The notes: generated from the sequence alone by a model not told the origin. 64,000 nt of DNA from Armatimonadota bacterium (GCA_036504095.1 DASXVS010000016.1:1-64000), one strand, 5' to 3'. Shown: positions 1 through 64,000, numbered from the stretch's first letter. Translations and numbers: made by a program.

Positions 1-140
1 AGGAACGCAAGAAGGCAGGACTGTTGTCCGCTCCGGCGATAGCGCTGGAAGACAGCAAACCAAAGAACTGACCCACAAGGTCAGACAGGTGGGGAATTTT
101 CACCCGCGCCCAATTGGGGATTTTTCAGGCGCCGTTGACA
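1..140 (+). mobile_element. Right end of an IS21-family insertion sequence (partial)
   Basis: The last 140 bases of an element that begins outside the window. Two near-identical short repeats, GGGGAATTTTCA (about 92-103) and GGGGATTTTTCA (about 116-127), precede a GCCGTTGACA terminus at 131-140. Multiple terminal repeats of this kind ending in TTGACA are characteristic of IS21-type ends. The adjacent minus-strand coding sequence changes from a conserved-looking E2-like protein into IS sequence exactly here, which places the junction near base 140. The family call rests on end structure only; the transposase genes are not visible. Confidence 0.6.
3..71 (+). CDS. C-terminal tail of the insertion-sequence ORF (partial)
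   Basis: An open frame enters from the left edge and encodes 22 residues (beginning ERKKAG and ending SKPKN) before a TGA at 69-71. It lies where the last ORF of an IS21-type element (istB) would end, about 20 bases before the terminal repeats. The tail is too short to assign by homology, so the identity is inferred from position. Confidence 0.35.
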   Translation, partial: ERKKAGLLSAPAIALEDSKPKN

Positions 141-432
141 ATTGCCAGGAGAAGGCGTGCCAGTTGCACTCCAGCATGCGGTGCTGCGCGTTCCAGTTCA
201 GCGTCTTGCCGGATGCGATCTGCTGCGGAAAGAACAGCCTGGCCGCGTAGCCGTGCGCGCCGCTTGGACAGAAGAGCGCGTCGCACCGATCCGGGCTACA
301 CCCGGCGGGAAGGTGGAGTTGCCGCAAGAGCAGGTACCTGACCCCGCCCTCCTCGTGCTGCTCCACCTTCTCGCACAGGTGGCGGAGTTCCTGGATTTCG
401 TTTTCGTTGAAGTCCATTTCCGTTGTTTCCAT
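100..432 (-). pseudogene. E2-like (UBC-fold) partner of a bacterial ubiquitin-like system, 3' end cut off by an IS
   Basis: The reading frame gives 110 residues, but only about the first 97 look native. Residues 6-97 (starting MDFNEN and including GGVRYLLLRQLHLP, DALFCP, ARLFFPQQ and NWHAFSW) resemble from memory the small proteins encoded next to multiubiquitin-type genes and thought to be E2-like. Directly after NWHAFSW the frame enters the IS21-type end and stops within it, so a short C-terminal segment is missing. It starts 2 bases after the upstream Ub-like gene stops, so the two were co-transcribed. In known systems an E1-like ThiF protein and a JAB peptidase usually follow; here that space is taken by the IS. 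E2-like function is an inference from family and neighbour. Confidence 0.45.
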
Positions 433-434
433 CC

Positions 435-713
435 TTAGGCGGAACTGCCGTCGCGGACGTGGCTGACGAAAGCCTCGCCACCCTTGATGGTGACGGCGCC
501 GTCGTCCGGTAGCGGGGTGAGGACGCCGCCGACGACCTGCTCCAGCACGTCGGAGAGGGCAACGCCGCCTCGTCCCTTTATCTCCGCGACCGTCTGGCGG
601 CCGCGATGGATCTCAACCCTCTTCCCGTTGACTGTGATAGAGACCGTCGGGCCGGTCTCGGGATGCGATGCGTCTTTCGCACCGCCGTTCTGCTTTAGTT
701 CGTCCGTGTCCAT
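435..713 (-). CDS. Ubiquitin-like beta-grasp protein (multiubiquitin-type, single domain)
   Basis: A protein of 92 residues. After a polar N-terminal tail of about 22 residues comes one beta-grasp-like unit with TVSITVNGKRVEIHRG, a central TVAEIK helix segment, LTPLPDDGAVTIKGGE and a C-terminal SHVRDGSSA. The pattern matches the repeat unit of bacterial multiubiquitin proteins that sit in operons with E2-, E1- and JAB-like enzymes, though here the unit occurs once. The ATG at 711-713 is preceded by GAGG at normal spacing; a longer in-frame extension upstream is probably not translated. It would act as the protein modifier. The mature C-terminus is Ser-Ala rather than Gly-Gly, so processing or a different end chemistry would be needed. 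The operon is inactivated downstream by an IS. Confidence 0.6.
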   Translation of the reverse strand: MDTDELKQNGGAKDASHPETGPTVSITVNGKRVEIHRGRQTVAEIKGRGGVALSDVLEQVVGGVLTPLPDDGAVTIKGGEAFVSHVRDGSSA

Positions 714-942
714 AGCAACCTCGATTTCTTGGCGGATGATTTGTATGCACGGGTGTCGGCCCCGCCGTCGCCGGACCCGCGATGGACCGGTCCACCCTGT
801 ATCCCCCAAGTGGGTTGACAGGGATCCGACCCGGGTGTATTACAAGTCATACACCGTCTTACATATTGTACAGCAAGTCGGCTGGCGTTGCAAGTGCGAA
901 ATAGTGTATTATTAACGCAACAACCATAGGAAGGAGGACGTC
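714..942. promoter_or_regulatory. Divergent intergenic region between the Ub-like operon and the XRE regulator
   Basis: The 229 bases separate two divergent transcription units. The half next to the regulator (about 838-915) is clearly richer in A and T than its surroundings and contains a TATTAT at 907-912. A strong ribosome-binding site (AAGGAGG, 931-937) precedes the regulator ATG. The XRE protein is the obvious candidate to bind here, but I see no convincing operator palindrome. Confidence 0.4.
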
Positions 943-1323
943 ATGGCCACTCAGATAGACATCCGCGAACTTGCCGCCGCCGTGAAGGCGAAGCGGGGCA
1001 ACCGCGGTCTCCGGGCAGTAGCCGAGGAGATCGGCGAGGTTTCCGCGTCCACGCTCTCGCGAGTAGAGCAGGGGAAGATTCCCGATCTGGACTCATACAT
1101 GCGGATTTGTCATTGGCTCGGGATGCCGGCCGACCACTTTCGGCGCAGGACGGGCGGGGAGGAAGCCCCTGCTCACGCCAGCGAGATGAGCACGAGGGAT
1201 ATGGTCGCCGCACACCTGAAGGCGGATCGTACGCTCGACCCCGATACGTCCGAGGCGCTCATCAAGATGATCAGGTTCGCCTACGAAGCGATGGGAAAGG
1301 GTGAGATCGGCAAAGGAGAGTGA
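943..1323 (+). CDS. XRE-family helix-turn-helix regulator
   Basis: A protein of 126 residues with a Cro/C1-type helix-turn-helix in the N-terminal half (about residues 22-65; LRAVAEEIGEVSASTLSRVE is the helix-turn-helix core, followed by GKIPDLDSYMRICHWLGM). The C-terminal half is a helical tail without a recognisable domain, ending in a short direct repeat GKGEIGKGE. It starts at an ATG behind AAGGAGG. Seven bases after its stop begins an ImmA/IrrE-type metallopeptidase gene, an arrangement known from mobile elements in which the peptidase destroys the repressor to induce the element. It probably represses its own operon and perhaps the divergent Ub-like genes. Confidence 0.8.
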   Translation: MATQIDIRELAAAVKAKRGNRGLRAVAEEIGEVSASTLSRVEQGKIPDLDSYMRICHWLGMPADHFRRRTGGEEAPAHASEMSTRDMVAAHLKADRTLDPDTSEALIKMIRFAYEAMGKGEIGKGE

Positions 1324-1330
1324 CGCAGCG

Positions 1331-1900
1331 ATGAGAAGAGGGTTCAAACAGGATGCTGAGCGCGAAGCGTTGGCCTACCGGAAGACGCTGTCGCTTGCTG
1401 GCCACATGAAACTCCCAGCCGCTGACTTGGCCAAGCACCTTGGCATCCGCATCATTACGCCGCGCGATGTGCCCGGGCTATCAGCGATGGATTTGAGCAG
1501 GCTCCTTGAAGCCGACGAAGGAAGCTGGTCTGGCGTAACGCTGACGCGCGCCGGCTTCTCGATCATCATATGCAACCCGAGCCACAGCCTTCGCCGTCAG
1601 GAGAGCGACATCATGCATGAGCTTGCCCACCTCATTTGCAGGCACGATCCCGCCACGCGCCTGGACCTACGGGACTGTCCGTTCTTCCTGAGGACATACG
1701 ACCAGGCGCAGGAGGATGAGGCGAATTGGCTCGGAGGAGCGCTGCAGGTGCCGCGGGCCGGCCTGGTCTGGGCGATGGTCCGGAAGATGGACAAGCAGGC
1801 GATGGCGCTTCATTTTGGCGCGAGCGAACAGATGGTTGAGTTTCGCTGTCGGATGACGGGCATCCGCAAACAGATCCCCAGAGCGTGCGCGAAGCGTTAG
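1331..1900 (+). CDS. ImmA/IrrE-family zinc metallopeptidase
   Basis: A protein of 189 residues counted from the ATG at 1331, which has AGGAG upstream; an upstream in-frame start at 1301 would overlap the regulator and seems less likely. The zinc-binding motif HELAH lies near residue 96 in the context DIMHELAHLICRH, followed by the acidic segment AQEDEANWLGGALQVPR that is typical of the family and supplies the third ligand. Members cleave cognate XRE repressors in the cytoplasm. The upstream XRE gene is the likely target, which would make the pair a derepression switch. The gene converges on hsdR, with only 9 bases between the two stop codons. Confidence 0.85.
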   Translation: MRRGFKQDAEREALAYRKTLSLAGHMKLPAADLAKHLGIRIITPRDVPGLSAMDLSRLLEADEGSWSGVTLTRAGFSIIICNPSHSLRRQESDIMHELAHLICRHDPATRLDLRDCPFFLRTYDQAQEDEANWLGGALQVPRAGLVWAMVRKMDKQAMALHFGASEQMVEFRCRMTGIRKQIPRACAKR

Positions 1901-1909
1901 GCGGCACTC

Positions 1910-4900
1910 CTAAGCGAGAGCGAAGACCGGCGAGGGCACTGTCGGATACGCGTAATAGACGTGGCGGTACACCGCTTCGACCTTCGCCGCAATCTCGGTC
2001 GGTGCGTACGCTTCCGGCAGGCCGGTGGAATCGCTGTAAAGAAAGTCGTATATCGAGCGCTGGACGGCGTCGCGTGTGGCCTCCTTTTCGCGCCACTGCG
2101 CCACCTTCAGCTTCTCCGTCTTCAGCATCGCCAGCAACTTGACCGCCACGTCCTTGATCCGGCCGATCTCCCTGGCCGAGAGTTCGGGCTTTTTGAGCAA
2201 GTCGTATATGACCAGTGACTCCGGGTCCAGGCCTTCGCGGACGTAGCGCTCTTCCTCCGAATCCAGCTCGCCTATGAACCGGATCAGCGCCTCGAACGTC
2301 TTCTCAATCGTCACCCGGTCCTTTTCCTGGTTGTAACCTTCGACAATCTCCTCGTACCGTGCCTGGAAGTCGGCGTTCAGCGGGTTCTGGCTCAGGAGCC
2401 GGGCGAGGCGCTTTTCGATGACGGCCTTGAGTTCCTGGACGGTTGAGTTCCGCTTCGGACTCTTGACGAACTCCTGGCGCAACCGTTCGAAGTCGATCTT
2501 CGAGATGTCGTAAGGCTTGCTCAAGTCTCCGGAAGTGGAGTCGGTAACAGGCCGGATCGCCTGGTCGACGACGGCGTGGAGATCGCGCATGATGGCGCTG
2601 ATATCGGCTTCCTGGCGATCGTGCTGCAGGCTCTTGTAGATCACGTTGATCGCATCGTAGGCGCCTTTGTGCTCGTTGAGGCCGGGGATCGTGATGCATG
2701 ACTTGAACTTGCTGAACACCTCGCGAGCCATTACCTCGAACTGCTTTCGGGTCTCGTCGGTCTCGTTCGCCGCCTCCTTCGCCGCCAGGATGGCCGCGTT
2801 GCGCCCGAAGCCGGTTCCGGAGGTGATCGCTTCGAGGGACACTCCGCGCTCGGTGAGGAAGCCCCCAACCAAAGTGATGGCCTCGACGAGGCTATCCAAC
2901 AGCTCCTCTTCGGGACGCGTCGGATCGGTCTCGTCCGGACCGATGCCGTCACGACCGGAGTCGCCTTCGCTCACGAATGTCGCCAGGGCGCGCCGGAGGT
3001 TTTTGAGGATGCCGCAGTAGTCGACGATCAGCCCGTTGTTCTTGCCCTCGTTCACGCGGTTGGCGCGGGCGATGGCCTGCATCAATGTGTGCGCCTTCAG
3101 CGGCTTGTCGAGATAGAGCGTGGCCAGCGACGGTACGTCGAATCCGGTGAGCCACATGGCGCAGACAATGGCGATACGGAACGGGTGCGACTCGCGCTTG
3201 AACGCGGCGTCGACCTCAAGGGTGCTTCCGTCGCCGAGCGTGAACCCCTGTTTGATCAGCTTGCGATGGAATTCGATGTTGAGGCCGGCAGCGCGGAACT
3301 TGGCGACCTCGCCCTGCTCTTCGCTGACGATCACCGCCGCGAGCGTCTCCTTCATCCAGGCTACCTGGCGCATACGGAACACGACTTCCTGCTCGTCGCC
3401 GAGGCGCCCAAGTTCAGACTCGAGATCCGCGATCCGTTTCTGCCAGCGAGGGACGATCAGGTCGAAGATCCGCACGCAGGTGACCTTGTCGACGCAGACC
3501 AGCATCGCCTTGCCGCTTTCCCACGCAGTGGAATAGTGCCAGACGAAGTCGTCGGCGACCTGGGCCAGGCGTGCCTCTGACGTGATCACGTGGTAGTCGC
3601 GCTGCAGATCGCTTTCCAGCCGGGCCCGCTGGGCGGCGTCGAGGTCGTACTCGTCGAGCTTCTCGAGGATCTCGGCGATCCTCTCGTTGAGCTCGGTGTG
3701 CGCCAGCCCGAGTCTCTCGCCGCGCGAGTCATAGAACAGGGGGACCGTGGCCCCGTCCTCGACCGCCCGCTGGAAGTCGTACGTCGAGACGTAGTCGCCG
3801 AAGACCTGCCGTGTGATCTCGTCGCTGTTGAACAGCGGGGTGCCGGTGAAGCCCATGTAGCTGGCGGCCGGCAGGGCGTTGCGCATGTTGAGCGCAAGGC
3901 GGCCGTACTGGGTACGGTGTGCCTCGTCGCTGATCACGATCACGTCGCTCCGCTCCGACCACGGCTCTCCTTCTTTGACGTCCCGGTTGAACTTCTGCAC
4001 CAGGGTGAAGACGTGGCTCTTGTGCTCCTTGAGCATGCGCTTGAGGTGGGCGCCCGACGAGGCCCGGAACTGATCGGGTTCCCCGCTCACCACCCCGCAG
4101 CCGGCGAAGGTCTTATAGATTTGGCCGTCGAGGTCGTCCCGATCGGTGACCACGAGGAAGGTGAAGTTGCCGCCGAGTTTGCGGTGGACCTTGCGGGTTA
4201 GGAACACCATGGAGTAGCTCTTACCGCTACCCTGGGTGTGCCAGAAGACGCCCAGCTTGCCCGCCCGGGCCTCCCGCTCCCGGACCGCCTCGACCGCCCG
4301 GTTGACGCCGAGGAACTGGTGGTTCTTGCCGATGATCTTGACGAGCTTGCCGGAGCTGTCGTCGAATAGGATGAAGTTCTCGACGATGTCGAGAAGCGTC
4401 CGCTTGTCGCAGACCCCCTTAAGGAGCGTCTCCATGTCCACGACGCCCGGTTCCCGTTCCTCCAGGCGCTTCCACTCATGGAAGAAGGCGTACCGGCTCC
4501 CCAGCGACCCGAGCTTGCCCTTGTCGCCGTTGCCAATCAGGAGCAGGGCGTTGTGGTGGAAGGCGAGGGGTATCGTGTCGCGATAGTCGGCGAGGTTCTC
4601 GTTGACGGCACGGCGCAGGTCCCGGTGGATCGCCTTGCACTCGACGAAGACAAGCGGCAGGCCGTTCACGAAGCAGACGATGTCGGCGCGCCGGCGGTAG
4701 ATGTCGCCCTGGATCCACAGCTCCCGAACCGCGAGGAAGCGGTTGTTTTCGGGATCGTCGAAGTCGAGTACGGCCAGGCGCTTCTTTTGCACGGCGCCGT
4801 TGGCGTCCTTGAAGGTGACCTGGACGCCGTCCCGGACCAGGGCGTACTTCTCCTGGTTCATCGCCAGGAGCGAGAGGCTGGCGCTGGCCTCGGTCAGCTG

Positions 4901-5125
4901 CCGGATGGCGTCGTGGTAGGCGGCATCGGGAAGTTCGGGATTGAGACTCCGGAGGGCAGCCTCGAGGTCGCGGGTGAGCACCGTTTCGCGCTGGTCCTTG
5001 CGGCCCAGCAGACTGCCGTCGCCGTAGTCTTCCTGGTTGTATGCGAAGACCGAATCCCAGCCCAAGGCATCGCGCAGGTAGTCGGCAGAGGTCTGCTGGA
5101 CCAGGGTGTCTTCGTTGAGGCTCAT
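1910..5125 (-). CDS. hsdR: Type I restriction enzyme R subunit (motor and nuclease)
   Basis: A protein of 1,071 residues, a normal length for HsdR. The N-terminal PD-(D/E)XK nuclease is visible as D148 and E162-C-K164. The SF2 translocase follows with Walker A GSGKS (299-303), DEAH (400-403) and MGFTGTP, and then a long helical C-terminus that docks on the methyltransferase. It pumps DNA past the specificity complex and cuts at a distance when sites are unmethylated. It is the third gene of hsdM-hsdS-hsdR; its ATG overlaps the hsdS stop by 4 bases (ATGA), which indicates coupled translation. No frameshift or missing motif is visible. Confidence 0.96.
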   Translation of the reverse strand: MSLNEDTLVQQTSADYLRDALGWDSVFAYNQEDYGDGSLLGRKDQRETVLTRDLEAALRSLNPELPDAAYHDAIRQLTEASASLSLLAMNQEKYALVRDGVQVTFKDANGAVQKKRLAVLDFDDPENNRFLAVRELWIQGDIYRRRADIVCFVNGLPLVFVECKAIHRDLRRAVNENLADYRDTIPLAFHHNALLLIGNGDKGKLGSLGSRYAFFHEWKRLEEREPGVVDMETLLKGVCDKRTLLDIVENFILFDDSSGKLVKIIGKNHQFLGVNRAVEAVREREARAGKLGVFWHTQGSGKSYSMVFLTRKVHRKLGGNFTFLVVTDRDDLDGQIYKTFAGCGVVSGEPDQFRASSGAHLKRMLKEHKSHVFTLVQKFNRDVKEGEPWSERSDVIVISDEAHRTQYGRLALNMRNALPAASYMGFTGTPLFNSDEITRQVFGDYVSTYDFQRAVEDGATVPLFYDSRGERLGLAHTELNERIAEILEKLDEYDLDAAQRARLESDLQRDYHVITSEARLAQVADDFVWHYSTAWESGKAMLVCVDKVTCVRIFDLIVPRWQKRIADLESELGRLGDEQEVVFRMRQVAWMKETLAAVIVSEEQGEVAKFRAAGLNIEFHRKLIKQGFTLGDGSTLEVDAAFKRESHPFRIAIVCAMWLTGFDVPSLATLYLDKPLKAHTLMQAIARANRVNEGKNNGLIVDYCGILKNLRRALATFVSEGDSGRDGIGPDETDPTRPEEELLDSLVEAITLVGGFLTERGVSLEAITSGTGFGRNAAILAAKEAANETDETRKQFEVMAREVFSKFKSCITIPGLNEHKGAYDAINVIYKSLQHDRQEADISAIMRDLHAVVDQAIRPVTDSTSGDLSKPYDISKIDFERLRQEFVKSPKRNSTVQELKAVIEKRLARLLSQNPLNADFQARYEEIVEGYNQEKDRVTIEKTFEALIRFIGELDSEEERYVREGLDPESLVIYDLLKKPELSAREIGRIKDVAVKLLAMLKTEKLKVAQWREKEATRDAVQRSIYDFLYSDSTGLPEAYAPTEIAAKVEAVYRHVYYAYPTVPSPVFALA

Positions 5126-6348
5126 ACGACGATCTCCCCGTTTATCAGGCGCGGCAGTAGTAGGTCACGGGCAGCGCGAAGCTTCTGGTTCTGCGCATGA
5201 AGTGTCTTTACCTGTTGGAATAGCAGGCGCACCGTTTCCGTGAAGACGCTGAGGATCGTGGCCGAGGGAACGAAGACCGGGTACTTCTGGAAACAGCTCT
5301 CCTGGACACGCTGCCGCCCGGAGGAACCGATCATGCTCTTGATGGCGTTCTCCCGGAAGTCATAGGTTCGCGCAAGCAAGTACACGAATTCCGGAGTCAG
5401 GCGCCTGGATCGAAGCACAATGAACTCGGTCGAACCGCGTGCGACTTCACCGTCTTCCAGGAAAGCAACAAAGGCGGTCTTGCCGTTCTCCAGGCAGGGT
5501 GTGATACGAGCAAAGAGCGTGTCACCGTTCATGAACTTGCTCCCGGATCGTCCATCCCGCCGGGTTGCCTGCTGAATCAACATGCTACCAGGGAGAAGAT
5601 CGGCCATCTCAACCGACCAATGCTCGGCCGCATCTGAGAGTCTTACCGATGGGTTTATTTCGATTGCATTCGGCGTTGGTACTCGTTCCCATCCCTCTGG
5701 TACGCCGTTGGTGATACGGGCATGCTCGTAACCGGGGAAACGGAGCCGAACGAACCACTCCCGGTATAGCAGCCGCGCCGACTCTTCTAGTAGAACGATT
5801 CGCTTCCGATTGTTTTCGATCAGGTCGTCGTAGGCCGAGAGAACGTCCACCGTTGCGGTTTGCACGGAAGGTGCCGGCAAACGTAGGCTGATCCGTCGAA
5901 TAATGTCGTGGTTGAGGGAGGCCATCGTAGCCTTATTCCCAGACTGAGTCAGCATCCACTTTTGGTGAGAGGCAGCCAAGAACCCATAGGAAATGAACCG
6001 GGGGATGACTTCGTCGGTCATAAAGCGGAGGCGAATGCAGTCCGACCCCTGCATCCAATGATCTTGCCCTGCGGTTACGTAGAGGTGTCTATCGACGGCC
6101 CCCTTCCGGCCAAACACGATGTCCTGTGGCACGAGGAGATGTGTTGCCAGCCGCTCCGCTGTTACGCCTGCGACGAATTCGAGCTTTTCTGTCCGCAGGC
6201 CGCCATAGCCGATGTTGCGGACGTTGATGACAGGCGTCCCTTCGCTGGTGTAGGCGCTTGCCTTCAGTTGGGTTCCGAACGGTCCCGTCTGGATGTCAGC
6301 GAGTCCAGCATCTACCAATTCGCCAACGGTAAGCGCTCGCCAGCTCAT
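5122..6348 (-). CDS. hsdS: Type I restriction-modification specificity subunit
   Basis: A protein of 408 residues with two target-recognition domains (about 1-175 and 205-375), each followed by a conserved helical spacer: ENNRKRIVLLEESARLLYRE after the first and QQVKTLHAQNQKLRAARDLL after the second, which ends in LPRLINGE. This two-half layout recognises a bipartite DNA site. It overlaps hsdM by 4 bases at its start and hsdR by 4 bases at its end. Recognition domains of HsdS diverge quickly, so the target sequence cannot be read from the protein. Confidence 0.95.
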   Translation of the reverse strand: MSWRALTVGELVDAGLADIQTGPFGTQLKASAYTSEGTPVINVRNIGYGGLRTEKLEFVAGVTAERLATHLLVPQDIVFGRKGAVDRHLYVTAGQDHWMQGSDCIRLRFMTDEVIPRFISYGFLAASHQKWMLTQSGNKATMASLNHDIIRRISLRLPAPSVQTATVDVLSAYDDLIENNRKRIVLLEESARLLYREWFVRLRFPGYEHARITNGVPEGWERVPTPNAIEINPSVRLSDAAEHWSVEMADLLPGSMLIQQATRRDGRSGSKFMNGDTLFARITPCLENGKTAFVAFLEDGEVARGSTEFIVLRSRRLTPEFVYLLARTYDFRENAIKSMIGSSGRQRVQESCFQKYPVFVPSATILSVFTETVRLLFQQVKTLHAQNQKLRAARDLLLPRLINGEIVV

Positions 6349-8468
6349 ACTCCAAGTTCCTCGATATTCACCTGGATTTGCGCCGCCAGTTCAGCGGCTT
6401 CTTTGTTGAGGTCAGCCAGCTCAACATGAATATCGCGTACCGTCTGCTCGAAATCGAAGTCATCGTCTTCCTCAACTGAGGCGACACCAACATAGCGACC
6501 GGGGGTGAGACTCCAGTCGGCTGCCTCGATCTGAGCCCGGTTTGCGAGCGTAACGAGACCGGGGACGGCCACCAGTTCGGCATCCGGGAAGCGATCCTGC
6601 AACCAAGCGACCTGACGGTAGAAGTAGTTGGTCCGCTTCAACTGCTCAACGGCCGACTTGCGATCCGCATCTAGACGTTTCACGAGTTTCGCGGCACCTC
6701 GACGATCATAAGCCCAACTGATCGTTTCATCTACCGTGAACCCGGAAGCCATGTCGGTAACGCGGGCGGCGAGCTTGTAGATTAGGTCAACTTGCTTCAC
6801 GAGGCCGCGGACCGCCTCGGCGATGGGACTGAAAGCCACCCGAGCCGCGTGTTGGGAATCGTTGGTATCAGGCAACGTAGCTGCATAGTTCCCTCTGTAA
6901 GCGTCAAGGGTTCGAATAAGCTCCTCCTCGTCGGCCTTGTAGAGCGAGACAACCGCGCACAACTCGGCCACGGACCCTGCGATATCCTGCTTCTTGACGC
7001 CTTCGGGGTCGGCGTGCCCATCCACCGCCATCGAGAGGCCGTCGAAGTGTCCAGAGAGATTAGCAAGCGTAGCGTCGAAAGCGGCAAGCTCCGCCGGAAC
7101 GGCCGCGCTCTCGGTACAGATACTTCTAAGGTAATCCTCCACCAGTTCGAGGAACCGCGCTCGCTCCCCGCGGTACAACCACACGATTGCGAGTAGGTTC
7201 TGGAGCTGTTCGGGGCTGAAGTCACAGATCTTACGCGTAACCTGGCGGAAGATGCTCCGCGCGTCCAGCATCAGCACCGCGTCGGTCCGCGTTGAGGATT
7301 TCGCCTTGTCGAAAAACCAGAGCTCGCACGGGACAGACCGCGTGTAGAAGAAGTTCGAACGGATCGAGACCATTATGTCCACGTGGCCGGTCTCCACCAG
7401 GCGCTGCCGCACCTTGGCCTCGTCCCGGCCGGCGCTCGAGGACTGCGAGGACATGACGAATCCGGCCCGCCCCGACTCGTTCATGTAGCTGTAGAAATAC
7501 TGGATCCACAGGTAGTTGGCGTTACTGACCTTACCGCCCTTGTTGACTCCCGGCAGGCCGAACGTGATCCGCGGGTCGTTCTTGACCTTGTCGGCGTCCA
7601 CCTCATCCACATTGAACGGTGGATTGGCCATGACGTAGTCGCAGGCGTGGAGCAGGTTCTGGGGGTCGTTGTAGTAGCTGTTGGCGTCGTTGCCGGAGGT
7701 AATCGTTCCTTCCAGTCCGTGAACGGCCAGGTTCATCTTGGCAAGGTTGGCGGTGGTCTTGTTTTTCTCGTAGCCCCTGAAGGTGAGTTTCTCCGCCGGG
7801 TTTTCGTGGTTTCGCTCCACGATGTGGGCAGACTGCACGAACATGCCGCCCGATCCGCAGGCGGGATCGGCGACGATACCACTTTTCGGCTCCAAGACGT
7901 TGGCGATGAAGCTGACAAGCGAAATTGGCGTGAAGAACTCGCCGCCGTCGTGCGCGCCCTGGTCGGCGAACTGGGTCAGGAAGTACTCGTAGATGCGGCC
8001 GAAGATGTCCCCGTTGGCGCGCTTGAGAGCCTCGGGGTTGAGCGTGCGAAGCAGGTTGCCGAGGATCGCGTAGTCGAGCTCCTGGTACTCCTGTTTGGGC
8101 AGTACGCCCTCGAGACCCTTGTAGTCCTGCTCGATCGACTCCATCGCCGAGACGACAAGATCGGACAGCTTGGCGTTGTCAGCATTGGCGACCAGGTAGT
8201 CGAATTGCGCTTCCGGCCGGAGAAATATGGCGGAACGCTCCGAGAAGTCCTCCTTCGTAAGTGGCCGCGTCACGCCCCCGCGCGAAGGAAGCTTCTTTTC
8301 GATCTCAGGCTTGACGGCCAGGAACCGGCTGTAAGCATGGCGCAGGAAAATGAGCCCCATAACGGGCATGAAGTATTCGTTGCTGGCGAGGTTTGAGTTA
8401 GCCCGGAGTTGGTCGGCCGCGCTCCAAAGCCGCCGCTCAATCGCTTCGATGTTCTCAAGTTGTGTCAT
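6345..8468 (-). CDS. hsdM: Type I restriction-modification N6-adenine methyltransferase subunit
   Basis: A protein of 707 residues from the ATG at 8466-8468. That start fits the family's N-terminus (ENIEAIERRLWSAADQLRAN), although neither it nor an in-frame GTG at 8492 has a strong ribosome-binding site. The HsdM N-terminal helical domain is followed by the SAM-binding motif DPACGSGG (201-208) and the catalytic NPPF (282-285), both diagnostic of N6-adenine methylation. The protein is longer than the 500-odd residues of classical HsdM because of a helical C-terminal extension rich in Ala and Glu, which occurs in one HsdM subfamily. It is the first gene of the operon and divergent from the methyltransferase at 8,771. 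Confidence 0.95.
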   Translation of the reverse strand: MTQLENIEAIERRLWSAADQLRANSNLASNEYFMPVMGLIFLRHAYSRFLAVKPEIEKKLPSRGGVTRPLTKEDFSERSAIFLRPEAQFDYLVANADNAKLSDLVVSAMESIEQDYKGLEGVLPKQEYQELDYAILGNLLRTLNPEALKRANGDIFGRIYEYFLTQFADQGAHDGGEFFTPISLVSFIANVLEPKSGIVADPACGSGGMFVQSAHIVERNHENPAEKLTFRGYEKNKTTANLAKMNLAVHGLEGTITSGNDANSYYNDPQNLLHACDYVMANPPFNVDEVDADKVKNDPRITFGLPGVNKGGKVSNANYLWIQYFYSYMNESGRAGFVMSSQSSSAGRDEAKVRQRLVETGHVDIMVSIRSNFFYTRSVPCELWFFDKAKSSTRTDAVLMLDARSIFRQVTRKICDFSPEQLQNLLAIVWLYRGERARFLELVEDYLRSICTESAAVPAELAAFDATLANLSGHFDGLSMAVDGHADPEGVKKQDIAGSVAELCAVVSLYKADEEELIRTLDAYRGNYAATLPDTNDSQHAARVAFSPIAEAVRGLVKQVDLIYKLAARVTDMASGFTVDETISWAYDRRGAAKLVKRLDADRKSAVEQLKRTNYFYRQVAWLQDRFPDAELVAVPGLVTLANRAQIEAADWSLTPGRYVGVASVEEDDDFDFEQTVRDIHVELADLNKEAAELAAQIQVNIEELGV

Positions 8469-8770
8469 ATGTAGCGCTTGTAACGTCCCCACGCGCCCTT
8501 CGCGTAGTTCTTATCTACTGGCATCTTAGCAGAATCCACGCTCAGCTAACAGATGCGCTTACTGCTGGCGGCGGCGAGAGCGAGGCGAGTTGAGCACACA
8601 GGCGTACACTGTCCATAATGTTTGTAGCCCTCGGTAGTGCGCCTGGGGTTCTCGGAGCTCGCGGGGACATTACCCGCCAGCGAAATCGCATCGGCCTCGG
8701 GACGGGCCATCGTGGTGGCACGGTGTAAAATGGCCCGCGCCCGAAAATCCAGGCGGACAGGAGCGACAGT

Positions 8771-10987
8771 ATGCCCGTTTGGGTAAAGTCTCGGTGTTCA
8801 GACAAGTCTCGTCCGGACAACCAAGGCGAATCAGCTTCCAGCGTGCCCGCAGAAACCCCCTTCGCCGGGTTCCCGGCGCGCACGCTTCTCGAAGCCGGCA
8901 TTATACCCGTTGCCGAGCTTGCCGGCCTCGCCCTGCGCGAGAGCCATCGCACAAGTCCAATCTTCCGCGTCCACAGGTGGTTCGCCCGCCGCGTGCGCTC
9001 GCAGTTCCGTGCCATACTGACCGGCCTCGTTCTGCCCGAGAGCGCTGCGGATTCGTTCTGGAATACGTACTTCGGCGAGGTTGAGCTGGAGAATGCGGTG
9101 GTGGTCGATCCGTTTGTCGGCGGTGGCACGAGCCTCGTGGAGGCAACTCGCTGCGGGGCGAGGGTGATAGGCTTCGACATAGACCCCGTCGCCGTCGGTA
9201 TCACCCGCTTCGAACTCGGGGCGGCAGGGTTCGCGGAGTCGCTCGCGGCCGCGGAACGCGTCCAGTGCGCCGTCTCTACCCAGGTCCGCCCCTTCCACGT
9301 GACGGTCGCGGAGGACGGGTCGGAGCGCGAGGTGCTCCACCACTTCTGGGTCCAGGTGGTACCCTGCCGCGAATGCGGCGAAGGGATCGAGGTCCATCCC
9401 CATTTCCGCCTCGCGTGGAACAAGCGAACGCAGTGGACCTTCTGCAGCGGCTGCCACGCGGTGAGGGAGGTGCCAGCCAGCTCCGTCGAGATCGCCTGCT
9501 CCTGCGGAACCATGACCCGTCCGGCGATAGGGACGCTGGACCGGAACAGGCTTACCTGTCCGAAGTGCCGTCACGAGCAGCCGCTCGCGCCGGCGGAAGA
9601 ACCGCCCCGATGGTCGCTGTTCGCACAGGAATACCTGGACTCTACCGGCCGCGGGTTTATCCGGCGATTTAAGGCTGCGGGCGCATCGGACCGAGAACTC
9701 TTCGACAGCGCCAGACGGCGCCTCGCCGGAATCGACCGGCCGCTGTCGCCGGTGCGTCCCATTCCGGCCGAGGGCCGTTCCGACCGCCGGCCGCTCATCC
9801 ACGGCGTCCGTCTCTACACGGACCTGTTCAACGCCCGGCAGCGGCTCCACCTAGCGTTGCTGGGTCGCGAGGTGCTCGCTCTTCCGGGGAATGACCGCCT
9901 GCTGGTCGGCCTGGCGTACAGCGAGCACTTGGCGACGAACTGCATGTACGCGGGTTACGCCTTTGGGTACCGAAGGTTGGCGCCGCTCTTTTCCATCCAT
10001 GCTTTTCGGCACATCGTGCGCCCGGTGGAGCTCAACCCGTGGGCGCCGGTCGGCCGCGGTACATTTCCGAACGCGGTCGCCAAGCTCCGCGACGCCATCC
10101 AGTTCGCAGCCAATCCGACCGATCTCGATCCTGCGGGAGGCTGCCGTCCTTCGACCTATGCCATCGGTTCCACGGACGGCAGCGTCGCCCGCACGGCGGA
10201 GGAGGTCACCTCGGGAAGCGCGCGGGCTGCGGTCGTCGTCGCCTCGGCCACCGAGCTGCGAACCGTGAAGGACTGCTGCGTCGACCTGGTGCTCACGGAC
10301 CCGCCGTACTTCGACAACGTGTGCTACTCCGAGCTCTCGGACTTCTATCTCGCCTGGCAGCAGGAACTCGGCATCGCCGAGCCGCCGTACGAGGATCCGC
10401 GCCGGCCTGCTCCACTGGCTGAGAATCTAGCGCTGTCCTCACACAGCGAGGATGCGGTTGCCGAATACCTCTCCGCACTGACGGCGATCTTCGGCGAGTG
10501 CCGCCGCGTCGTTCGCGACGCCGGAATAATGGTCTTCACCTACCACCACCGCTCTCCCAAGGCATGGCTGGCCGTGGCTGGATCCCTGCACTGGGCGGGC
10601 TGGCGTTGCACCGGGGTCACTCCTATGCGCGGCGAGGGGCGCGGCGGCCTCCATACCTTTGCCGGCACGATCAAGTGGGACGCGGTCGTCACCTGCCGCA
10701 AGGGAACCGAGCATGCGCGTACGACCGGGACCGAGCTGATGGTCAGCGCCGAATCGGTCGACGAGGCCGTCCGTGACGTACGGGGATGGGGCTCCCGCCT
10801 AATCGCGCCCGAACTCGGCTTCAGCGATCCGGACATGGTTAACCTGCTGTGCGCCAATCTCGCCGTTCGCTGCACCGAGGGCGCCCTATCGCCGGATGCC
10901 ATGACCCTCAGCTATGCGCTCCAGGCGGCGCCGGCTCTGATATCGGAGAAGGATTCCGGCGGCCACGGAGGCGCGCCCGTCCCATAG
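8771..10987 (+). CDS. DNA methyltransferase with embedded zinc-finger cysteines (DUF1156-like)
   Basis: A protein of 738 residues. The N-terminal FRVHRWFARR segment is typical of DUF1156-type methylases. A SAM motif DPFVGGGT (113-120) and the acidic GFDIDP are split from the catalytic DPPY (510-513, in TDPPYFDN) by a long insert. The insert carries four cysteine pairs, C199/C202, C225/C228, C243/C245 and C263/C266, that look like zinc-ribbon fingers. The order of motif I before motif IV and the DPPY sequence suggest amino-methylation of adenine or cytosine. AGGAG lies 8 bases before the ATG. The downstream Dna2-like nuclease-helicase starts 6 bases after its stop, so methylation by this enzyme probably protects self DNA from that partner. 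Confidence 0.8.
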   Translation: MPVWVKSRCSDKSRPDNQGESASSVPAETPFAGFPARTLLEAGIIPVAELAGLALRESHRTSPIFRVHRWFARRVRSQFRAILTGLVLPESAADSFWNTYFGEVELENAVVVDPFVGGGTSLVEATRCGARVIGFDIDPVAVGITRFELGAAGFAESLAAAERVQCAVSTQVRPFHVTVAEDGSEREVLHHFWVQVVPCRECGEGIEVHPHFRLAWNKRTQWTFCSGCHAVREVPASSVEIACSCGTMTRPAIGTLDRNRLTCPKCRHEQPLAPAEEPPRWSLFAQEYLDSTGRGFIRRFKAAGASDRELFDSARRRLAGIDRPLSPVRPIPAEGRSDRRPLIHGVRLYTDLFNARQRLHLALLGREVLALPGNDRLLVGLAYSEHLATNCMYAGYAFGYRRLAPLFSIHAFRHIVRPVELNPWAPVGRGTFPNAVAKLRDAIQFAANPTDLDPAGGCRPSTYAIGSTDGSVARTAEEVTSGSARAAVVVASATELRTVKDCCVDLVLTDPPYFDNVCYSELSDFYLAWQQELGIAEPPYEDPRRPAPLAENLALSSHSEDAVAEYLSALTAIFGECRRVVRDAGIMVFTYHHRSPKAWLAVAGSLHWAGWRCTGVTPMRGEGRGGLHTFAGTIKWDAVVTCRKGTEHARTTGTELMVSAESVDEAVRDVRGWGSRLIAPELGFSDPDMVNLLCANLAVRCTEGALSPDAMTLSYALQAAPALISEKDSGGHGGAPVP

Positions 10988-10993
10988 GAGGCA

Positions 10994-13900
10994 ATGACCG
11001 TGCCGCTACTTTCCAAAACAGCGATATCGCAGTATTTCCGCACCGAGTGCCAGCGGCAACTGCGCTTCACCCTATACCCCGACAACGAATCCTACCGGGC
11101 TCAACGGGAAGCGCAGGGCATGCCAGCCCCCCAGCCTCCGCGTCCGGGCCTTCACCACATCCGGCGGGAAGGTGAGGACTGGCAGGCCGAAAAGCTCGGC
11201 GATCTGACCGAAGCGCTCGGGGCCGCCGCCCTCGTGGGATCGCCGAAAGCGCTCCCCGACGGACGCACCCTCTACGTCGCCGAGCCGCTGCGCGACCTGC
11301 TCGGGCGGGCGGTTCCCGGGACCTTTCTCGTCGAAGCCCAGTATGAGGTCACGTCGGCCTTCGAGGACGCCCTCTTCATCGCGGGGCACCGGGCGGGCCT
11401 GGGGCTCCGGTACTCCGACGTCCGTCCGGACCTCGTCCAGGTGCTGCCGGCGCGGACCAGCGTCGAAGGAATCCGAGCTGACGGGAGCCGTACGGTGCTG
11501 CCACCCGAAGACGGCCGACTGCAACTCCGCGTGATCGATATCAAGCTCGCCTCCGAGCCGTCGGTCGGGTACTTCGGCGAAGTCGTGTACTACATGCTCA
11601 CCTTGGCGGCCTGGCTGCAGCAGAATGGCCTGGATAACCGATTCGTCGTGGTCCCGGACGGGGCGGTATGGCCTGGCAGCCACGAAGCCTCTGCTCTCGC
11701 TTCTGCGCGAAGGGAGGCCGCAGCCGAGGGGACCGCCCTGACAACCCAGCAACTCATGGATGTTCTTGAAGGGGACCTGGAGTTCCTTGGCGGCGCATTC
11801 GACGTGCTCGCCATACGCCTGCGCCGTTTCCTTCAGGACGAGGTCCCGCCGGTCCTGGCCGAGGCAGACTGGAGGAGCCTGCCGTGGCACGTTGGGAACC
11901 GCTGCCAGAGCTGCGAATACCTTGGCGAACCGCGATTGGACGCCCAAGGCCGGCCTACCGAGCTTCCCGACCACTGCCTGCCGATGGCGGAGCGGGACGG
12001 CCACCTGAGCCGCGTCGCGTTCGTCAGCCGCGGCGCCACCCTATCACTCAAGGAAGCCGGCATCGCCGACGTGCCATCCCTCGCCCAGTGCGAGCCGGAT
12101 CACGTGGCGTTCGACGGCCACCAGGCGCTTCGCGCGACGCGCACGGTGGTCGCCGGCAGAGCCCGCTCGCTGGGTAGTGGTAGTGCCGGCCTTCCCCCGA
12201 ATGGCGGCACGTCGGCGCTCATGCCCGGATGGGCCGATCTGCGTATCTACTTGGACGTCCACTTCGACGTCGGAAGCGCCATCACGTTCGCGCTCGGAAT
12301 CAAGGCTTTCTGGGTGGAGCCCTGGGTTGCCGGGCATGGCGCGGGCGGGCGGGCGACCCATGCGTGGCGGGACCAGGTCTTCGTCGTCGACGGGAAGGAC
12401 GTCGAGAGGGAACGCCGCGAACTCCTCGCCTTCCTGGACCACCTGCAGCGCATCCTGGCGGACGCGCGGGGGCGAAACACCGGCACGACATACCAGGTGT
12501 ACCTATGGGACCGCCTCGCATACGAGCACCTCACGCGCATCGTCGGGCGGCACCTAGACTCCATCCTGCAAGACGGGAACCTCCAGCAGCTCGCCTGGCT
12601 CTTCCCGCCGGAGGAGTTGCTGCCGAACCCGACGCTCACGGTCCGGCGTTCCCCGGTCACGATCGTCGGCGACGTGGCCAAGGCAGTCCTGGCGGCACCG
12701 GTGCCCCACTACTACACCCTGCTCAACGTCGCCCGCCACTACCACGACGCGGGGCTGCCGGACAACCTGGCAGGCTTCAGCACTCACCCTCACTTCGAGA
12801 CCGCGCTCAGCGACCAGGTACCTTCCGAGCGGGCCCACGAGATCTGGTCGCACTCCTCGAGGCCGAACTGGTCCGAGCAGGTGGCGACTTTGCGCGAGAC
12901 AGTAGTCAAGCGGCTGCGCGCCCTCGAATCGGTGACGAAGCGGCTCGAACGGGATCTGCGCGCCCACCTTGTACAGCACGCTCCACCGATCAGCATCGGT
13001 CCGCCCACCCGCCAGAACCGGGTGAGCGACGACGGCCAGCTCTGGCACGCGTATACAAAGCTGAACCAGGCGCTCGAGGAACTGGACGTGCAGCAGATTC
13101 GGGCCATGCCGGCGCACGAGCGCGAAGCCCGCTTCCGGAGCGCGCGCCTCATCGCGCGGCTCACCGGGGCGGGAGAGCTGGAAGCCCTGCAGGCAATGGG
13201 GCTGTCTGCCAGGCCCGGCCGTCGGGTCTACCGGCTGCGTCACGGTTCGCGCGAGGTGAAGTTCCGCGAAGGAGACTTCTCCTGCGCGCTCGCCCCCGAG
13301 AGCGATCCGACGTTCCTTGACCGCACGCTGTCCTCGGTAGCGCTGGGAAGTCCTCCCGACCCGGGCGACGGGAGCGGCGACCGGACGCTGATGGGGGACG
13401 TGACGGCGGTTGCGGTCGTCGGCATCGACCGCGACAACGCCGCCATCGCCCTCGACCCGAACACCCGCTGGCCGCAGGGATTAGACGACCTCGAGCGTTT
13501 CGGCCGCGCCAACCTGACGACCGAGGTGACCCTGGACCCGGTGCAACACGACTACTTCAGCCGCAAGCTCCTGGCGGCCCTGCAGGGTATCGGCAACCCT
13601 CAGGTGGCCGTAGCGGCCGCAGCGGTGCGCAGGGCGGTCGGGCTGACGGGCCGCGGGGCCCGTCCCGCGCCGATGTCACCGGCAGCCGAGGTGCTCTGGA
13701 CGGCGGCCGACCTGCACCGAAGTCCAGTGGCGAGGGAGCTCCCGGCGGCCAGGGCGGAGCTGGTAGCGAGCGGCCTCGACCTCAATCCCGCCCAGTGGGA
13801 CGCGTGGTCGCAGGCGCTCACGCGCCGGCTCCAGCTCATCTGGGGTCCGCCGGGCACGGGAAAGAGCCGGACCGCACAAGCGATCGTCCTCGGCGCCGCC

Positions 13901-15286
13901 TACGAGGCCCTCCGGACCGGCCGGCCCTTCCGGATCCTCGTATGCGCGTTCACCTACCGGGCGACGGATAACGTCCTACTGGGCGTGAACGCCAAGGCAC
14001 CAGGCCTGCTTGCCGGCGATGTCGAGGTCCACCGCCTGCGATCCTACCGCAGCCCGGTCGACGCATCGGTCCCGGCTTCTATCGACCGCCCAGTGAACCA
14101 GCGGAACCCGAGCCAGGAACTCCTTGCGCTTCACGCCCGCCTGCTAGCCAGTCGGGGGGTTACGATCGTCGGCGGGACGGCGGACCAGGTGCACAACCTG
14201 ATGCTTGCCGGGTCCGGCAGTGCGGTCGAAGGGCTCTTTGACTTGGTGCTCATCGACGAGGCGTCCCAGATGGATGTGGCGCACGCCGCGGTGGCGCTCT
14301 GTTCCCTTGCCACCGGCGGCGCGGTGGTCCTGGCAGGGGACAGCAAGCAGCTGCCGCCGATCCACAAGGCCGAGCCGCCCAAGGGACTGGAGGACCACGT
14401 CGGATCCGTCTATACCTACTGCGAGCTGAGGCACGGAGTGCCCTCGGTCATGCTTGACCTCAACTACCGCTCGAACGCCACCCTCGTGGGGTTCTCGCTT
14501 CGGGCCGGATACCGCCGCGAGCTCAGCGCATATTCCCCCGACCTGGAGCTGGACCTCGTGTCCGCGCTTCCTGCCGAAGCACCGGCAGACTGGCCCCCCA
14601 CCCTCTTCTGGACACGGGAGTGGGCCGCGTTTCTCGATCCCGGCCGCCCGGCCTGCTGCTTCCTCTACGACGAGAACCGTAGCAGCCAGTGGAACCGCTT
14701 CGAAGCCGACGCCGTCGCCTCCCTCGTGGCGCTTCTCCACGGGAACGTCGGGGGGCAGCTCCTCAATGAGCGCGATCCGCGCACCGGCAACGTCCTGCCG
14801 ACGGACTCCGCAGCATGCTCGTCCGAGTACTTCTGGCAGTCAGGCATTGGCGTCGTCACGCCCCACCGCGCCCAGCAGGGGCTCATTGTCGGACGCCTCC
14901 AAGGCATCTTCGCGCCGCGAGGAGTGGCGGCGCAGACGATCCGCGACGCCGTCGACACAGTCGAGCGATTCCAGGGGCAGCAGCGAGACGTCATCATCGC
15001 GTCCTTCGCGCTTGGCGATCCGGACGCGATCCGGGACGAAGAGCAGTTCCTGATGAGCCTGAACCGTTTCAACGTGATGGCCTCGCGTGCCCGAGCCAAG
15101 CTGATCGTGCTGGTCTCTCGGCAGGTGATCGACCATCTTGCAGGCGACGCCGAGATCCTGCGGGGTTCGGCGCTCCTGAAGCTGTACGCGGAGTCGTTCT
15201 GTGGCCACCGGAGGGGGATGCGCTTAGGATGGGTCTCGGACGGCGAGGACACGCTCGTGGAGGGCACCTTCGGGTGGGCTCCCTAA
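10994..15286 (+). CDS. Dna2-like protein: Fe-S RecB-family nuclease fused to an SF1B helicase
   Basis: A protein of 1,430 residues. The N-terminal 320 residues look like a Cas4/AddB-type nuclease: a lone Cys in FRTECQRQ near residue 16, SDVRPDLVQV, a catalytic-type VIDIKLA near 180, a helix with YYMLTLAAWLQ, then a CxxC (NRCQSC) near 300 and another Cys in DHCLP, the spacing expected for a 4Fe-4S cluster. A middle region of about 600 residues has no motif I recognise. The C-terminal Upf1/Dna2-class helicase has Walker A GPPGTGKS (951-958), DEAS (from 1088), GDSKQLPPI, LNYRS and a late RFNVMASRARAKL. The ATG sits only 2 bases after GGAGG; a GTG at 11,000 is spaced better and may be the true start. 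It is paired with the methyltransferase upstream. Confidence 0.8.
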   Translation: MTVPLLSKTAISQYFRTECQRQLRFTLYPDNESYRAQREAQGMPAPQPPRPGLHHIRREGEDWQAEKLGDLTEALGAAALVGSPKALPDGRTLYVAEPLRDLLGRAVPGTFLVEAQYEVTSAFEDALFIAGHRAGLGLRYSDVRPDLVQVLPARTSVEGIRADGSRTVLPPEDGRLQLRVIDIKLASEPSVGYFGEVVYYMLTLAAWLQQNGLDNRFVVVPDGAVWPGSHEASALASARREAAAEGTALTTQQLMDVLEGDLEFLGGAFDVLAIRLRRFLQDEVPPVLAEADWRSLPWHVGNRCQSCEYLGEPRLDAQGRPTELPDHCLPMAERDGHLSRVAFVSRGATLSLKEAGIADVPSLAQCEPDHVAFDGHQALRATRTVVAGRARSLGSGSAGLPPNGGTSALMPGWADLRIYLDVHFDVGSAITFALGIKAFWVEPWVAGHGAGGRATHAWRDQVFVVDGKDVERERRELLAFLDHLQRILADARGRNTGTTYQVYLWDRLAYEHLTRIVGRHLDSILQDGNLQQLAWLFPPEELLPNPTLTVRRSPVTIVGDVAKAVLAAPVPHYYTLLNVARHYHDAGLPDNLAGFSTHPHFETALSDQVPSERAHEIWSHSSRPNWSEQVATLRETVVKRLRALESVTKRLERDLRAHLVQHAPPISIGPPTRQNRVSDDGQLWHAYTKLNQALEELDVQQIRAMPAHEREARFRSARLIARLTGAGELEALQAMGLSARPGRRVYRLRHGSREVKFREGDFSCALAPESDPTFLDRTLSSVALGSPPDPGDGSGDRTLMGDVTAVAVVGIDRDNAAIALDPNTRWPQGLDDLERFGRANLTTEVTLDPVQHDYFSRKLLAALQGIGNPQVAVAAAAVRRAVGLTGRGARPAPMSPAAEVLWTAADLHRSPVARELPAARAELVASGLDLNPAQWDAWSQALTRRLQLIWGPPGTGKSRTAQAIVLGAAYEALRTGRPFRILVCAFTYRATDNVLLGVNAKAPGLLAGDVEVHRLRSYRSPVDASVPASIDRPVNQRNPSQELLALHARLLASRGVTIVGGTADQVHNLMLAGSGSAVEGLFDLVLIDEASQMDVAHAAVALCSLATGGAVVLAGDSKQLPPIHKAEPPKGLEDHVGSVYTYCELRHGVPSVMLDLNYRSNATLVGFSLRAGYRRELSAYSPDLELDLVSALPAEAPADWPPTLFWTREWAAFLDPGRPACCFLYDENRSSQWNRFEADAVASLVALLHGNVGGQLLNERDPRTGNVLPTDSAACSSEYFWQSGIGVVTPHRAQQGLIVGRLQGIFAPRGVAAQTIRDAVDTVERFQGQQRDVIIASFALGDPDAIRDEEQFLMSLNRFNVMASRARAKLIVLVSRQVIDHLAGDAEILRGSALLKLYAESFCGHRRGMRLGWVSDGEDTLVEGTFGWAP

Positions 15287-15896
15287 AGAGGGGCTGGTGA
15301 GTATTCTGTCAGATATGTTGAACGTGATCCCGCGACATTTATCGTTTGTTGTCACAAGTACTTCTGCAGATTTGCTTATTGAGCTTCAGGTGATTGGGTG
15401 ACGCCACAAACAGGCCATCGCCAGAGCGGCTCTGTGTGAGCCGTGACCGTTGGCGATGCAGACATGCCTTTTCGTGGTGTCAACCACCTGTCATCTTGGG
15501 TCAACTGCACCCTTCGTCTGCCCTTGGGTTCACCGGACAGGGTGACCTATGGGCGTTGTGTATGATGCTGTCCAAGATTTGAGTTTGTGTCTCGTGGCAA
15601 CACCGTACGGACTGCGCTTGACCGATTCGCGTAGGTGAAACGATGTCTCCGAACCGTGTAGGGCTCGCACACTAAGTAGATATACAGATAAAATACTCAG
15701 TTTTCCCCTGGCATATCCACCGCGTTTCAGGTGCATATCCCCGTGAGGGACTCAACCAAGATTGCCTATTAGCTACGAGGACCCACCTACCTGCGCTAAG
15801 CGCAGCCCGACTGCCTAGATTTGGGACAGGGTACTCAGCCTATCGCTCAGTCGAAATTGGGCGGTGCGTTCCAGCGGCACCGATGGAGTTACTTAA
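15287..15896. other. 610-base intergenic region with no recognisable gene
   Basis: The gap lies between the nuclease-helicase gene and the ABC ATPase gene and is poorer in G and C than its neighbours. The longest open frames (62 and 68 codons) have no family resemblance and no ribosome-binding site. It should hold the promoter of the three-gene module that follows, and is long enough for a small RNA, but I see no clear hairpin or tRNA-like fold. Only the GGAG just before 15,897 can be assigned. Confidence 0.5.
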
Positions 15897-17774
15897 ATGT
15901 CGAAGTGGTATATTGATGAAGTCCAAGTGAGTGGAGGGTTCTTACCAGGCTTTTTGCTCCGCCTTCCGCGCGGCCTAACCTGCGTGATCGGGCCCCGAGG
16001 GAGCGGAAAGTCCACGCTTGCTGAAGCCATCCGGTACGGGATAGGCGGCATTACCGGTGCAACAAGACCGCGCCTGGATCTCATCCAGGCAAACCTGGGC
16101 GACTCGATCGTGTCACTTCGGACGTCTGCTGAGGGACAACTACCCGGGTATCACGTCCAGCGAAGCTTTCGCAAACCCGCCGTTGTAACGTCGGACAACG
16201 GCGCGGTCACGGCGATCGACCTAGACCGAGGCACCTTTCTCCCGATTGACGGATACAGCAGCGCCGAGATCGAGGCCATAGCAGATGAAAGCGTCGGCGA
16301 GAAACGCCGTTCTCTTCTTGATGATCTTCGTGCCCGGGAACTAGGGGAGATTCAGATATCCTTGGCAACCTGCCGCCGCTTACTCGAGGCAAATGCGGAT
16401 CAGATCAGAGCGATCAGGCGGTCCATCAGTGACTTTACAGAGGGCATCGAGGAACTCGCGGAGGCCCGGCCCCGACTCGATTCGCTTCCGGCTGTGACAA
16501 CGGCAGCCTCCACTGATCTTCTCCGGCTGACACGAGGAATCGAGGATAACGAGAGCCGAACTAAACAACTAGAGTCACTAGTGAATGCTTTGAGGTCGAT
16601 CCAGGACACTTTCCGAGAAGCATCACTCCGAACGCTACCCGGGCGTTCGCCGCAGGCCGAAGAGGCTCAATCGCCGATCTCATCGCTGCTGCGGGAGGGA
16701 TGGAAGGTGGCCTCCGCCGCCTTGGAAGAAGCCAATACCACCGGACTTGCTGTGGCCCTGCGACTGGACGTGGCCATCGATGCATTAAGTGTCATTCGAT
16801 CCCAGATGGACGAATTGAATGCGCGAGATACCGCCCTTGTAATCGAGATGCAGGAACTGAACCGCTCAGCCAGCCTCGCGGTCCAAGAACGTTCGCTTGC
16901 AGAACAAGCTGTAGCGCATCTCGATGGCCTTGAGAGGGAACGCGATAATGCTAGGGCACGCCTAACGGATCTCTTACAAGGAAGGTCTTCGCTCAAGGCA
17001 GATTACTTGGTAGAACGTGATCGTATCTCGTGCCTGAGGGAAGAGGTAGCAACCCAACTACAGGCCGACGCTGGCACCAGTGTTCGCATTCGGGTACTGC
17101 GGAACGCTGACGCATTGAGCTATCAGCAGATGCTAATGGAAGGCTTGAAAGGCGCTCGAGTCAGGAACCATGAAGACATCTTGAGTGCCCTAATGCGCCT
17201 CAGGCCCGAGCAGTTGGCCCAGATTGTTTTGAACGATGATCTCATGGAATTTGAGCACCAAGTATCACTCGGCACTGAACGATCACGCCGCATACTTGAC
17301 GCCTTTCGCCAAAGCATCGATCCACTCAGCCTGGAGGTATCCACCATCGAAGATCGTATAGCTATCGAGCTTAACGTATCGAGTGGAGCAGATCCCAACT
17401 TTAAAGATGCCTCCGAGTTGTCCCGTGGTCAGAAATGCACAGCCCTTCTTCCACTGCTTCTAGCCCGGCGCGAGACGCCACTTGTAATCGATCAGCCTGA
17501 AGATAATCTCGACAATCACTTCATCTACGCCACGGTCGTGGAGGTAGTGCGGCGGCTGAAGATGTCGCGTCAGATGATCTTTATCACCCACAATGCCAAC
17601 ATTCCAGTGCTGGCAGAAGCTGATTTAGTCGTGGTACTGAACTCCGATGGTAGGAAAGGCTACATCGAGAAGATGGGCAGCTTGGATGAGTGTCAAGACG
17701 AGATCATAGACCTGCTAGAGGGCGGTCGCGAGGCATTTGAGCTCCGGAGGCAGCGGTATGACAGGGTCCGATAG
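15897..17774 (+). CDS. SMC/RecF-like ABC ATPase with coiled-coil insert
   Basis: A protein of 625 residues. Walker A is GPRGSGKST (32-40), close to the N-terminus. A long Glu/Arg/Leu-rich, probably coiled-coil region fills about residues 130-480. Near residue 505 the ABC signature LSRGQ appears, followed by the Walker B VIDQPEDNLDN and FITHNANI, which is the SMC/RecF/Rad50-like split-cassette layout used in several phage-defence ATPases. No nuclease, HNH, PHP or TOPRIM motif is visible, so it is probably a DNA or damage sensor needing a partner. GGAG lies 8 bases before the ATG. The next gene starts inside its 3' end (17-base overlap), so both belong to one operon with the response regulator after that. 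Confidence 0.8.
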   Translation: MSKWYIDEVQVSGGFLPGFLLRLPRGLTCVIGPRGSGKSTLAEAIRYGIGGITGATRPRLDLIQANLGDSIVSLRTSAEGQLPGYHVQRSFRKPAVVTSDNGAVTAIDLDRGTFLPIDGYSSAEIEAIADESVGEKRRSLLDDLRARELGEIQISLATCRRLLEANADQIRAIRRSISDFTEGIEELAEARPRLDSLPAVTTAASTDLLRLTRGIEDNESRTKQLESLVNALRSIQDTFREASLRTLPGRSPQAEEAQSPISSLLREGWKVASAALEEANTTGLAVALRLDVAIDALSVIRSQMDELNARDTALVIEMQELNRSASLAVQERSLAEQAVAHLDGLERERDNARARLTDLLQGRSSLKADYLVERDRISCLREEVATQLQADAGTSVRIRVLRNADALSYQQMLMEGLKGARVRNHEDILSALMRLRPEQLAQIVLNDDLMEFEHQVSLGTERSRRILDAFRQSIDPLSLEVSTIEDRIAIELNVSSGADPNFKDASELSRGQKCTALLPLLLARRETPLVIDQPEDNLDNHFIYATVVEVVRRLKMSRQMIFITHNANIPVLAEADLVVVLNSDGRKGYIEKMGSLDECQDEIIDLLEGGREAFELRRQRYDRVR

Positions 17775-18771
17775 TACCCCAATGCATGCCCGGCTTCAGC
17801 GTTTGGTGGTGGAGGATCCGAAGTCAGCTCGCGTTTTGTTCTGCGAGCTCCTGGATGCGGACGTGCCCGTCCTGGAGCATTTTCTGGCGCGCATCGCTGC
17901 TCCGGGAGACGGTCGTCTCCGGCAAATGGTTGCGAACGCCGTGCGCGAACGCGCGGACAAAGGGAAGGTGGTTGGGCATCTCGTCAGATGGCGGGCGGTC
18001 GAAACAGACGAGTTCACTAAACGTGCGATTGTAGCGGCCTTGGCCGACGTTGATCTTGTCGACCACAAGTCTCCTCCAACGGCATCGTTGGCCGAACCGC
18101 TCCTTGTTGAGGCATATCGTTACGTGTCGAACCGTTTGAGCCACAAGGTTCGCAATTCGCTGATGGGGGTTGACGCCGCGGTGATGCGGATATCAGACCT
18201 CGCGTCAGGCGCCCGAGACGATCTGGCTCAAACCGGGTTGCTTTCGGCAATGGCCGAATTGAAAGACGCACTACGGACGTTGGGACGAGTGGTGGAATAC
18301 GATGAGGGTAATGATGAGTTTTTTCGCCTCCGCTCCGTTTGCCTGTTGGGCTGGATTGAGGATATGACGCGGACGTATGGGATCAAGTACTCTCCCATCG
18401 ATCTCCGCCTACCGGATGGGCGCGCGCGTACAGCTCGCATAATCGCGAGTGACTTCCTCCTTGACACCATATTCTGGAACCTCTGGATCAACTCGCACCA
18501 AGCGGTAGACGGACGGTGCTCAATCACGATCGAGAGTACTCTCGATGTGGGGCGCATATCCCTTATCTTGTTGGATAATGGGACTGGTTTTCCGAAACAG
18601 GCCGTGGGTGTTGCGTTCCGAGAGCAGTTCTCTACTGGACAGGCTACGGGACGCGGGCGCGGCCTCCTCGAAGTGCAGGAGGCGATCGAGAGACTTCAAG
18701 GGTCCGCCACGCTCATCGAATGCGGCGCCGGAGATTATAGGGTGTGTCTTGTGTTTCCGCTGGAGGTCTGA
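17758..18771 (+). CDS. Soluble histidine kinase (HATPase_c) without a sensor domain
   Basis: A protein of 337 residues with no membrane segment. After an N-terminal helical region of about 115 residues comes an H-box-like helix SNRLSHKVRNSL with the probable phospho-acceptor H129. The HATPase domain follows: N-box NLWINSHQAV (241-250), G1 box DNGTGF (273-278) and G2 box GRGRGL (298-303). The H-box reads SHKVRN rather than the usual HELRNP, so it is atypical. A CGGAGG 7 bases before the ATG fixes the start inside the ATPase gene. The stop shares one base with the start of the response-regulator gene. The three proteins are therefore likely made together, with input to the kinase coming from the ATPase rather than a membrane receptor. 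Confidence 0.8.
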   Translation: MTGSDSTPMHARLQRLVVEDPKSARVLFCELLDADVPVLEHFLARIAAPGDGRLRQMVANAVRERADKGKVVGHLVRWRAVETDEFTKRAIVAALADVDLVDHKSPPTASLAEPLLVEAYRYVSNRLSHKVRNSLMGVDAAVMRISDLASGARDDLAQTGLLSAMAELKDALRTLGRVVEYDEGNDEFFRLRSVCLLGWIEDMTRTYGIKYSPIDLRLPDGRARTARIIASDFLLDTIFWNLWINSHQAVDGRCSITIESTLDVGRISLILLDNGTGFPKQAVGVAFREQFSTGQATGRGRGLLEVQEAIERLQGSATLIECGAGDYRVCLVFPLEV

Positions 18772-20387
18772 TGGGATACCCACGAGCACTTGAAGTACTA
18801 GTTGTTGAAGATGAGCAAAAGGCAAAGGCTGCGTATGAGGCAATGTTTGAGAGGCTTCGCGGCAAAGGCGCCGACTTGCACTGTCGGTACGCCTTCTGCC
18901 TTCAAGACGCGGTCGAGGCCTTGGCATCCGAAACCGCATTCCATTTGGTGATTTTGGACCTGCTGATACCGGATCACCCCGGACACCCGCCGCCCACGGT
19001 TGTGGAGAACGGGCTCATGGTGTTGGACCTCTGTGCCAACCGGGACGCCTATCCCGTTCCCGTCCTGCTGGTAATCAGCGGCCACCTCGACCAAGCGCGC
19101 CAGACGGAGCTACAATCGCGCGTCCTAAGCGGGTTTTCGTTTGGAAGAGTTCTCGCCAAAGGCGTAGGCTTGGACGACGACTTGGAGACGGCGGTACGAA
19201 ACGCGCACCGCTATACCGACGTGGGCATTCACTTGCGAAACGGTGGATCGTTCACGTATCCTACGTTGTCGCCTCGCGACGACGATCTGCTCCGGCGCTG
19301 TGTACTCGACCAATCAGGCTGTTCAGGCGTGGACGTAGAGTGGTGGTCGGCGGAAAGCTGTTCCCCCACGTGCCAGGAGGCCCGCGGCGCGGGGTGGACA
19401 AAGGTCCTGATGGGAAAGTTCGTACTGGATGACGGAGCCGGTATGTCCCGCCCCACTTTTTTCAAGCTCTGGCCCTCTGACGGCGCAGAATCAGTCTTCC
19501 GCGCCGCCGACGTGATGCAGCACAAATTGGGGCACATCAACATCCGGTCCAAGTGTTCGTCAGGTACTGCTGCTGTTCTCGTAACGGAGAAGGTCGGCGA
19601 GGAGTCTGGTCGCCCCACCTCTTTGGCGTCGTTTCTCATGCGTGATCCATCATCAACCTTACCGTTCCTGCCTGGGATCGTCGACGATGTTTGCAGCCAA
19701 ACCGATAGACTCGGGACTGAGTCACCCGATGAGCTGCCCATCGCATCCATCTTATGGTCTTGGCACGATCTTGAACGGATCCGCAACCAGTACGAGAAGC
19801 ATAGTTGTCCGCCGCCGGCTCTCGATCCGACGCTCTTTTCAGATCCGGCCGAGGTATACGATACTCTACGATTGCAGCAGACACCCATTCGCCTAGCGCG
19901 CCAGTCATGTATCCACGGAGACCTCAACATCACGAACATTGCGCTCGATGTCGGTGCGAAGGTGGTTCGCGGCTATATCTTTGACGCTGCTGCGTTCGGC
20001 GGAGGCTTCAGCGGGTGGGATCTGGCCACGCTGGAGGTTACAACTCTTCTGCACTCAGTAGGCTCTCTTGACGAAGGACTGGTTGAATACTGCGGGTCCT
20101 TCTACAATCAGGCGTTACCGGCGGATCTGGGGTTCGTTCGAGAGGATGCCACTTCGCGCCAGCGCAATTCCGCGAGTCTGGTTTACGAGATCCGCCAACG
20201 AGTTCTTGAGCGCGTCAGTCCGGAAGTATATGCACTGATGGTTTTCGATAATGCGCTCATGCAACTGGGCGGGCTGGACTTCCAGGTGTCGCGGAACAAG
20301 ATCACTTTGCCCTCTGACGCCGCGTTGTTGGCGGCGCTAGCGGCTGGGTGGCTCATCCGCGTTTCACCGCAATGGTTCGCGAAGTAA
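18771..20387 (+). CDS. Response-regulator receiver fused to an APH-like kinase domain
   Basis: A protein of 538 residues. Residues 1-150 are a canonical receiver: acidic cluster E13-D14-E15, phospho-acceptor D63 in VILDLLIPD, S103 in VISGH and K130 in VLAKG. The remainder resembles the aminoglycoside-phosphotransferase/kinase-like fold: HGDLNITN with H382, D384 and N389 as a catalytic loop, then FDAAAFGGGFSGWDLATLE with a candidate metal-binding Asp. No DNA-binding domain is visible, so the output of phosphorylation would be an enzymatic phosphotransfer instead of transcription. The ATG overlaps the TGA of the histidine kinase gene by one base and has GGAGG 5 bases upstream. The receiver is near certain; the kinase assignment rests on the catalytic-loop motif. 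Confidence 0.75.
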   Translation: MGYPRALEVLVVEDEQKAKAAYEAMFERLRGKGADLHCRYAFCLQDAVEALASETAFHLVILDLLIPDHPGHPPPTVVENGLMVLDLCANRDAYPVPVLLVISGHLDQARQTELQSRVLSGFSFGRVLAKGVGLDDDLETAVRNAHRYTDVGIHLRNGGSFTYPTLSPRDDDLLRRCVLDQSGCSGVDVEWWSAESCSPTCQEARGAGWTKVLMGKFVLDDGAGMSRPTFFKLWPSDGAESVFRAADVMQHKLGHINIRSKCSSGTAAVLVTEKVGEESGRPTSLASFLMRDPSSTLPFLPGIVDDVCSQTDRLGTESPDELPIASILWSWHDLERIRNQYEKHSCPPPALDPTLFSDPAEVYDTLRLQQTPIRLARQSCIHGDLNITNIALDVGAKVVRGYIFDAAAFGGGFSGWDLATLEVTTLLHSVGSLDEGLVEYCGSFYNQALPADLGFVREDATSRQRNSASLVYEIRQRVLERVSPEVYALMVFDNALMQLGGLDFQVSRNKITLPSDAALLAALAAGWLIRVSPQWFAK

Positions 20388-20614
20388 TGCGCACGCCAGG
20401 CGTCCGAGATCGCCCTGAGCCAGCGGGTCAATGCGGCAGGCCAGAATCCGCGAATGCGCCCCAGAATCCCCGGCGGAGCACGCGTCCCGATGATGGTCTT
20501 GAATTCTGAAAGGAAAAGACAGGGGACGGCGCGCGGCCGCCCCCTCGGGAAGTACGTCGTGGACGCACCGTCTTGCACCTTGCCGGGCGCGATGCGTCAT
20601 TCGCGCATGCGTAG

Positions 20615-21019
20615 TCAGCCGCGGTCGACCTCCGCCGCAGCCGCCACCAGGCGGGCGCTCACTCGCAGGACCTCGGAGTCAGCCTGGACGGCGGAGCGCT
20701 CGCGCTTCAGGCCCGACAGTTCGGTCAGGAGCCGCTGGCATTCGGAATCCTCGGCGATCTCCTGCTCGATAAGGGCCTTCCGTGCCATGTCGTTCGTGGC
20801 CAAGGGCTTGTTGTCCGAGCCGCGCCGGTCGACTACGTCTGCCGCGATGTAGGCACAGCGGACGGCGTATTCGCGTTCGAGGCCAAGGATTCTCGTGTCG
20901 AGCCTGCCCGTCTCGCTGAGCGCCCTGTGGAGCGCTATCGGCACCGACTTCACCGCCGCCGGAAGAGGCAGTCCCTCCAGAACGGCGGAGATCGGCGTCA
21001 TATCATTCGTGTTCGCCAT
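20615..21019 (-). CDS. Small helical protein of an accessory gene cluster, function unknown
   Basis: A protein of 134 residues starting at the ATG at 21,017-21,019, which has AGGAGAAG before it. It is charged and helical, with a heptad-like C-terminal half rich in Glu, Leu, Ala and Arg that could form a coiled coil, and has no cysteines suggestive of metal binding. I do not recognise a family. It is the last gene of a minus-strand run of phage/plasmid-like genes (23,129 down to 20,615), directly downstream of the Rad52-like gene. Confidence 0.6.
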   Translation of the reverse strand: MANTNDMTPISAVLEGLPLPAAVKSVPIALHRALSETGRLDTRILGLEREYAVRCAYIAADVVDRRGSDNKPLATNDMARKALIEQEIAEDSECQRLLTELSGLKRERSAVQADSEVLRVSARLVAAAAEVDRG

Positions 21020-21044
21020 TTTGCTTCTCCTTGCGATACCGGCA

Positions 21045-21557
21045 TCACGCCGCCACCGCCTGCTGCTGATGCTTCGGGCAGAGAGGTCGCCCGAACTTGG
21101 CAACGCTCAGGTCGCGCTGTCCCTTGGTAAGGAACCGGCCGCACTGGTCGCACTCGGTGCTGCCATTGGATTCGGACCGCTCAGCGCGATAGCCGTTGCC
21201 GTTCGCACGCGGGGCGTCGACTAGCCGCTCGCCCTCGTCAAACTCGGGGGCAAACTGGGTGCCGTATCCGAGCACGCCGAGTGCCCGGCCGATTGCGCCG
21301 GTGGACGCCTTCTCCACGAAGTCTGCGAAGTTCGCGGCGCTCTCCATCTTCACGCCGGCGGCCAGGAGCCGGCCCTGCTCGTTGGTAACCGCTGCGGAGA
21401 AGACAGCAATACCGCGCTGCAGGTCGAGTTCGACGACCTGGGTATCGATGCCGAAGTCCGGGTGTTCCTCACGGAACCACACCAGACGGAACGCGACCGG
21501 CAGGTACTCCCGGCCGCCCTGCACCCTGATGAGGTGTTTCCTCACGTCAAATGCCAT
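21045..21557 (-). CDS. Putative Rad52-like single-strand annealing protein with C-terminal zinc ribbon
   Basis: A protein of 170 residues. The N-terminal 115 residues (VRKHLIRVQGGREYLPVAFR, WFREEHPDFGI, then ADFVEKASTGAIGRALGVLG and YGTQFAPE) match the pattern of phage or mobile-element Rad52/Sak-like annealing proteins, in which the GAIGRAL helix is the most conserved part. A linker leads to a C-terminal CxxC...C zinc-binding segment (ECDQCGRFL, then PLCPKH). The start is set by GGAGG before the ATG at 21,555-21,557. It sits in a cluster with a DUF932 protein, a combination common on plasmids and prophages. Function would be homologous strand annealing in replication or repair of a mobile element; the family call is from motif memory. 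Confidence 0.55.
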   Translation of the reverse strand: MAFDVRKHLIRVQGGREYLPVAFRLVWFREEHPDFGIDTQVVELDLQRGIAVFSAAVTNEQGRLLAAGVKMESAANFADFVEKASTGAIGRALGVLGYGTQFAPEFDEGERLVDAPRANGNGYRAERSESNGSTECDQCGRFLTKGQRDLSVAKFGRPLCPKHQQQAVAA

Positions 21558-21561
21558 CTTG

Positions 21562-21759
21562 CTATTCCTCCAATTCCTCATACTCGCGGAACCGCAGGCA
21601 TCCGCACCCTTGCTCGGTGCACGCCAACTGGTTCCTTTTCGTGTCGTTTTCGTGCCGTTCGTCGGTGTGCCCGCACAGGCACGTCCGTGGAAGCGCCACG
21701 GCCTTTGCGGACTTTGGCCGTTTCAGGCCGGGGCTCTGCGTCGCTGTCTGATCTGCCAT
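21562..21759 (-). CDS. Small putative zinc-binding protein (65 residues)
   Basis: The gene starts at an ATG at 21,757-21,759. It encodes a basic, Pro-containing N-terminus and a cysteine-rich C-terminus with CLCGHTDERH and CTEQGCGCLRF, which could hold one zinc ion, and ends in an acidic EEYEELEE-like tail (YEELEE). It ends 4 bases before the annealing-protein start and lies wholly within the 3' half of the next upstream gene in another frame. The orderly Cys/His pattern and operon position favour a real gene; the ribosome-binding site is weak. Function unknown. Confidence 0.5.
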   Translation of the reverse strand: MADQTATQSPGLKRPKSAKAVALPRTCLCGHTDERHENDTKRNQLACTEQGCGCLRFREYEELEE

Positions 21760-21940
21760 AGGGGATCCGTTTCCTGTGGACAATTCTGAAGTAGCGCTGG
21801 CCGGCGTTTCCGTGGACTTCGCCGATTGCATCGAGCACGGCGGCGAGGCCCTGGTCTTCGATGCAGGCCAGCATGATGTCGTAGAGCTGTAAGGGGTAGT
21901 CGGCCAGGTGCTCGCGCACCACGGCGACAATGCGCTCCAT
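21578..21940 (-). CDS. Small protein of unknown function, 3' part overlapping the zinc-protein gene
   Basis: The ATG at 21,938-21,940 has GGAGGG at good spacing. The first 60 residues (MERIVAVVREHLADYPLQLY, then ACIEDQGLAAVLDAIGEV) look like a compact helical domain. The rest becomes Arg/Pro-rich and runs through the zinc-protein ORF in another frame, so the native protein may once have ended earlier, or the two genes overlap as in compact phage genomes. No family recognised. Confidence 0.45.
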   Translation of the reverse strand: MERIVAVVREHLADYPLQLYDIMLACIEDQGLAAVLDAIGEVHGNAGQRYFRIVHRKRIPYGRSDSDAEPRPETAKVRKGRGASTDVPVRAHRRTARKRHEKEPVGVHRARVRMPAVPRV

Positions 21941-21974
21941 GCTGGTCCCTCCAATCAGAGCGAGCGGTATGGGA

Positions 21975-23129
21975 TCAGGCCGCGAGAATGTCGCGTGCTT
22001 CGGAGGGAGTGAGGCTGAGGATCCGGCCGCCAATCGCTTCGAGTTCAGTGGCGCGGTCGTAGTCTTTAAGCGTAGAAGCAGCGGCGGTGACGGCGTTACT
22101 GAGGCCCCACATGCTGAGGTCCGCGCCCTCGATCAGGTTCCTAAGGACGGCGTCCTTCTCGTGCTGGATCAGGCCGAACCTCCGGGCCGTTGCCTCGACG
22201 CCCTTCTCGACACTTCCCGTGATCCTGACCTCCGTGGATTCCTGCATACGCGCCGTGAACTCCCGGAATCGGGTTTCGTCCAGGGCGTCGGCGATGTGGT
22301 CCCTGAGCTTGAGAAGCCGGGCCCTGGCGTCGGCGACGCGGGTGTCGGAGCGGTAGATACCGCCGTCCTCGTCGGACTGGAGGGTCTTTCCGAGGTGGCG
22401 CTGACGGTAGGCGTCCTCCCGAATCAGGCCGTTGGTGCAGACGAGCACGCAGACGTACTGCTGGACGATGAGGGAGCCCAAGCCCACCTCGCTGTTCATC
22501 AGGACGAACCCGGCCCGCACGACCTGCGGCTCCTTCAGGTAGCCGTTGCCGTTTCCCAACCGGATGATGGCCTCCAGCGCCGGGCTTATCACCTTCAGGT
22601 AGAGCCGGCGCTCCGTCACCTCGCACGATACGACGGTCTCGGGGGAAAGTCCGGCTTCCAGGAGGATCCTGGCCACGACGGTGAAGACGTCGATGTTGTC
22701 GATATCGGGATTAAAGCTGTCAGAGAGAAAGGCGCGGGCCTTCCCGTCCAATGTCCGCACGAGGCGCCGTTCGGTCCCCTTCCCCATCATCAGGGTGTTG
22801 ACCATCACGTCAAAGAGCGGGGTGTCCGGTTCTTCGTAGCTACCTCGCAGATCGTCGTGGCCATTCACGCCGTCGACGGGGATCCTGAGGGTACTGGTCT
22901 CACCCCGCAGCCTGTCGTAGAAGGCCTTGGGAATGCCGAGATAGTCGGCGATCTGTCCGTGAGCGATCTCGGCCAGCTGGTAGTCCTGTCCGGCCTCGTC
23001 GAGGACCAGGCGGCTCACGCCGTTGCTTCTGAGGCACATCGCCTCCGCTTCGGCCAGGTAGTCCTGCTTGGCGTTGGCCTGTCGTTCGAGTTCCGCTGCC
23101 AGTTCGGGCAGCGGGCGTCCCTGTTTCAT
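21975..23129 (-). CDS. DUF932-family protein (plasmid/phage-associated)
   Basis: A protein of 384 residues from the ATG at 23,127-23,129, with GGAG upstream. Middle segments such as ARAFLSDSFNPDIDNIDVFT, a GLGSLIVQQYVCVLVCTNGL stretch and RQRHLGKT match the pattern of DUF932 proteins, which are found mostly on plasmids, prophages and integrative elements and have no settled function. It is the first gene of a minus-strand cluster with two small proteins, a Rad52-like protein and a coiled-coil protein. It is divergent from the gene at 23,336 across about 200 bases that should carry both promoters. Confidence 0.75.
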   Translation of the reverse strand: MKQGRPLPELAAELERQANAKQDYLAEAEAMCLRSNGVSRLVLDEAGQDYQLAEIAHGQIADYLGIPKAFYDRLRGETSTLRIPVDGVNGHDDLRGSYEEPDTPLFDVMVNTLMMGKGTERRLVRTLDGKARAFLSDSFNPDIDNIDVFTVVARILLEAGLSPETVVSCEVTERRLYLKVISPALEAIIRLGNGNGYLKEPQVVRAGFVLMNSEVGLGSLIVQQYVCVLVCTNGLIREDAYRQRHLGKTLQSDEDGGIYRSDTRVADARARLLKLRDHIADALDETRFREFTARMQESTEVRITGSVEKGVEATARRFGLIQHEKDAVLRNLIEGADLSMWGLSNAVTAAASTLKDYDRATELEAIGGRILSLTPSEARDILAA

Positions 23130-23335
23130 ACGCTGTCTCCTTGTCAAAGAGCGGGGATTGCGGCCCGAGGGCCGGTGCTCTTACCGGGACAGCGTACGTC
23201 GGCGGTACCTGGGGTGCAACAGACGTTGCGCCGCGGCAACTGGCCGTCGCTCAGCGCTACTGGCGCGCCGGTGCGCTTTCTGTTGTACTGAACTTGCCCT
23301 GGCATTGCCATTCGAAGGTGAAAGGAGGTCGCACG

Positions 23336-23911
23336 ATGCTATGGGAGGAGGCCTTCCGAAAGGGAGGCGACGGATCGGTCACCGTCGCGGTGATCGAGAT
23401 CGTCTTCGTTGCGGAACCGGCGCACAGGCGCGGCAAGAGGGACGCGCCCTCCGGGCAGGCGAAGATCCTGACGGTTGCCACCGTGTGCTGTGGCCGATGG
23501 AAAGACATCCTCGTTGCCCTCGCCGCAGACAAGCCGTACTCCATCAGCCGCGATCCGGCCTATCCCTCAATGCTGGCACCCACCAGCCGCCGAGACGAGC
23601 CCGCCGCGAGAGAACCCGGAGCCGGCGACGAGCCGCTAGTCAGCGCCCGCGAGGCACGCGAGGCTGCCGCGGGAGAACCCGGCGACGGAGAACTGCCAAT
23701 CAGCGACGGCCAGGCGGAGACGGAGCTCCTTCGCGGCCGCGCGGTCGAACTGACGGTGACGACGCCGGCGGCGGAGTACGCGCACCTCCCGGGCCACGAG
23801 TACTACGCCCGGCTCTACCCGCGGCATTTCGTCGTCCTGCCGGCAATCGCGAGGGACGTTCCGCCGTCCCCGGCACCCAATCCCACCGCTCCGGCTGCCA
23901 CTGCCGGCTGA
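23336..23911 (+). CDS. Hypothetical protein with disordered central region
   Basis: A protein of 191 residues starting at an ATG with AAAGGAGG 7 bases upstream, one of the strongest ribosome-binding sites in the window. The N-terminal 80 residues alternate beta-like segments (SVTVAVIEIVFV, KILTVATVCCG), a middle Ala/Glu/Pro/Gly-rich part is probably disordered, and a second structured part has YAHLPGHEYYARLYPRHFVV. I do not recognise it. It is divergent from the DUF932 gene and followed by a strong terminator, so it is a single-gene unit. Confidence 0.55.
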   Translation: MLWEEAFRKGGDGSVTVAVIEIVFVAEPAHRRGKRDAPSGQAKILTVATVCCGRWKDILVALAADKPYSISRDPAYPSMLAPTSRRDEPAAREPGAGDEPLVSAREAREAAAGEPGDGELPISDGQAETELLRGRAVELTVTTPAAEYAHLPGHEYYARLYPRHFVVLPAIARDVPPSPAPNPTAPAATAG

Positions 23912-23923
23912 CGCGAGCACACT

Positions 23924-23955
23924 GGCGCCCCGAGCTTCCGGGGCGCCCTTCTTTC
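23924..23955 (+). terminator. Rho-independent terminator
   Basis: A perfect 9-bp stem GGCGCCCCG / CGGGGCGCC with a 6-base loop (AGCTTC) is followed by CTTCTTTC. It lies 12 bases after the stop of the plus-strand gene at 23,336 and faces the end of the minus-strand regulator gene that stops at 24,009. Confidence 0.8.
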
Positions 23956-24008
23956 GTCCCGACCATTTCGACACGCGCGCTTGGATCGCCCAAGACAGAC
24001 GGTCCAGG

Positions 24009-26954
24009 CTACGCGTCGTCTGTCAGCGCATCCCTTACCGCCTCGTCAAGCGGTCTCGCTGCACCGGCAGCAAACGCCGCAGCAAAGGCCTGTATACCGG
24101 TAGCCTCCTTGGCCTTCGCCACTGACGATTCCTGATCAGGAAGGTCCGAATCGGGAACCGGCACGCCGATTTTCGCGCGAAGCCTGTCCGCGGCACCGAA
24201 CAGCCATGCGGATCGATACCCACTGCGCCGTTCGGCAGCCAGGGAGGCAAGGTTCTCAAATACAGCCGCGACTCCGCGCTCATCCCCGGCGTTGTAGCGC
24301 CGTGTTAGCGCGTCGCTCAGCAGTGCTTGGCACCCATCCAGGTCCCCCGAGCGCATGAGATAGACCGCCAGGTTGTTGCTTGCGGTTGCCACTCCCGCCT
24401 CGTCACCCGCCTCACGGTAGTACTCAAGTGCCGAGACTCCGTACGTCCTGGCGCCGTCGAAGTTGCCCAGATTGGACTCCTGCCTGGCGAGGTTGTTCAG
24501 CGCCGCTGCGATCCCGCCGGCGCCCCCGATCTTCAGACGCAGGGACAGGCAGGCTTCGTGGTAGCGTCGGGAAAGCCGACTACGCCCGCGCGTATCCGCG
24601 AGAACGCCGAGGTTCCCGAGGGAGGAGGCAGCTATCCCTTCCAGGGAGAGCATTCGGGCAATGCGAAGCGCCCGGAGGTACGAGATCCGAGCCTCGCGAT
24701 AGTCGTGGGAAATGAACGCAAGTACGCCGAGGCAGTTGTAGGCCTTGGCCAAGGGCTTGGATCCTTCCAGCCCTTCCGCCTGCCGGAGGGCCGATCTCAA
24801 CTGGGCCCGACCCTCATCCAGCCACCCCCTCACAGACCAGAAGCCGGACAAGGAGGCCACGAGCTGTACCTGAGCGAGTCGGAACTCGGCTGGTTTCGGC
24901 CACGCCAGCGCGACGCGGATGTCTGGATATAGCCGGCTGACGCGCTCCAGTCCAGAGTCATATCGCGCCGCCTGGGCTCCGCCATACTCTCCCTCGACTG
25001 CGTGGCAGACGTGCTCAAAATGGCGCCGCCTCACGAGTTCCGCCTCCGCCGTGTCGTCGTGGTCGGGCCTCAGGCGCCGGCGGGCGAACTCGCGGACATA
25101 GGAAAGGAGTCGGAAGCGCCCATCCGTCGCAGTCCCGTGCTGCTGGACCAGCGACGCTTCGACCAGCCTCGCAAGCAGACGGGCTATGGGCCGCGATCCA
25201 ATCGCCCCGCGGTCCGGCGGGGATTGCGCACTTGTCCCGTCTCCGCAGACCGCCTCTGCGTCCGCCAGGGTCCAGTCAGACGCGAAGAACGAAACCCGGC
25301 GCAAGAGCGCCTGCGCTTCGGGTTCGTCGGCCAGAAGCTCGTAGCTCCAGGAGAGCATCTGGTCGAGGGATGCCTGGTGACCTCGCCCGCCTCGGTGCCG
25401 CGGAGAGAGCATATCAAACCACTCATCCCACCGAGCCGAAATCTCGGCCGCTGAGCCCAGGGTTCCTGCCAGCGACCCGGCCAGAACTGTGAGGTATGGA
25501 ATCCCATCCAGGGCACGACAGATCGAGTCGACGGATTCGGCGTCACTCTCCTCGATCCGGAACAAGAGGTTCGCCTTGCCGGCGGCTCCCTCAAAGATGC
25601 GCACGACCTCCGTATCGCGAAAAGCCGCGAGGTTATGCCACAAACCATCTGGTGGGAGTGGCAGCCCTGGCACGTAGACCGGCACCTCATCGCGCATTCC
25701 GACTGCCGACCTGCTTGTCGCGAGCAGAGACAGGCCCGTGCATGGCAGAAGCGCGTTGGCGACGGTGCGGCAGGCCGCGACGACGTGTTCGCAGTTGTCG
25801 AGGACAATCAGCAGGTTTCGTGTACGGGCGTACTCGCGGAGCGAATCAATCCGCGGGGCGTCCAGCGCTAGCGGAATTCCCACGGCCGACGCGATTTCCT
25901 CCGCCACGGTGTTCTCAAGGTCGAGGCCCGTGCCGTCCTCGAAGCCAACTTGGGAGAGGTCGACAAACCAGACGCCGTCCTCAAACTGCGGGATCAGTTC
26001 GTTCGACGCCAGAATGGCCAGTTCGGTCTTGCCCGAGCCGGGTGGCCCCCAGAGGGTCACCCGCCGCCGCCCGTCGAGACACATGTTCCACTGGATCCTG
26101 AGCCCTTCACTGGTCCTTCCGACAAAGCCCGCTAGGCCAGGCGGAAGGTAGGCCCGGCCTGAGTTTCGCCTCCGCTCGGCTGTCTCTCGACGCGAGTCGA
26201 CCTCGCTCGCGAGCTGAGTGATAGTGTCTGCTTTTGCGGATTTTGGCCAGCGCCGCTGTGCGCTCTCACAGGCGCGCGACGCTTGGGAGTACCGGTGAAG
26301 CGCGCAAAGCGTATCAACGAGCAATTCGTTGGCCGTCGTCGGAGGCGGAGTCTCAGTGCCCCACTGCTCCCACTCTCTTTCCGCTGCCCGTTGGAGGCAG
26401 GCAAGGGCTGGCTGGCAATCGCCTTCGGCCACCATCGCGGCCACGAATAGCCCGCAGCCGACGATGAAGCGGTTGTGTGCTTCAACTCGAGCGTTGCTCG
26501 CCCAACCGTCACGAATCCCAAGCAGGATTGGCCGATAGCTCTCCACGGCTTGCGCCAGGCTGCTTAGGTCACCTCGTTCGGCGCGGGCAATGTCGTCCTT
26601 GAATCGGCGGAGATCCACTTCGTCGCCGCTCAGATCGAGTGTTACCGCACTTTCTGGTGTTCTGACCAGTCGCCTCTCCCCAAGCGCCATCTTGAGTTGT
26701 GTCAGCGCTCTCCAGCGGTCGCCCGGCTTCTTGCCGAGGTGTTTCGCCAATTCATCGCTCTCGACAGGGCGTTGCGCCCGCAATGATAGTAACGCCAACG
26801 TGTCCCATCGGATTTCGCTCCTGCGGAGCGAGGCGATCGTCTGAGCGTCCTTCTCCCTGTCGTCTTCGCGCTCCGCGGCGGAGACGACATCGAAGGGTCC
26901 CATCAGGCCGAAGTGGAGCGGACCCTTGAGTTCGTCGAACCTTGTCATGGCCAT
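24009..26954 (-). CDS. AfsR-like regulator: SARP-type N-terminus, STAND ATPase, TPR repeats
   Basis: A protein of 981 residues from an ATG preceded by GGAGAAAC. The N-terminus starts with LHFGLMGPFDVV, as in SARP regulators, and continues as a winged-helix-like domain (about 40-120) and a helical BTAD-like domain (120-260). A STAND/NB-ARC ATPase follows with GPPGSGKTE near 300, VWFVDL, LLIVLDNCEHV near 385 and LLATSRS. The remainder, about 600-950, is a series of TPR-like repeats (KAYNCLGVLAFISHDYREAR and similar Asn/Ala/Tyr-spaced helices). Such proteins switch transcription on binding a ligand or partner. It is divergent from the small XRE gene at 27,249. The target is unknown; it may control the surrounding island. 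Confidence 0.8.
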   Translation of the reverse strand: MAMTRFDELKGPLHFGLMGPFDVVSAAEREDDREKDAQTIASLRRSEIRWDTLALLSLRAQRPVESDELAKHLGKKPGDRWRALTQLKMALGERRLVRTPESAVTLDLSGDEVDLRRFKDDIARAERGDLSSLAQAVESYRPILLGIRDGWASNARVEAHNRFIVGCGLFVAAMVAEGDCQPALACLQRAAEREWEQWGTETPPPTTANELLVDTLCALHRYSQASRACESAQRRWPKSAKADTITQLASEVDSRRETAERRRNSGRAYLPPGLAGFVGRTSEGLRIQWNMCLDGRRRVTLWGPPGSGKTELAILASNELIPQFEDGVWFVDLSQVGFEDGTGLDLENTVAEEIASAVGIPLALDAPRIDSLREYARTRNLLIVLDNCEHVVAACRTVANALLPCTGLSLLATSRSAVGMRDEVPVYVPGLPLPPDGLWHNLAAFRDTEVVRIFEGAAGKANLLFRIEESDAESVDSICRALDGIPYLTVLAGSLAGTLGSAAEISARWDEWFDMLSPRHRGGRGHQASLDQMLSWSYELLADEPEAQALLRRVSFFASDWTLADAEAVCGDGTSAQSPPDRGAIGSRPIARLLARLVEASLVQQHGTATDGRFRLLSYVREFARRRLRPDHDDTAEAELVRRRHFEHVCHAVEGEYGGAQAARYDSGLERVSRLYPDIRVALAWPKPAEFRLAQVQLVASLSGFWSVRGWLDEGRAQLRSALRQAEGLEGSKPLAKAYNCLGVLAFISHDYREARISYLRALRIARMLSLEGIAASSLGNLGVLADTRGRSRLSRRYHEACLSLRLKIGGAGGIAAALNNLARQESNLGNFDGARTYGVSALEYYREAGDEAGVATASNNLAVYLMRSGDLDGCQALLSDALTRRYNAGDERGVAAVFENLASLAAERRSGYRSAWLFGAADRLRAKIGVPVPDSDLPDQESSVAKAKEATGIQAFAAAFAAGAARPLDEAVRDALTDDA

Positions 26955-27248
26955 GTTTCTCCGGCCCTGCGTACGTGCATTTCCAACTTGCGATTTCTGC
27001 ACCCCATCTTGCGCGTCCGACGCTGGACGATGCGAAACAGAGGCGCCCTAACTTGAGTGTAGCCCGGCGGGTCTGGGGTGACGAACCCGAATCCAGCGAA
27101 CAGCGTGCAGGCCGACTCTTCGAAACGAGACATCAAACATGGTCTCTCGAGAGCGCGATTTGGATCAGCGAGAATTCACGGATCGCGCCTTCATACATTC
27201 GCCGGGCATTCCTGGCGGCATCACGCATCGGCGCAAAGGAGGGCTGTT

Positions 27249-27581
27249 ATGAGGGAAGCACGGTCGGCTCGGCTCAAGTCGGGCCTCACGCTCGCGGAGG
27301 CAGCCCGCCTGCTTGGCGTCAGCCCGGACTATTTGCGGTTCGTCGAGTCTGTTCGCACCGGCGTGCCGCGCCGTCTGGCCAGGCGTCTCGAACAGCTCTA
27401 CGGAACCAGTCGAGAATCGTTCCTGGTGGATATCGAAAGCTCCTCGTGCGGGCAGCACGGGAGAACCCAAGACTCCTTGCGCCGGAGTGGCGGGAGGCAA
27501 CCTGGACCGGCGCCGGTCAATTCTAAGCAGGCCAGACGCCGGTCCAGGTTATCGCAACCCGCATCGGGTGACCCCGAATGA
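27249..27581 (+). CDS. Small XRE-type helix-turn-helix protein
   Basis: A protein of 110 residues starting behind AAAGGAGG. Residues 10-55 form a helix-turn-helix (GLTLAEAARLLGVSPDYLRF) with a following helix ending YGTSRESF. The C-terminal half is Arg/Ser/Gly-rich and probably unstructured. It is divergent from the SARP-STAND regulator and may autoregulate that intergenic region. It is the last gene before the tRNA-like 3' end. Confidence 0.65.
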   Translation: MREARSARLKSGLTLAEAARLLGVSPDYLRFVESVRTGVPRRLARRLEQLYGTSRESFLVDIESSSCGQHGRTQDSLRRSGGRQPGPAPVNSKQARRRSRLSQPASGDPE

Positions 27582-27766
27582 GAATTGCAGTCAGGATGAC
27601 GCAGGAATCAACAACACGCTACAGTTTAGCAACAGAAGCGGTGACAAAGCCTCTGGCGGCGAGTCAGGGAGATCACGAAGGTTGCACCGCTTTTGTATAT
27701 GACACCGGGGCAGCCCGGTAGGTAACCAAAACGCTCAGATTGAGCACAAAATGCGCCGGAAGACGC

Positions 27767-27829
27767 GGCCCTCTGACCGTTATCTTCACACCGAAGAGGT
27801 CACTGGTTCGAATCCAGTAGGGCCCACCA
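27767..27829 (+). pseudogene. tRNA 3'-end remnant, possible attachment site
   Basis: Bases 27,802-27,829 form an intact T arm (stem ACTGG/CCAGT around loop TTCGAAT), the 3' acceptor strand AGGGCCC and an encoded ACCA end. Just before it TTCACAC and AGGTC fit the anticodon loop and variable loop of a valine tRNA (CAC). The upstream half does not fold: the anticodon stem mismatches and the D arm is missing, although GGCCCT at 27,767 could pair with the acceptor strand. A 3' half-tRNA is what integration of an element into a tRNA gene leaves at one end, and it lies at the border between defence-type and secreted-protein genes. Confidence 0.55.
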
Positions 27830-27876
27830 GATCGAATGGAATTGAGCGTGACGCCGCCGCTTTTCGCCGGCGAGAC

Positions 27877-27905
27877 AGCCCTCCAGCTACTATGCCTGGA
27901 GGGCT
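27877..27905 (-). terminator. Hairpin downstream of the beta-helix gene
   Basis: A perfect 10-bp inverted repeat, AGCCCTCCAG and CTGGAGGGCT, with a 9-base loop lies about 65 bases beyond the stop of the large minus-strand gene. There is no run of T on the minus-strand side, so it may be a weak terminator or an RNA-stabilising hairpin. Confidence 0.4.
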
Positions 27906-27970
27906 TCAATCATAGTGACGCCGCTTCGTTCCACACGTTCGGCTGGCGTTCATTCCCCGCAAGTTGTGAC

Positions 27971-30900
27971 TCAGGGGTTCAGCTCGAGTCCTGCAGCCTT
28001 TCGCACCAGCCGAAGGGCGTCCAGGATCGTCACGCGATCCCCGGACGGCGCCACGGATTCTATGTTCACGCGCTGAAGGTTGGTCGTCGAGGAGCCGGCG
28101 AGCCCTGCAGCGAGCCGCAGCGCCGTTTTCACGTCGTTGAACGTATACGGGGTCAGCGGGAGTTCATAGGCGCCGATGTCCACGTGCAGGCCTCGGAGAC
28201 GCGGCTGACCGTCGAAATCGACGTCACCCGGAGTAATGCCGCCGTCCGCGCCGCCGTCCAGCGCGGGGCTCGCGGCCTGCAGGTGGTAGTCGCCGCCGGC
28301 ACGGTCGATGAACAGCGGGTCGGCTTTGAAGTTGCCATCGCGGCCGAGCGGAGCGGGGCTGGGAAACCCGCTGAAATCCGCGGCCGAGTTCCCGTACACC
28401 AGGTTGTTGCGCACCGTCGCCACAGGCTTGATGCCGCTCAGCGCAACGCCGTACCCGGTTCCCCAGGCGAAGATGTTGTTCTCCACGACCACAGTGGCGG
28501 AAGACACGAGCAGTCCGCCGGCGCTTCCGGAACCGGCAGAGTTGCCAACGATGGTGTTGTTGCGGATAACGGGCAGCGGGCCGGGCTGCACAGCCTGGCT
28601 GTACACCGTCACGCCTCCGCCGGTGGTTGCCGTGTTCCCCGTGACGATATTGTTGGCGACCAGAGCCGGATTCGCGATATAGATCCCTCCTCCGGACGAT
28701 GCCGAATTGCCGGAGATGCGGTTCCGGCGGATGGTCGGCGCCGCGGCCCCGGTGCAGTAGATGCCGCCGCCCAATGTGGTTGAGAAGGACGTCCTCTTGT
28801 TACCGGTTACCGTGTTCGCCTCGATGACCGCGGCGCTGTTGATGCACGTGATCGCAGGAGCTGTGTTGTCGGCGATGGTGTTGCCGCGGACAACCGGAGC
28901 GGAGTCCTGGAAGTACAACGGCCCTCTCGTTGAGGAGGTCGTTCCGTCCCCCTTGTTGGCCGTGAACGTATTGTCCGCGATGACCGGCGAACCGCCCACG
29001 AAATAGACGGCGGCGCCGTCGGTGTAGACCCCATTGGTCGTGAACACGCTGGAGCGCAACTCCGGCGAGGCGCCGTTCATGCCCGCCACCGCGCCGCCGC
29101 AGTAGGCGAAGTTGTTCCGGAACGTGTTGTTGCGGAGGACGGGCGCCGAGCCGTCGCAATAGACCGCGCCGCCGAGATAGCCCGAGCTGGAGGGCGAACC
29201 TATCACCCACGTCCCGGAGCCGTTCGCAAAGGTCAAACCGTCGATGATGGAGCCGCCGCTGGACGCGGGGATGACCAGCATGGAACCGGCTTTCGCCCCG
29301 TCGAAAACCGTGACGTTCGCGACGAAGTCCCGCTGGACGCGTTCGGTCTCCGTGCCGGCGAAGCCTCCATAGATACCAACTGAAGACAACAGCGTATTTC
29401 GTTCCACATAGGTGCCCGCGGCCAGCCATATCTCACCGTCGGGCGCGACGACATCCAGCGCGGTCGCCAGAGTGCGGAGGGGACTGCCCCACGACGCTCC
29501 CGTATTGGCATCGCTGCCCGTTGGGCTCACGCGAACGATGGGAAGGACTCCGGGCTGAAACGCCACGGCCGATTCATACGCGCCAATGTCCACGTGGGCA
29601 AACCGGCTCCGCGGCCCGCCGTCCAGGTCGAGGTCACCGGCCGGTGAATCGGAGTCGCCGCCCGCATCGATGCAGCGTGACGTCGGAAGAAGCCGGTAGT
29701 CGGCCGTCGCCCGGTCGGCCAGTCGCGGATCTTGGCGTATGTTCCCGTTGGCGCCGGTGAAATCGGTGATACCGAAGAAATCCGCGGTGCCATTCAGGGC
29801 GATGCAGTTGTTCCGGGAGACAGGAGTCGACTGCGAACCGCAGAGCCCTGATGTGTTGTGCGCGATGATGTTGCCCGCCAGCACCGGTGTACTTGCATAC
29901 AGATAGATGCCGCCGCCCGTCGCATTGGTATTGACGGTAGAGTTGTCCACGATGGTGTTGTTCGCCAGGTGCGGGCTCCCGCCGCTCAGGTACAGCCCCC
30001 CGCCGGCGTTTGTCGCGGAGTTTGAATAGAACAGGTTGTCGCGGATCACACCCGTGGCGTTGACGCCCCACACACCGCCTCCATAACTGGCGGTGTTCGA
30101 CGTGATGATGTTATGGGAGATCGTGGGAGAAGAGTAGCGGACAACCACTCCGCCGCCGTAGTCCAGCCCCTTGCCGTTCCGCAGCGTGAAGCCATCCACA
30201 GTGGTGTATACGGCGCCCTGACGGGCCGTCACTACGGGTCCCGTGCCGCCGCCGTCGATCACGGCGCGGTTGACCCCCCAGCGGCGCTCGTCGCGCGCCG
30301 TCTCAACACCCGAGAAGCCTCCATAGACATACGTGAACGGGCGCAGAGTGATGTGCTCCGGATAGGTACCAGCGGCAACCCAGACCTCGCCGCCCGCGAC
30401 GGCCGCGGCCTCAATCGCCGCTTGGACCGACCGTTTCGCGAGTGACCACGATGAGCCGTCCGCGGAATCCGAGCCCGCAGCCGAAACGCGCACAATCGCA
30501 GGCGCCATGACGGGCCACGCCGTCCCGTCGCTCTCATCGGCGCCGATGTCCACGCGCGCGCCCTGCACGCGAGGCTGGCCGTCCATATCGGTGGATTCGG
30601 GAGGAACGGCGCCGCCGCCGGCATCGACGCACGGTGAGTCCGGCTGGATATGAAGGTTGCCGAAAGCCGGCGCCGCGAGGCGCGGGTCAGCGCTGATGTT
30701 CCCGTCAGTGCCCGTAGGGTCCGTAACGCCTTTGAAGCCCGCGGAGCCGTTGCCGAACACGCAGTTGTTGCGGAACGTGGCGGATCCGCCCGAAAGGAGC
30801 GCTATCCCGGACGCGTTGGACGCTACGATGTTATTTTCCAGGGTCATCGGACCGGACAGGGTGACGGCCCCTCCGGCGCCCTGGTTGCCGGCGAAGGTGT

Positions 30901-33900
30901 TGTTCCGCAGGATGGCGCTGCCCGGCGTGTTGAGCCTCACCGCGGAGCCTTCGGGGGAGGTGTTCCCCTGGAAGCGGCAGCCACTGATGAGCGTCGAAGC
31001 ACCGTTGACGCACCAGATGGCGCCCGCGGTGTTCAGTGCCACGTTGCCGATGAAGGTATTGTTGGTTACGGTCGCCGTGCCGCCCTCGCCCCCGTAGAGG
31101 CTGATCGCACCGCCGGTTGCCGCCACGTTGCCGATGAACGTGTTGTTGGAGACGGCCGGGAACGAAGCGCTGCAGTAGATGCCCCCACCCGTGCCGCCCG
31201 ACATGGAGCCGTTCCGTATCGTGAACCCATCGATCGCGCCGTAACGCGAGCCCCCGGTCACCGTCACCACGCGGCCCAGCCCGGCGCCGTCCAGGACACT
31301 CGCGTTCGTGCGCCAGTTCCGCTGCTCTCTGGCCGTTTCCGTGCCGGCGAATCCGCCGTAGAGATACACGAAGGCCGGCAAAGTGATCGACTCCGTGTAC
31401 AAACCGGCGGCGACCCACACCTCACCGCCCGAAGCCGCCTTGGCAGCGTCGATGGCGGCCTGAACCGTCCGCTTGGCGGCGCTCCACGATGCGCCCGTAT
31501 TGGCGTCGTCGCCGCCCGGGCTCACACGCAGCACCAGCGGCGCGACCGCGTATACAGTACCGTCGCTCTCATCGGCACCCATATCGACCAGCCCGTCCGC
31601 TGCGCGGGCCTGGCCGTCCATATCGGTCTCACCCGAGGCCACGAGCAAAGAATCTCCCTCATTCCGGCACGGGGAGTCCGGCTGGATATGGACGTTCCCG
31701 TATACGGCGGCCAGGCGTGGGTCCGCCGAGATGTTGCCCGATCCCGCGGGCACAGCGCCGCCGCGGTAATCGTACTGGGTGTTGCCGAACACGTCGTTTC
31801 GCTGGAAGAGGGTGGAGCCTGTTGTGGGCAGGTCCACGCCCCGGCCATTGTAAGCCACGATGTTGCCGGAAACGATTGCGGAGGATGGGAAGACGAGCGC
31901 CCCCCTCTGGCCCGGAGAGTTGGCGACGATGGTGTTGTTGCGAACGACCGACGTCGGCGCCCCGGCGTAACCGTCCAGATACACGGCGCCCATACCGCCG
32001 GAATTGCCGACGACCACGTTGTTGGCGATGGACACCGGGTAGAGCGGGCTGCGGGCCTCGACATAGACTCCGCTGCTCGAAGATGTGCTGTTAGGGGTGA
32101 TGACGTTCCCGGTGATGGTATTGCCGGTGATGACCGCGCCGGCGTTCACGCAGCGTATTCCCCCGCCCACGAACGCGGTCCCATCCGCGGCGCTGCCGTT
32201 CGCGGCAAGCGTATTGTTGCGTATAAACGCGACCACGCCGTCGCAGTCGATGCCGCCCGCCCAGCGTCCGCCGTCTCCCCAGGTGGTCCGGCCGTTCCGG
32301 ATGGTGAAGCCGTCCACCTCCGCGGTCGCACCGCTGCCGTACCGGACCGTGATGACGGTCTGCGCGATCGCGGCGGAGAGCACCGTGACGTTACTCCGCC
32401 AGTCCCGTGCCTCCCGCGCCGTCTCGTTTCCTGCAAAGCCACCGAACAGCGAGATGCCGGAACCGAGCTCCAGGTTTTCGGAGTATGTGCCGGCCTGGAC
32501 CCAGACTTCGCCGCCCGTGGCCTTGAGCGCGTCAATGGCCGCCTGTACGCTCTTCTTCGCGGTCGGCCATGTGGCCCCGTCGAGGGCGTCATCGCCGCCG
32601 GGCTTCACCCGCTGAACCGCCGCCGGCAAGGGAGCATAGACCGTGCCGTCATACTCGTCCGCGCCGATATCCACCCCGGAGCCGTATACACGAGGCAACC
32701 CGTCTACGTCGATATCGTTCGGCTGGACGAGCGATGTGTCACCGCTGTCGATGCAGGGCGAGCCGGATGCGAGGTGCAGCGTGCCGTCTGCCGCCGCAAC
32801 CAGTTTAGGGTCAACGCCGATGTTGCCGTTCTGCCCGATCAGCGCCGTTCCGGCGTCGCTGACGCCGATATTCCCGAAGATGCAGTTGGACCTGGGCGCC
32901 GGGGAGCCCGGTACCGCGGAGAATGAGACACCGTTGAACGCGACGATATTGTTGGCGATGGGGTTCGGGTTCGGGCCTGTATAGTTGATGCCCACCTTGT
33001 TCCCGTAAACGGTGTTGTTCACGAACGCAACACCGCCATAGAGACCCGCTCCCTGTCCGCAGCCGCGGATGACATTTCCGCTGACCCGGACCGCCCCTCC
33101 TCCCGTGCCAATACCGGTGCCGAGGGACCCGAGGATGACGTTGGACAGGACCCAGCCTGTCTCGACTGAATCGAAGCCGATGGCGTACGCCTGGTTCGAG
33201 ACGAAACGATTTCCGGCGACAACCGGGATACCTTTGTAGATGTACACACCGGCGTGGTTGTCCAGAAAGGTATTGTTCCGGATTACGGGAGAAGCGTTCA
33301 TCGCATACACCGCGCTGTAAGGCGGATCGCTCATCACGGTTGTCGGATCGGAATTGCGCACGGTGAATCCGTCGAGTACCGTTTCCGGTCCCGCGGCATC
33401 GCCCAGCACGACTCCCGGACCGGTGTGCCCCGCGTCGAGGACGCTCGCTCGCGAGGCGGCATCCCGCTGGGAGCGGAAGGTCTCGGCGCCGTTGAAGCCT
33501 CCATACAGCGCCACTGAGGGGGCCAGGACGATGTGTTCCGCGTAGACGCCCTTTTGCACCCACACCTCGCCACCCGTGGCTGCGGCTGCGTTTACAGCCG
33601 CCTGAAGCGTCTTCTTCGCGGTTGCCCAGGTCAGCCCGTCGGCCGCGTCGTCGCCGCCCTGACCCACTCGGATCACCAGGGCGCTGGTCTCGTCGGCGCC
33701 TATGTCCACGTGGGCGCCCTGGACGCGTGGCTTGCCGTCGATGTCGATGGCTCCCGGCGCCACGGCGGAGTCATCGCCTGCGTTTCGGCATGGCGAACTG
33801 TCGGCCAGGTGGAAATCGCCGGGAGGGAGTAAGGCAAATCCGGGGTCCGCGCTGAAATTGCCGTTCGAGCCCACGGCGTTCGGGATGCCCAGCGCATCGT

Positions 33901-34855
33901 ATGGCCCGTTGGCGTGAAAGCAGTTGTGCTCCACCAGGAGGCTTGCGCCCGAGGCGCGGATGCCGGATGAGTTGCCGGCAATGATGTTGTTTCGCACCGA
34001 TATACCCGCGGCCAGGTCCGCCGCGCCGCCTTGCGCCGCTGTGTTTCGGGTGATGGTGTTATTCGCCACGTTCCCGGTGGCTCCGTCGGCCGCCAGGCAG
34101 GCGCCGCCGTTTCCGGTCGCCGTATTGCCGGTCAGCACGCAACTCGTGATATCGGCGCCTGAACCACCGTCGAGGTATACGCCCGCCCCCGCCGGCGCCG
34201 TGTTCCCGCTGATGACGTTCCCCTCGATCTTCACCAACGTCCCCGACACATACACCCCGCCGCCGCCTGAGGCAGCGGTGTTGCCGGTAATGGTGTTACC
34301 CACGAGGTGGGGCGCGCCGATGCCGAGGCATGCGATGCCACCGCCCCACGTGGCCGAGTTTCCCATTACGATGCATCGGCTGATGACAGGGGAAGCCGAC
34401 CTGCATAAGATGCCGCCACCCTCCGTCGGGGAATACCCGGCGGTGACGGTGAATCCGTCCAGGACGGTTCCGGCCCCCGCTCCAGTCGCGATGGTGACGG
34501 CGATGCCTCCGATTCCGCCCCACATATCGCCGCCCCAGATGACGGTGGCGCCGTCCAGGGTCCGGATATCCCCGTCGCCATACGTGTCTCCGTTCGCGGG
34601 GTAACCTCCGAGCAACTTAACGCCGTCCGGGAGCACGACTTTCTCGCGGTAGGTCCCCGCAGCCACGTGGACCTCGTCACCGGGCGCGGCCTTGGCGAGG
34701 ACGGCGCCGATGCTTCCCGATGGCTCCCGCCAGGTTTCGCCGGACGACGATCCGCCGCTATACTGGCTCGCGACGTACCAAATGCGGGCATCGGAAGGGA
34801 GGGTGAGGGCGGTCGCGAGGAAGGCGGCCACAACCATGCGGGCGGTGCGGTTCAT
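27971..34855 (-). CDS. Giant secreted parallel beta-helix protein with dockerin-like C-terminus
   Basis: A protein of 2,294 residues with an N-terminal signal peptide (MNRTARMVVAAFLATALTLP, then SDA). It contains six pectate-lyase-like modules, each opening with a variant of GGDDANTGASW and GGEVWVAAGTY, then YGGFAG and many NNTxxGN coils. The module starts lie near residues 27, 393, 745, 1,110, 1,455 and 1,780. The last 55 residues (VKTALRLAAGLAGSSTTNLQ and VTILDALRLVRKAAGLE) resemble a degenerate dockerin. AAGGAG lies 8 bases before the ATG. It is probably extracellular or surface-bound and may bind or cleave polysaccharide, but I see no clear catalytic residues. The first 283 bases around its start are duplicated at 42,847. 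Confidence 0.85.
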   Translation of the reverse strand: MNRTARMVVAAFLATALTLPSDARIWYVASQYSGGSSSGETWREPSGSIGAVLAKAAPGDEVHVAAGTYREKVVLPDGVKLLGGYPANGDTYGDGDIRTLDGATVIWGGDMWGGIGGIAVTIATGAGAGTVLDGFTVTAGYSPTEGGGILCRSASPVISRCIVMGNSATWGGGIACLGIGAPHLVGNTITGNTAASGGGGVYVSGTLVKIEGNVISGNTAPAGAGVYLDGGSGADITSCVLTGNTATGNGGACLAADGATGNVANNTITRNTAAQGGAADLAAGISVRNNIIAGNSSGIRASGASLLVEHNCFHANGPYDALGIPNAVGSNGNFSADPGFALLPPGDFHLADSSPCRNAGDDSAVAPGAIDIDGKPRVQGAHVDIGADETSALVIRVGQGGDDAADGLTWATAKKTLQAAVNAAAATGGEVWVQKGVYAEHIVLAPSVALYGGFNGAETFRSQRDAASRASVLDAGHTGPGVVLGDAAGPETVLDGFTVRNSDPTTVMSDPPYSAVYAMNASPVIRNNTFLDNHAGVYIYKGIPVVAGNRFVSNQAYAIGFDSVETGWVLSNVILGSLGTGIGTGGGAVRVSGNVIRGCGQGAGLYGGVAFVNNTVYGNKVGINYTGPNPNPIANNIVAFNGVSFSAVPGSPAPRSNCIFGNIGVSDAGTALIGQNGNIGVDPKLVAAADGTLHLASGSPCIDSGDTSLVQPNDIDVDGLPRVYGSGVDIGADEYDGTVYAPLPAAVQRVKPGGDDALDGATWPTAKKSVQAAIDALKATGGEVWVQAGTYSENLELGSGISLFGGFAGNETAREARDWRSNVTVLSAAIAQTVITVRYGSGATAEVDGFTIRNGRTTWGDGGRWAGGIDCDGVVAFIRNNTLAANGSAADGTAFVGGGIRCVNAGAVITGNTITGNVITPNSTSSSSGVYVEARSPLYPVSIANNVVVGNSGGMGAVYLDGYAGAPTSVVRNNTIVANSPGQRGALVFPSSAIVSGNIVAYNGRGVDLPTTGSTLFQRNDVFGNTQYDYRGGAVPAGSGNISADPRLAAVYGNVHIQPDSPCRNEGDSLLVASGETDMDGQARAADGLVDMGADESDGTVYAVAPLVLRVSPGGDDANTGASWSAAKRTVQAAIDAAKAASGGEVWVAAGLYTESITLPAFVYLYGGFAGTETAREQRNWRTNASVLDGAGLGRVVTVTGGSRYGAIDGFTIRNGSMSGGTGGGIYCSASFPAVSNNTFIGNVAATGGAISLYGGEGGTATVTNNTFIGNVALNTAGAIWCVNGASTLISGCRFQGNTSPEGSAVRLNTPGSAILRNNTFAGNQGAGGAVTLSGPMTLENNIVASNASGIALLSGGSATFRNNCVFGNGSAGFKGVTDPTGTDGNISADPRLAAPAFGNLHIQPDSPCVDAGGGAVPPESTDMDGQPRVQGARVDIGADESDGTAWPVMAPAIVRVSAAGSDSADGSSWSLAKRSVQAAIEAAAVAGGEVWVAAGTYPEHITLRPFTYVYGGFSGVETARDERRWGVNRAVIDGGGTGPVVTARQGAVYTTVDGFTLRNGKGLDYGGGVVVRYSSPTISHNIITSNTASYGGGVWGVNATGVIRDNLFYSNSATNAGGGLYLSGGSPHLANNTIVDNSTVNTNATGGGIYLYASTPVLAGNIIAHNTSGLCGSQSTPVSRNNCIALNGTADFFGITDFTGANGNIRQDPRLADRATADYRLLPTSRCIDAGGDSDSPAGDLDLDGGPRSRFAHVDIGAYESAVAFQPGVLPIVRVSPTGSDANTGASWGSPLRTLATALDVVAPDGEIWLAAGTYVERNTLLSSVGIYGGFAGTETERVQRDFVANVTVFDGAKAGSMLVIPASSGGSIIDGLTFANGSGTWVIGSPSSSGYLGGAVYCDGSAPVLRNNTFRNNFAYCGGAVAGMNGASPELRSSVFTTNGVYTDGAAVYFVGGSPVIADNTFTANKGDGTTSSTRGPLYFQDSAPVVRGNTIADNTAPAITCINSAAVIEANTVTGNKRTSFSTTLGGGIYCTGAAAPTIRRNRISGNSASSGGGIYIANPALVANNIVTGNTATTGGGVTVYSQAVQPGPLPVIRNNTIVGNSAGSGSAGGLLVSSATVVVENNIFAWGTGYGVALSGIKPVATVRNNLVYGNSAADFSGFPSPAPLGRDGNFKADPLFIDRAGGDYHLQAASPALDGGADGGITPGDVDFDGQPRLRGLHVDIGAYELPLTPYTFNDVKTALRLAAGLAGSSTTNLQRVNIESVAPSGDRVTILDALRLVRKAAGLELNP

Positions 34856-35103
34856 ATCGGCGCTCCTTATGCCGGCCGGGAGCCGGACCTGCGTAATGCG
34901 TTCGCGAAAGAAGGCGAGTGCTTTGCCTGATTGTCAAACACCATCCGGATTGTAGCAAAGAGGCGGCCAGGATGCAGTTCCGGTGGCACAAGGTGTGCCG
35001 TTGGTGAACCGGTGGCTACTCCGAGGCCGGAGGATCGTTCTGATGCAGTCTCCTCGTCGTGCGGCCACTGAGGGGTCGGCTCGATGTTGACATTGAGGCG
35101 CCC
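34821..35103 (-). repeat. 283-bp repeat, copy 1 (5' region of the beta-helix gene)
   Basis: Aligned by eye without gaps to 42,847-43,129 at a constant offset of 8,026 bases, with about 16 differences. Copy 1 holds the first 12 codons of the beta-helix gene, its AAGGAG ribosome-binding site and a TACAAT at 34,951-34,956 on the minus strand that could be a -10 box. Its far edge abuts the broken end of a ribose-type permease gene. Confidence 0.85.
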
Positions 35104-35764
35104 AGCAAGACGCCCGTGGACGCGTGTATTCCGCTCCACCGCTGAATGAGCCACGCCGTGAGCACCGCGGAGAGGGCCAAAAGGCTGCCCACGGAGAGGT
35201 CAATTCCGCCCGTAATGATGACCATCGTCATCCCAACGGCGATGATTGCGATGACGGAGACCTGGTCGGCCACGTTTCGAAGGTTGCCCGGCATCAGAAA
35301 CGTTGCGCGTCCCTCGCTGACCGGCGCGATGATCTGAGCTTCGCGAAGGACGGCGAGGCGCTCCGTAGGCCGTTCCAGACCGCCCAATCACAGCAGGACT
35401 CGGTCGTGGCGACTATGTGAACGGTCTTTCCGGATGCGGTCAGTTTCTCCATCGCTTCGCGGACGCTGGGAGGGTCTCCCTGGATGCCGGCCAGAATATG
35501 GTAGCCTGCCCCCCGGAGCGCTGACTGAAGTGCCGCGGAGAACTCCGCGTCGGCGCCGCCTGCCTGCGACACGATCACCACGTTGGAGGTTTTCGGCGTG
35601 GTCCTTATCACGACCGCCGCCACTGAATCCGCTCTGGCGAGTCCGGTCGGCGCTTCCCGGTGATAGGTGGCCCAGGAAAAGAAAACGCACAGGAGAGCCA
35701 GGACCGCAACCATGCCGTATGCAGAAAAGAACCCGGCCATCACTTTGCGCGACCTCGTAAACAT
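35104..35764 (-). pseudogene. Ribose-type ABC transporter permease, frameshifted and truncated
   Basis: Two frames encode consecutive parts of one permease. The first (35,764 to about 35,390) has a membrane helix (FFSAYGMVAVLALLCVFFSW) and a periplasmic insert with a small-molecule-binding look (VVIVSQAGGADAEFSAAL). The second (about 35,390 to 35,104) continues with the RbsC-like core [20 protein letters not shown] and [20 protein letters not shown] frameshift near 35,390 (just after SCCDWAV) separates them. The protein then stops being permease-like at the edge of the 283-bp repeat, losing most of the membrane domain. It is non-functional. It would have partnered the binding-protein remnant just upstream. 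Confidence 0.75.
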
Positions 35765-35830
35765 CCCGCATCCGGTCCCCTTTCGGGCGCCGCCTCCAGC
35801 ATCAGCACTGGAGGCGGCGCGGTGTCGTGC

Positions 35831-36391
35831 TCACTTCAGGGATGAGTCCTTGTCTGCGTCGGCCTTAGTGTAAACGCTCGCGGGGATCAGGTTGTGTGCG
35901 GCACCTTCTCGCCGGCCATGTATCTCCGTATGGAATCGATGGTCATCTTGGCGATCATATCAGGGTGCTGCACCACGTCGGCGTAGATCCTGCCGTCCTT
36001 CACCGCCTGCTTCGCCTCGGGCATTCCATCGAAGCCGATGACCTTTATCTTGCCGGACAAGCCGGCTTTCTCAATGGCCGCCACGGCACCGAATGCGGTT
36101 GGGTCGTTGATTGCAAAAAGGCCACCCAGGTCCGAATGACCTTGCACGATGTCCTGCGCCACCTTGAAAGACGTATCCCGCTGCCCCTTACCTGGCAGCT
36201 CTGCGACGATCTTCATGTCTGGGTACTTGCTCAACGCCTCCTTGAATCCCTTGGTGCGCTGGATACCGCACTCGACCTCGGGGTGGGAGATGATAGCGAC
36301 CTTGCCGCGGCCGTTCAGCGCCTTCGCCATGGCGTCGCCAGCCAGTTTGCCACCGCCGAAATTGTCGGTCGCCGCGTCCGCGGAACGGTCA
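35831..36391 (-). pseudogene. Ribose-type ABC transporter binding protein, N-terminal half missing and frameshifted
   Basis: The frame encodes the second half of an RbsB-like periplasmic binding protein: DNFGGGKLAGDAMAKALNGR, GKVAIISHPEVECGIQRTKG, FAINDPTAFGAVAAIEKAGL and VIGFDGMPEAKQAVKDG. The first lobe and signal peptide are absent; upstream the frame runs into a DUF2961-like remnant. A single-base shift near 35,888 makes the frame stop after KVPHTT, whereas the other frame continues plausibly as LIPASVYTKADADKDSSLK to a stop at 35,831. The gene is dead twice over. Confidence 0.75.
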
Positions 36392-36766
36392 CTTCTCCGA
36401 AACCACCACGGCGTCCGGCGCAATGCGATCCCGGTCATGACTGCTGGCCTGGCGAACGGTGAACGCCAGCTCCGGCCAGCGGGCGACGGCGTCATAATCC
36501 ACCATTTCGCGCAGCAGCCCGTTCAGAGTGACGGCCGGCATCCGCTCCGACCGGACCGTCAGTGGTGTGTCGATCAATGTTGTGCCTCTCCTGACTCCGG
36601 GGGAATTGCCCGCTGCGCCCCGAGCGACAGTGGTGCGGCCGATTGAATTCAGGTGGGCTCGATCTCTGAACATCCCGTTGCGGTCTATTGCGCCACGGGC
36701 GTCGCAGTGGCTGAACATACCGAGAACGGCGGCTAAGGCGAACAATGAACCACGACGAAATCCCAT
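36389..36766 (-). pseudogene. N-terminal fragment of a secreted DUF2961 (GH172-like) protein
   Basis: A protein of 125 residues starts behind AGGAGG with a signal peptide (MGFRRGSLFALAAVLGMFSH). Residues 78-112 (AVTLNGLLREMVDYDAVARW, then FTVRQASSHDR) recall from memory the opening of DUF2961 proteins, a glycoside hydrolase-related family of about 350 residues or more. It ends at VVVSEK where the sequence turns into the sugar-binding-protein remnant, so a deletion has fused two genes. Start signals remain intact, so a short secreted peptide could still be made, but no function is expected. Confidence 0.55.
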
Positions 36767-37116
36767 AAATTCAGGCCTCCTGCTGCCATTGGTCCCAGGG
36801 GAATCGGAAGAACTATCCAGCGCTTCATGAGTCGCGATTCAGGCTAGCGCACATATTCTCCAGAAGAGAGTCAAGGGACCGGGACGTGAGGGCTCGAGTC
36901 CTTGCTCAAGGATATGACGACGAGACAACGCGCCGGCACGTCGCAAGCCAGTCGAATGACAGCGGGAGCTGTTCTGCGTTCCGGCGGTGCCGGCCGCCCG
37001 TCTGCAACTCCGCGGCCGGCGGATGCTTCAGGGGCAGGTAGTCTGAGCTTCCCGCCCCTGAAGCAATCCCGCGCGTCCAGTCATGCGGCTCAGATGTGCC
37101 GCGCGCTTCGGCGGAA
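36767..37116. other. Intergenic region with a long hairpin
   Basis: The 350 bases lie between the DUF2961 remnant and the dockerin protein, both on the minus strand. A perfect 11-bp inverted repeat, GCTTCAGGGGC at 37,025-37,035 and GCCCCTGAAGC at 37,054-37,064, has an 18-base loop. It stands about 55 bases past the stop of the upstream operon but lacks a T run, so it may be a 3' stabilising or attenuating hairpin. Nothing else is evident. Confidence 0.5.
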
Positions 37117-39198
37117 TTACGGACCGTCCGCGATGCTGTCCAGCTTGTAGATGCTGCGGAGGATGCGCAGGCAGTCATCTACTCCGATGATTCCATCGCC
37201 ACCCGGCCACGCGGCCAGCGATGAAGGAGCCACGTCGCACGACGCCACCTGGGTTGCCGTTACGATCCCGTCCGAAAGCCCGCCAATCCCATGGATGGCG
37301 CCGATTACGTCGCTGAGATCGACTGCCCCGTCTCCGTTCCAGTCGCCGTAAACGGTTGGGACCTGATCCCTTGCGTCGTCGGTCAGAATCGGGTCATTGG
37401 GGCTGGAGGTCTCATCGTCCAACGGCTCGAACAGAGTGGGTGAGGCGGCTATCGGTATCGTGATGTGCCCGGTCGCCTGCCCTTTTGGATCATCGGGATC
37501 GATCAGCGAAGCGTCGAAGACGAACGCCGGCTGCAGGAATCCCTGCGCAACCCCCTCGGGCCGCTCATAATAGCCGAACGCGATATTTGTCACGATCATC
37601 CTCGAGTTCCCGGCCAGGGACGCCGCGATTCGCTCGAATTGCGGCAGTATCATTTCGTAGGGTTGCACTTGGGCAACGACTCCCGCGATCATCTGAGTGC
37701 CTCTCCACAAAGCGTGGTGCCCTGTGACCACGCCTGAGTTGTCAACGTGGACCTGGATCCCGCTGTTCGCGCCGAGGAGGGGAACGGGCGTAGGTGAGAA
37801 GTCAGTGGGAATCTGTCGGGGAAACGTGACGATCGTCTCGTCCTGCGTCTGGTTGTCCAGGCGGTTCGCCGAAGTGTCAAAGCCCTGGTTGAACAAGTGG
37901 GAGAAGATGGGCGGGCCGAACTGCGACGAATCAAACCCGCCAATGCTGTTGAGGAACGTCAATGCCAATTGCAGCGCCGCGCCGTCGGCGATGGGGCTCG
38001 CCTCGCCCGGCTTTTCGCTCAAGTAGCGGTCCATATGCCCGAAGAACTCCGCTCCCATCGTATCCTGTGCGAGGAGCATCATATTCGCGGCATCCGTCGC
38101 CTGGAAGCCGCGGACTTGGGATTGGATCGCCGGAAGTTTTAGTCCCAAGGCCTGAGCTCGTCTTGAGATGAGGTCAGAATTGAGGTTCGTGGGCAGCACC
38201 TGGAAGAGCGGAACGGCTTGCGGAACGTTGGTGGGAGGGCTCGCCTGGTACGTGATGCTGGCGGGGGTGCCCTGTGGCGCAACGGTGGATGGTGGGTCCA
38301 GCGGTTCCTGCATCATCGCCGGATCCACGGCGGGCAGGTAGACGTGTCGTGCTCCCGTTTCCTGTTGGAGTTCGGGATTGAAGAACGAAACAACGAAGTC
38401 ATACACAGGCGTATAGAAGCGCTGTGGCTGACCGCCCGCACGCGAGTAGTATCCAAAGCGGATTTCCGTAATGTTCGCATCATCGGGCGAGTTCCCCAGT
38501 TCACGGGTCAACTGGGCGATCAGGCTGTTCTGCACGGCGCTGTACGGTAGTATCTGCTGGGTCGGCGTCTCGACCATCACCTTTCGCCACTGTGCGATGC
38601 TTCCCGTGACGCTGCCGTCGTTCGCGACATGCACCTCTGCCTGGTCTCCCGGTCCTATTACCAGGATTCCAGCCAAGGTGCGGGAGAACCGGACGATGGT
38701 CTCGTCCTGCGTTTCCGGGGTTATCCCGCCGGTGTCAAGGTCCTGGCCCTGATGGATCAGGTGCTTGATGTCGGTGATCGCCGCCTCACGGGCCTGCAAC
38801 AGACCCGGGTGCGTGTTCACGAAGTCTTGCGCGATCCGCGTCGCCTCGGTATCGGCGATGGGCGGAATCGCGCCGGGCGTTTCCGCCGCCATCAGGCTGG
38901 TAGCGTATATATCCGTTCCGAACTGGTCGCGATACAGGGTTGTGGTGAAGCCGCTGGCCGGACTGGACCACTGAACACCAACGCCTGATGGCGTCTTGAC
39001 CCGCTGGAATGTCGATGTCTGTCCCAGTTCAGCCCCGCGCCGCAATACCATGTCGACCGACAGGGGGTTGTTGGCGACCATGATGACCGCAGCCGTCGTG
39101 GGAGCCGCAGGAGGGTCGGCCAGGAAGTGAATTCCGGACCCCGAAGCGGCCCCGGCGAGTGCACCGCACAGAAGCAGCGATAGAATCTGGTTTCTCAT
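37117..39198 (-). CDS. Secreted propeptide-like protein with dockerin-type C-terminus
   Basis: A protein of 693 residues from the ATG at 39,196-39,198 (AGGAG 8 bases upstream), with a signal peptide (MRNQILSLLLCGALAGAASG). Two similar halves, about 95-250 and 400-560, each contain a helix with a QDFVNTH/LTFLNS-type motif, the shared QDETIV, then EVHVANDGSVTG or QVHVDNSGVVTG and a WR. This resembles PepSY/FTP-type inhibitory propeptides. The C-terminus has two calcium-binding-like segments, GDWNGDGAVDLSDVIGAI and GGDGIIGVDDCLRILRSI, that look like a type I dockerin. It is the last of three secreted-protein genes spaced 12 and 10 bases apart, so it may anchor or restrain the two DUF6345-like proteins. 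Confidence 0.7.
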   Translation of the reverse strand: MRNQILSLLLCGALAGAASGSGIHFLADPPAAPTTAAVIMVANNPLSVDMVLRRGAELGQTSTFQRVKTPSGVGVQWSSPASGFTTTLYRDQFGTDIYATSLMAAETPGAIPPIADTEATRIAQDFVNTHPGLLQAREAAITDIKHLIHQGQDLDTGGITPETQDETIVRFSRTLAGILVIGPGDQAEVHVANDGSVTGSIAQWRKVMVETPTQQILPYSAVQNSLIAQLTRELGNSPDDANITEIRFGYYSRAGGQPQRFYTPVYDFVVSFFNPELQQETGARHVYLPAVDPAMMQEPLDPPSTVAPQGTPASITYQASPPTNVPQAVPLFQVLPTNLNSDLISRRAQALGLKLPAIQSQVRGFQATDAANMMLLAQDTMGAEFFGHMDRYLSEKPGEASPIADGAALQLALTFLNSIGGFDSSQFGPPIFSHLFNQGFDTSANRLDNQTQDETIVTFPRQIPTDFSPTPVPLLGANSGIQVHVDNSGVVTGHHALWRGTQMIAGVVAQVQPYEMILPQFERIAASLAGNSRMIVTNIAFGYYERPEGVAQGFLQPAFVFDASLIDPDDPKGQATGHITIPIAASPTLFEPLDDETSSPNDPILTDDARDQVPTVYGDWNGDGAVDLSDVIGAIHGIGGLSDGIVTATQVASCDVAPSSLAAWPGGDGIIGVDDCLRILRSIYKLDSIADGP

Positions 39199-39208
39199 GG
39201 GAATTCTC

Positions 39209-40003
39209 CTAGTGGATCCAGGACCACGCACGGTAAGTGTGCGGGCCGAGAGGAGACATGCCCCAGTTGAACCGCTCGTTCTCCCGGCGGTTCACCGCAT
39301 CGCCGGCGTCCACGCCGTACGCCATCACAACTGCGGTCTCATGGCCCCAATCGTGGGCTGCAAACCACGCCTGCTTCACCGTGAAGAACGGCATGGTGCC
39401 GTAGAAGGCGTAGTTTCCGCCGCGGCCGGGGTTGTCGTACAGCTCGCCGTCGCCGCCCGCAATCATATGGAGGCCGGGGGTGACTCCGTCCCAATGTGCC
39501 AGGTCGGTCAGTTCCAGGCTGTGGCAGGACACCATGCTCAGGATGCGCATGCTGTTGGCGCCGATCGCCCACCACTGGTTGAGGGTGCCCGGGTTTCGGG
39601 TCCAAGCTCTGCAAGTGGACACGCCGTCGATCGTATGCGTAACGCCGGTGGTGATTCGGAACTTGTCCGCATCGGAACCACCATGCGATTCCAGGAATAC
39701 CAGGTTGGCAGTATCGTCGTAGATGCACGCCTTGCCGCCCGGCACCGAACAGCTCACCAGGTCGTCCGGCCAGAAGGCGGAGTTACCATAGACAAACCGT
39801 CTTGTGTACCCGAAACCCTGCATAACGCCCATCCAGCCGGTGGCGTTGCCACTGGCGTTGGGGAGAGTTGGGTTACCGCACGCGTCCGTGGTGCAATACT
39901 CCGCCGCCACCGTAGTGCCGCGCGCGGTGAATGGCGCCGACAGGACGGCTGCGGCGAAGCTCCAACGAAGGACCGCTGCGAACGTGCCATATCTCATTTT
40001 CAC
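39209..40003 (-). CDS. Secreted DUF6345-like protein with caspase-like His/Cys pattern (paralogue B)
   Basis: A protein of 264 residues starting at GTG (AGGAGG 8 bases upstream), with a signal peptide ending near TARGTT. The core has LVFLESHGGSDADKF with H107, QWWAIGANSMRILSMVSCHS with C160, and then DGVTPGLHMIAGGDG. A beta strand ending in HGG and a later strand ending in SC is the arrangement of caspase-fold (clan CD) catalytic dyads, and DUF6345 proteins share it. Extra cysteines in the first third may form disulfides. It is a close paralogue of the gene immediately upstream and lies in one operon with it and the propeptide-like protein. Protease activity is an inference. Confidence 0.6.
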   Translation of the reverse strand: MKMRYGTFAAVLRWSFAAAVLSAPFTARGTTVAAEYCTTDACGNPTLPNASGNATGWMGVMQGFGYTRRFVYGNSAFWPDDLVSCSVPGGKACIYDDTANLVFLESHGGSDADKFRITTGVTHTIDGVSTCRAWTRNPGTLNQWWAIGANSMRILSMVSCHSLELTDLAHWDGVTPGLHMIAGGDGELYDNPGRGGNYAFYGTMPFFTVKQAWFAAHDWGHETAVVMAYGVDAGDAVNRRENERFNWGMSPLGPHTYRAWSWIH

Positions 40004-40015
40004 GGTGGGATCCTC

Positions 40016-40792
40016 CTATCTCACCCAGGCCCACCAGCGGTAGGTACGCGTTCCGAGGCGCGACATGCTGGAACCGAAACGCTCGTTGTTCAGGCGGCTC
40101 AACGCGTCTCCCGAGTTAACGCCGTAGGCGAGAACCACGGGACGCTCGCGGCTGTCCGGCGAAGCCATGAACCACGCCTGCTTCACAGAAATGCCCGGAA
40201 AGTTACCCCAGAGCGCCCAGGCACGGCCGCGACCGGCGTTGTCATACATCAGGCCGTCACCGCCTGTGATCATGTGAAGCCCCGCCGCCACGGGGTCCCA
40301 ATGCGGGATGTCGGACAACTGAAGGGAATGGCAGGATACCATGCCGAGGATGCGAAGGTCCTTGTTGCCAAGTATCCACCACTGGTGGCCTCCGCTGTTG
40401 GTCCAGGACAGGTGGCCTGCGTCGCCGTCCACTACGTTGTCGTGGCCGGCCGACATGACGAAGGCGTTGGGGTTAGATCCTCCGTGCGTGCTGAAGAAGT
40501 AGATGTTTGCGTTGTCCGCGTACCACTGGTCCCAGGAACCGGAAACGTTCGGATCGACGGTATCGCCTTTCCAGAAATTGCTGTTGCCGGACAGGAACTT
40601 GCCGGCGTGGCCGAAGGCGGACATCGTATAGTAGAAGTCGGAGGCATTACTGCCGGTGTTGGGGAGAAATGGGTCGCCGTTAGTGTCCCAGTTTGCCCAC
40701 TCGGCGCCCACTGTGCCGCATTGTGCGGGTCGGCACACTGTGAAAAATGCCGCGCCGGCCAGAACGAGGGCCGGCCATCTGGTTATACGCAC
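40016..40792 (-). CDS. Secreted DUF6345-like protein with caspase-like His/Cys pattern (paralogue A)
   Basis: A protein of 258 residues starting at GTG behind AAAGGAGG, with a signal peptide ending near CRPAQC. The motifs parallel those of paralogue B: IYFFSTHGGSNPNAF with H103, ILGNKDLRILGMVSCHSLQL with C154, and HMITGGDGLMYDN. C-terminal Arg/Trp residues (TYRWWAWVR) are also shared. It is the first gene of the operon, so its upstream gap holds the promoter. Substrate and activity are unknown. Confidence 0.6.
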   Translation of the reverse strand: MRITRWPALVLAGAAFFTVCRPAQCGTVGAEWANWDTNGDPFLPNTGSNASDFYYTMSAFGHAGKFLSGNSNFWKGDTVDPNVSGSWDQWYADNANIYFFSTHGGSNPNAFVMSAGHDNVVDGDAGHLSWTNSGGHQWWILGNKDLRILGMVSCHSLQLSDIPHWDPVAAGLHMITGGDGLMYDNAGRGRAWALWGNFPGISVKQAWFMASPDSRERPVVLAYGVNSGDALSRLNNERFGSSMSRLGTRTYRWWAWVR

Positions 40793-41327
40793 CTCGCGAA
40801 CCTCCTTTCGAGTACTGCTCTCCGAGTTTCATGGCAGAGCATCACTGTCCAGACGTGAGACGTTTGTGGGAAAAGTGCTAAATAACCATCTATTCCACGC
40901 TAACGCCCTCCCGACGGAATTGAGCCGGATGGCTGGAACGCGGCTTATAGTCACAAGCGCCGCGATGGCAGGCTGCCGGTTCATCTTCAGCCGGTGCTGA
41001 CCTGAAGTTATAGCACATATAAGCAAATGAAACCCATAGTGTTTAGCTTAAGGTCGACAGTGTCTGAATCAGTGAAAGCTCGAAGGAAGTGATACGCAGG
41101 AAAACAGACTCCTCTCGTTGTTCCGAGTCGAGCAAAGGAGCTGCGGGCGATGTAATACGGCGTAATCGTCACCATACCGCCGCAAGTCACCCGGTCATCA
41201 ACCGGTAACCGACAGGGCACGAACTAACCTTACTCAACGTGCTCTTTGAGCGCATCGGAGGTCGTTCAATGGCTTTGATACGGATGGCTTGCTTCACAGA
41301 CCGCAGGAGATGGCCCGGTTGCTTCGG
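40793..41327. other. 535-base intergenic region
   Basis: The gap separates the DUF6345-like operon from the kinase gene, both on the minus strand. It is less GC-rich than the coding regions (about 40,850-41,060 in particular), and has AAAGGAGG at its left end for the GTG of paralogue A. It should hold that operon's promoter and the end of the kinase transcript. The short open frames lack family resemblance, and I see no tRNA-like fold or perfect hairpin. Confidence 0.5.
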
Positions 41328-41969
41328 TTAGGCGACTAGACGAATGATGCGATCAGCCGAGTGGGCTCTGGCACGGACCATTTCTGCGTTGGGGATATCT
41401 GTTTCCTCCATCTTGGCCACAGCCTGCTCCAGTGTGCGGCCACCGGCAATATGCCGTTCCAGCAACCGCTCTCGCATGCGCCCGTCATCCACTTCCACAT
41501 ACCACACTTCATTGAGGAGAGGACGAATGTCCGACCATCTACCGGTGTCAAGGAGGAGGTAGTTACCTTCTACAACGAGGACCCGGTGATTGGGCCGGAT
41601 GGAGATAGCGCCGGACACGGCGGCGTGTAAAACCCTGCTGTATTCCGGGCACAGAACGGTGGATCGCGTCTCGCGGCGCAGACGCCGCAGGAGTTGACCG
41701 AAGGCTTCTGGGTCAAACGTCTCCGGAACCCCCTTCAGATGCCGGATGCCGCGAGATTCCAGGATGTCATTCGGTAGGTGGAATCCATCCATCGGAACAA
41801 CGGCGGCGATCTCGGCTCCAGCAATGTGGTTCACCTCGCGCGCCAGGGATAATGCGAGAGTGCTCTTTCCGGCGGCCGGACACCCGGTAATCCCCACAAG
41901 GTGCCGTTCGTCAGCCGGCTGTAATGCGAGCCCGTTCAATAGACCGGTCGCCAGATCGGTGGTGGTCAC
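41328..41969 (-). CDS. Nucleoside/sugar kinase of the uridine-kinase-like P-loop family
   Basis: A protein of 213 residues starting from GTG at 41,967-41,969, which has GGAAAGG upstream; the frame stays open further upstream, but that part is not kinase-like. Walker A is GCPAAGKST in VGITGCPAAGKSTLALSL, followed by the family motif PMDGFHLPNDIL, a RGIRHLKGVPETFDPEAF loop, VLVVEGNYLLLD and a lid with RMRERLLERHIAGGRT. These match the nucleoside/nucleotide kinase family that includes the fructose kinase FrcK. It phosphorylates a small metabolite in the cytoplasm. With ribose-type transporter remnants 5 kb away, a sugar substrate is plausible but unproven. Confidence 0.8.
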   Translation of the reverse strand: MTTTDLATGLLNGLALQPADERHLVGITGCPAAGKSTLALSLAREVNHIAGAEIAAVVPMDGFHLPNDILESRGIRHLKGVPETFDPEAFGQLLRRLRRETRSTVLCPEYSRVLHAAVSGAISIRPNHRVLVVEGNYLLLDTGRWSDIRPLLNEVWYVEVDDGRMRERLLERHIAGGRTLEQAVAKMEETDIPNAEMVRARAHSADRIIRLVA

Positions 41970-42107
41970 AGCATTCCCTTTCCTTCCCGAGCTGATATGG
42001 GACAGTAGTGCGACAGTGTTGCTGCAAATTGGGATTGCGGTCTGCCCGGTAGCGCCAGGTGGCAGGCCCGGGTGTATCCTTTCGGTTATCGAGACCAAGA
42101 AAGGAGC

Positions 42108-42857
42108 AGTACACCCGTAGCCTACCGAGAGGATTTTAGCCTGCCAGAGGGGTTTCTGGAACAGATTTGTGAACAAGGATTGGACGGGATTGGCGAAGCG
42201 ATTCGGATCGTGGTGAACGCGGCGATGCAAGCTGAGCGCGAGCGGCATGTGAATGCCGGTCTGTAAGAGCGTCACGCGGGCCGGGTGGGTCACGCGAACG
42301 GCTACAAGCCGAAGACGGTTCAGACCCGGGTGGGTGAAGTAACGTTCTCCGTGCCGCAGGTCCGGGAGGGCGGCTTCTACCCATAGGCTCTTGAGAAAGG
42401 ACTGCGGTCGGAGCGTGCGTTGAAGCTGGCGCTGGCGGAGATGTATGTGCAGGGAGTTTCCACGCGTAAGGTGGCGAGGATCACCGAGGAGTTGTGCGGA
42501 GTCGAAGTTACCAGCACGCAGAACCTGTACTGAGCGAAGCCGAAGTGTGACCCGAGCCGCAGCAGAACTGGATTCCGCGCTTTCGGCGTGGCGAGACCGA
42601 CCCTTGGGGACGTCTGTGTACCTGTTCCTGGACGCCCGGTATGAGAAGGTGCGCCGCAACGGCAGTGTGCAGGACGCCACTGTGCTGATTGCGGTAGGCG
42701 TGGACAACTCAGGCTACCGCCAGGTACTGGGTGTTTCGGTATCCTTGAGTGAGCACGAAGTGCATTGGCGGGATTTCCTGCTGTCCCTGGCGGAACGCGG
42801 GCTTGCCGGTGTTCAACTCGTGATCAGCGACGACCACGCCGGCCTCAAGGCGGTCAG
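42108..42857 (+). pseudogene. IS256-family (Mutator) transposase, multiply broken
   Basis: The translation follows IS256-type transposases: YREDFSLPEGFLEQICEQGL, IRIVVNAAMQAERERH, HANGYKPKTVQTRVGEVTFS, LALAEMYVQGVSTRKVA, LFLDARYEKVR and QLVISDDHAGLKAVR. It is dead: the start is AGT ACA CCC rather than ATG, in-frame stops occur at 42,264 (TAA) and 42,384 (TAG), and about 25 extra bases near 42,522-42,547 bring a TGA and a frameshift. The gene stops after the second catalytic Asp region, where copy 2 of the 283-bp repeat begins. AAAGGAG just upstream is the old ribosome-binding site. The C-terminal third and right end are missing. Confidence 0.85.
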
Positions 42858-43129
42858 AACCATGCGGGCGGTGCGGTTCATATCGGCGCTCCTTATGCCG
42901 GCTGGGAGCCGGACCTGCGTAATGCGTTCGCGAAAGAAGGCGAGTGCCCTGCCTGACTGTAAAACACCAACCGGATTGTAGCAAAGAGGCGGGCAGGATG
43001 CAGTTCCGGTGGCACAGGGTGAGCCGTTGGTGAACCGGTGGCCAATCCGAGGCCGGAGGATCTTTCTGATGCAGTCTCCTCGTCGTGCGGCCGCTGAGGG
43101 GTCGGCTCGATATTGACATTGAGGCGCCC
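42847..43129 (-). repeat. 283-bp repeat, copy 2
   Basis: This matches 34,821-35,103 with about 16 substitutions and no gaps. It contains the start codon and first codons of a beta-helix-like gene (MNRTARMV) in minus orientation, but the coding frame then runs into the IS256 remnant, so there is no gene to express. The shared AAGGCGG at the left edge also belongs to the transposase sequence, which suggests a junction at microhomology. Confidence 0.85.
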
Positions 43130-43210
43130 GCCATCTGCAAGCTAATAAGCGTATCGCCGAATAAAGGAATGTCGGAGGCGGTTCCGAGAATCCCACCAGG
43201 AGAGCACGTT

Positions 43211-46174
43211 GTGAACGACGGCGCCAGGCTCAGCATTATCGTCGGAGGGCCGGGGACAGGAAAGACCCAGACGCTTGTCAATGCCTTTCTCGCGCTTCAG
43301 CCCGAGGAGCAGCGGCGAGCGGTATTGCTCACTGCCACGCCTGCGGCAGCCCGCGAACTCTCTGTCTGGATCCGCGGACTTCAGCCGGATCGGCCGATGC
43401 CCCGCACCGTATCGTTCTCCCAGTTCGCCGGCTCTCTCCTCCGCCTGCTGCGTGGAAACGACGTTCCGAGCCCCCTCGACGAAGCGGAGCGGCGCCTGCT
43501 GCTCGCCCATCTGATCGCAGGAAATCCGGAATCGACGTGGGCGAGGATCGCGGACTCAATAGCGGAAGACGTTGCCGCCGTCATCGGTGTGTTCCAACGG
43601 CACAACCTCGGCCCGGATGACTTGAAAGCCTTCGCCGATTCGGCGGCCCACCAGCGCGAGGACATGGGCCGCCTCGCCGGCATCTACCGGGAATACACCG
43701 ATGCGCTCTCCGCCGCGGCGCTCTACGATTACGACAGCCTCGGCCGCGGCGTCCTGCGATCCCTCGACGATCAGGAGTCCCTGGGCCGCGTCCAGGCCCG
43801 TCACGCCCTCTTCTATGTGGACGAGGCGCAGAATCTGGACCCCTTGCAGGTGGCCCTTCTGGCACGGTCCGCCGGCGCCACCGGTCGGGTCCTCGCCGCC
43901 GTCGATCCATCGCAGCGAACCCAGGCGTATCGCGGCGCCTGCCAGGATGCCGTCGCGGAGCTGGAACGCGCCATGGGCACTCCGGCGGCCTTGCGACGCC
44001 CGGCCGGCGGCGGCGCATTGCCGGCCGTGGCCGTAGATGCGCTCGCGCGCTTCCATAATGCGTACGGTACCCCCGGAGAGCCGGCGGCCGGGTCCGGTGA
44101 GGCCGGAAGCCTCCGGCACATCGTCGCCCGGGATGCCGACGACGAGGCCGACAGGCTCGCAGGTCTTCTCAAAGGCACGATCGATTCCGTGGCGGTCCTG
44201 GTCCGATCTTCGCAAGCCGTGCAGTCGATGACCGAGCGCCTCGCCGCGCGGGGCATTCCGGTCGAGCCCCCGGAAACGGCCGAAGCTTGTCTCGTCCGCC
44301 GCTTCGTGGCGGACGCCCTCCGGATGCTGGCCCACCGGAGCGATGGTAAACACGGCGCAAGCCAACCGCTCTCGGTTGTCGATGAGCACGCCGCCGTGAA
44401 CGCTGCAACGGTCCGCCTCCTCTGCACCACCCGCTCCGACCTCCAGTCACGCGCCCGGGCGGTGGAAGAACAGAAAAGGGCTGACAGCACCGCCTCCTGC
44501 CTTCTGGACCTGCACCTCGAGCCACCCCTCTCCGCCGTGAAGGAATGGCTCACCGCCGCCCGGCTCGAAGATGGGGTCGCCGCGCAGGTGCACCGTCTCT
44601 TCCTTGCCGTCCGCCCGCACGTCGTGCCTGGCCTGAACATCGATGCCATCGTCGGGCGTTATGGCGCCGCGTTAGGTCGGTTGGAACGCTTGCAGACCGT
44701 CCACGCGGCCTGCGGAAACGTGCTGACACCGGGCGATGCCCTGGCCGTCCTCGACACGCTGCTCACGCTGCCGGATGCCCAAGAGAGCCGGGGCGCCGTC
44801 GAAGTGCTTGTCCCGACGTCGGCGTCCGGACGGCGGTGGAGCACTGTGGCGATCGCCGGGCTGAACGACGGGGAGTTTCCCCAGTGGGCCGTTCCGTCTC
44901 CGTTCTTCACCGATGAGACCGTCGCCGAGATGGAAGCCTGGCTGCGTTCGAGGATCCCGGAGGGCGAGCGTGTCGCGTTGGGCCGGTTCGAGCGTGGCGC
45001 CGCAGAAACGATGGCGGAGGAAAGGCGGCTTTTTTACAGCGCCCTGGCTCGGACGAAGGGCGACCTGATTCTCTCGTGCCGCCTGCGCGAAGGCGCCAAC
45101 GATGCCGCTCCGTCCGCGTTCTTTCTGCACTGCCTCCCAGCTGGGATGGCGGTTGCGCCGCGGGACATGGCCGGATCCTGGCAATGTGTGCTTGGCCGCT
45201 CTCTCCCCGATTCCGATGCGGGCCTCGCCTCCTGCGCTGACTGCCTCGTGGCGAGTTGCGCAGGCAGGGTGGGGTCGATCGCCGCGTCGCCCTACGCATT
45301 CGAGGCGCGGCCGGACGATGTCCCGTCCGCCCAAACGGGTCCTCCGGCTCTGACGCCCGATTGGCCGCTGTCGGCCTCGGATATCGAGGCATACTGCGAA
45401 TGCCCCAGAGGCTTCTTCCTCGGACGCATCCTGAAGGTGGTCCAGATCGAGGGCGACGACCTCACGCGCGGGAACCTCTTGCACAGGGCGTTCGAGGCTT
45501 TCCACAAGCTGGCGCGTGTGGACCGCACCCCGGAGGCGCTGCGGGCGTGCTTCCAGTCCGCCTTGCGGGACTCGGAGGCCGAATTCTCAACGAAGGCGGC
45601 GTTCGGATTCCAGAAGCGGCAAACCCTTTCTGCTCTCGACACCTTCCTCGCCAACCCCGCACTTGTCCTCGATTACGAGGTGCTTCAGGCCGAGCGCTCC
45701 ATGCGCTTCACCCTCAAGGACTCCGAGGGCGATGGGCATCCGTTCGTCGGTCGGGTTGACCTTGTGCGGAGTACGGCGGGCGGGGTGGAAGTCGTGGACT
45801 TCAAGGGCAGCGCCGCGAAAGCGGAGAAGGCATGGCTTACCCGCATTCCGTCGGAAACTGAGGATGGACCGCTTCCAAACGGGAAAGATGTGTCTGTTCA
45901 GCTCCCGCTCTACGCCATCGGCCTCGGACGGCAGGCGGATCCCGTGACAGTGGGCGCCATCGTCCTCGAGTACGTTCATCACTCGGGATGCAGGACGGTT
46001 ACGCTCGCAACGGGAGAAGGCGGCGCTCTCACTCCGGAAGGCTTGGCGACGCTCGAGCGACACGTTGCGGATCTGTCCCGCGCCATCAAAAGCGGCACCT
46101 TCCTCGATTCCCCGCGCGACGGTTCGTGCGGCAGGTGGAACGCCGGATGCCCCTGTGAGGCGATTTGCGACTGA
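43211..46174 (+). CDS. AddB-like helicase-nuclease subunit
   Basis: A protein of 987 residues from a GTG at 43,211 with AGGAG 8 bases upstream; an ATG at 43,169 has poor spacing. An N-terminal UvrD-like ATPase has Walker A GGPGTGKT (12-19), HALFYVDEAQNLDPLQ and a helicase-like core. A C-terminal RecB-type nuclease has an early Cys (DIEAYCECPRGF), GRVDLVRS, EVVDFKGS and a final cluster CGRWNAGCPCEAIC. The Cys before the nuclease plus three or more after it are the AddB iron-sulfur arrangement. The AddA-like gene follows 15 bases later. With it, this protein would form a heterodimeric end-resection enzyme for double-strand-break repair or degradation of foreign DNA. Confidence 0.8.
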   Translation: MNDGARLSIIVGGPGTGKTQTLVNAFLALQPEEQRRAVLLTATPAAARELSVWIRGLQPDRPMPRTVSFSQFAGSLLRLLRGNDVPSPLDEAERRLLLAHLIAGNPESTWARIADSIAEDVAAVIGVFQRHNLGPDDLKAFADSAAHQREDMGRLAGIYREYTDALSAAALYDYDSLGRGVLRSLDDQESLGRVQARHALFYVDEAQNLDPLQVALLARSAGATGRVLAAVDPSQRTQAYRGACQDAVAELERAMGTPAALRRPAGGGALPAVAVDALARFHNAYGTPGEPAAGSGEAGSLRHIVARDADDEADRLAGLLKGTIDSVAVLVRSSQAVQSMTERLAARGIPVEPPETAEACLVRRFVADALRMLAHRSDGKHGASQPLSVVDEHAAVNAATVRLLCTTRSDLQSRARAVEEQKRADSTASCLLDLHLEPPLSAVKEWLTAARLEDGVAAQVHRLFLAVRPHVVPGLNIDAIVGRYGAALGRLERLQTVHAACGNVLTPGDALAVLDTLLTLPDAQESRGAVEVLVPTSASGRRWSTVAIAGLNDGEFPQWAVPSPFFTDETVAEMEAWLRSRIPEGERVALGRFERGAAETMAEERRLFYSALARTKGDLILSCRLREGANDAAPSAFFLHCLPAGMAVAPRDMAGSWQCVLGRSLPDSDAGLASCADCLVASCAGRVGSIAASPYAFEARPDDVPSAQTGPPALTPDWPLSASDIEAYCECPRGFFLGRILKVVQIEGDDLTRGNLLHRAFEAFHKLARVDRTPEALRACFQSALRDSEAEFSTKAAFGFQKRQTLSALDTFLANPALVLDYEVLQAERSMRFTLKDSEGDGHPFVGRVDLVRSTAGGVEVVDFKGSAAKAEKAWLTRIPSETEDGPLPNGKDVSVQLPLYAIGLGRQADPVTVGAIVLEYVHHSGCRTVTLATGEGGALTPEGLATLERHVADLSRAIKSGTFLDSPRDGSCGRWNAGCPCEAICD

Positions 46175-46189
46175 CGAAGGAGAACGACG

Positions 46190-49100
46190 CTGGACATCCT
46201 CGAGGGACTGCAGGCAGAACAATGTGAGATCGTCACCGCCGAAATCGACCGGCCGGTGAAGGTCATCGCCGGCGCCGGGACGGGAAAGACGGAAACGCTC
46301 ACGCGCCGCTTCCGCTGGCTCGTGGAGGAGAACCACTTTGACCCGGCGCGCATCCTGGCCGTCACGTTCACTGAGAAAGCGGCTGCCGAGATGAAATCGC
46401 GCATCCGCGCCGCCCTCACCAAAGCCGACCGGGAGCCGGAAGCGCCGCTCGCCGTTCACACATTTCACGGATTTGCGCGGACCATCCTCACGGAGAACTG
46501 CTACCGTCTCGGGCTGCCGCCAAACCCGAAAATGCTCTCGGACGTACGCCAGCGCCTCTTCCTCGACCGCCTGTTCCAGCGCCTCTGCAACGGTGAAATT
46601 GATGAGCCGTCCCTCGCGCCGGAACGCCTCGCGGAGCTTTCCTCATCCGGCCTCGCGGACCTTCAGTCCGCCTTGCAGGGGATCCTTTACACGGCGAAGG
46701 GGAAAGGCTGGTCGCCGGACGAATTCCGCGAGCGCGCTTTGGCCGTTGAGGGGCGGTTTTACACCGCGCTTCCCGCGCCCGACGATGCCTTGTCATACGG
46801 CGGCGAAAAGAAGGGGGCGCTCTGCGAGGCGATTCGTGGCAGGCTGGCAAGTCTGTTCCCATGCAGGGACCTCGAGGATTGCCTGGACGTTCGCAAGCTC
46901 TGGTTCACGAATCCCCTGAGAAGCGAACCTCGGACGGACATCGCGGCCGCGCTGGACAACGAGCGGCAGGTCACCCAGCGATTCATCGATGCGGGCCAGG
47001 CATTCTATCGGCTTTACGAGGCCGAGCGGAAGGCCCTCGGAGCGTTGGATTTTGACGACCTGGTCAATGAAGCCGTCGCGCTCCTCCGCGAACCGGAAAT
47101 CCGTGCCCGCGCGCGCCAGCGTTACCAATACATCCTCGTAGACGAGTTCCAGGACACATCGCCGATGCAGATGGAGCTCATCCGCGCCGTCATCACGCCG
47201 ATGCCGGAACGTTCGCGCTGTGGCAACTGCCCGGCGGAGGCGCCGGCCAACTTGACGATCGTTGGCGACAAGAAGCAGGCGATATACGCCTGGAGGAACG
47301 CCAGACGCGAGAACATGGACGATATCCTGCCTTGCGCCGCCCATACGAGGGTCGTCAACCTGACCCAGAACCACCGGTCACGGCCCGGGATACTCAAGGT
47401 AGCCAACGCGATCCGCCTTCGCATCGAACCCGGCGACCCCGACACCTGGACCGCGAAGACGGAGCCTGCCGTTGTCCACGCGCCCGAATCGTTCGCTGGC
47501 GGGAAAAAGGCCGACGCCCGGAGGGTCGAGGCGAACTATGTGGCCGAGTGCATCCAGCATCTGATTCGGGAGAACGCGTCGCGACGGTATGCCGACATCG
47601 GCGTCCTTATCCGCAAGAACAGCCTGTTCGCCGAGTTGCGCCGCGCCTTCCGGGACCGCGGAATCCCCTACGTTCGCGAAGGCGCAACCGGCCTCCTCGA
47701 AGAGCCTACCTGCAAGGACGTCCTTGCGTATCTGCATGCCATCGCCGATCCCCTGGATGACCTGCATCTGGTCCGGGTACTGAAACGTCCTCCGGTTGGG
47801 CTTTCCGACCGAGATCTCGTGTCGATGCGCTACACGGAAGACGCGCTGTCACAGGTCGGCCGGGGTCCGAGGCCGTCGCTGCGGGCGTTCCTTCCGCTCA
47901 TCCTCAGCGCTCAGGACGAGCGCCTGGACGCTGATCCAAAGGAAAGGCTGTGCGCCCTCGGCGCTCGTCTGGAGACGCTGGCGGCTCTGCAGGTCGCGCT
48001 CCCGGTCCGCGATCTCCTGGAACGCCTGCCGCTCGAAGCCGGTCTCTGGGACGCGTGGGGGGCGGACGACAGGGCCGCGTGGGCGAACACACTTGCGACA
48101 CTCCAGGCGATCGCCGACGCGCTCGAGGAGGACGGAGCCGGTCTCGACGTCCGGGATTTCCTGGACGCGATCGAGTTCTACGCCACAGACAGCCGCCTCG
48201 CCGCCGCGTCGTCGGAATCGGTGATGGACGGCGTCCACGTGCTCACAGTCCACCAGGCGAAAGGGCTGGAATTCCCTGTCGTCTTCGTCATCGGAATGGG
48301 CGAGCAGCCGAAGGCGGGGAGCGGCTGGATCTGGGACGACAACTGGGGGGTCATCCCGGCGGTACCCGATGGGGCCGCCAAATCGGTCATCGCCAAATGG
48401 CTGAGGCCGCGCCGGGAGGAGGGCGCCGATGAAGAGGCGCGCTGCTGGTACGTTGCGGCAACCCGCCCGAAGGAAACCCTCGTCGTCACCAGCATCAACG
48501 ATCAGAGGGGCCGCCCGGCGCGTCCCCCGGAATTGCCGGAACACGCGACCCTGTCCGATCTGCTCGTTTCGCTCGATACCTGCACCGTGAACGTTTCCCG
48601 GCCGGAGCCTGCGAGGCCGCGAATATCTGCGGCAACACCCATGCCCGCCGCGGGGCCGTTCACCGCCAGTTTCACCGCGATTGAAGCGATGGAGCACTGC
48701 CCGGTCTCCCTCTGGATTGACCGTCACTGGCGCCTGCCGGAAGCGGCGGGCGTGGGAGGTGGCGGTTCCGGAAGGCGGATCGGCATACTCGTACATGAAG
48801 CCATCGAGCGCGGCGAACCGGACCTTGAACGTCTCTTCGATCCACGGGACACCGATGACGTGCGGGACCGGGTGCGCGCGCTCTGGACGGCCTTTCGGGA
48901 GCACGGCGCGCCGCCGGCGGTTGACAAGGAACGTGCGGTGCAATTCGCAGTTTCGACTCCGCGGGGCGACGTGATCCTCAATGGTTTCGTCGATGCTCTG
49001 GTATGGAACGGACCCACCCTGCAGATCGTGGACTACAAGACCAATCGCGAATTGAGCGATGAAAACCTGAACGCATACGCCCTGCAAATGGCGGTATACC

Positions 49101-49672
49101 GGAAAGCGCTTGCGGCCGACGGCCTGGAGACTTCATCGGCCGGGAAGATCATCCATATCCGTCCGGAAGGCTGCGAAGAGCACGAACTCGACCTTGTTAG
49201 CGAGGGCTTGGACGCCCGGTTCGCGCAGGCGTGTGAGAATATCGCAACCGTGCTGGCCGGTCCGGGGATGCCTGCTCCAAAGGAAGGGCGAGAGTGCGGT
49301 TACTGCGCGCACCGCGATGTCTGTCCGCACGCGGAAAACGGCGCGAGCGCCGCTGAGGAACGCGGGTTGAGGGAGCCTGACTTCGACCTGTTCGGCCCCG
49401 AGTGGCGGCCCCTCGTTCGGGCGCTGGCCGACGCCGGGTTCGTAGTCGATGGCGGCGAGGAGATCGTTGCGGGTGACATCTCCCTGGGGACGACCGTCGC
49501 GCTCATATCACACGCGGGCCGCCGAATCGCCGTAGTGAACGGCGATTGTCCCGAAGGCGCCGAAATGGGCGAGGCTCTGATCGCGGGGGGCGCTCGGGTC
49601 GTCGCCGTAAGTGCGGGCGATATCGCGGGAGCCGACGAAGCCATCAGGTCCGCCTTGGAGGGAGACTGTTAG
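46190..49672 (+). CDS. AddA-like helicase-nuclease subunit, probable CTG start
   Basis: A protein of 1,160 residues. The UvrD motifs are complete: Q-motif GLQAEQCEIV (6-15), Walker A GAGTGKT (28-34), LDFDDLVNEA, ILVDEFQDTSPMQ, VGDKKQAIYAWRNA, HQAKGLEFPVVFV and CWYVAATRPKE. The C-terminal nuclease has RIGILVHEAIERGE, VDALVWN, LQIVDYKTNREL, ALQMAVYRKAL and GYCAHRDVCPHA. A further 100 residues with a Rossmann-like look follow. No ATG, GTG or TTG lies upstream of the Q-motif in frame; the CTG at 46,190 stands 7 bases after AAGGAG, while the first GTG (46,256) would remove the Q-motif. It sits between the AddB-like gene and the RelE-UvrD gene, which starts right after its stop. Confidence 0.85.
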   Translation: MDILEGLQAEQCEIVTAEIDRPVKVIAGAGTGKTETLTRRFRWLVEENHFDPARILAVTFTEKAAAEMKSRIRAALTKADREPEAPLAVHTFHGFARTILTENCYRLGLPPNPKMLSDVRQRLFLDRLFQRLCNGEIDEPSLAPERLAELSSSGLADLQSALQGILYTAKGKGWSPDEFRERALAVEGRFYTALPAPDDALSYGGEKKGALCEAIRGRLASLFPCRDLEDCLDVRKLWFTNPLRSEPRTDIAAALDNERQVTQRFIDAGQAFYRLYEAERKALGALDFDDLVNEAVALLREPEIRARARQRYQYILVDEFQDTSPMQMELIRAVITPMPERSRCGNCPAEAPANLTIVGDKKQAIYAWRNARRENMDDILPCAAHTRVVNLTQNHRSRPGILKVANAIRLRIEPGDPDTWTAKTEPAVVHAPESFAGGKKADARRVEANYVAECIQHLIRENASRRYADIGVLIRKNSLFAELRRAFRDRGIPYVREGATGLLEEPTCKDVLAYLHAIADPLDDLHLVRVLKRPPVGLSDRDLVSMRYTEDALSQVGRGPRPSLRAFLPLILSAQDERLDADPKERLCALGARLETLAALQVALPVRDLLERLPLEAGLWDAWGADDRAAWANTLATLQAIADALEEDGAGLDVRDFLDAIEFYATDSRLAAASSESVMDGVHVLTVHQAKGLEFPVVFVIGMGEQPKAGSGWIWDDNWGVIPAVPDGAAKSVIAKWLRPRREEGADEEARCWYVAATRPKETLVVTSINDQRGRPARPPELPEHATLSDLLVSLDTCTVNVSRPEPARPRISAATPMPAAGPFTASFTAIEAMEHCPVSLWIDRHWRLPEAAGVGGGGSGRRIGILVHEAIERGEPDLERLFDPRDTDDVRDRVRALWTAFREHGAPPAVDKERAVQFAVSTPRGDVILNGFVDALVWNGPTLQIVDYKTNRELSDENLNAYALQMAVYRKALAADGLETSSAGKIIHIRPEGCEEHELDLVSEGLDARFAQACENIATVLAGPGMPAPKEGRECGYCAHRDVCPHAENGASAAEERGLREPDFDLFGPEWRPLVRALADAGFVVDGGEEIVAGDISLGTTVALISHAGRRIAVVNGDCPEGAEMGEALIAGGARVVAVSAGDIAGADEAIRSALEGDC

Positions 49673-51757
49673 ATGCCGGTGCTGATTGCCGATTCCTGGG
49701 GAGAATCCGTGCGACGCCTCGGCGCCGAGGACCAGGGCCGCGCGACGGACTTTATCGGGAAGTTCCTGCAGGACCCGAGGAACCCCGGAATCCGGCTCAA
49801 AAAGCCGGAGAGTATGAAGGACCCCGATATATGGTCGGGCCGGATCACGGACGATCTGCGCGCGATCGTGTACAATGGCGAAGGCATCTACGCGCTTCTC
49901 TTCGCCGCCCACCACGACGCGGCCTACAAGTGGGCGAGGAACAGGACGGTGCGGCGGGACACGATGACCGGTGCTATCCAGGTGATCGATCTGCCGGATG
50001 CCGTGGACTACACGCCCGATGCGCCGCGCGGCATGGAAGCGCCTCCGCTCGTCTTCGCCGGGTGTTCCGACGCCTATCTCCTTGCCCTGGGCGTGCCGGA
50101 TGTTTGGCTGCCTGTTGTCCGCTATGTCCGCGACGTCGAGAAGGTGCTGGGGTTCCTCGGAAAACTGCCCGAGGAGGTTGTGGAACGGCTGTTGATGGTC
50201 GCCACCGGCGAGGTCGTCGCGCCGCCGGAGCCGGCCGCCGCCCCTCGCCCGGCCCTGGGCAACCCGGACACGCTGCGGCGCTTCATCGTCGTTGAGAACG
50301 ACGACGACCTGGCAAAGGCCCTTCTCGCACCCCTTCATCGCTGGATCACTTTTCTGCACCCCTCCCAGCGGTTGCTCGCCGAAGGCTCGTTCAACGGCCC
50401 CGTGAAGGTGACGGGTTCGGCGGGGACGGGAAAGACCGTCGTTGCCATGCACCGTGCCCGCCACCTGGCGCGTCAGGGCAAGCGCGTGTTCTTCACCACC
50501 TACGTTACCACGCTGTGCCGCATCCTGGAGCGGAACCTCGGCCTGCTGTGCGGGCCCGGGGAGTTGCAGAACATCAAGGTGAATACCGTCGTGAGCCAGG
50601 CGCGCCGCATAGTGGCCAAGGTCGACAAAGGCATAGGCCTCATCGAAGACGCCGAACTCGCCGGGATTCTGGAACGCTGCCGACAGGCGCAGGGCTGCCC
50701 CTTCGACGCCCGTTTCGTGGCTGCGGAATGGCAGCAAGTGGTCCAGGCCCAGGGCATCACCTCGTGGGATGCTTACCGGAACGCTCGGCGTACGGGACGC
50801 GCAACCCGCCTGGATGTGAAAGAACGGAAGCCGCTCTGGACGGTGTTCCAGGGGGTCTTTGATGCGATGCGCGACCGCAATGGGCTGGACGCGCAGGGGA
50901 TGTGCCGCCGGGCCGCCGAACTGCTTCAGACGGGACGGATCGAGAGTCCGTTTGACGCGGTGATTGTGGACGAAACGCAAGACCTGCAGCCGCGGCAGAT
51001 CGCGTTCCTTCACGCGTTGGCGGGCGATGGGCCGGACAGGCTGATGCTTGCGGGCGACGGCGGCCAACGCATCTACGCCAGGGCGAGCAGCCTGCGATCG
51101 CTCGGGATCGAGGTGCGAGGGCGATCCCATGTGCTGCGGATCAATTACAGGACGACGGAGGAAATCCGCCACACCGCCGACCGCCTGCTGGGCGAAGAGT
51201 CCGACGACCTGGACGGCGGGCGCGAGTGCCGCAATGGGACACGCAGCCTCGTGCATGGCCCCCTGCCGACGGTAAAGGGCTTTGCGACGACGGAGCAGGA
51301 GACCGAGTTCCTTGCCGCCCGCATCGCCAACTACCTGGAAGCGGGCGTTGCGCCGGAGGAGGTTGCGGTTTTCGTGCGTTCAAACAGCGCGGCGAAGGGG
51401 CTGGCACAGTCGTTGAAGGATGCCGGCCTGCGCTGCCATGTGTTGGACGAGAACGGGACGGCGCCCGACGGTTTCGTCAACGTCGGCAACATGCACAGGG
51501 CCAAGGGCCTCGAATTCAAGATTGTCTTTGTTGCGAACGCCACGAACACGGCTCTCCCGCAACCCGAAGCGCTGAGGAACGCCCTGGACGAATCCGATCG
51601 GAGCGCCGTGGTGGAGCAGGAGCGGCAACTCCTCTACGTAAGCCTGACGCGCGCCCGCGATGAACTATATGTCACGTGGTCGGGAAAGCCAAGCCCATTC
51701 GTAGCGGATCTGCCGAAGGCCGCGCCGCAGAATCAACCGAGGCCCGGCGATCGATAA
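49673..51757 (+). CDS. UvrD-family helicase with RelE-like N-terminal domain
   Basis: A protein of 694 residues. Residues 1-95 resemble a RelE/ParE-type toxin fold (AIVYNGEGIYALLFAAHHDAAYKWA is the typical pattern of beta strands ending in HHDEAYKWA; IWSGRITDDLRAIVY precedes it). After a linker of about 130 residues comes an SF1A helicase with GSAGTGKT (248-255), VIVDETQDLQPRQI near 430, LAGDGGQRIY, HRAKGLEFKIVFV and LYVSLTRARDELYV. There is no nuclease domain. Its ATG follows the TAG of the AddA-like gene with no gap. RelE-helicase fusions are known but not well understood; whether the domain still cuts mRNA or only binds RNA or protein is open. Confidence 0.75.
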   Translation: MPVLIADSWGESVRRLGAEDQGRATDFIGKFLQDPRNPGIRLKKPESMKDPDIWSGRITDDLRAIVYNGEGIYALLFAAHHDAAYKWARNRTVRRDTMTGAIQVIDLPDAVDYTPDAPRGMEAPPLVFAGCSDAYLLALGVPDVWLPVVRYVRDVEKVLGFLGKLPEEVVERLLMVATGEVVAPPEPAAAPRPALGNPDTLRRFIVVENDDDLAKALLAPLHRWITFLHPSQRLLAEGSFNGPVKVTGSAGTGKTVVAMHRARHLARQGKRVFFTTYVTTLCRILERNLGLLCGPGELQNIKVNTVVSQARRIVAKVDKGIGLIEDAELAGILERCRQAQGCPFDARFVAAEWQQVVQAQGITSWDAYRNARRTGRATRLDVKERKPLWTVFQGVFDAMRDRNGLDAQGMCRRAAELLQTGRIESPFDAVIVDETQDLQPRQIAFLHALAGDGPDRLMLAGDGGQRIYARASSLRSLGIEVRGRSHVLRINYRTTEEIRHTADRLLGEESDDLDGGRECRNGTRSLVHGPLPTVKGFATTEQETEFLAARIANYLEAGVAPEEVAVFVRSNSAAKGLAQSLKDAGLRCHVLDENGTAPDGFVNVGNMHRAKGLEFKIVFVANATNTALPQPEALRNALDESDRSAVVEQERQLLYVSLTRARDELYVTWSGKPSPFVADLPKAAPQNQPRPGDR

Positions 51758-51833
51758 AGCATCCACATCCGGTTTATCGCCCTGGCCAACGCCTACCTCC
51801 CGCAATTTACTGCCTATCAACCACTGACCACAG

Positions 51834-51960
51834 CCTATTGCCTACTGCCTACTGACCACTGCCTACTGCCTACTGCCTACTGACTATTGCCTACTGTCTA
51901 CTGACTACTGTCTACTGACTACTGTCTACCGTCTACTGTCTACTGACTACTGACTACTCC
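51834..51960 (+). repeat. Heptanucleotide tandem repeat (CCTACTG-type)
   Basis: About 18 consecutive 7-base units fill these 127 bases, nearly all variants of CCTACTG, TCTACTG or ACTACTG. A pyrimidine-rich stretch then leads to the permease ATG at 51,977. The region in front (51,780-51,833) looks like decayed units. Confidence 0.9.
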
Positions 51961-51976
51961 CTCCTCCCTCCCCCAA

Positions 51977-52846
51977 ATGAAAACCGTAAAGACCTCCCTC
52001 TTCTACCTGGTACTTACCGCCGGCGCGGCGTCCATGATCTTCCCGTTCCTGTGGATGATCCTCACGTCCGTCAAGCCCGAGTCGGAGATTTTCGCCAAGA
52101 CGATCACACTACACAACATCCTGCCCTCGCACTGGCGCTGGGATAACTACAGCCGCGCGTGGCAGGCGGCCCCGTTCGGGCGCTATTTCTTCAACACGGT
52201 GGTCGTAGCGGTGGGCGGGACCTCGTTGATGCTGGTCATCTCGTCGATGGCGGCGTACGCGTTCGCGCGCCTCCGTTTTCCCGGGCGTCAGGCGATCTTC
52301 ATCGTGCTGCTCGCCACGATGATGATTCCCGCCCAGGTCACGATGATCCCATCGTTCATCATCCTGAGGCACATACCTCTGTTCGGCGGGAACAACCTCC
52401 TGGGTTCCGGGGGGCACGGCTGGCTCAACAATTTCCTGGGGCTCATCGTCCCCGGCTCGGCCGGAGTGTTCGGGATCTTCATGCTGCGCCAGTTCTTTCA
52501 AACCCTCCCGCGTGAGATGGAGGATGCCGGCCGCATCGATGGCGCCACCGAGTCCATCATCTTCTGGCGGATCATCCTGCCGCTCTCCAAGCCCGCGCTC
52601 GCAGCGTTGGGCACATTCGCGTTCACTGCCCGCTGGAACGACTTCCTCGGCCCCCTGCTCATCATGAGCGACGAGTCCATGAAGACCCTCCAGGTGGGCC
52701 TGCAGGTCTTCCAGAGCCAATATGGCGCCCAGTGGGATCTTCTGATGGCGGGCACCGTCCTGGTGACGCTCCCCGTCATCGTCGTGTTCTTGCTCGGTCA
52801 GCGCTATTTCGTTAGCGGCATCGCGCTGGGTGGCGTCAAGGGCTAG
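51977..52846 (+). CDS. Carbohydrate ABC transporter permease (MalG/LacG type), orphan
   Basis: A protein of 289 residues with six hydrophobic segments, the first near residues 8-28. The ATPase-docking EAA loop is complete: MEDAGRIDGATESIIFWRII followed by LPLSKPALA. The C-terminus (RYFVSGIALGGVKG) is typical of full-length MalG-like permeases. It would form one half of the membrane channel of a sugar importer. No partner permease, binding protein or ATPase gene is adjacent, so the complex must be completed from elsewhere, or the gene was separated from its operon. The start has no ribosome-binding site: it is preceded by CCTCCCTCCCCCAA and the heptanucleotide tract. Confidence 0.9.
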   Translation: MKTVKTSLFYLVLTAGAASMIFPFLWMILTSVKPESEIFAKTITLHNILPSHWRWDNYSRAWQAAPFGRYFFNTVVVAVGGTSLMLVISSMAAYAFARLRFPGRQAIFIVLLATMMIPAQVTMIPSFIILRHIPLFGGNNLLGSGGHGWLNNFLGLIVPGSAGVFGIFMLRQFFQTLPREMEDAGRIDGATESIIFWRIILPLSKPALAALGTFAFTARWNDFLGPLLIMSDESMKTLQVGLQVFQSQYGAQWDLLMAGTVLVTLPVIVVFLLGQRYFVSGIALGGVKG

Positions 52847-52860
52847 GCAAGAGTCATCCT

Positions 52861-53220
52861 GAATTTTCGGGAGGGTGGTAACGGGTAATTACTTTGATTC
52901 CGGCCCGTACGGGCGGCTCTGACCGGCACGGAGCCCGCCTGCGCAGGCTGATTCCGCAGTCGGCGAAGGCCGACTTGGTGCTCTTCATAGCCGTGACTTT
53001 AGTCGCCGGAACAAGCGCCGAGTACGTCCTGTCACGCACTCGAAATCCGGGAGGGTTGTAACGGGATGTTACTTTGATTCCGGCCCGTACGGGCGGCGCT
53101 GACCGGCATGAAGCCCGCCTGCGTAGGGTGATTCCGCAGTCGGCGAAGGCCGACTTGGTGCTCTTCATAGCCGTGACTTTAGTCGCCGGGACAAGCGCCG
53201 AGTACGCCCAAAATTCGGGA
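52861..53220. repeat. Two tandem copies of a 180-bp repeat
   Basis: Copies at 52,861-53,040 and 53,041-53,220 align with a period of exactly 180 bases; the block ACTTTGATTCCGGCCCGTAC recurs at 52,891 and 53,071. Each contains a palindromic GCCCGTACGGGC and a shared stretch near the end (GCCGTGACTTTAGTCGCCGG). The end of copy 2 (AAAATTCGGGA) echoes the start of copy 1. A minus-strand frame runs through both because 180 is divisible by 3, but it has no family resemblance. Confidence 0.9.
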
Positions 53221-53256
53221 TGACTCATGTTCGTTCCGCCTGCCCGGACAGCCTTA

Positions 53257-53291
53257 CAAAAAGGCGGGGCGCTGCCGAATGGCAGCGCCCC
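53257..53291 (-). terminator. Rho-independent terminator of the PEP-CTERM gene
   Basis: A perfect 11-bp stem, GGGGCGCTGCC and GGCAGCGCCCC, with a 4-base loop, lies about 35 bases past the stop. On the minus strand it is followed by GCCTTTTTG. Confidence 0.85.
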
Positions 53292-53324
53292 GTCCGGGGT
53301 GAACAATCGGAGTTGAGCAGCGGG

Positions 53325-53951
53325 TTACTTGCGGCGTCGCAGCATTCCGAGTACGGGCAGGACGCCCACGGCCAGCAAACCGGCGCTGGCGGGTTCCGGA
53401 ACGGTGCCGGTGGTTGTCGCGTTGATCCGGAAATTGTCAGATTTCTTCCCGAACTGACGCAGAGCGTCCAGCGTAGTGGGGGTCGTCGGGCAGTTGATGC
53501 CGCCGGGTCCCGGGTCGCCGGCCAGGAGTTGCCAGACGACCAGTTTGTATTCGCCGTTGGGCGTCGGCGCGTTGATTACGGTCGTGCCGGAGCCCCCTTG
53601 CTCGGTTAACGGCGCGAACGGTGAAGGAACACCGCTCAGGATGTTGAAAAACGCCTTGTCCACGTTGCCTTGCGCAAGCGTCCGGTAGAAGTCACCGATC
53701 GTGGTCACCAGCGTGCTCTCGCTGGTGTTGGTAATGGCATAAGCGTAGCAGCCGGGGTCCAGAATATTCCCGCTGCCCGCTCCGCCGCCGTTCAAATACA
53801 CGTCGGCAAGGCTCGGATACTCATTTACGTTCGTTCGCGCGCCTGTGACATCCGTTGTCTGGACCGCTCCGAATCCCGATTGGGCTCTTGCCGTGTAGGT
53901 CAAAACGACCGTCGCCAAGCCGGCCAGGGTAGCCATTCTGTATAGATTCAT
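53325..53951 (-). CDS. Secreted protein with PEP-CTERM sorting signal
   Basis: A protein of 208 residues with an N-terminal signal peptide (MNLYRMATLAGLATVVLTYT ending ARAQS). The C-terminus has the complete tripartite PEP-CTERM signal: VPEPAS, a hydrophobic helix (AGLLAVGVLPVLGML) and RRRK. In PEP-CTERM/exosortase systems such proteins are cleaved and attached or released at the cell surface. The central part (CYAYAITNTSESTLVTTIGD, FYRTLAQGNVDKAFFNI) has no family I recognise but resembles other short PEP-CTERM exoproteins. GGAAG lies 8 bases before the ATG. It is divergent from the glycoside hydrolase gene and transcribed alone. The exosortase itself is not in the window. Confidence 0.85.
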   Translation of the reverse strand: MNLYRMATLAGLATVVLTYTARAQSGFGAVQTTDVTGARTNVNEYPSLADVYLNGGGAGSGNILDPGCYAYAITNTSESTLVTTIGDFYRTLAQGNVDKAFFNILSGVPSPFAPLTEQGGSGTTVINAPTPNGEYKLVVWQLLAGDPGPGGINCPTTPTTLDALRQFGKKSDNFRINATTTGTVPEPASAGLLAVGVLPVLGMLRRRK

Positions 53952-54128
53952 GGTTCACGCTTCCTTCGCTCTCTGCGGAGCTTTCTTACATCGACGAGAG
54001 GATCTCGCCATACTATACGACTAGGCAATGAATGTGCCAAATCATATAAGAGGCTGGCCGCTAGGCTGTTCGGCGCCTGGACGACCGGCTTCCGGGCGAC
54101 CACGTTCCCGTTGGAAGGAGACGGTGCG

Positions 54129-55511
54129 ATGATGGACATCCGAGCGGCGCACACCGCGGCCTTGCGATTCCCTGGGAAGGCGCTCTTCTCTCGGGCATGT
54201 CTCGCTCTGGCCGCCGGACTCGCCGCGCCGCCGGTTTCGGCTGCCCGGCGCCCCGTCGCCGCGGTCAGGGTGTCCGATTTCCTCAACAGCATCGGCGTCG
54301 TCTCGGCCGTCTCCAGGCGGGGGGAAGACCTGGCGCATACCGCCGAGGCCGTCAAATACACAGGGTTGCGGTGGATTCGGGCCGGCTACGAAAGCGATAT
54401 CCCCCTGGCAGACCTGCTCGAACTGCACAGGCAGGCCGGCGTTCGCTTCAGTTTCGGATTGATGAGCGGCGGCTCCGATCTCGCCCGGCTCCTCGATGGT
54501 GGAAGGCGGCTGGCCGCCCGTGGCGCCTTGCTTGCCTTCGAGGGCGCCAACGAGTCGAACAACTGGGGCGTTACCTACCAGGGCGAGGCCGGTGGCCGCG
54601 ACAAGTCGTGGCTGGCGGTCGCCAAACTCCAGCGGGACCTTTACAGCTCGGTGAAGAGCGATCCCGCGTTGAAGCAGATTCCTGTATGGAGCATTTCTGA
54701 GAACGGTGCCGAAACGGACAACGTAGGGCTCCAGTTCCTCACCATCCCGAACGGCGCCGGGGCCGTGATGCCGGACGGGACCCGGTATGCCGACTACGCG
54801 AACTGCCACAATTACATGATTCACCCGAGCTGGGCCGGGCTGCATGACAACCAGACGTGGGTTGCCGCGGATCCCTCCTCCGCCTGCAGGGTGGACGGGT
54901 TGTACGGCAACTACGGATCGACCTGGGCGCGCCATTTCTCCGGATACCCTCTTTCCGCGCTCACCACGCTGCCGAAGGTTACGACGGAAACCGGAGTCAC
55001 CATCGACGGGCCGTTTTCCGAACACGTCCAGGCGTTGCTCTATCTGAGCGTCTACCTGGATCAGTTCAAGCGGGGCTGGAAGTACACCTCGATCTACCTG
55101 CTCAGGGATCGCTCGGACGAGGCCGGGAACCAGAGCTTCGGCCTTTACGCGAAGGATTACACGCCGCGACAGGCGGCGCGCTATCTCCACAATCTGACGA
55201 CGGTCCTGGCCGATTCAGGCTCTCTGAAGCAACCGGACACGCTCGCCTGCTTCATTCCGGACCAGCCACCGACGGTGCACGATATGCTCCTTCAGAAGAG
55301 CGACCGGACCTTCGATTTGGTGGTATGGGATGAACGGTTCACCGGAGGCTCGGACAACATCAAGGTCGAACTCGGCGCCAGGCGCGCATCGGTCAAGGTC
55401 TATGATCCAACTCTCGGCACGACGCCGACTGCGACCAACCGAAACGCCGTTTCGGTCAAACTGACGCTGAGCGATCATCCGGTTGTACTTGAGATCTCCC
55501 GCCGGGGATAA
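54129..55511 (+). CDS. Secreted glycoside hydrolase-like protein (clan-A TIM barrel type)
   Basis: A protein of 460 residues from the ATG at 54,129 with GGAAGGAG upstream, and a signal peptide ending near PPVSAA. The barrel segments include RWIRAGYES, FEGANESNNWGVTYQG with an Asn-Glu pair typical of the acid/base residue, and KVTTETGVT with a candidate nucleophile Glu, followed by YLDQFKRGWKYTSIYLLRDR and a C-terminal beta-sandwich-like part that ends VVLEISR. Clan-A hydrolases (GH5, GH39 and others) share these two Glu positions. It probably acts on an extracellular plant or microbial polysaccharide. The subfamily cannot be assigned from the sequence alone. It is upstream of, and co-directional with, the S9 peptidase gene, 120 bases away. 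Confidence 0.7.
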   Translation: MMDIRAAHTAALRFPGKALFSRACLALAAGLAAPPVSAARRPVAAVRVSDFLNSIGVVSAVSRRGEDLAHTAEAVKYTGLRWIRAGYESDIPLADLLELHRQAGVRFSFGLMSGGSDLARLLDGGRRLAARGALLAFEGANESNNWGVTYQGEAGGRDKSWLAVAKLQRDLYSSVKSDPALKQIPVWSISENGAETDNVGLQFLTIPNGAGAVMPDGTRYADYANCHNYMIHPSWAGLHDNQTWVAADPSSACRVDGLYGNYGSTWARHFSGYPLSALTTLPKVTTETGVTIDGPFSEHVQALLYLSVYLDQFKRGWKYTSIYLLRDRSDEAGNQSFGLYAKDYTPRQAARYLHNLTTVLADSGSLKQPDTLACFIPDQPPTVHDMLLQKSDRTFDLVVWDERFTGGSDNIKVELGARRASVKVYDPTLGTTPTATNRNAVSVKLTLSDHPVVLEISRRG

Positions 55512-55631
55512 CTCTCTCGCGCGCTTGCCTGTTTTTGATTTCGTCGATGCCGCGGGATGCGGTGATGCGGCACAAGCATATATAATCATCGCGGGAGCGG
55601 CCGCGTACCGCGCACTCCACTACGAAGAAGG

Positions 55632-58139
55632 ATGGCCTCAAACCGTATGAATCCTCGTTTTGCCCTCGCGCTGGCTTCGGCTCTCGCCGTTGCGGGCGCC
55701 GTTCACGGTCAGGGAACGGCTGCCGATTATATCCGCGCCAACTCGCTCAGGCAGCGGGTGACAGGATTGGTCTCCCACGCCTCCGTGAAGCCGCATTGGC
55801 TCCCCGGCAATCGCTTCTGGTACAAGAGCGACCTGCCGGGTGGAAAATGGGAATTCGTAATGGTGGATCCTTCCGTCCCCGCGAAACGTCCCGCCTTCGA
55901 TCACGCGCGGTTGGCGGCGTCGCTCAAGCCGATCCTCGATGAACCCGTGACGGCCGACCGCTTGCCGGTCGAGGACATCCACATCGGCAACACCCCGAAC
56001 GCAATCACCATCCAGGTGCGCGGCGTTGCCTATGATATTGACCCGCAATCCTATGGTCTGCGGAAATCCGGGGGGGCTTTCGGCGACGCGCGGCCCCTCA
56101 ATCCGGCCTTCGCGCCCGATTCCTCGCCCACTTCGGCGGAGGAGACGAATCTCACGTTTGCCAACCGATCGAACGCGGACGTGGCGTTGTTCTGGCTGGA
56201 CACCGACGGCAAACGCACACCGTACGGCACGATTCTCCCCGGCCAGGAACGCACGCAGCACACATTCGTCGGTCACGTTTGGCTCGTTACGAAGCCGGAT
56301 GGGTCGCCGATCGTGACTTTCGTTGCCGATAGTACCGCCAACATTGCGGCCATCACCGGCACTACGCCCAAAGCGCCCGATCGCCCCGCGGACTCGGCTC
56401 CCGAGTCACCCGACAAGCAGTTCAGGGCCGCCATCAGGGATAACAACATCTTCCTGAAACACCTCGACACAGGGGAGGAAAAGGCCCTTACCCTGGACGG
56501 AACCCCCGACGACGCCTACTCTTTGCCCGTGTACTGGTCGCCGGACAGCCGGCGGCTCGTCGCCCTGAAAACCGTAGCCGCCCAGAAACATCCTGTCTAT
56601 TTCGTTGAATCGTCACCCTCCGATCGGCTGGAGCCCCGTCTGCACGAGAACGACTATCTGAAGCCCGGCGACGTCATCGCCCACCCACGCCCTCACCTCT
56701 TCGATGTGGCGGCGGGGAAGGAAATCCCGGTCAAAGACGACCTTTTCCCGAACCCGTGGGAGATCAGCGAGATGCGCTGGGATCCGAGTGGCCGGCGATT
56801 CACCTTCCTGTACAACCAGCGCGGCCATCAGTTGATGCGCCTCATCGCCGTGGATGCCAACTCCGGCAGGGCGGCTACCGTGATCGATGAACGCGCCAAA
56901 ACGTTCATCGATTGGACGAACAAGGTCTACCTCCACCACGTGGATGGCGCTCAACAGGCGATCTGGATGTCGGAGCGCGATGGCTGGAACCACCTGTATC
57001 TATATGACACGGCCAAAGGCAGCGTGATCGGCCGGATCACAAAGGGCTCATGGGTGGTTCGGGACGTCGTCAGGGTGGATGACGCCGCGCGCCGCATCTG
57101 GTTCCACGCGGGCGGAATCGTGCCTTCGCAGGACCCATACTATGTCCACCTTTGCCGCGTGAACTTCGACGGCACGGGGCTGGTGACGCTCACCGAAGGC
57201 GACGGCAATCACAACGCCGTGTTCTCGCCGGATAACGAATACCTGATTGATACCTACAGCCGCGTGGACCTGCCTCCGGTATCCGTTCTCAGGCGGGCGG
57301 AAGACGGTGTGAAGGTCCTGGACCTTGAGCGCGGCGATGCCTCCGCGCTCCTGAGTACCGGCTGGAAATACCCCATACGCTTCGCGGCCCCGGGCCGGGA
57401 CGGGGAGACGCCCATCTACGGGATACTCACGCTGCCCTCGAACTTCAATCCTCGCCGAAAGTACCCGGTCCTGGAGGAAATCTACGCCGGTCCCCAGGGC
57501 TCCTTCGTCCCCAAGCAGTTCAACGCCTCCGCCTCGTCCCGAACGCTCGCCGAACTCGGATTCGTCGTCGTTCAGATCGACGGAATGGGCACCAACAACC
57601 GGTCCAAGGCATTCCAGGACGTGTGCTGGAAGAACCTGGCGGACGCCGGCTTCCCGGACCGCATCGCGTGGATGAAGGCCGCGGCAAAGCAATATCCGTG
57701 GCTGGATCTCACCCGCGTCGGCCTCTACGGCACCTCCGCCGGCGGCCAGAGCGCGCTCGGCGGGCTCCTGCTGCACGGCGACTTCTACAAGGCCGGCGTC
57801 GCGGACTGCGGCTGCCACGACAACCGGATGGACAAAATCTGGTGGAACGAGCAGTGGATGGGCTGGCCGGTGGGTCCCGAGTACGCCGCCAATTCAAACG
57901 TCAACCTGGCGCCGCGCCTCACAGGCAAACTCCTGCTGATGGTCGGCGAAATGGACACGAACGTCGACCCCGCTTCAACGATGCAGGTTGTGAACGCCCT
58001 GATCAAAGCCGACAAGGACTTCGAACTCCTCGTCGTCCCCGGAGCCGGCCACGGCGTGTCCGGCAGCCCGTACGGCCGCCGCCGCCTACAGGACTTCTTC
58101 GTCCGAAACCTGATGGGAGTCCAACCCCGCCGCCCATGA
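55632..58139 (+). CDS. S9 family (DPP4-type) serine peptidase, exported
   Basis: A protein of 835 residues. A signal peptide (from [20 protein letters not shown] at residue 6) suggests export to the periplasm; the ATG at 55,647 may be the real start, since the one at 55,632 touches its ribosome-binding site. The N-terminal two-thirds form a beta-propeller (DPP_IV-type, with [23 protein letters not shown] blades). The C-terminal alpha/beta hydrolase has the nucleophile S702 in GTSAGG, D775 in GEMDTN and H807 in GAGHGVSG. It removes dipeptides, generally X-Pro, from peptide N-termini. The substrate-binding Glu pair of DPP4 is not certain. It is probably expressed with or after the glycoside hydrolase gene. 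Confidence 0.9.
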
Positions 58140-58186
58140 TGCCTCCACCCCCGCTACGTCGTGCCTCCGTGCCCGACGCTTAAAGT

Positions 58187-58500
58187 GTAGCGCGGGCGCC
58201 CCGCCCGCATCCGGTTGCAGTAGGTCGGGCCTCCGTGCCCGACGCTTAAGATGTAGCGCGGGCGCCTCGCCCGCATCCGGCTGCAACAGCGCCGGCCTCC
58301 GTGCCCGCCACTAAAAATGTAGCGCGGGCGCCCCGCCCGCATCCGGCTGCAGTAGGTCGGGCCTCCGTACCCAACGCTTGAAATGTAGCGCGGGCGCCTC
58401 GCCCGCATCCGGTTGCAGTAGGTCGGGCCTCCGTGCCCGACGCTTAAAATGTAGCGCGGGCGCCTCGCCCGCATCCGGCTGCAGCAGCGCCGGCGTTCCC
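58187..58500. repeat. Five tandem copies of a 66-bp GC-rich repeat
   Basis: GTAGCGCGGGCGCC starts units at 58,187, 58,253, 58,319, 58,385 and 58,451, exactly 66 bases apart. Each unit contains a GCGGGCGCC...CGCCCGC hairpin and a second part GTCGGGCCTCCGTGCCCGAC in most copies. Single copies occur at 61,007 and 61,134. Confidence 0.9.
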
Positions 58501-58568
58501 CCGGCATCCTCCCCCCGGTACGACCGGCGTCCCGCCGGCCACCGGCGCGGCTCGCCGCGTCGCCCCCC

Positions 58569-59414
58569 TCACATCCGCCACCCCATCTCCAAAAACTCCC
58601 GCTCGTGTTCGTACACACTGAACCCGGGGCCATATCGCACGCGCCCCGGCGTCGGAGTCCAGCCGCACGCTATCGCCGCCTTCCGAAGCGCATCGGCATG
58701 CCGATAAACCGCATCCTTGCCGGCATCCGTCATCAGCCAGCACCAAACCTCCTGCCCCGGCAGCCCGATCGCCGGCCATCGCGTCTCCTCAACCCACCCC
58801 TCTCGCTCCCACATCCGCATCCGGGCCAGGAAGCTCCCATCCGGGATGCGCAGCGCCCGGGCGATCTCCCGCATCGTCACCAGGCCATTCCGTACCATAT
58901 ACTGCAGCCCGCAAATCGACGCCGGACGCAGAAACTCCAACTTCACCCAGCGCCGAACCGCCTCCACCGGATCCTCATCCATCCCTTCGACCGGCGGCCA
59001 CTCCACCCACGGGGCGCAAAACGCCGACCGCGTAATCCACGCCTGTCGCCACATCGCCCACCGACCCGTTTCCGTCAGGCTCCACAATCGCGCCCGGCGG
59101 CCGCTGCCCCGGCCCGCCCTCGGCGCCACAACCTCGCTTCTCAACAGCCCCCCGCGCATCATCCCCCGCAATACGATCCCCAGATGCCCCAGCGCCCAGC
59201 CCAACTCCCGCGCCAGCACCGGCGTCTCGGTAGGCCCCCGCACACCCAGAAATGTGACCAGCAGCACCCGCCGCGGATGCTGCAAACTCGCGTGAAGCTC
59301 CTTCACCCCCACCAGTCCCGCCGCCGCAAATAGATTGTCGAGAACCGGAGCATGCCGCGGCCCCCTCCGATACCCGTCACCCTCCCAATCCCACGTCGCA
59401 CTGTTATAAGCCAT
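58569..59414 (-). CDS. Winged-helix-like protein paired with a terminase gene
   Basis: A protein of 281 residues from the ATG at 59,412-59,414, with GAGGGG just upstream. It has two helix-turn-helix-like parts: about residues 30-95 (ARELGWALGHLGIVLRGMMR, GGLLRSEVV, RLWSLTETG) and 160-230 (MVRNGLVTMREIARALRI, MRMWEREGWVEETRW, WCWLMTDAG). Both have the TETG/TDAG wing typical of winged helices. It lies 56 bases downstream of the large-terminase gene in the same orientation. It could be a small-terminase-like DNA-recognition subunit or a transcription factor. The family is unknown to me. Confidence 0.55.
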   Translation of the reverse strand: MAYNSATWDWEGDGYRRGPRHAPVLDNLFAAAGLVGVKELHASLQHPRRVLLVTFLGVRGPTETPVLARELGWALGHLGIVLRGMMRGGLLRSEVVAPRAGRGSGRRARLWSLTETGRWAMWRQAWITRSAFCAPWVEWPPVEGMDEDPVEAVRRWVKLEFLRPASICGLQYMVRNGLVTMREIARALRIPDGSFLARMRMWEREGWVEETRWPAIGLPGQEVWCWLMTDAGKDAVYRHADALRKAAIACGWTPTPGRVRYGPGFSVYEHEREFLEMGWRM

Positions 59415-59470
59415 CTCGCCCCTCAACACTCGCTCCTCAGCCCTCCGCCCTCAACTCTCAGCCCTCAGCC

Positions 59471-60826
59471 CTACCAAACCGCCCTCGCCTGCACCAGCGC
59501 CCGCGTCCCAACCGCCGCATGAAGCGCCAACGCCAGCGCCCAAAACTTGTCCGCATGGCTGTGCCCCGCAACCGGCGCCACATACCGGATCCGCCCCCCG
59601 TCCGTCGCCTCACGCCGCACCACGTGCAACTGGTCCATCAGACTCCGATCCCTCGGCAGCGTCAGCCGTCCCTCCTGAAGCATGCGCCGCAGCGTCCGCG
59701 CCATGTGGTCCTTCGACTGCAGCGTAAACTGAACCGACTCAAACCGAAGCGGCGCCAGCCGATGAAGCCGCTCGCCGAACTCACGCCCGATGCCCGTCCC
59801 GTCAACCGCCATCCGCGCCACGTCCGAAACCCGAAGGCAGTCCATCACCGCGTTCTCCTGCTCCTCAAACGGCTCCCGGATCATCGTCTTCATCGCCGCC
59901 ACCTCAAATCCCCGTACCGTTTCCCGAAGCACCACAATCTCCGTCGCGTGGACCACCCGTCCCACGTCCACCCCCGCATACAGCCGCCCCGGTCGCCCGC
60001 GCAGGTCCGACCACCGCGCCGCCAGACCCATATCCCGCACGTTCGACTCGATCTCTTCCCACGGGATGTACGCCTCGCTGCAATCCACAAACCGCAGCTC
60101 GTACTCCTGCTGAAACGTCTCCAGGTCCAACGCGCCCCGCAGCAACTCCGTCATCGGCGTTCCATACAGCCCAACCCGCGCTTCCGTCTCCATCTCCGGA
60201 ACCGCGCTCGCCCCCTCCACATCCCGGCACAGCCACGGCGACCGCCACCACGGTACCCGATGCTGCGAATATCGGTACGAAATCTCCGGGTCCATCAACA
60301 GCCGCCAGAACATCCCCCGGTCTCCGCAAGGCGTCGACGCGACCGTCACCCGTCCCCCGTGCGTAATCACCGGCAGCGCCCCGCCATACACACGGTCCGA
60401 ATGGGGGTAGAACGCCATCTCGTCCAGGTAGAGGCTCGCCCCCGCCCGCCCGCGCGGAGCACGGCACGGAAACGAAAGCAGCCGACCGCCGCCCTCAAAC
60501 CGCAGCTCAAACGCCCCCCACCGCGCCAGCGGCTTCTTCATCTCCGCCGGAAGCCCGTCATAGAGCTCGCGCGCGTAGATGATCTTCTCCGCCGCCTCCT
60601 CGCGGTTCAGGCTCACAAAGATGGAAAACCGACCGTTGGCGATCGCCTCCCCCAGTGCCTCCAGCGCGAAGAGCCATGAAAACCCCGTCTGCCGCGCCTT
60701 CAGAACCGCCCGAAGAGAGGATGGATCGGAAAGGTAAGCCCGCTGATAGTCGGTCAGAGTGTGCCCGGAACCACGAACGGCGGCCGCCATCACCGCGTCC
60801 GCCGTCCAATCGAACTGATGTTCCAT
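59471..60826 (-). CDS. Phage-type terminase large subunit (TerL)
   Basis: A protein of 451 residues, a normal length for TerL. The ATPase has a deviant Walker A KARQTGFS (43-50), LYLDEMAF as Walker B and catalytic Glu near 133-140, and TVASTPCGD as the coupling motif. The RNase-H-like nuclease has YAGVDVGRVVHATEIVVL (first Asp), VDGTGIGREFG (second) and HADKFWALALALHA (third). All catalytic residues are therefore present. GGAGG lies 7 bases before the ATG. No portal, capsid or tail gene is nearby; the neighbours are a winged-helix protein and the S9 peptidase. It would package or cut DNA if active. It may be a prophage or gene-transfer-agent remnant, or a domesticated copy. Confidence 0.8.
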   Translation of the reverse strand: MEHQFDWTADAVMAAAVRGSGHTLTDYQRAYLSDPSSLRAVLKARQTGFSWLFALEALGEAIANGRFSIFVSLNREEAAEKIIYARELYDGLPAEMKKPLARWGAFELRFEGGGRLLSFPCRAPRGRAGASLYLDEMAFYPHSDRVYGGALPVITHGGRVTVASTPCGDRGMFWRLLMDPEISYRYSQHRVPWWRSPWLCRDVEGASAVPEMETEARVGLYGTPMTELLRGALDLETFQQEYELRFVDCSEAYIPWEEIESNVRDMGLAARWSDLRGRPGRLYAGVDVGRVVHATEIVVLRETVRGFEVAAMKTMIREPFEEQENAVMDCLRVSDVARMAVDGTGIGREFGERLHRLAPLRFESVQFTLQSKDHMARTLRRMLQEGRLTLPRDRSLMDQLHVVRREATDGGRIRYVAPVAGHSHADKFWALALALHAAVGTRALVQARAVW

Positions 60827-61324
60827 GTTTTTGCCTCCTACTTACTAGCCCGCGAGAAGGCACTTTTGTCTGAACATTTTTTCCAGGAGGCAGGAGACAG
60901 GAGTCAGGAGACAGCGCCTTCGGCAAGATTTGAGGCTTGGGAATTGAGAATTGAGGCCGGCATCTGGCACCTCAATTCTCAATTCCCAAGCCCCAAATCC
61001 CCACCCGTAGCGCGGGCGCCCCGCCCGCATCCAACCTCCAACTTCCCACTTCCAACATCCAATTCGGTAGGTCCGGCGTCCCCGCCGGACACTGGGATTA
61101 GGGGCTGGGGGTTAGGGGTTGGGGCTGGAAAATGTAGCGCGGGCCCCCGCCCGTTCTGGAGTGCGGCAGCTTGCTGCCGGTCTGGATTGCGCGGCTTGCC
61201 GCGCTCCGGCTCCCCGGTACGGGGCATGGTGATGGTCGTCGGGATCCCGACGGGACGGCCTGCCTCGCTAAACGCGCAATGTATCGCGCCGGAGATTCAT
61301 AGAGCGAACCGCCCATGCCCTGGG
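60827..61324. other. Repeat-filled intergenic region
   Basis: The 498 bases separate the TerL gene start from the stop of the STAND gene. They hold the 23-bp inverted repeat (60,934-60,992), single copies of the GTAGCGCGGGCGCC repeat at 61,007 and 61,134, short variants such as GTCCGGCGTCCCCGCCGGAC (about 61,072-61,091), and a G/T-rich direct repeat at about 61,095-61,130. No coding gene is supported. Confidence 0.6.
60934..60992. repeat. Perfect 23-bp inverted repeat
   Basis: Bases 60,934-60,956 and 60,970-60,992 are exact reverse complements around a 13-base spacer; the core of each arm is GGGAATTGAGAATTGAG or its complement. It lies about 108 bases before the TerL start and beyond the end of the STAND gene, in a region that otherwise contains only short repeats. 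Confidence 0.9.
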
Positions 61325-64000
61325 CTAATCGCGCCTGGACATCGATCGCATCTGCTCGCGTTCCAGGGCTTCATTCCTGCACCGTTGCGCTTGCTTGATT
61401 CCAACCACTCCTACCTGCCTGATTCTCTCGTCACCATGTGCCAACAGCGCCCCGAATCGATCTTCCCAAGTCCGCCACATGTTCGATGCCGGTCCACACC
61501 AAGAGAGCGCGCTGGGCCATGTTGCCCCCGCAACCTGTTCGGGAGAGTAGTCTGCGTCCAGTGCGGCGACCGCGAGCCGTTCCCACACCTCACCATCGCT
61601 CGCTCCAATCGGTCGGAGGTGAAACTGCTTGAGACGAACGTCCGCAAGTAGAACTCTATAAACTTCCTCGAGTCCTCCGACTAAATGAGCAATGAGGGTC
61701 CCCGCCCAGTATGTAAGTGGCAACTGGGACATGATCTCCAACCGACCTACCAGATCCAGGGCTCCCGCCGCCGCTTGGTCAGATTCGGTACGGAGGTTGT
61801 TGCCATTACCGTCATCCGCAAGTCGGCGTTCCAGCCAGGCCTGCGCGAGTGTCGGATGCAACGACAGGATTTCGCCCAACCAAAACTCAGATGGGTCGCA
61901 CCTTACAACGGCCATGCCCCACGCATCGATCAGATCGGTAGGAACCGGGTCAGGTCGCCCCGAACACCACAATCCAATCGCCGCGCCACCTGCGACGGCA
62001 TCGCTGTCAGCCATCAAAAGACGCCGCAGTGTATTTGGTGGGATTTCACGCCGCATCGCGGCTCCCTCAACAACAGAAACGGTTTCCTCGGACTGGGACA
62101 TAGCGGCGTCGATGAACTCATTCGGCATATCAGTGCCGGCAATCGCAATGGCAACACCCGCGTACACTCCGGTCCGATGATTGAGGGTTTGCCTAAGAAG
62201 CTCCTCCCACCCTTGCCTACGCCCCGTGACCACACACCTCAGGAACGGATCGATGAGGTCGGCGCTAGCATCTCTCTCGAGGAGCACCCTTAGCCAAGCT
62301 TCCGGTACCTGGGTGCGCCGCGCAAGGGCTTGACAAAGCGCGGGTGTGTGGCGAGGCCAGCGGATGTTACAGTCACGTGCTTGCCCCTCGAACACCAGAA
62401 GGCGGCTGACGGCAACGACAGGGTCCATTGCCTCCCACGAATGCGCTAGCCGTTCCACGGCCGCCAAGTCACGATCGGCAGTACTGACTTCCCTCTGCTC
62501 ACGCACAGGGTAAAGGGTCTCAAACGTGGGGTCGATCGCGATTCTCGTGCCGCATCCGATCTGATCGTCGAAAATACGCAGGCGGTGCAACCGACCGCAG
62601 TGCCCCGCCGCGAGGGAGACGAGGTCCTGCACCATCTTGCAACATATGGATCGCATCCTGGCTATCAACGAGTCAGCAATCTCGGTGGTTTGGGTGGCTT
62701 GTGGATACGCCCAGCGATGCAGTACTGCGATCAGGGGTTCCCAATCGGCGTTTCCAACGTCCGACAGGCTATCCACAATACTCGGCCAAAGGGCGGCAAC
62801 CTCCTCAATCTCGCAATGTCGAAGCAGGCCCCTCCTGATGGTGAGTGTGTTACCGCTGCCCGGATCGAGTTCAGTGCCCTCAAACGCTGGACTGAGACAC
62901 ATGGCGAAAGCACTGATCAATATGCGACCTGGTGCTCCGGTAATAGCCCAACGTTTGGCTCGCTCCGCCAACTGGCTACGACGAGATACTGTCTCAGGTG
63001 TTCCTGGAAATGCTCCCTCCACCCAGCCTTGCAGAATGCGCAGGGCGTGCTCGGGAGCAGAATTCAGGGGGCGATCATCACCTACCGCTGCGCGGAGGAG
63101 GTGATCAATAGTCAACTCGGTCACAAGCGTGAGCCCCGCCGGAGCGGTATCGCAAAGCGCCTCGGGGTGGTGTTCGAGAACGAACACGCATTCAGATGGG
63201 CCAAGTGATGCGTAAGCAGCCCACGCGGACGCGCTATTGGAATCCTGAAGTAAGGGCCGAAGAAGGGTGTCCGGGACATCGGCGCCGCGGGCCCGTGCGC
63301 CGATGAGAACGAGAGCAGCGTCCTTAGGCTTAGGTATTTGTGCCAGGAGTGGTTCGATCGGCAGTGATGACGCGCCTCGAAAGAAGACATCACGCACCAA
63401 GACGCACTGCAACTCATCGGGCCTGACCGCTAGACGGCTGTAGACATCATTTATCACGCCGCCGGCCGCCAGACCGGCAACGTAGCGCTGCAACTGAAGC
63501 AGAGGTACGCCGAACCGTTCAGCGACAAGGTCCATCTCGATGCCCGCCTGTCCACCAACCGCGAATGAGGCGAGATACCCTATCGCGTCATCGCCAACGA
63601 GCGGACCAAAAGTGGATCGAATGAAACGCCCTAGAGCCTCGCCGCTCGCAACGTCCGCTACGTCGCCCTTTAGGCATAGGTGCACGAGTGTGACGGCAAG
63701 TCCTGGTCTGCCATCGGCCTGGTCAACAATGACCCGGATGAGGTCGTTAGGTCCATACACGCCGGCTGCCTTGATAACCTCGACGATCTCGTCGCGGGTA
63801 AGGAGTCCGATGTCGCGCGCGTGGTCAGTCGTTAAGTTCATCGCTCCGACGACATCATCGCGCCTGCCGGGCCAGGTGGAAGCTACAATAGCGACATCGG
63901 CACATATCTCCTGCCTCAGATGAACCAGATTGCGAAGAAGGTCAAGGCGTACGTGCGCATCATCAACGATCAAGGCTGATGGTTGCTGGGAGCGTATCGC
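61325..64000 (-). CDS. STAND-type NTPase with helical-repeat C-terminus (N-terminus outside the window)
   Basis: At least 891 residues; the frame continues beyond the right edge, so the Walker A and any N-terminal effector domain are not visible. Near the edge is a Walker B PSALIVDDAH, then VAIVASTWPGRR as sensor 1, LLTRDEIVEVIKAAGVYGPN and a winged-helix-like segment (IGYLASFAVGG, ERFGVPLLQLQRYVAGLAAG). The remaining 650 residues are helical and Ala/Leu/Trp-rich without a known catalytic motif, as in the sensor arms of NACHT/STAND proteins. Phage-sensing Avs-type proteins and some regulators have this layout. The defence role is inferred from architecture and from the defence-rich window, not from the sequence shown. 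Confidence 0.65.
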   Translation of the reverse strand, partial: AIRSQQPSALIVDDAHVRLDLLRNLVHLRQEICADVAIVASTWPGRRDDVVGAMNLTTDHARDIGLLTRDEIVEVIKAAGVYGPNDLIRVIVDQADGRPGLAVTLVHLCLKGDVADVASGEALGRFIRSTFGPLVGDDAIGYLASFAVGGQAGIEMDLVAERFGVPLLQLQRYVAGLAAGGVINDVYSRLAVRPDELQCVLVRDVFFRGASSLPIEPLLAQIPKPKDAALVLIGARARGADVPDTLLRPLLQDSNSASAWAAYASLGPSECVFVLEHHPEALCDTAPAGLTLVTELTIDHLLRAAVGDDRPLNSAPEHALRILQGWVEGAFPGTPETVSRRSQLAERAKRWAITGAPGRILISAFAMCLSPAFEGTELDPGSGNTLTIRRGLLRHCEIEEVAALWPSIVDSLSDVGNADWEPLIAVLHRWAYPQATQTTEIADSLIARMRSICCKMVQDLVSLAAGHCGRLHRLRIFDDQIGCGTRIAIDPTFETLYPVREQREVSTADRDLAAVERLAHSWEAMDPVVAVSRLLVFEGQARDCNIRWPRHTPALCQALARRTQVPEAWLRVLLERDASADLIDPFLRCVVTGRRQGWEELLRQTLNHRTGVYAGVAIAIAGTDMPNEFIDAAMSQSEETVSVVEGAAMRREIPPNTLRRLLMADSDAVAGGAAIGLWCSGRPDPVPTDLIDAWGMAVVRCDPSEFWLGEILSLHPTLAQAWLERRLADDGNGNNLRTESDQAAAGALDLVGRLEIMSQLPLTYWAGTLIAHLVGGLEEVYRVLLADVRLKQFHLRPIGASDGEVWERLAVAALDADYSPEQVAGATWPSALSWCGPASNMWRTWEDRFGALLAHGDERIRQVGVVGIKQAQRCRNEALEREQMRSMSRRD

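Follow-up and report, generated by a model that had tools for sequence, protein, structure and literature searches.

The window studied here, a stretch of 64,000 nucleotides of DNA from an Armatimonadota bacterium, contains at 15897-20387 three overlapping plus-strand genes that make up a genuine, conserved signalling unit: a stand-alone SMC-like ABC ATPase of the TrlF/Ppl type, a soluble histidine kinase with HEAT repeats at its N-terminus, and an APH-like kinase to which a receiver is fused. An earlier note on this DNA had proposed that the three genes act together, and their relatives bear this out. The full trio recurs, in the same order and with overlapping genes, in unrelated hosts, namely a second Armatimonadota family (locus L003/L035) and the Acidobacteriota (L120), and the pair of ATPase and histidine kinase is found in at least seven phyla. 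From its genomic context, the trio is probably antiviral.

The three genes and their products

The ATPase gene (15897..17774, plus strand) encodes 625 amino acids and the proposed sensor or switch. It is followed by the histidine kinase gene (17758..18771, plus strand), which gives 337 amino acids from the ATG at 17758 and has an alternative TTG start at 17737, and by the gene for the receiver-kinase (18771..20387, plus strand), with 538 amino acids from the ATG at 18771, the proposed output enzyme. Both ATG codons are preceded by GGAGG, and with these starts the ATPase and histidine kinase genes overlap by 17 nt and the histidine kinase and receiver-kinase genes by 1 nt, as had been claimed. 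A scan for promoters and terminators gave no signal above chance. All catalytic motifs named in the earlier note were found, and only their numbering shifts: the positions H136, D72 and D393 used below are counted from longer open reading frames that begin 7 and 9 residues before the starts assumed there, so that H136 of the histidine kinase, numbered from the TTG, is the former H129 and D72 of the receiver the former D63.

The first protein has a Walker A motif (GPRGSGKST, residues 32-40), the signature LSRGQ (508-512) and a Walker B motif (LVIDQPED, with D532 and E535), and Pfam matches it with SMC_N, AAA_23 and AAA_21, in agreement with its description as an SMC-like ABC ATPase. What that description missed is a closer kinship, seen in the ATPase tree and in the match to the NCBIfam family TrlF_fam_ATP (E=1.2e-83, profile positions 294-943 of 944); the PADLOC Ppl profile matches as well, at 6e-20. 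Because the profile alignment begins only at position 294, the protein corresponds to the ATPase half of TrlF/Ppl without the N-terminal PHP enzyme, and its score of 282 bits lies below the curated whole-protein cut-off of 350. The two are thus alike over the ATPase half from end to end, including the conserved Walker B sequence IDQPEDNLDN, but TrlF/Ppl carries its PHP enzyme in cis whereas the window trio has signalling partners that act in trans.

The second protein matches HATPase_c in Pfam (E=2e-9). Apart from the start, no position but H136 is identical across all 24 aligned relatives, and N248, N252, D280, G282, G284, G307 and G309 are kept in at least 90% of the same 24. Its predicted structure shows six antiparallel helices leading into a long helix that bears H136 and then into an ATP-binding domain, and a Foldseek search with this model returned histidine kinases as the top solved matches (ZraS, 9jfj, E=3e-9). 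The identification as a soluble histidine kinase therefore stands, but the N-terminal HEAT repeats had been overlooked. This HEAT adaptor lies at 17779..18045 on the plus strand, or approximately residues 15-103 of the 344-amino-acid form, and the related protein of L004 has a HEAT_2 match. The most informative comparison is with L037, where the ATPase is 52% identical to that of the window and its partner is a PP2C phosphatase: the HEAT parts of the two partners are 51% identical over 87 residues, with no similarity past that point. Within the clade of the window, then, the ATPase and the HEAT adaptor stay about 50% identical and the catalytic domain behind them switches from histidine kinase to phosphatase. 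Because the adaptor is constant while the domain behind it swaps, the HEAT part likely faces the ATPase, and the remainder of the protein is likely an exchangeable output.

Both halves of the third protein were correctly recognized. Its receiver aligns with those of sister systems with an hhalign probability of 97.9%, and between them the histidine kinase and the receiver hold the phospho-acceptor histidine, the N and G boxes, and the acidic pair, aspartate and lysine of a receiver. Matches to Response_reg and TCAD9 are weak yet consistent in the window and L003, the TCAD9 (PF19974) scores being 19.6 and 24.4 bits against a gathering cut-off of 40; the kinases that are direct partners of the ATPase, discussed below, score 50-86 bits. 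The window kinase domain is divergent, falling below every Pfam cut-off and having a glycine-rich loop that differs from the GGxSG usual in its relatives. K241, H391-G-D393, N398, D414 and D426 are invariant between it and ten related kinases. Foldseek placed APH(3')-Ia (probability 1.00) and choline kinases on top, using a poor model (pLDDT 55), and the protein has the features of the APH-like superfamily, with the HGDxxxxN motif, the metal-binding aspartate, the N-lobe lysine and, as far as a low-confidence model tells, the fold.

Stand-alone ATPases and their partners

A scan with the ATPase alignment found 80 loci when one genome was taken per species and 26 loci in viral contigs; the neighbours at these loci were read and then scored with HMMs built for this analysis. 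The ATPases are of two kinds. Enzyme-fused forms are 840-1037 amino acids long, and 32 of 42 have a PHP-like D-h-H-x-H-S/T motif, while stand-alone forms are 613-721 amino acids long or truncated and none was found to have that motif. A signalling partner is present at all 63 distinct loci where a stand-alone ATPase has a readable downstream neighbour, in contrast to none within 3.5 kb downstream of the 36 fused ATPases with enough downstream DNA (Fisher p ~1e-27, under an assumption of independent loci that does not hold); the ambiguous loci L090 (truncated) and L104 (split by a frameshift) were left out of these counts. In the 61 records measured, the start of the partner's open frame ranges from 373 nt ahead of the ATPase stop to 21 nt beyond it. 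A tree of the ATPases, made with a quick method and having long branches among the fused sequences, puts the stand-alone forms to the same side of a branch with an SH-aLRT of 94.

The partners fall into five classes. The largest, a HEAT-histidine kinase followed by a receiver-winged helix protein, comprises 40 loci in Planctomycetota, Verrucomicrobiota, Lentisphaerota, Pseudomonadota, Myxococcota, Acidobacteriota and viral-database contigs; as most relay members end in such DNA-binding receivers, the system may originally have controlled genes and had no effector as its output. The second is a HEAT domain joined to a SpoIIE/RsbU-type PP2C phosphatase and is found at six loci, all in Acidobacteriota (L030, L031, L032, L033, L034 and L037). 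An HMM had matched these proteins as histidine kinases, but only the HEAT part matches and the remainder is the phosphatase. The ATPases of L003 and L030-L037 are 46-53% identical to that of the window, and the six phosphatase loci, with ATPases about 50% identical to it and ordinary chromosomal surroundings, would represent an ATPase-gated phosphatase.

In the third class a TCAD9-type APH-like kinase is itself the direct partner, at ten loci (L071, L074, L076, L078, L080, L081, L082, L089, L092 and L098) and the truncated L072, mostly in Bacteroidota and Planctomycetota. No receiver is detectable in these kinases; a degenerate one suspected by eye in L071 and L092 was dismissed at hhalign probabilities of 0.3 and 0.1. 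The proteins have 600-668 amino acids, including an N-terminal region of 270-300 to which no fold was assigned, and several of their operons adjoin type IIG restriction or CBASS genes. These pairs of ATPase and TCAD9 kinase give the impression of a two-gene defence system that has not yet been described. Elsewhere, in Pseudomonadota, TCAD9-like kinases occur in fusions, with a superfamily 2 helicase in L151 and with a P-loop NTPase-like region in L155. The fourth class is a single locus in Bacillota (L105, 7971-10500), where the ATPase is followed by a protein of HEAT and OmpR-type winged helix, with neither histidine kinase nor receiver; here the ATPase possibly controls transcription directly.

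The fifth class, HEAT-histidine kinase and receiver-kinase, consists of the window, L003/L035 and L120. Since the same kind of kinase serves as direct partner at the third-class loci, an output from ATPase to kinase exists without a relay, and together with the triads of ATPase, histidine kinase and transcription factor this means that each half of the chain is found separately. The window trio joins the two half-chains. In the ATPase tree the window groups first with L036 (94); the phosphatase group joins next (98), followed by L035 (100), and L120 is placed elsewhere, with L105 (97). Given this distance, at least two separate lineages have the receiver-kinase output. L036, from Verrucomicrobiota, has the ATPase nearest to that of the window, and its histidine kinase is cut by the contig end, which is why the HMM misassigned it as a phosphatase; its H-box and place in the tree identify a histidine kinase. 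At one Acidobacteriota locus (L119, G950, 9799-12356) a histidine kinase with a truncated HEAT adaptor and a receiver-kinase have no adjacent ATPase, and either the system has decayed or its ATPase acts in trans; a Fic protein and a possible nucleotidyltransferase lie nearby.

The receiver-kinase is rare and patchy. Full-length profile matches came from two of the 291 Armatimonadota genomes and two of the 297 Acidobacteriota genomes, that is, from 4 of about 1,775 genomes from six phyla; in 388 Verrucomicrobiota, 294 Planctomycetota, 189 Myxococcota and 299 Pseudomonadota genomes there was none, the searches returning just ordinary receivers or unrelated kinases. In L120 (G907) the profile search matched the kinase part only, and the full trio was identified by reading the locus. 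A tblastn search of plasmids with the receiver-kinase, and searches of viral contigs with the histidine kinase and the receiver-kinase, gave no match.

Genomic surroundings and proposed function

In the window, the trio sits downstream of a type I restriction-modification operon (1910-8492, minus strand) and of a DNA methylase and helicase pair, 6 nt apart (8771-15286, plus strand; N6_N4_Mtase and DUF1156-like; AAA_11/AAA_12). The helicase, of 1430 amino acids, has a DpdJ/MkoA-like match and a cysteine cluster (CQSC...C) resembling Fe-S nucleases. The pair was considered as part of the trio system and rejected, as it is absent beside other trios; it is probably a separate two-gene defence system. 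An NB-ARC/TPR regulator of the SARP/AfsR type lies beside the island (24009-27002, minus strand). L120 is likewise flanked by a DNA methylase with an Mrr-type domain, a PLD-like protein and an ApeA-like HEPN protein. More broadly, 60 ORFs neighbouring the kinase-output systems matched 113 PADLOC families (E<=1e-10), among them type IIG restriction enzymes and a CBASS cyclase that has a TIR effector, and 97 ORFs neighbouring the winged-helix relay systems matched 255 (E<=1e-10), including type I-IV restriction and Druantia, compared to 31 families, mainly one Ser/Thr kinase, for 97 control ORFs taken elsewhere in some of these genomes; these counts are indicative only, because the families overlap. 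No restriction-modification, CBASS or ApeA genes were seen in the control regions. The defence setting proposed in the earlier note thus holds for the window, for L120 and for the neighbours as a whole, but not for the L003 trio or the phosphatase branch (L030-L037), whose neighbours were read and form no evident defence island. One neighbour in L003 (3536-4783, minus strand) is a repeat protein without a Pfam match, with a motif like AFGE.K(T/S)...W(S/A)(K/R)DPRC.

We favour, with moderate confidence, the reading that the operon is an intracellular sensor-relay-effector device in which the ATPase senses and the relay activates a kinase that stops phage growth. The SMC-like ATPase, of the TrlF/Ppl family, would act as a dimer, detect a state linked to the intruder (a phage product or unusual DNA being the probable triggers) and change its conformation with ATP. 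By docking on the HEAT adaptor it would bring about autophosphorylation of H136, the predicted phospho-acceptor, from which the phosphoryl group is predicted to pass to D72 of the receiver. This may release the fused APH-like kinase, which would then phosphorylate a small molecule or a cellular target and so halt phage growth. The reading is suggested by the occurrence of the whole trio, with its gene overlaps and gene order, in three lineages; by the split in partners between stand-alone and fused ATPases; by the invariance of H136 and the intact catalytic residues of receiver and kinase; and by the constancy of the HEAT adaptor before a swapped catalytic domain, along with the existence of direct ATPase-kinase pairs. 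Its defence part draws on the PHP-fused relative, named 'anti-phage protein Ppl' by NCBIfam, and on neighbours richer in defence genes than the control. Counting against the reading are the DNA-binding receivers in which most relay members end, L119 with its missing adjacent ATPase, the divergence of the window kinase, and the position of L003 and L030-L037 outside evident defence islands.

The trio might instead be a general stress-signalling two-component system, with an ATPase that responds to damaged DNA or to trouble in replication, and a relay that governs a kinase of metabolic or regulatory role, without any part in defence. The 40 sister systems ending in gene control and the pairing of the closest ATPases with PP2C phosphatases in ordinary chromosomal neighbourhoods would agree with this, but the patchy occurrence of the receiver-kinase, the defence-rich neighbours relative to the control, the antiviral PHP-fused relative and the sister systems on viral-database contigs all fit a defence or mobile role better, and we consider such a stress system unlikely, if worth keeping in mind. 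Distinctly improbable in our judgement is a self-directed kinase, where the APH-like domain phosphorylates the ATPase or a partner and the relay acts as a brake, keeping the system off until the ATPase is disturbed. Receivers are often inhibitory, and the 11 loci (one truncated) where kinase and ATPase are paired without a relay point the same way and suggest that the relay may be further control on top of the pair. That three unrelated genes were gathered by chance in a variable island, as the variable region with its restriction-modification genes might invite one to think, can practically be set aside in view of the recurrence of the complete order in unrelated hosts (L003, L120), the one-to-one pairing of ATPase and partner at 63 loci and the start-stop overlaps.

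Relation to known systems and implications

A known system with similar relay logic is Detocs, which has three genes encoding the sensor kinase DtcA, the phosphate buffer DtcB and the receiver-effector DtcC. To our knowledge, Detocs has no SMC-like ATPase. It is a defensive two-component system (PMC11249213), so that relay-based defence as such is not new; the unusual features that stand are the input by an SMC-like ATPase and the output by an APH-like kinase. The window trio shares with Detocs a defence logic of three genes, which include a histidine kinase and a fusion of receiver and effector enzyme (PMC11249213), but differs in the ATPase as proposed input, the HEAT adaptor, and an output that is a PNP in Detocs; moreover, no stand-alone receiver gene is present in the window or its relatives. 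The vWA-MoxR-VMAP ternary conflict systems have APH kinases and receivers among their effectors, histidine kinases not being reported in them (PMC7159879). They share with the trio the TCAD9-family APH-like kinase as output enzyme, but the trio has no vWA, MoxR or VMAP, and in it a histidine kinase serves a kinase that carries a receiver. The PADLOC candidate PDC-M60 matches weakly through its receiver-containing subunits (E 0.003 and 1.5e-4), a generic receiver match with no other subunit matched. With Septu, PARIS, Lamassu and MADS the likeness is a weak similarity of the ATPase (PADLOC PtuA, AriA, LmuB and mad3). The effectors of these systems are nucleases, toprim or other enzymes, and we know of no phosphorelay in them. 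No PADLOC model covers the three-gene set, and the window histidine kinase has no PADLOC match. A full-text literature search found no description of the set, though one may exist, key original papers being outside its reach.

Taken together, we regard it as an evenly balanced question whether all these loci constitute one modular family, so far undescribed, that works as intracellular immune signalling by having a stand-alone TrlF-type ATPase drive swappable phosphorus-signalling outputs, through HEAT or directly, with the window as the first ATPase-gated phosphorelay ending in an effector kinase. The outputs in this family would be a histidine kinase leading to a winged helix or to a kinase, a PP2C phosphatase, and a kinase or a winged helix driven directly, and there is a real chance that the whole of it is new. 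If so, a widespread class of SMC-like defence ATPases would be a plug-in sensor serving either an enzyme in cis or partners in trans, the latter (histidine kinase, phosphatase or kinase) reached through a small HEAT adaptor; sensing by the ATPase and the passing of its signal would become testable by standard two-component biochemistry; and immunity under phosphorelay control would gain a second, unrelated example beside Detocs. Should the role not be defence, the trio and its relatives would still be a new class of ATPase-gated two-component system spanning at least seven phyla.
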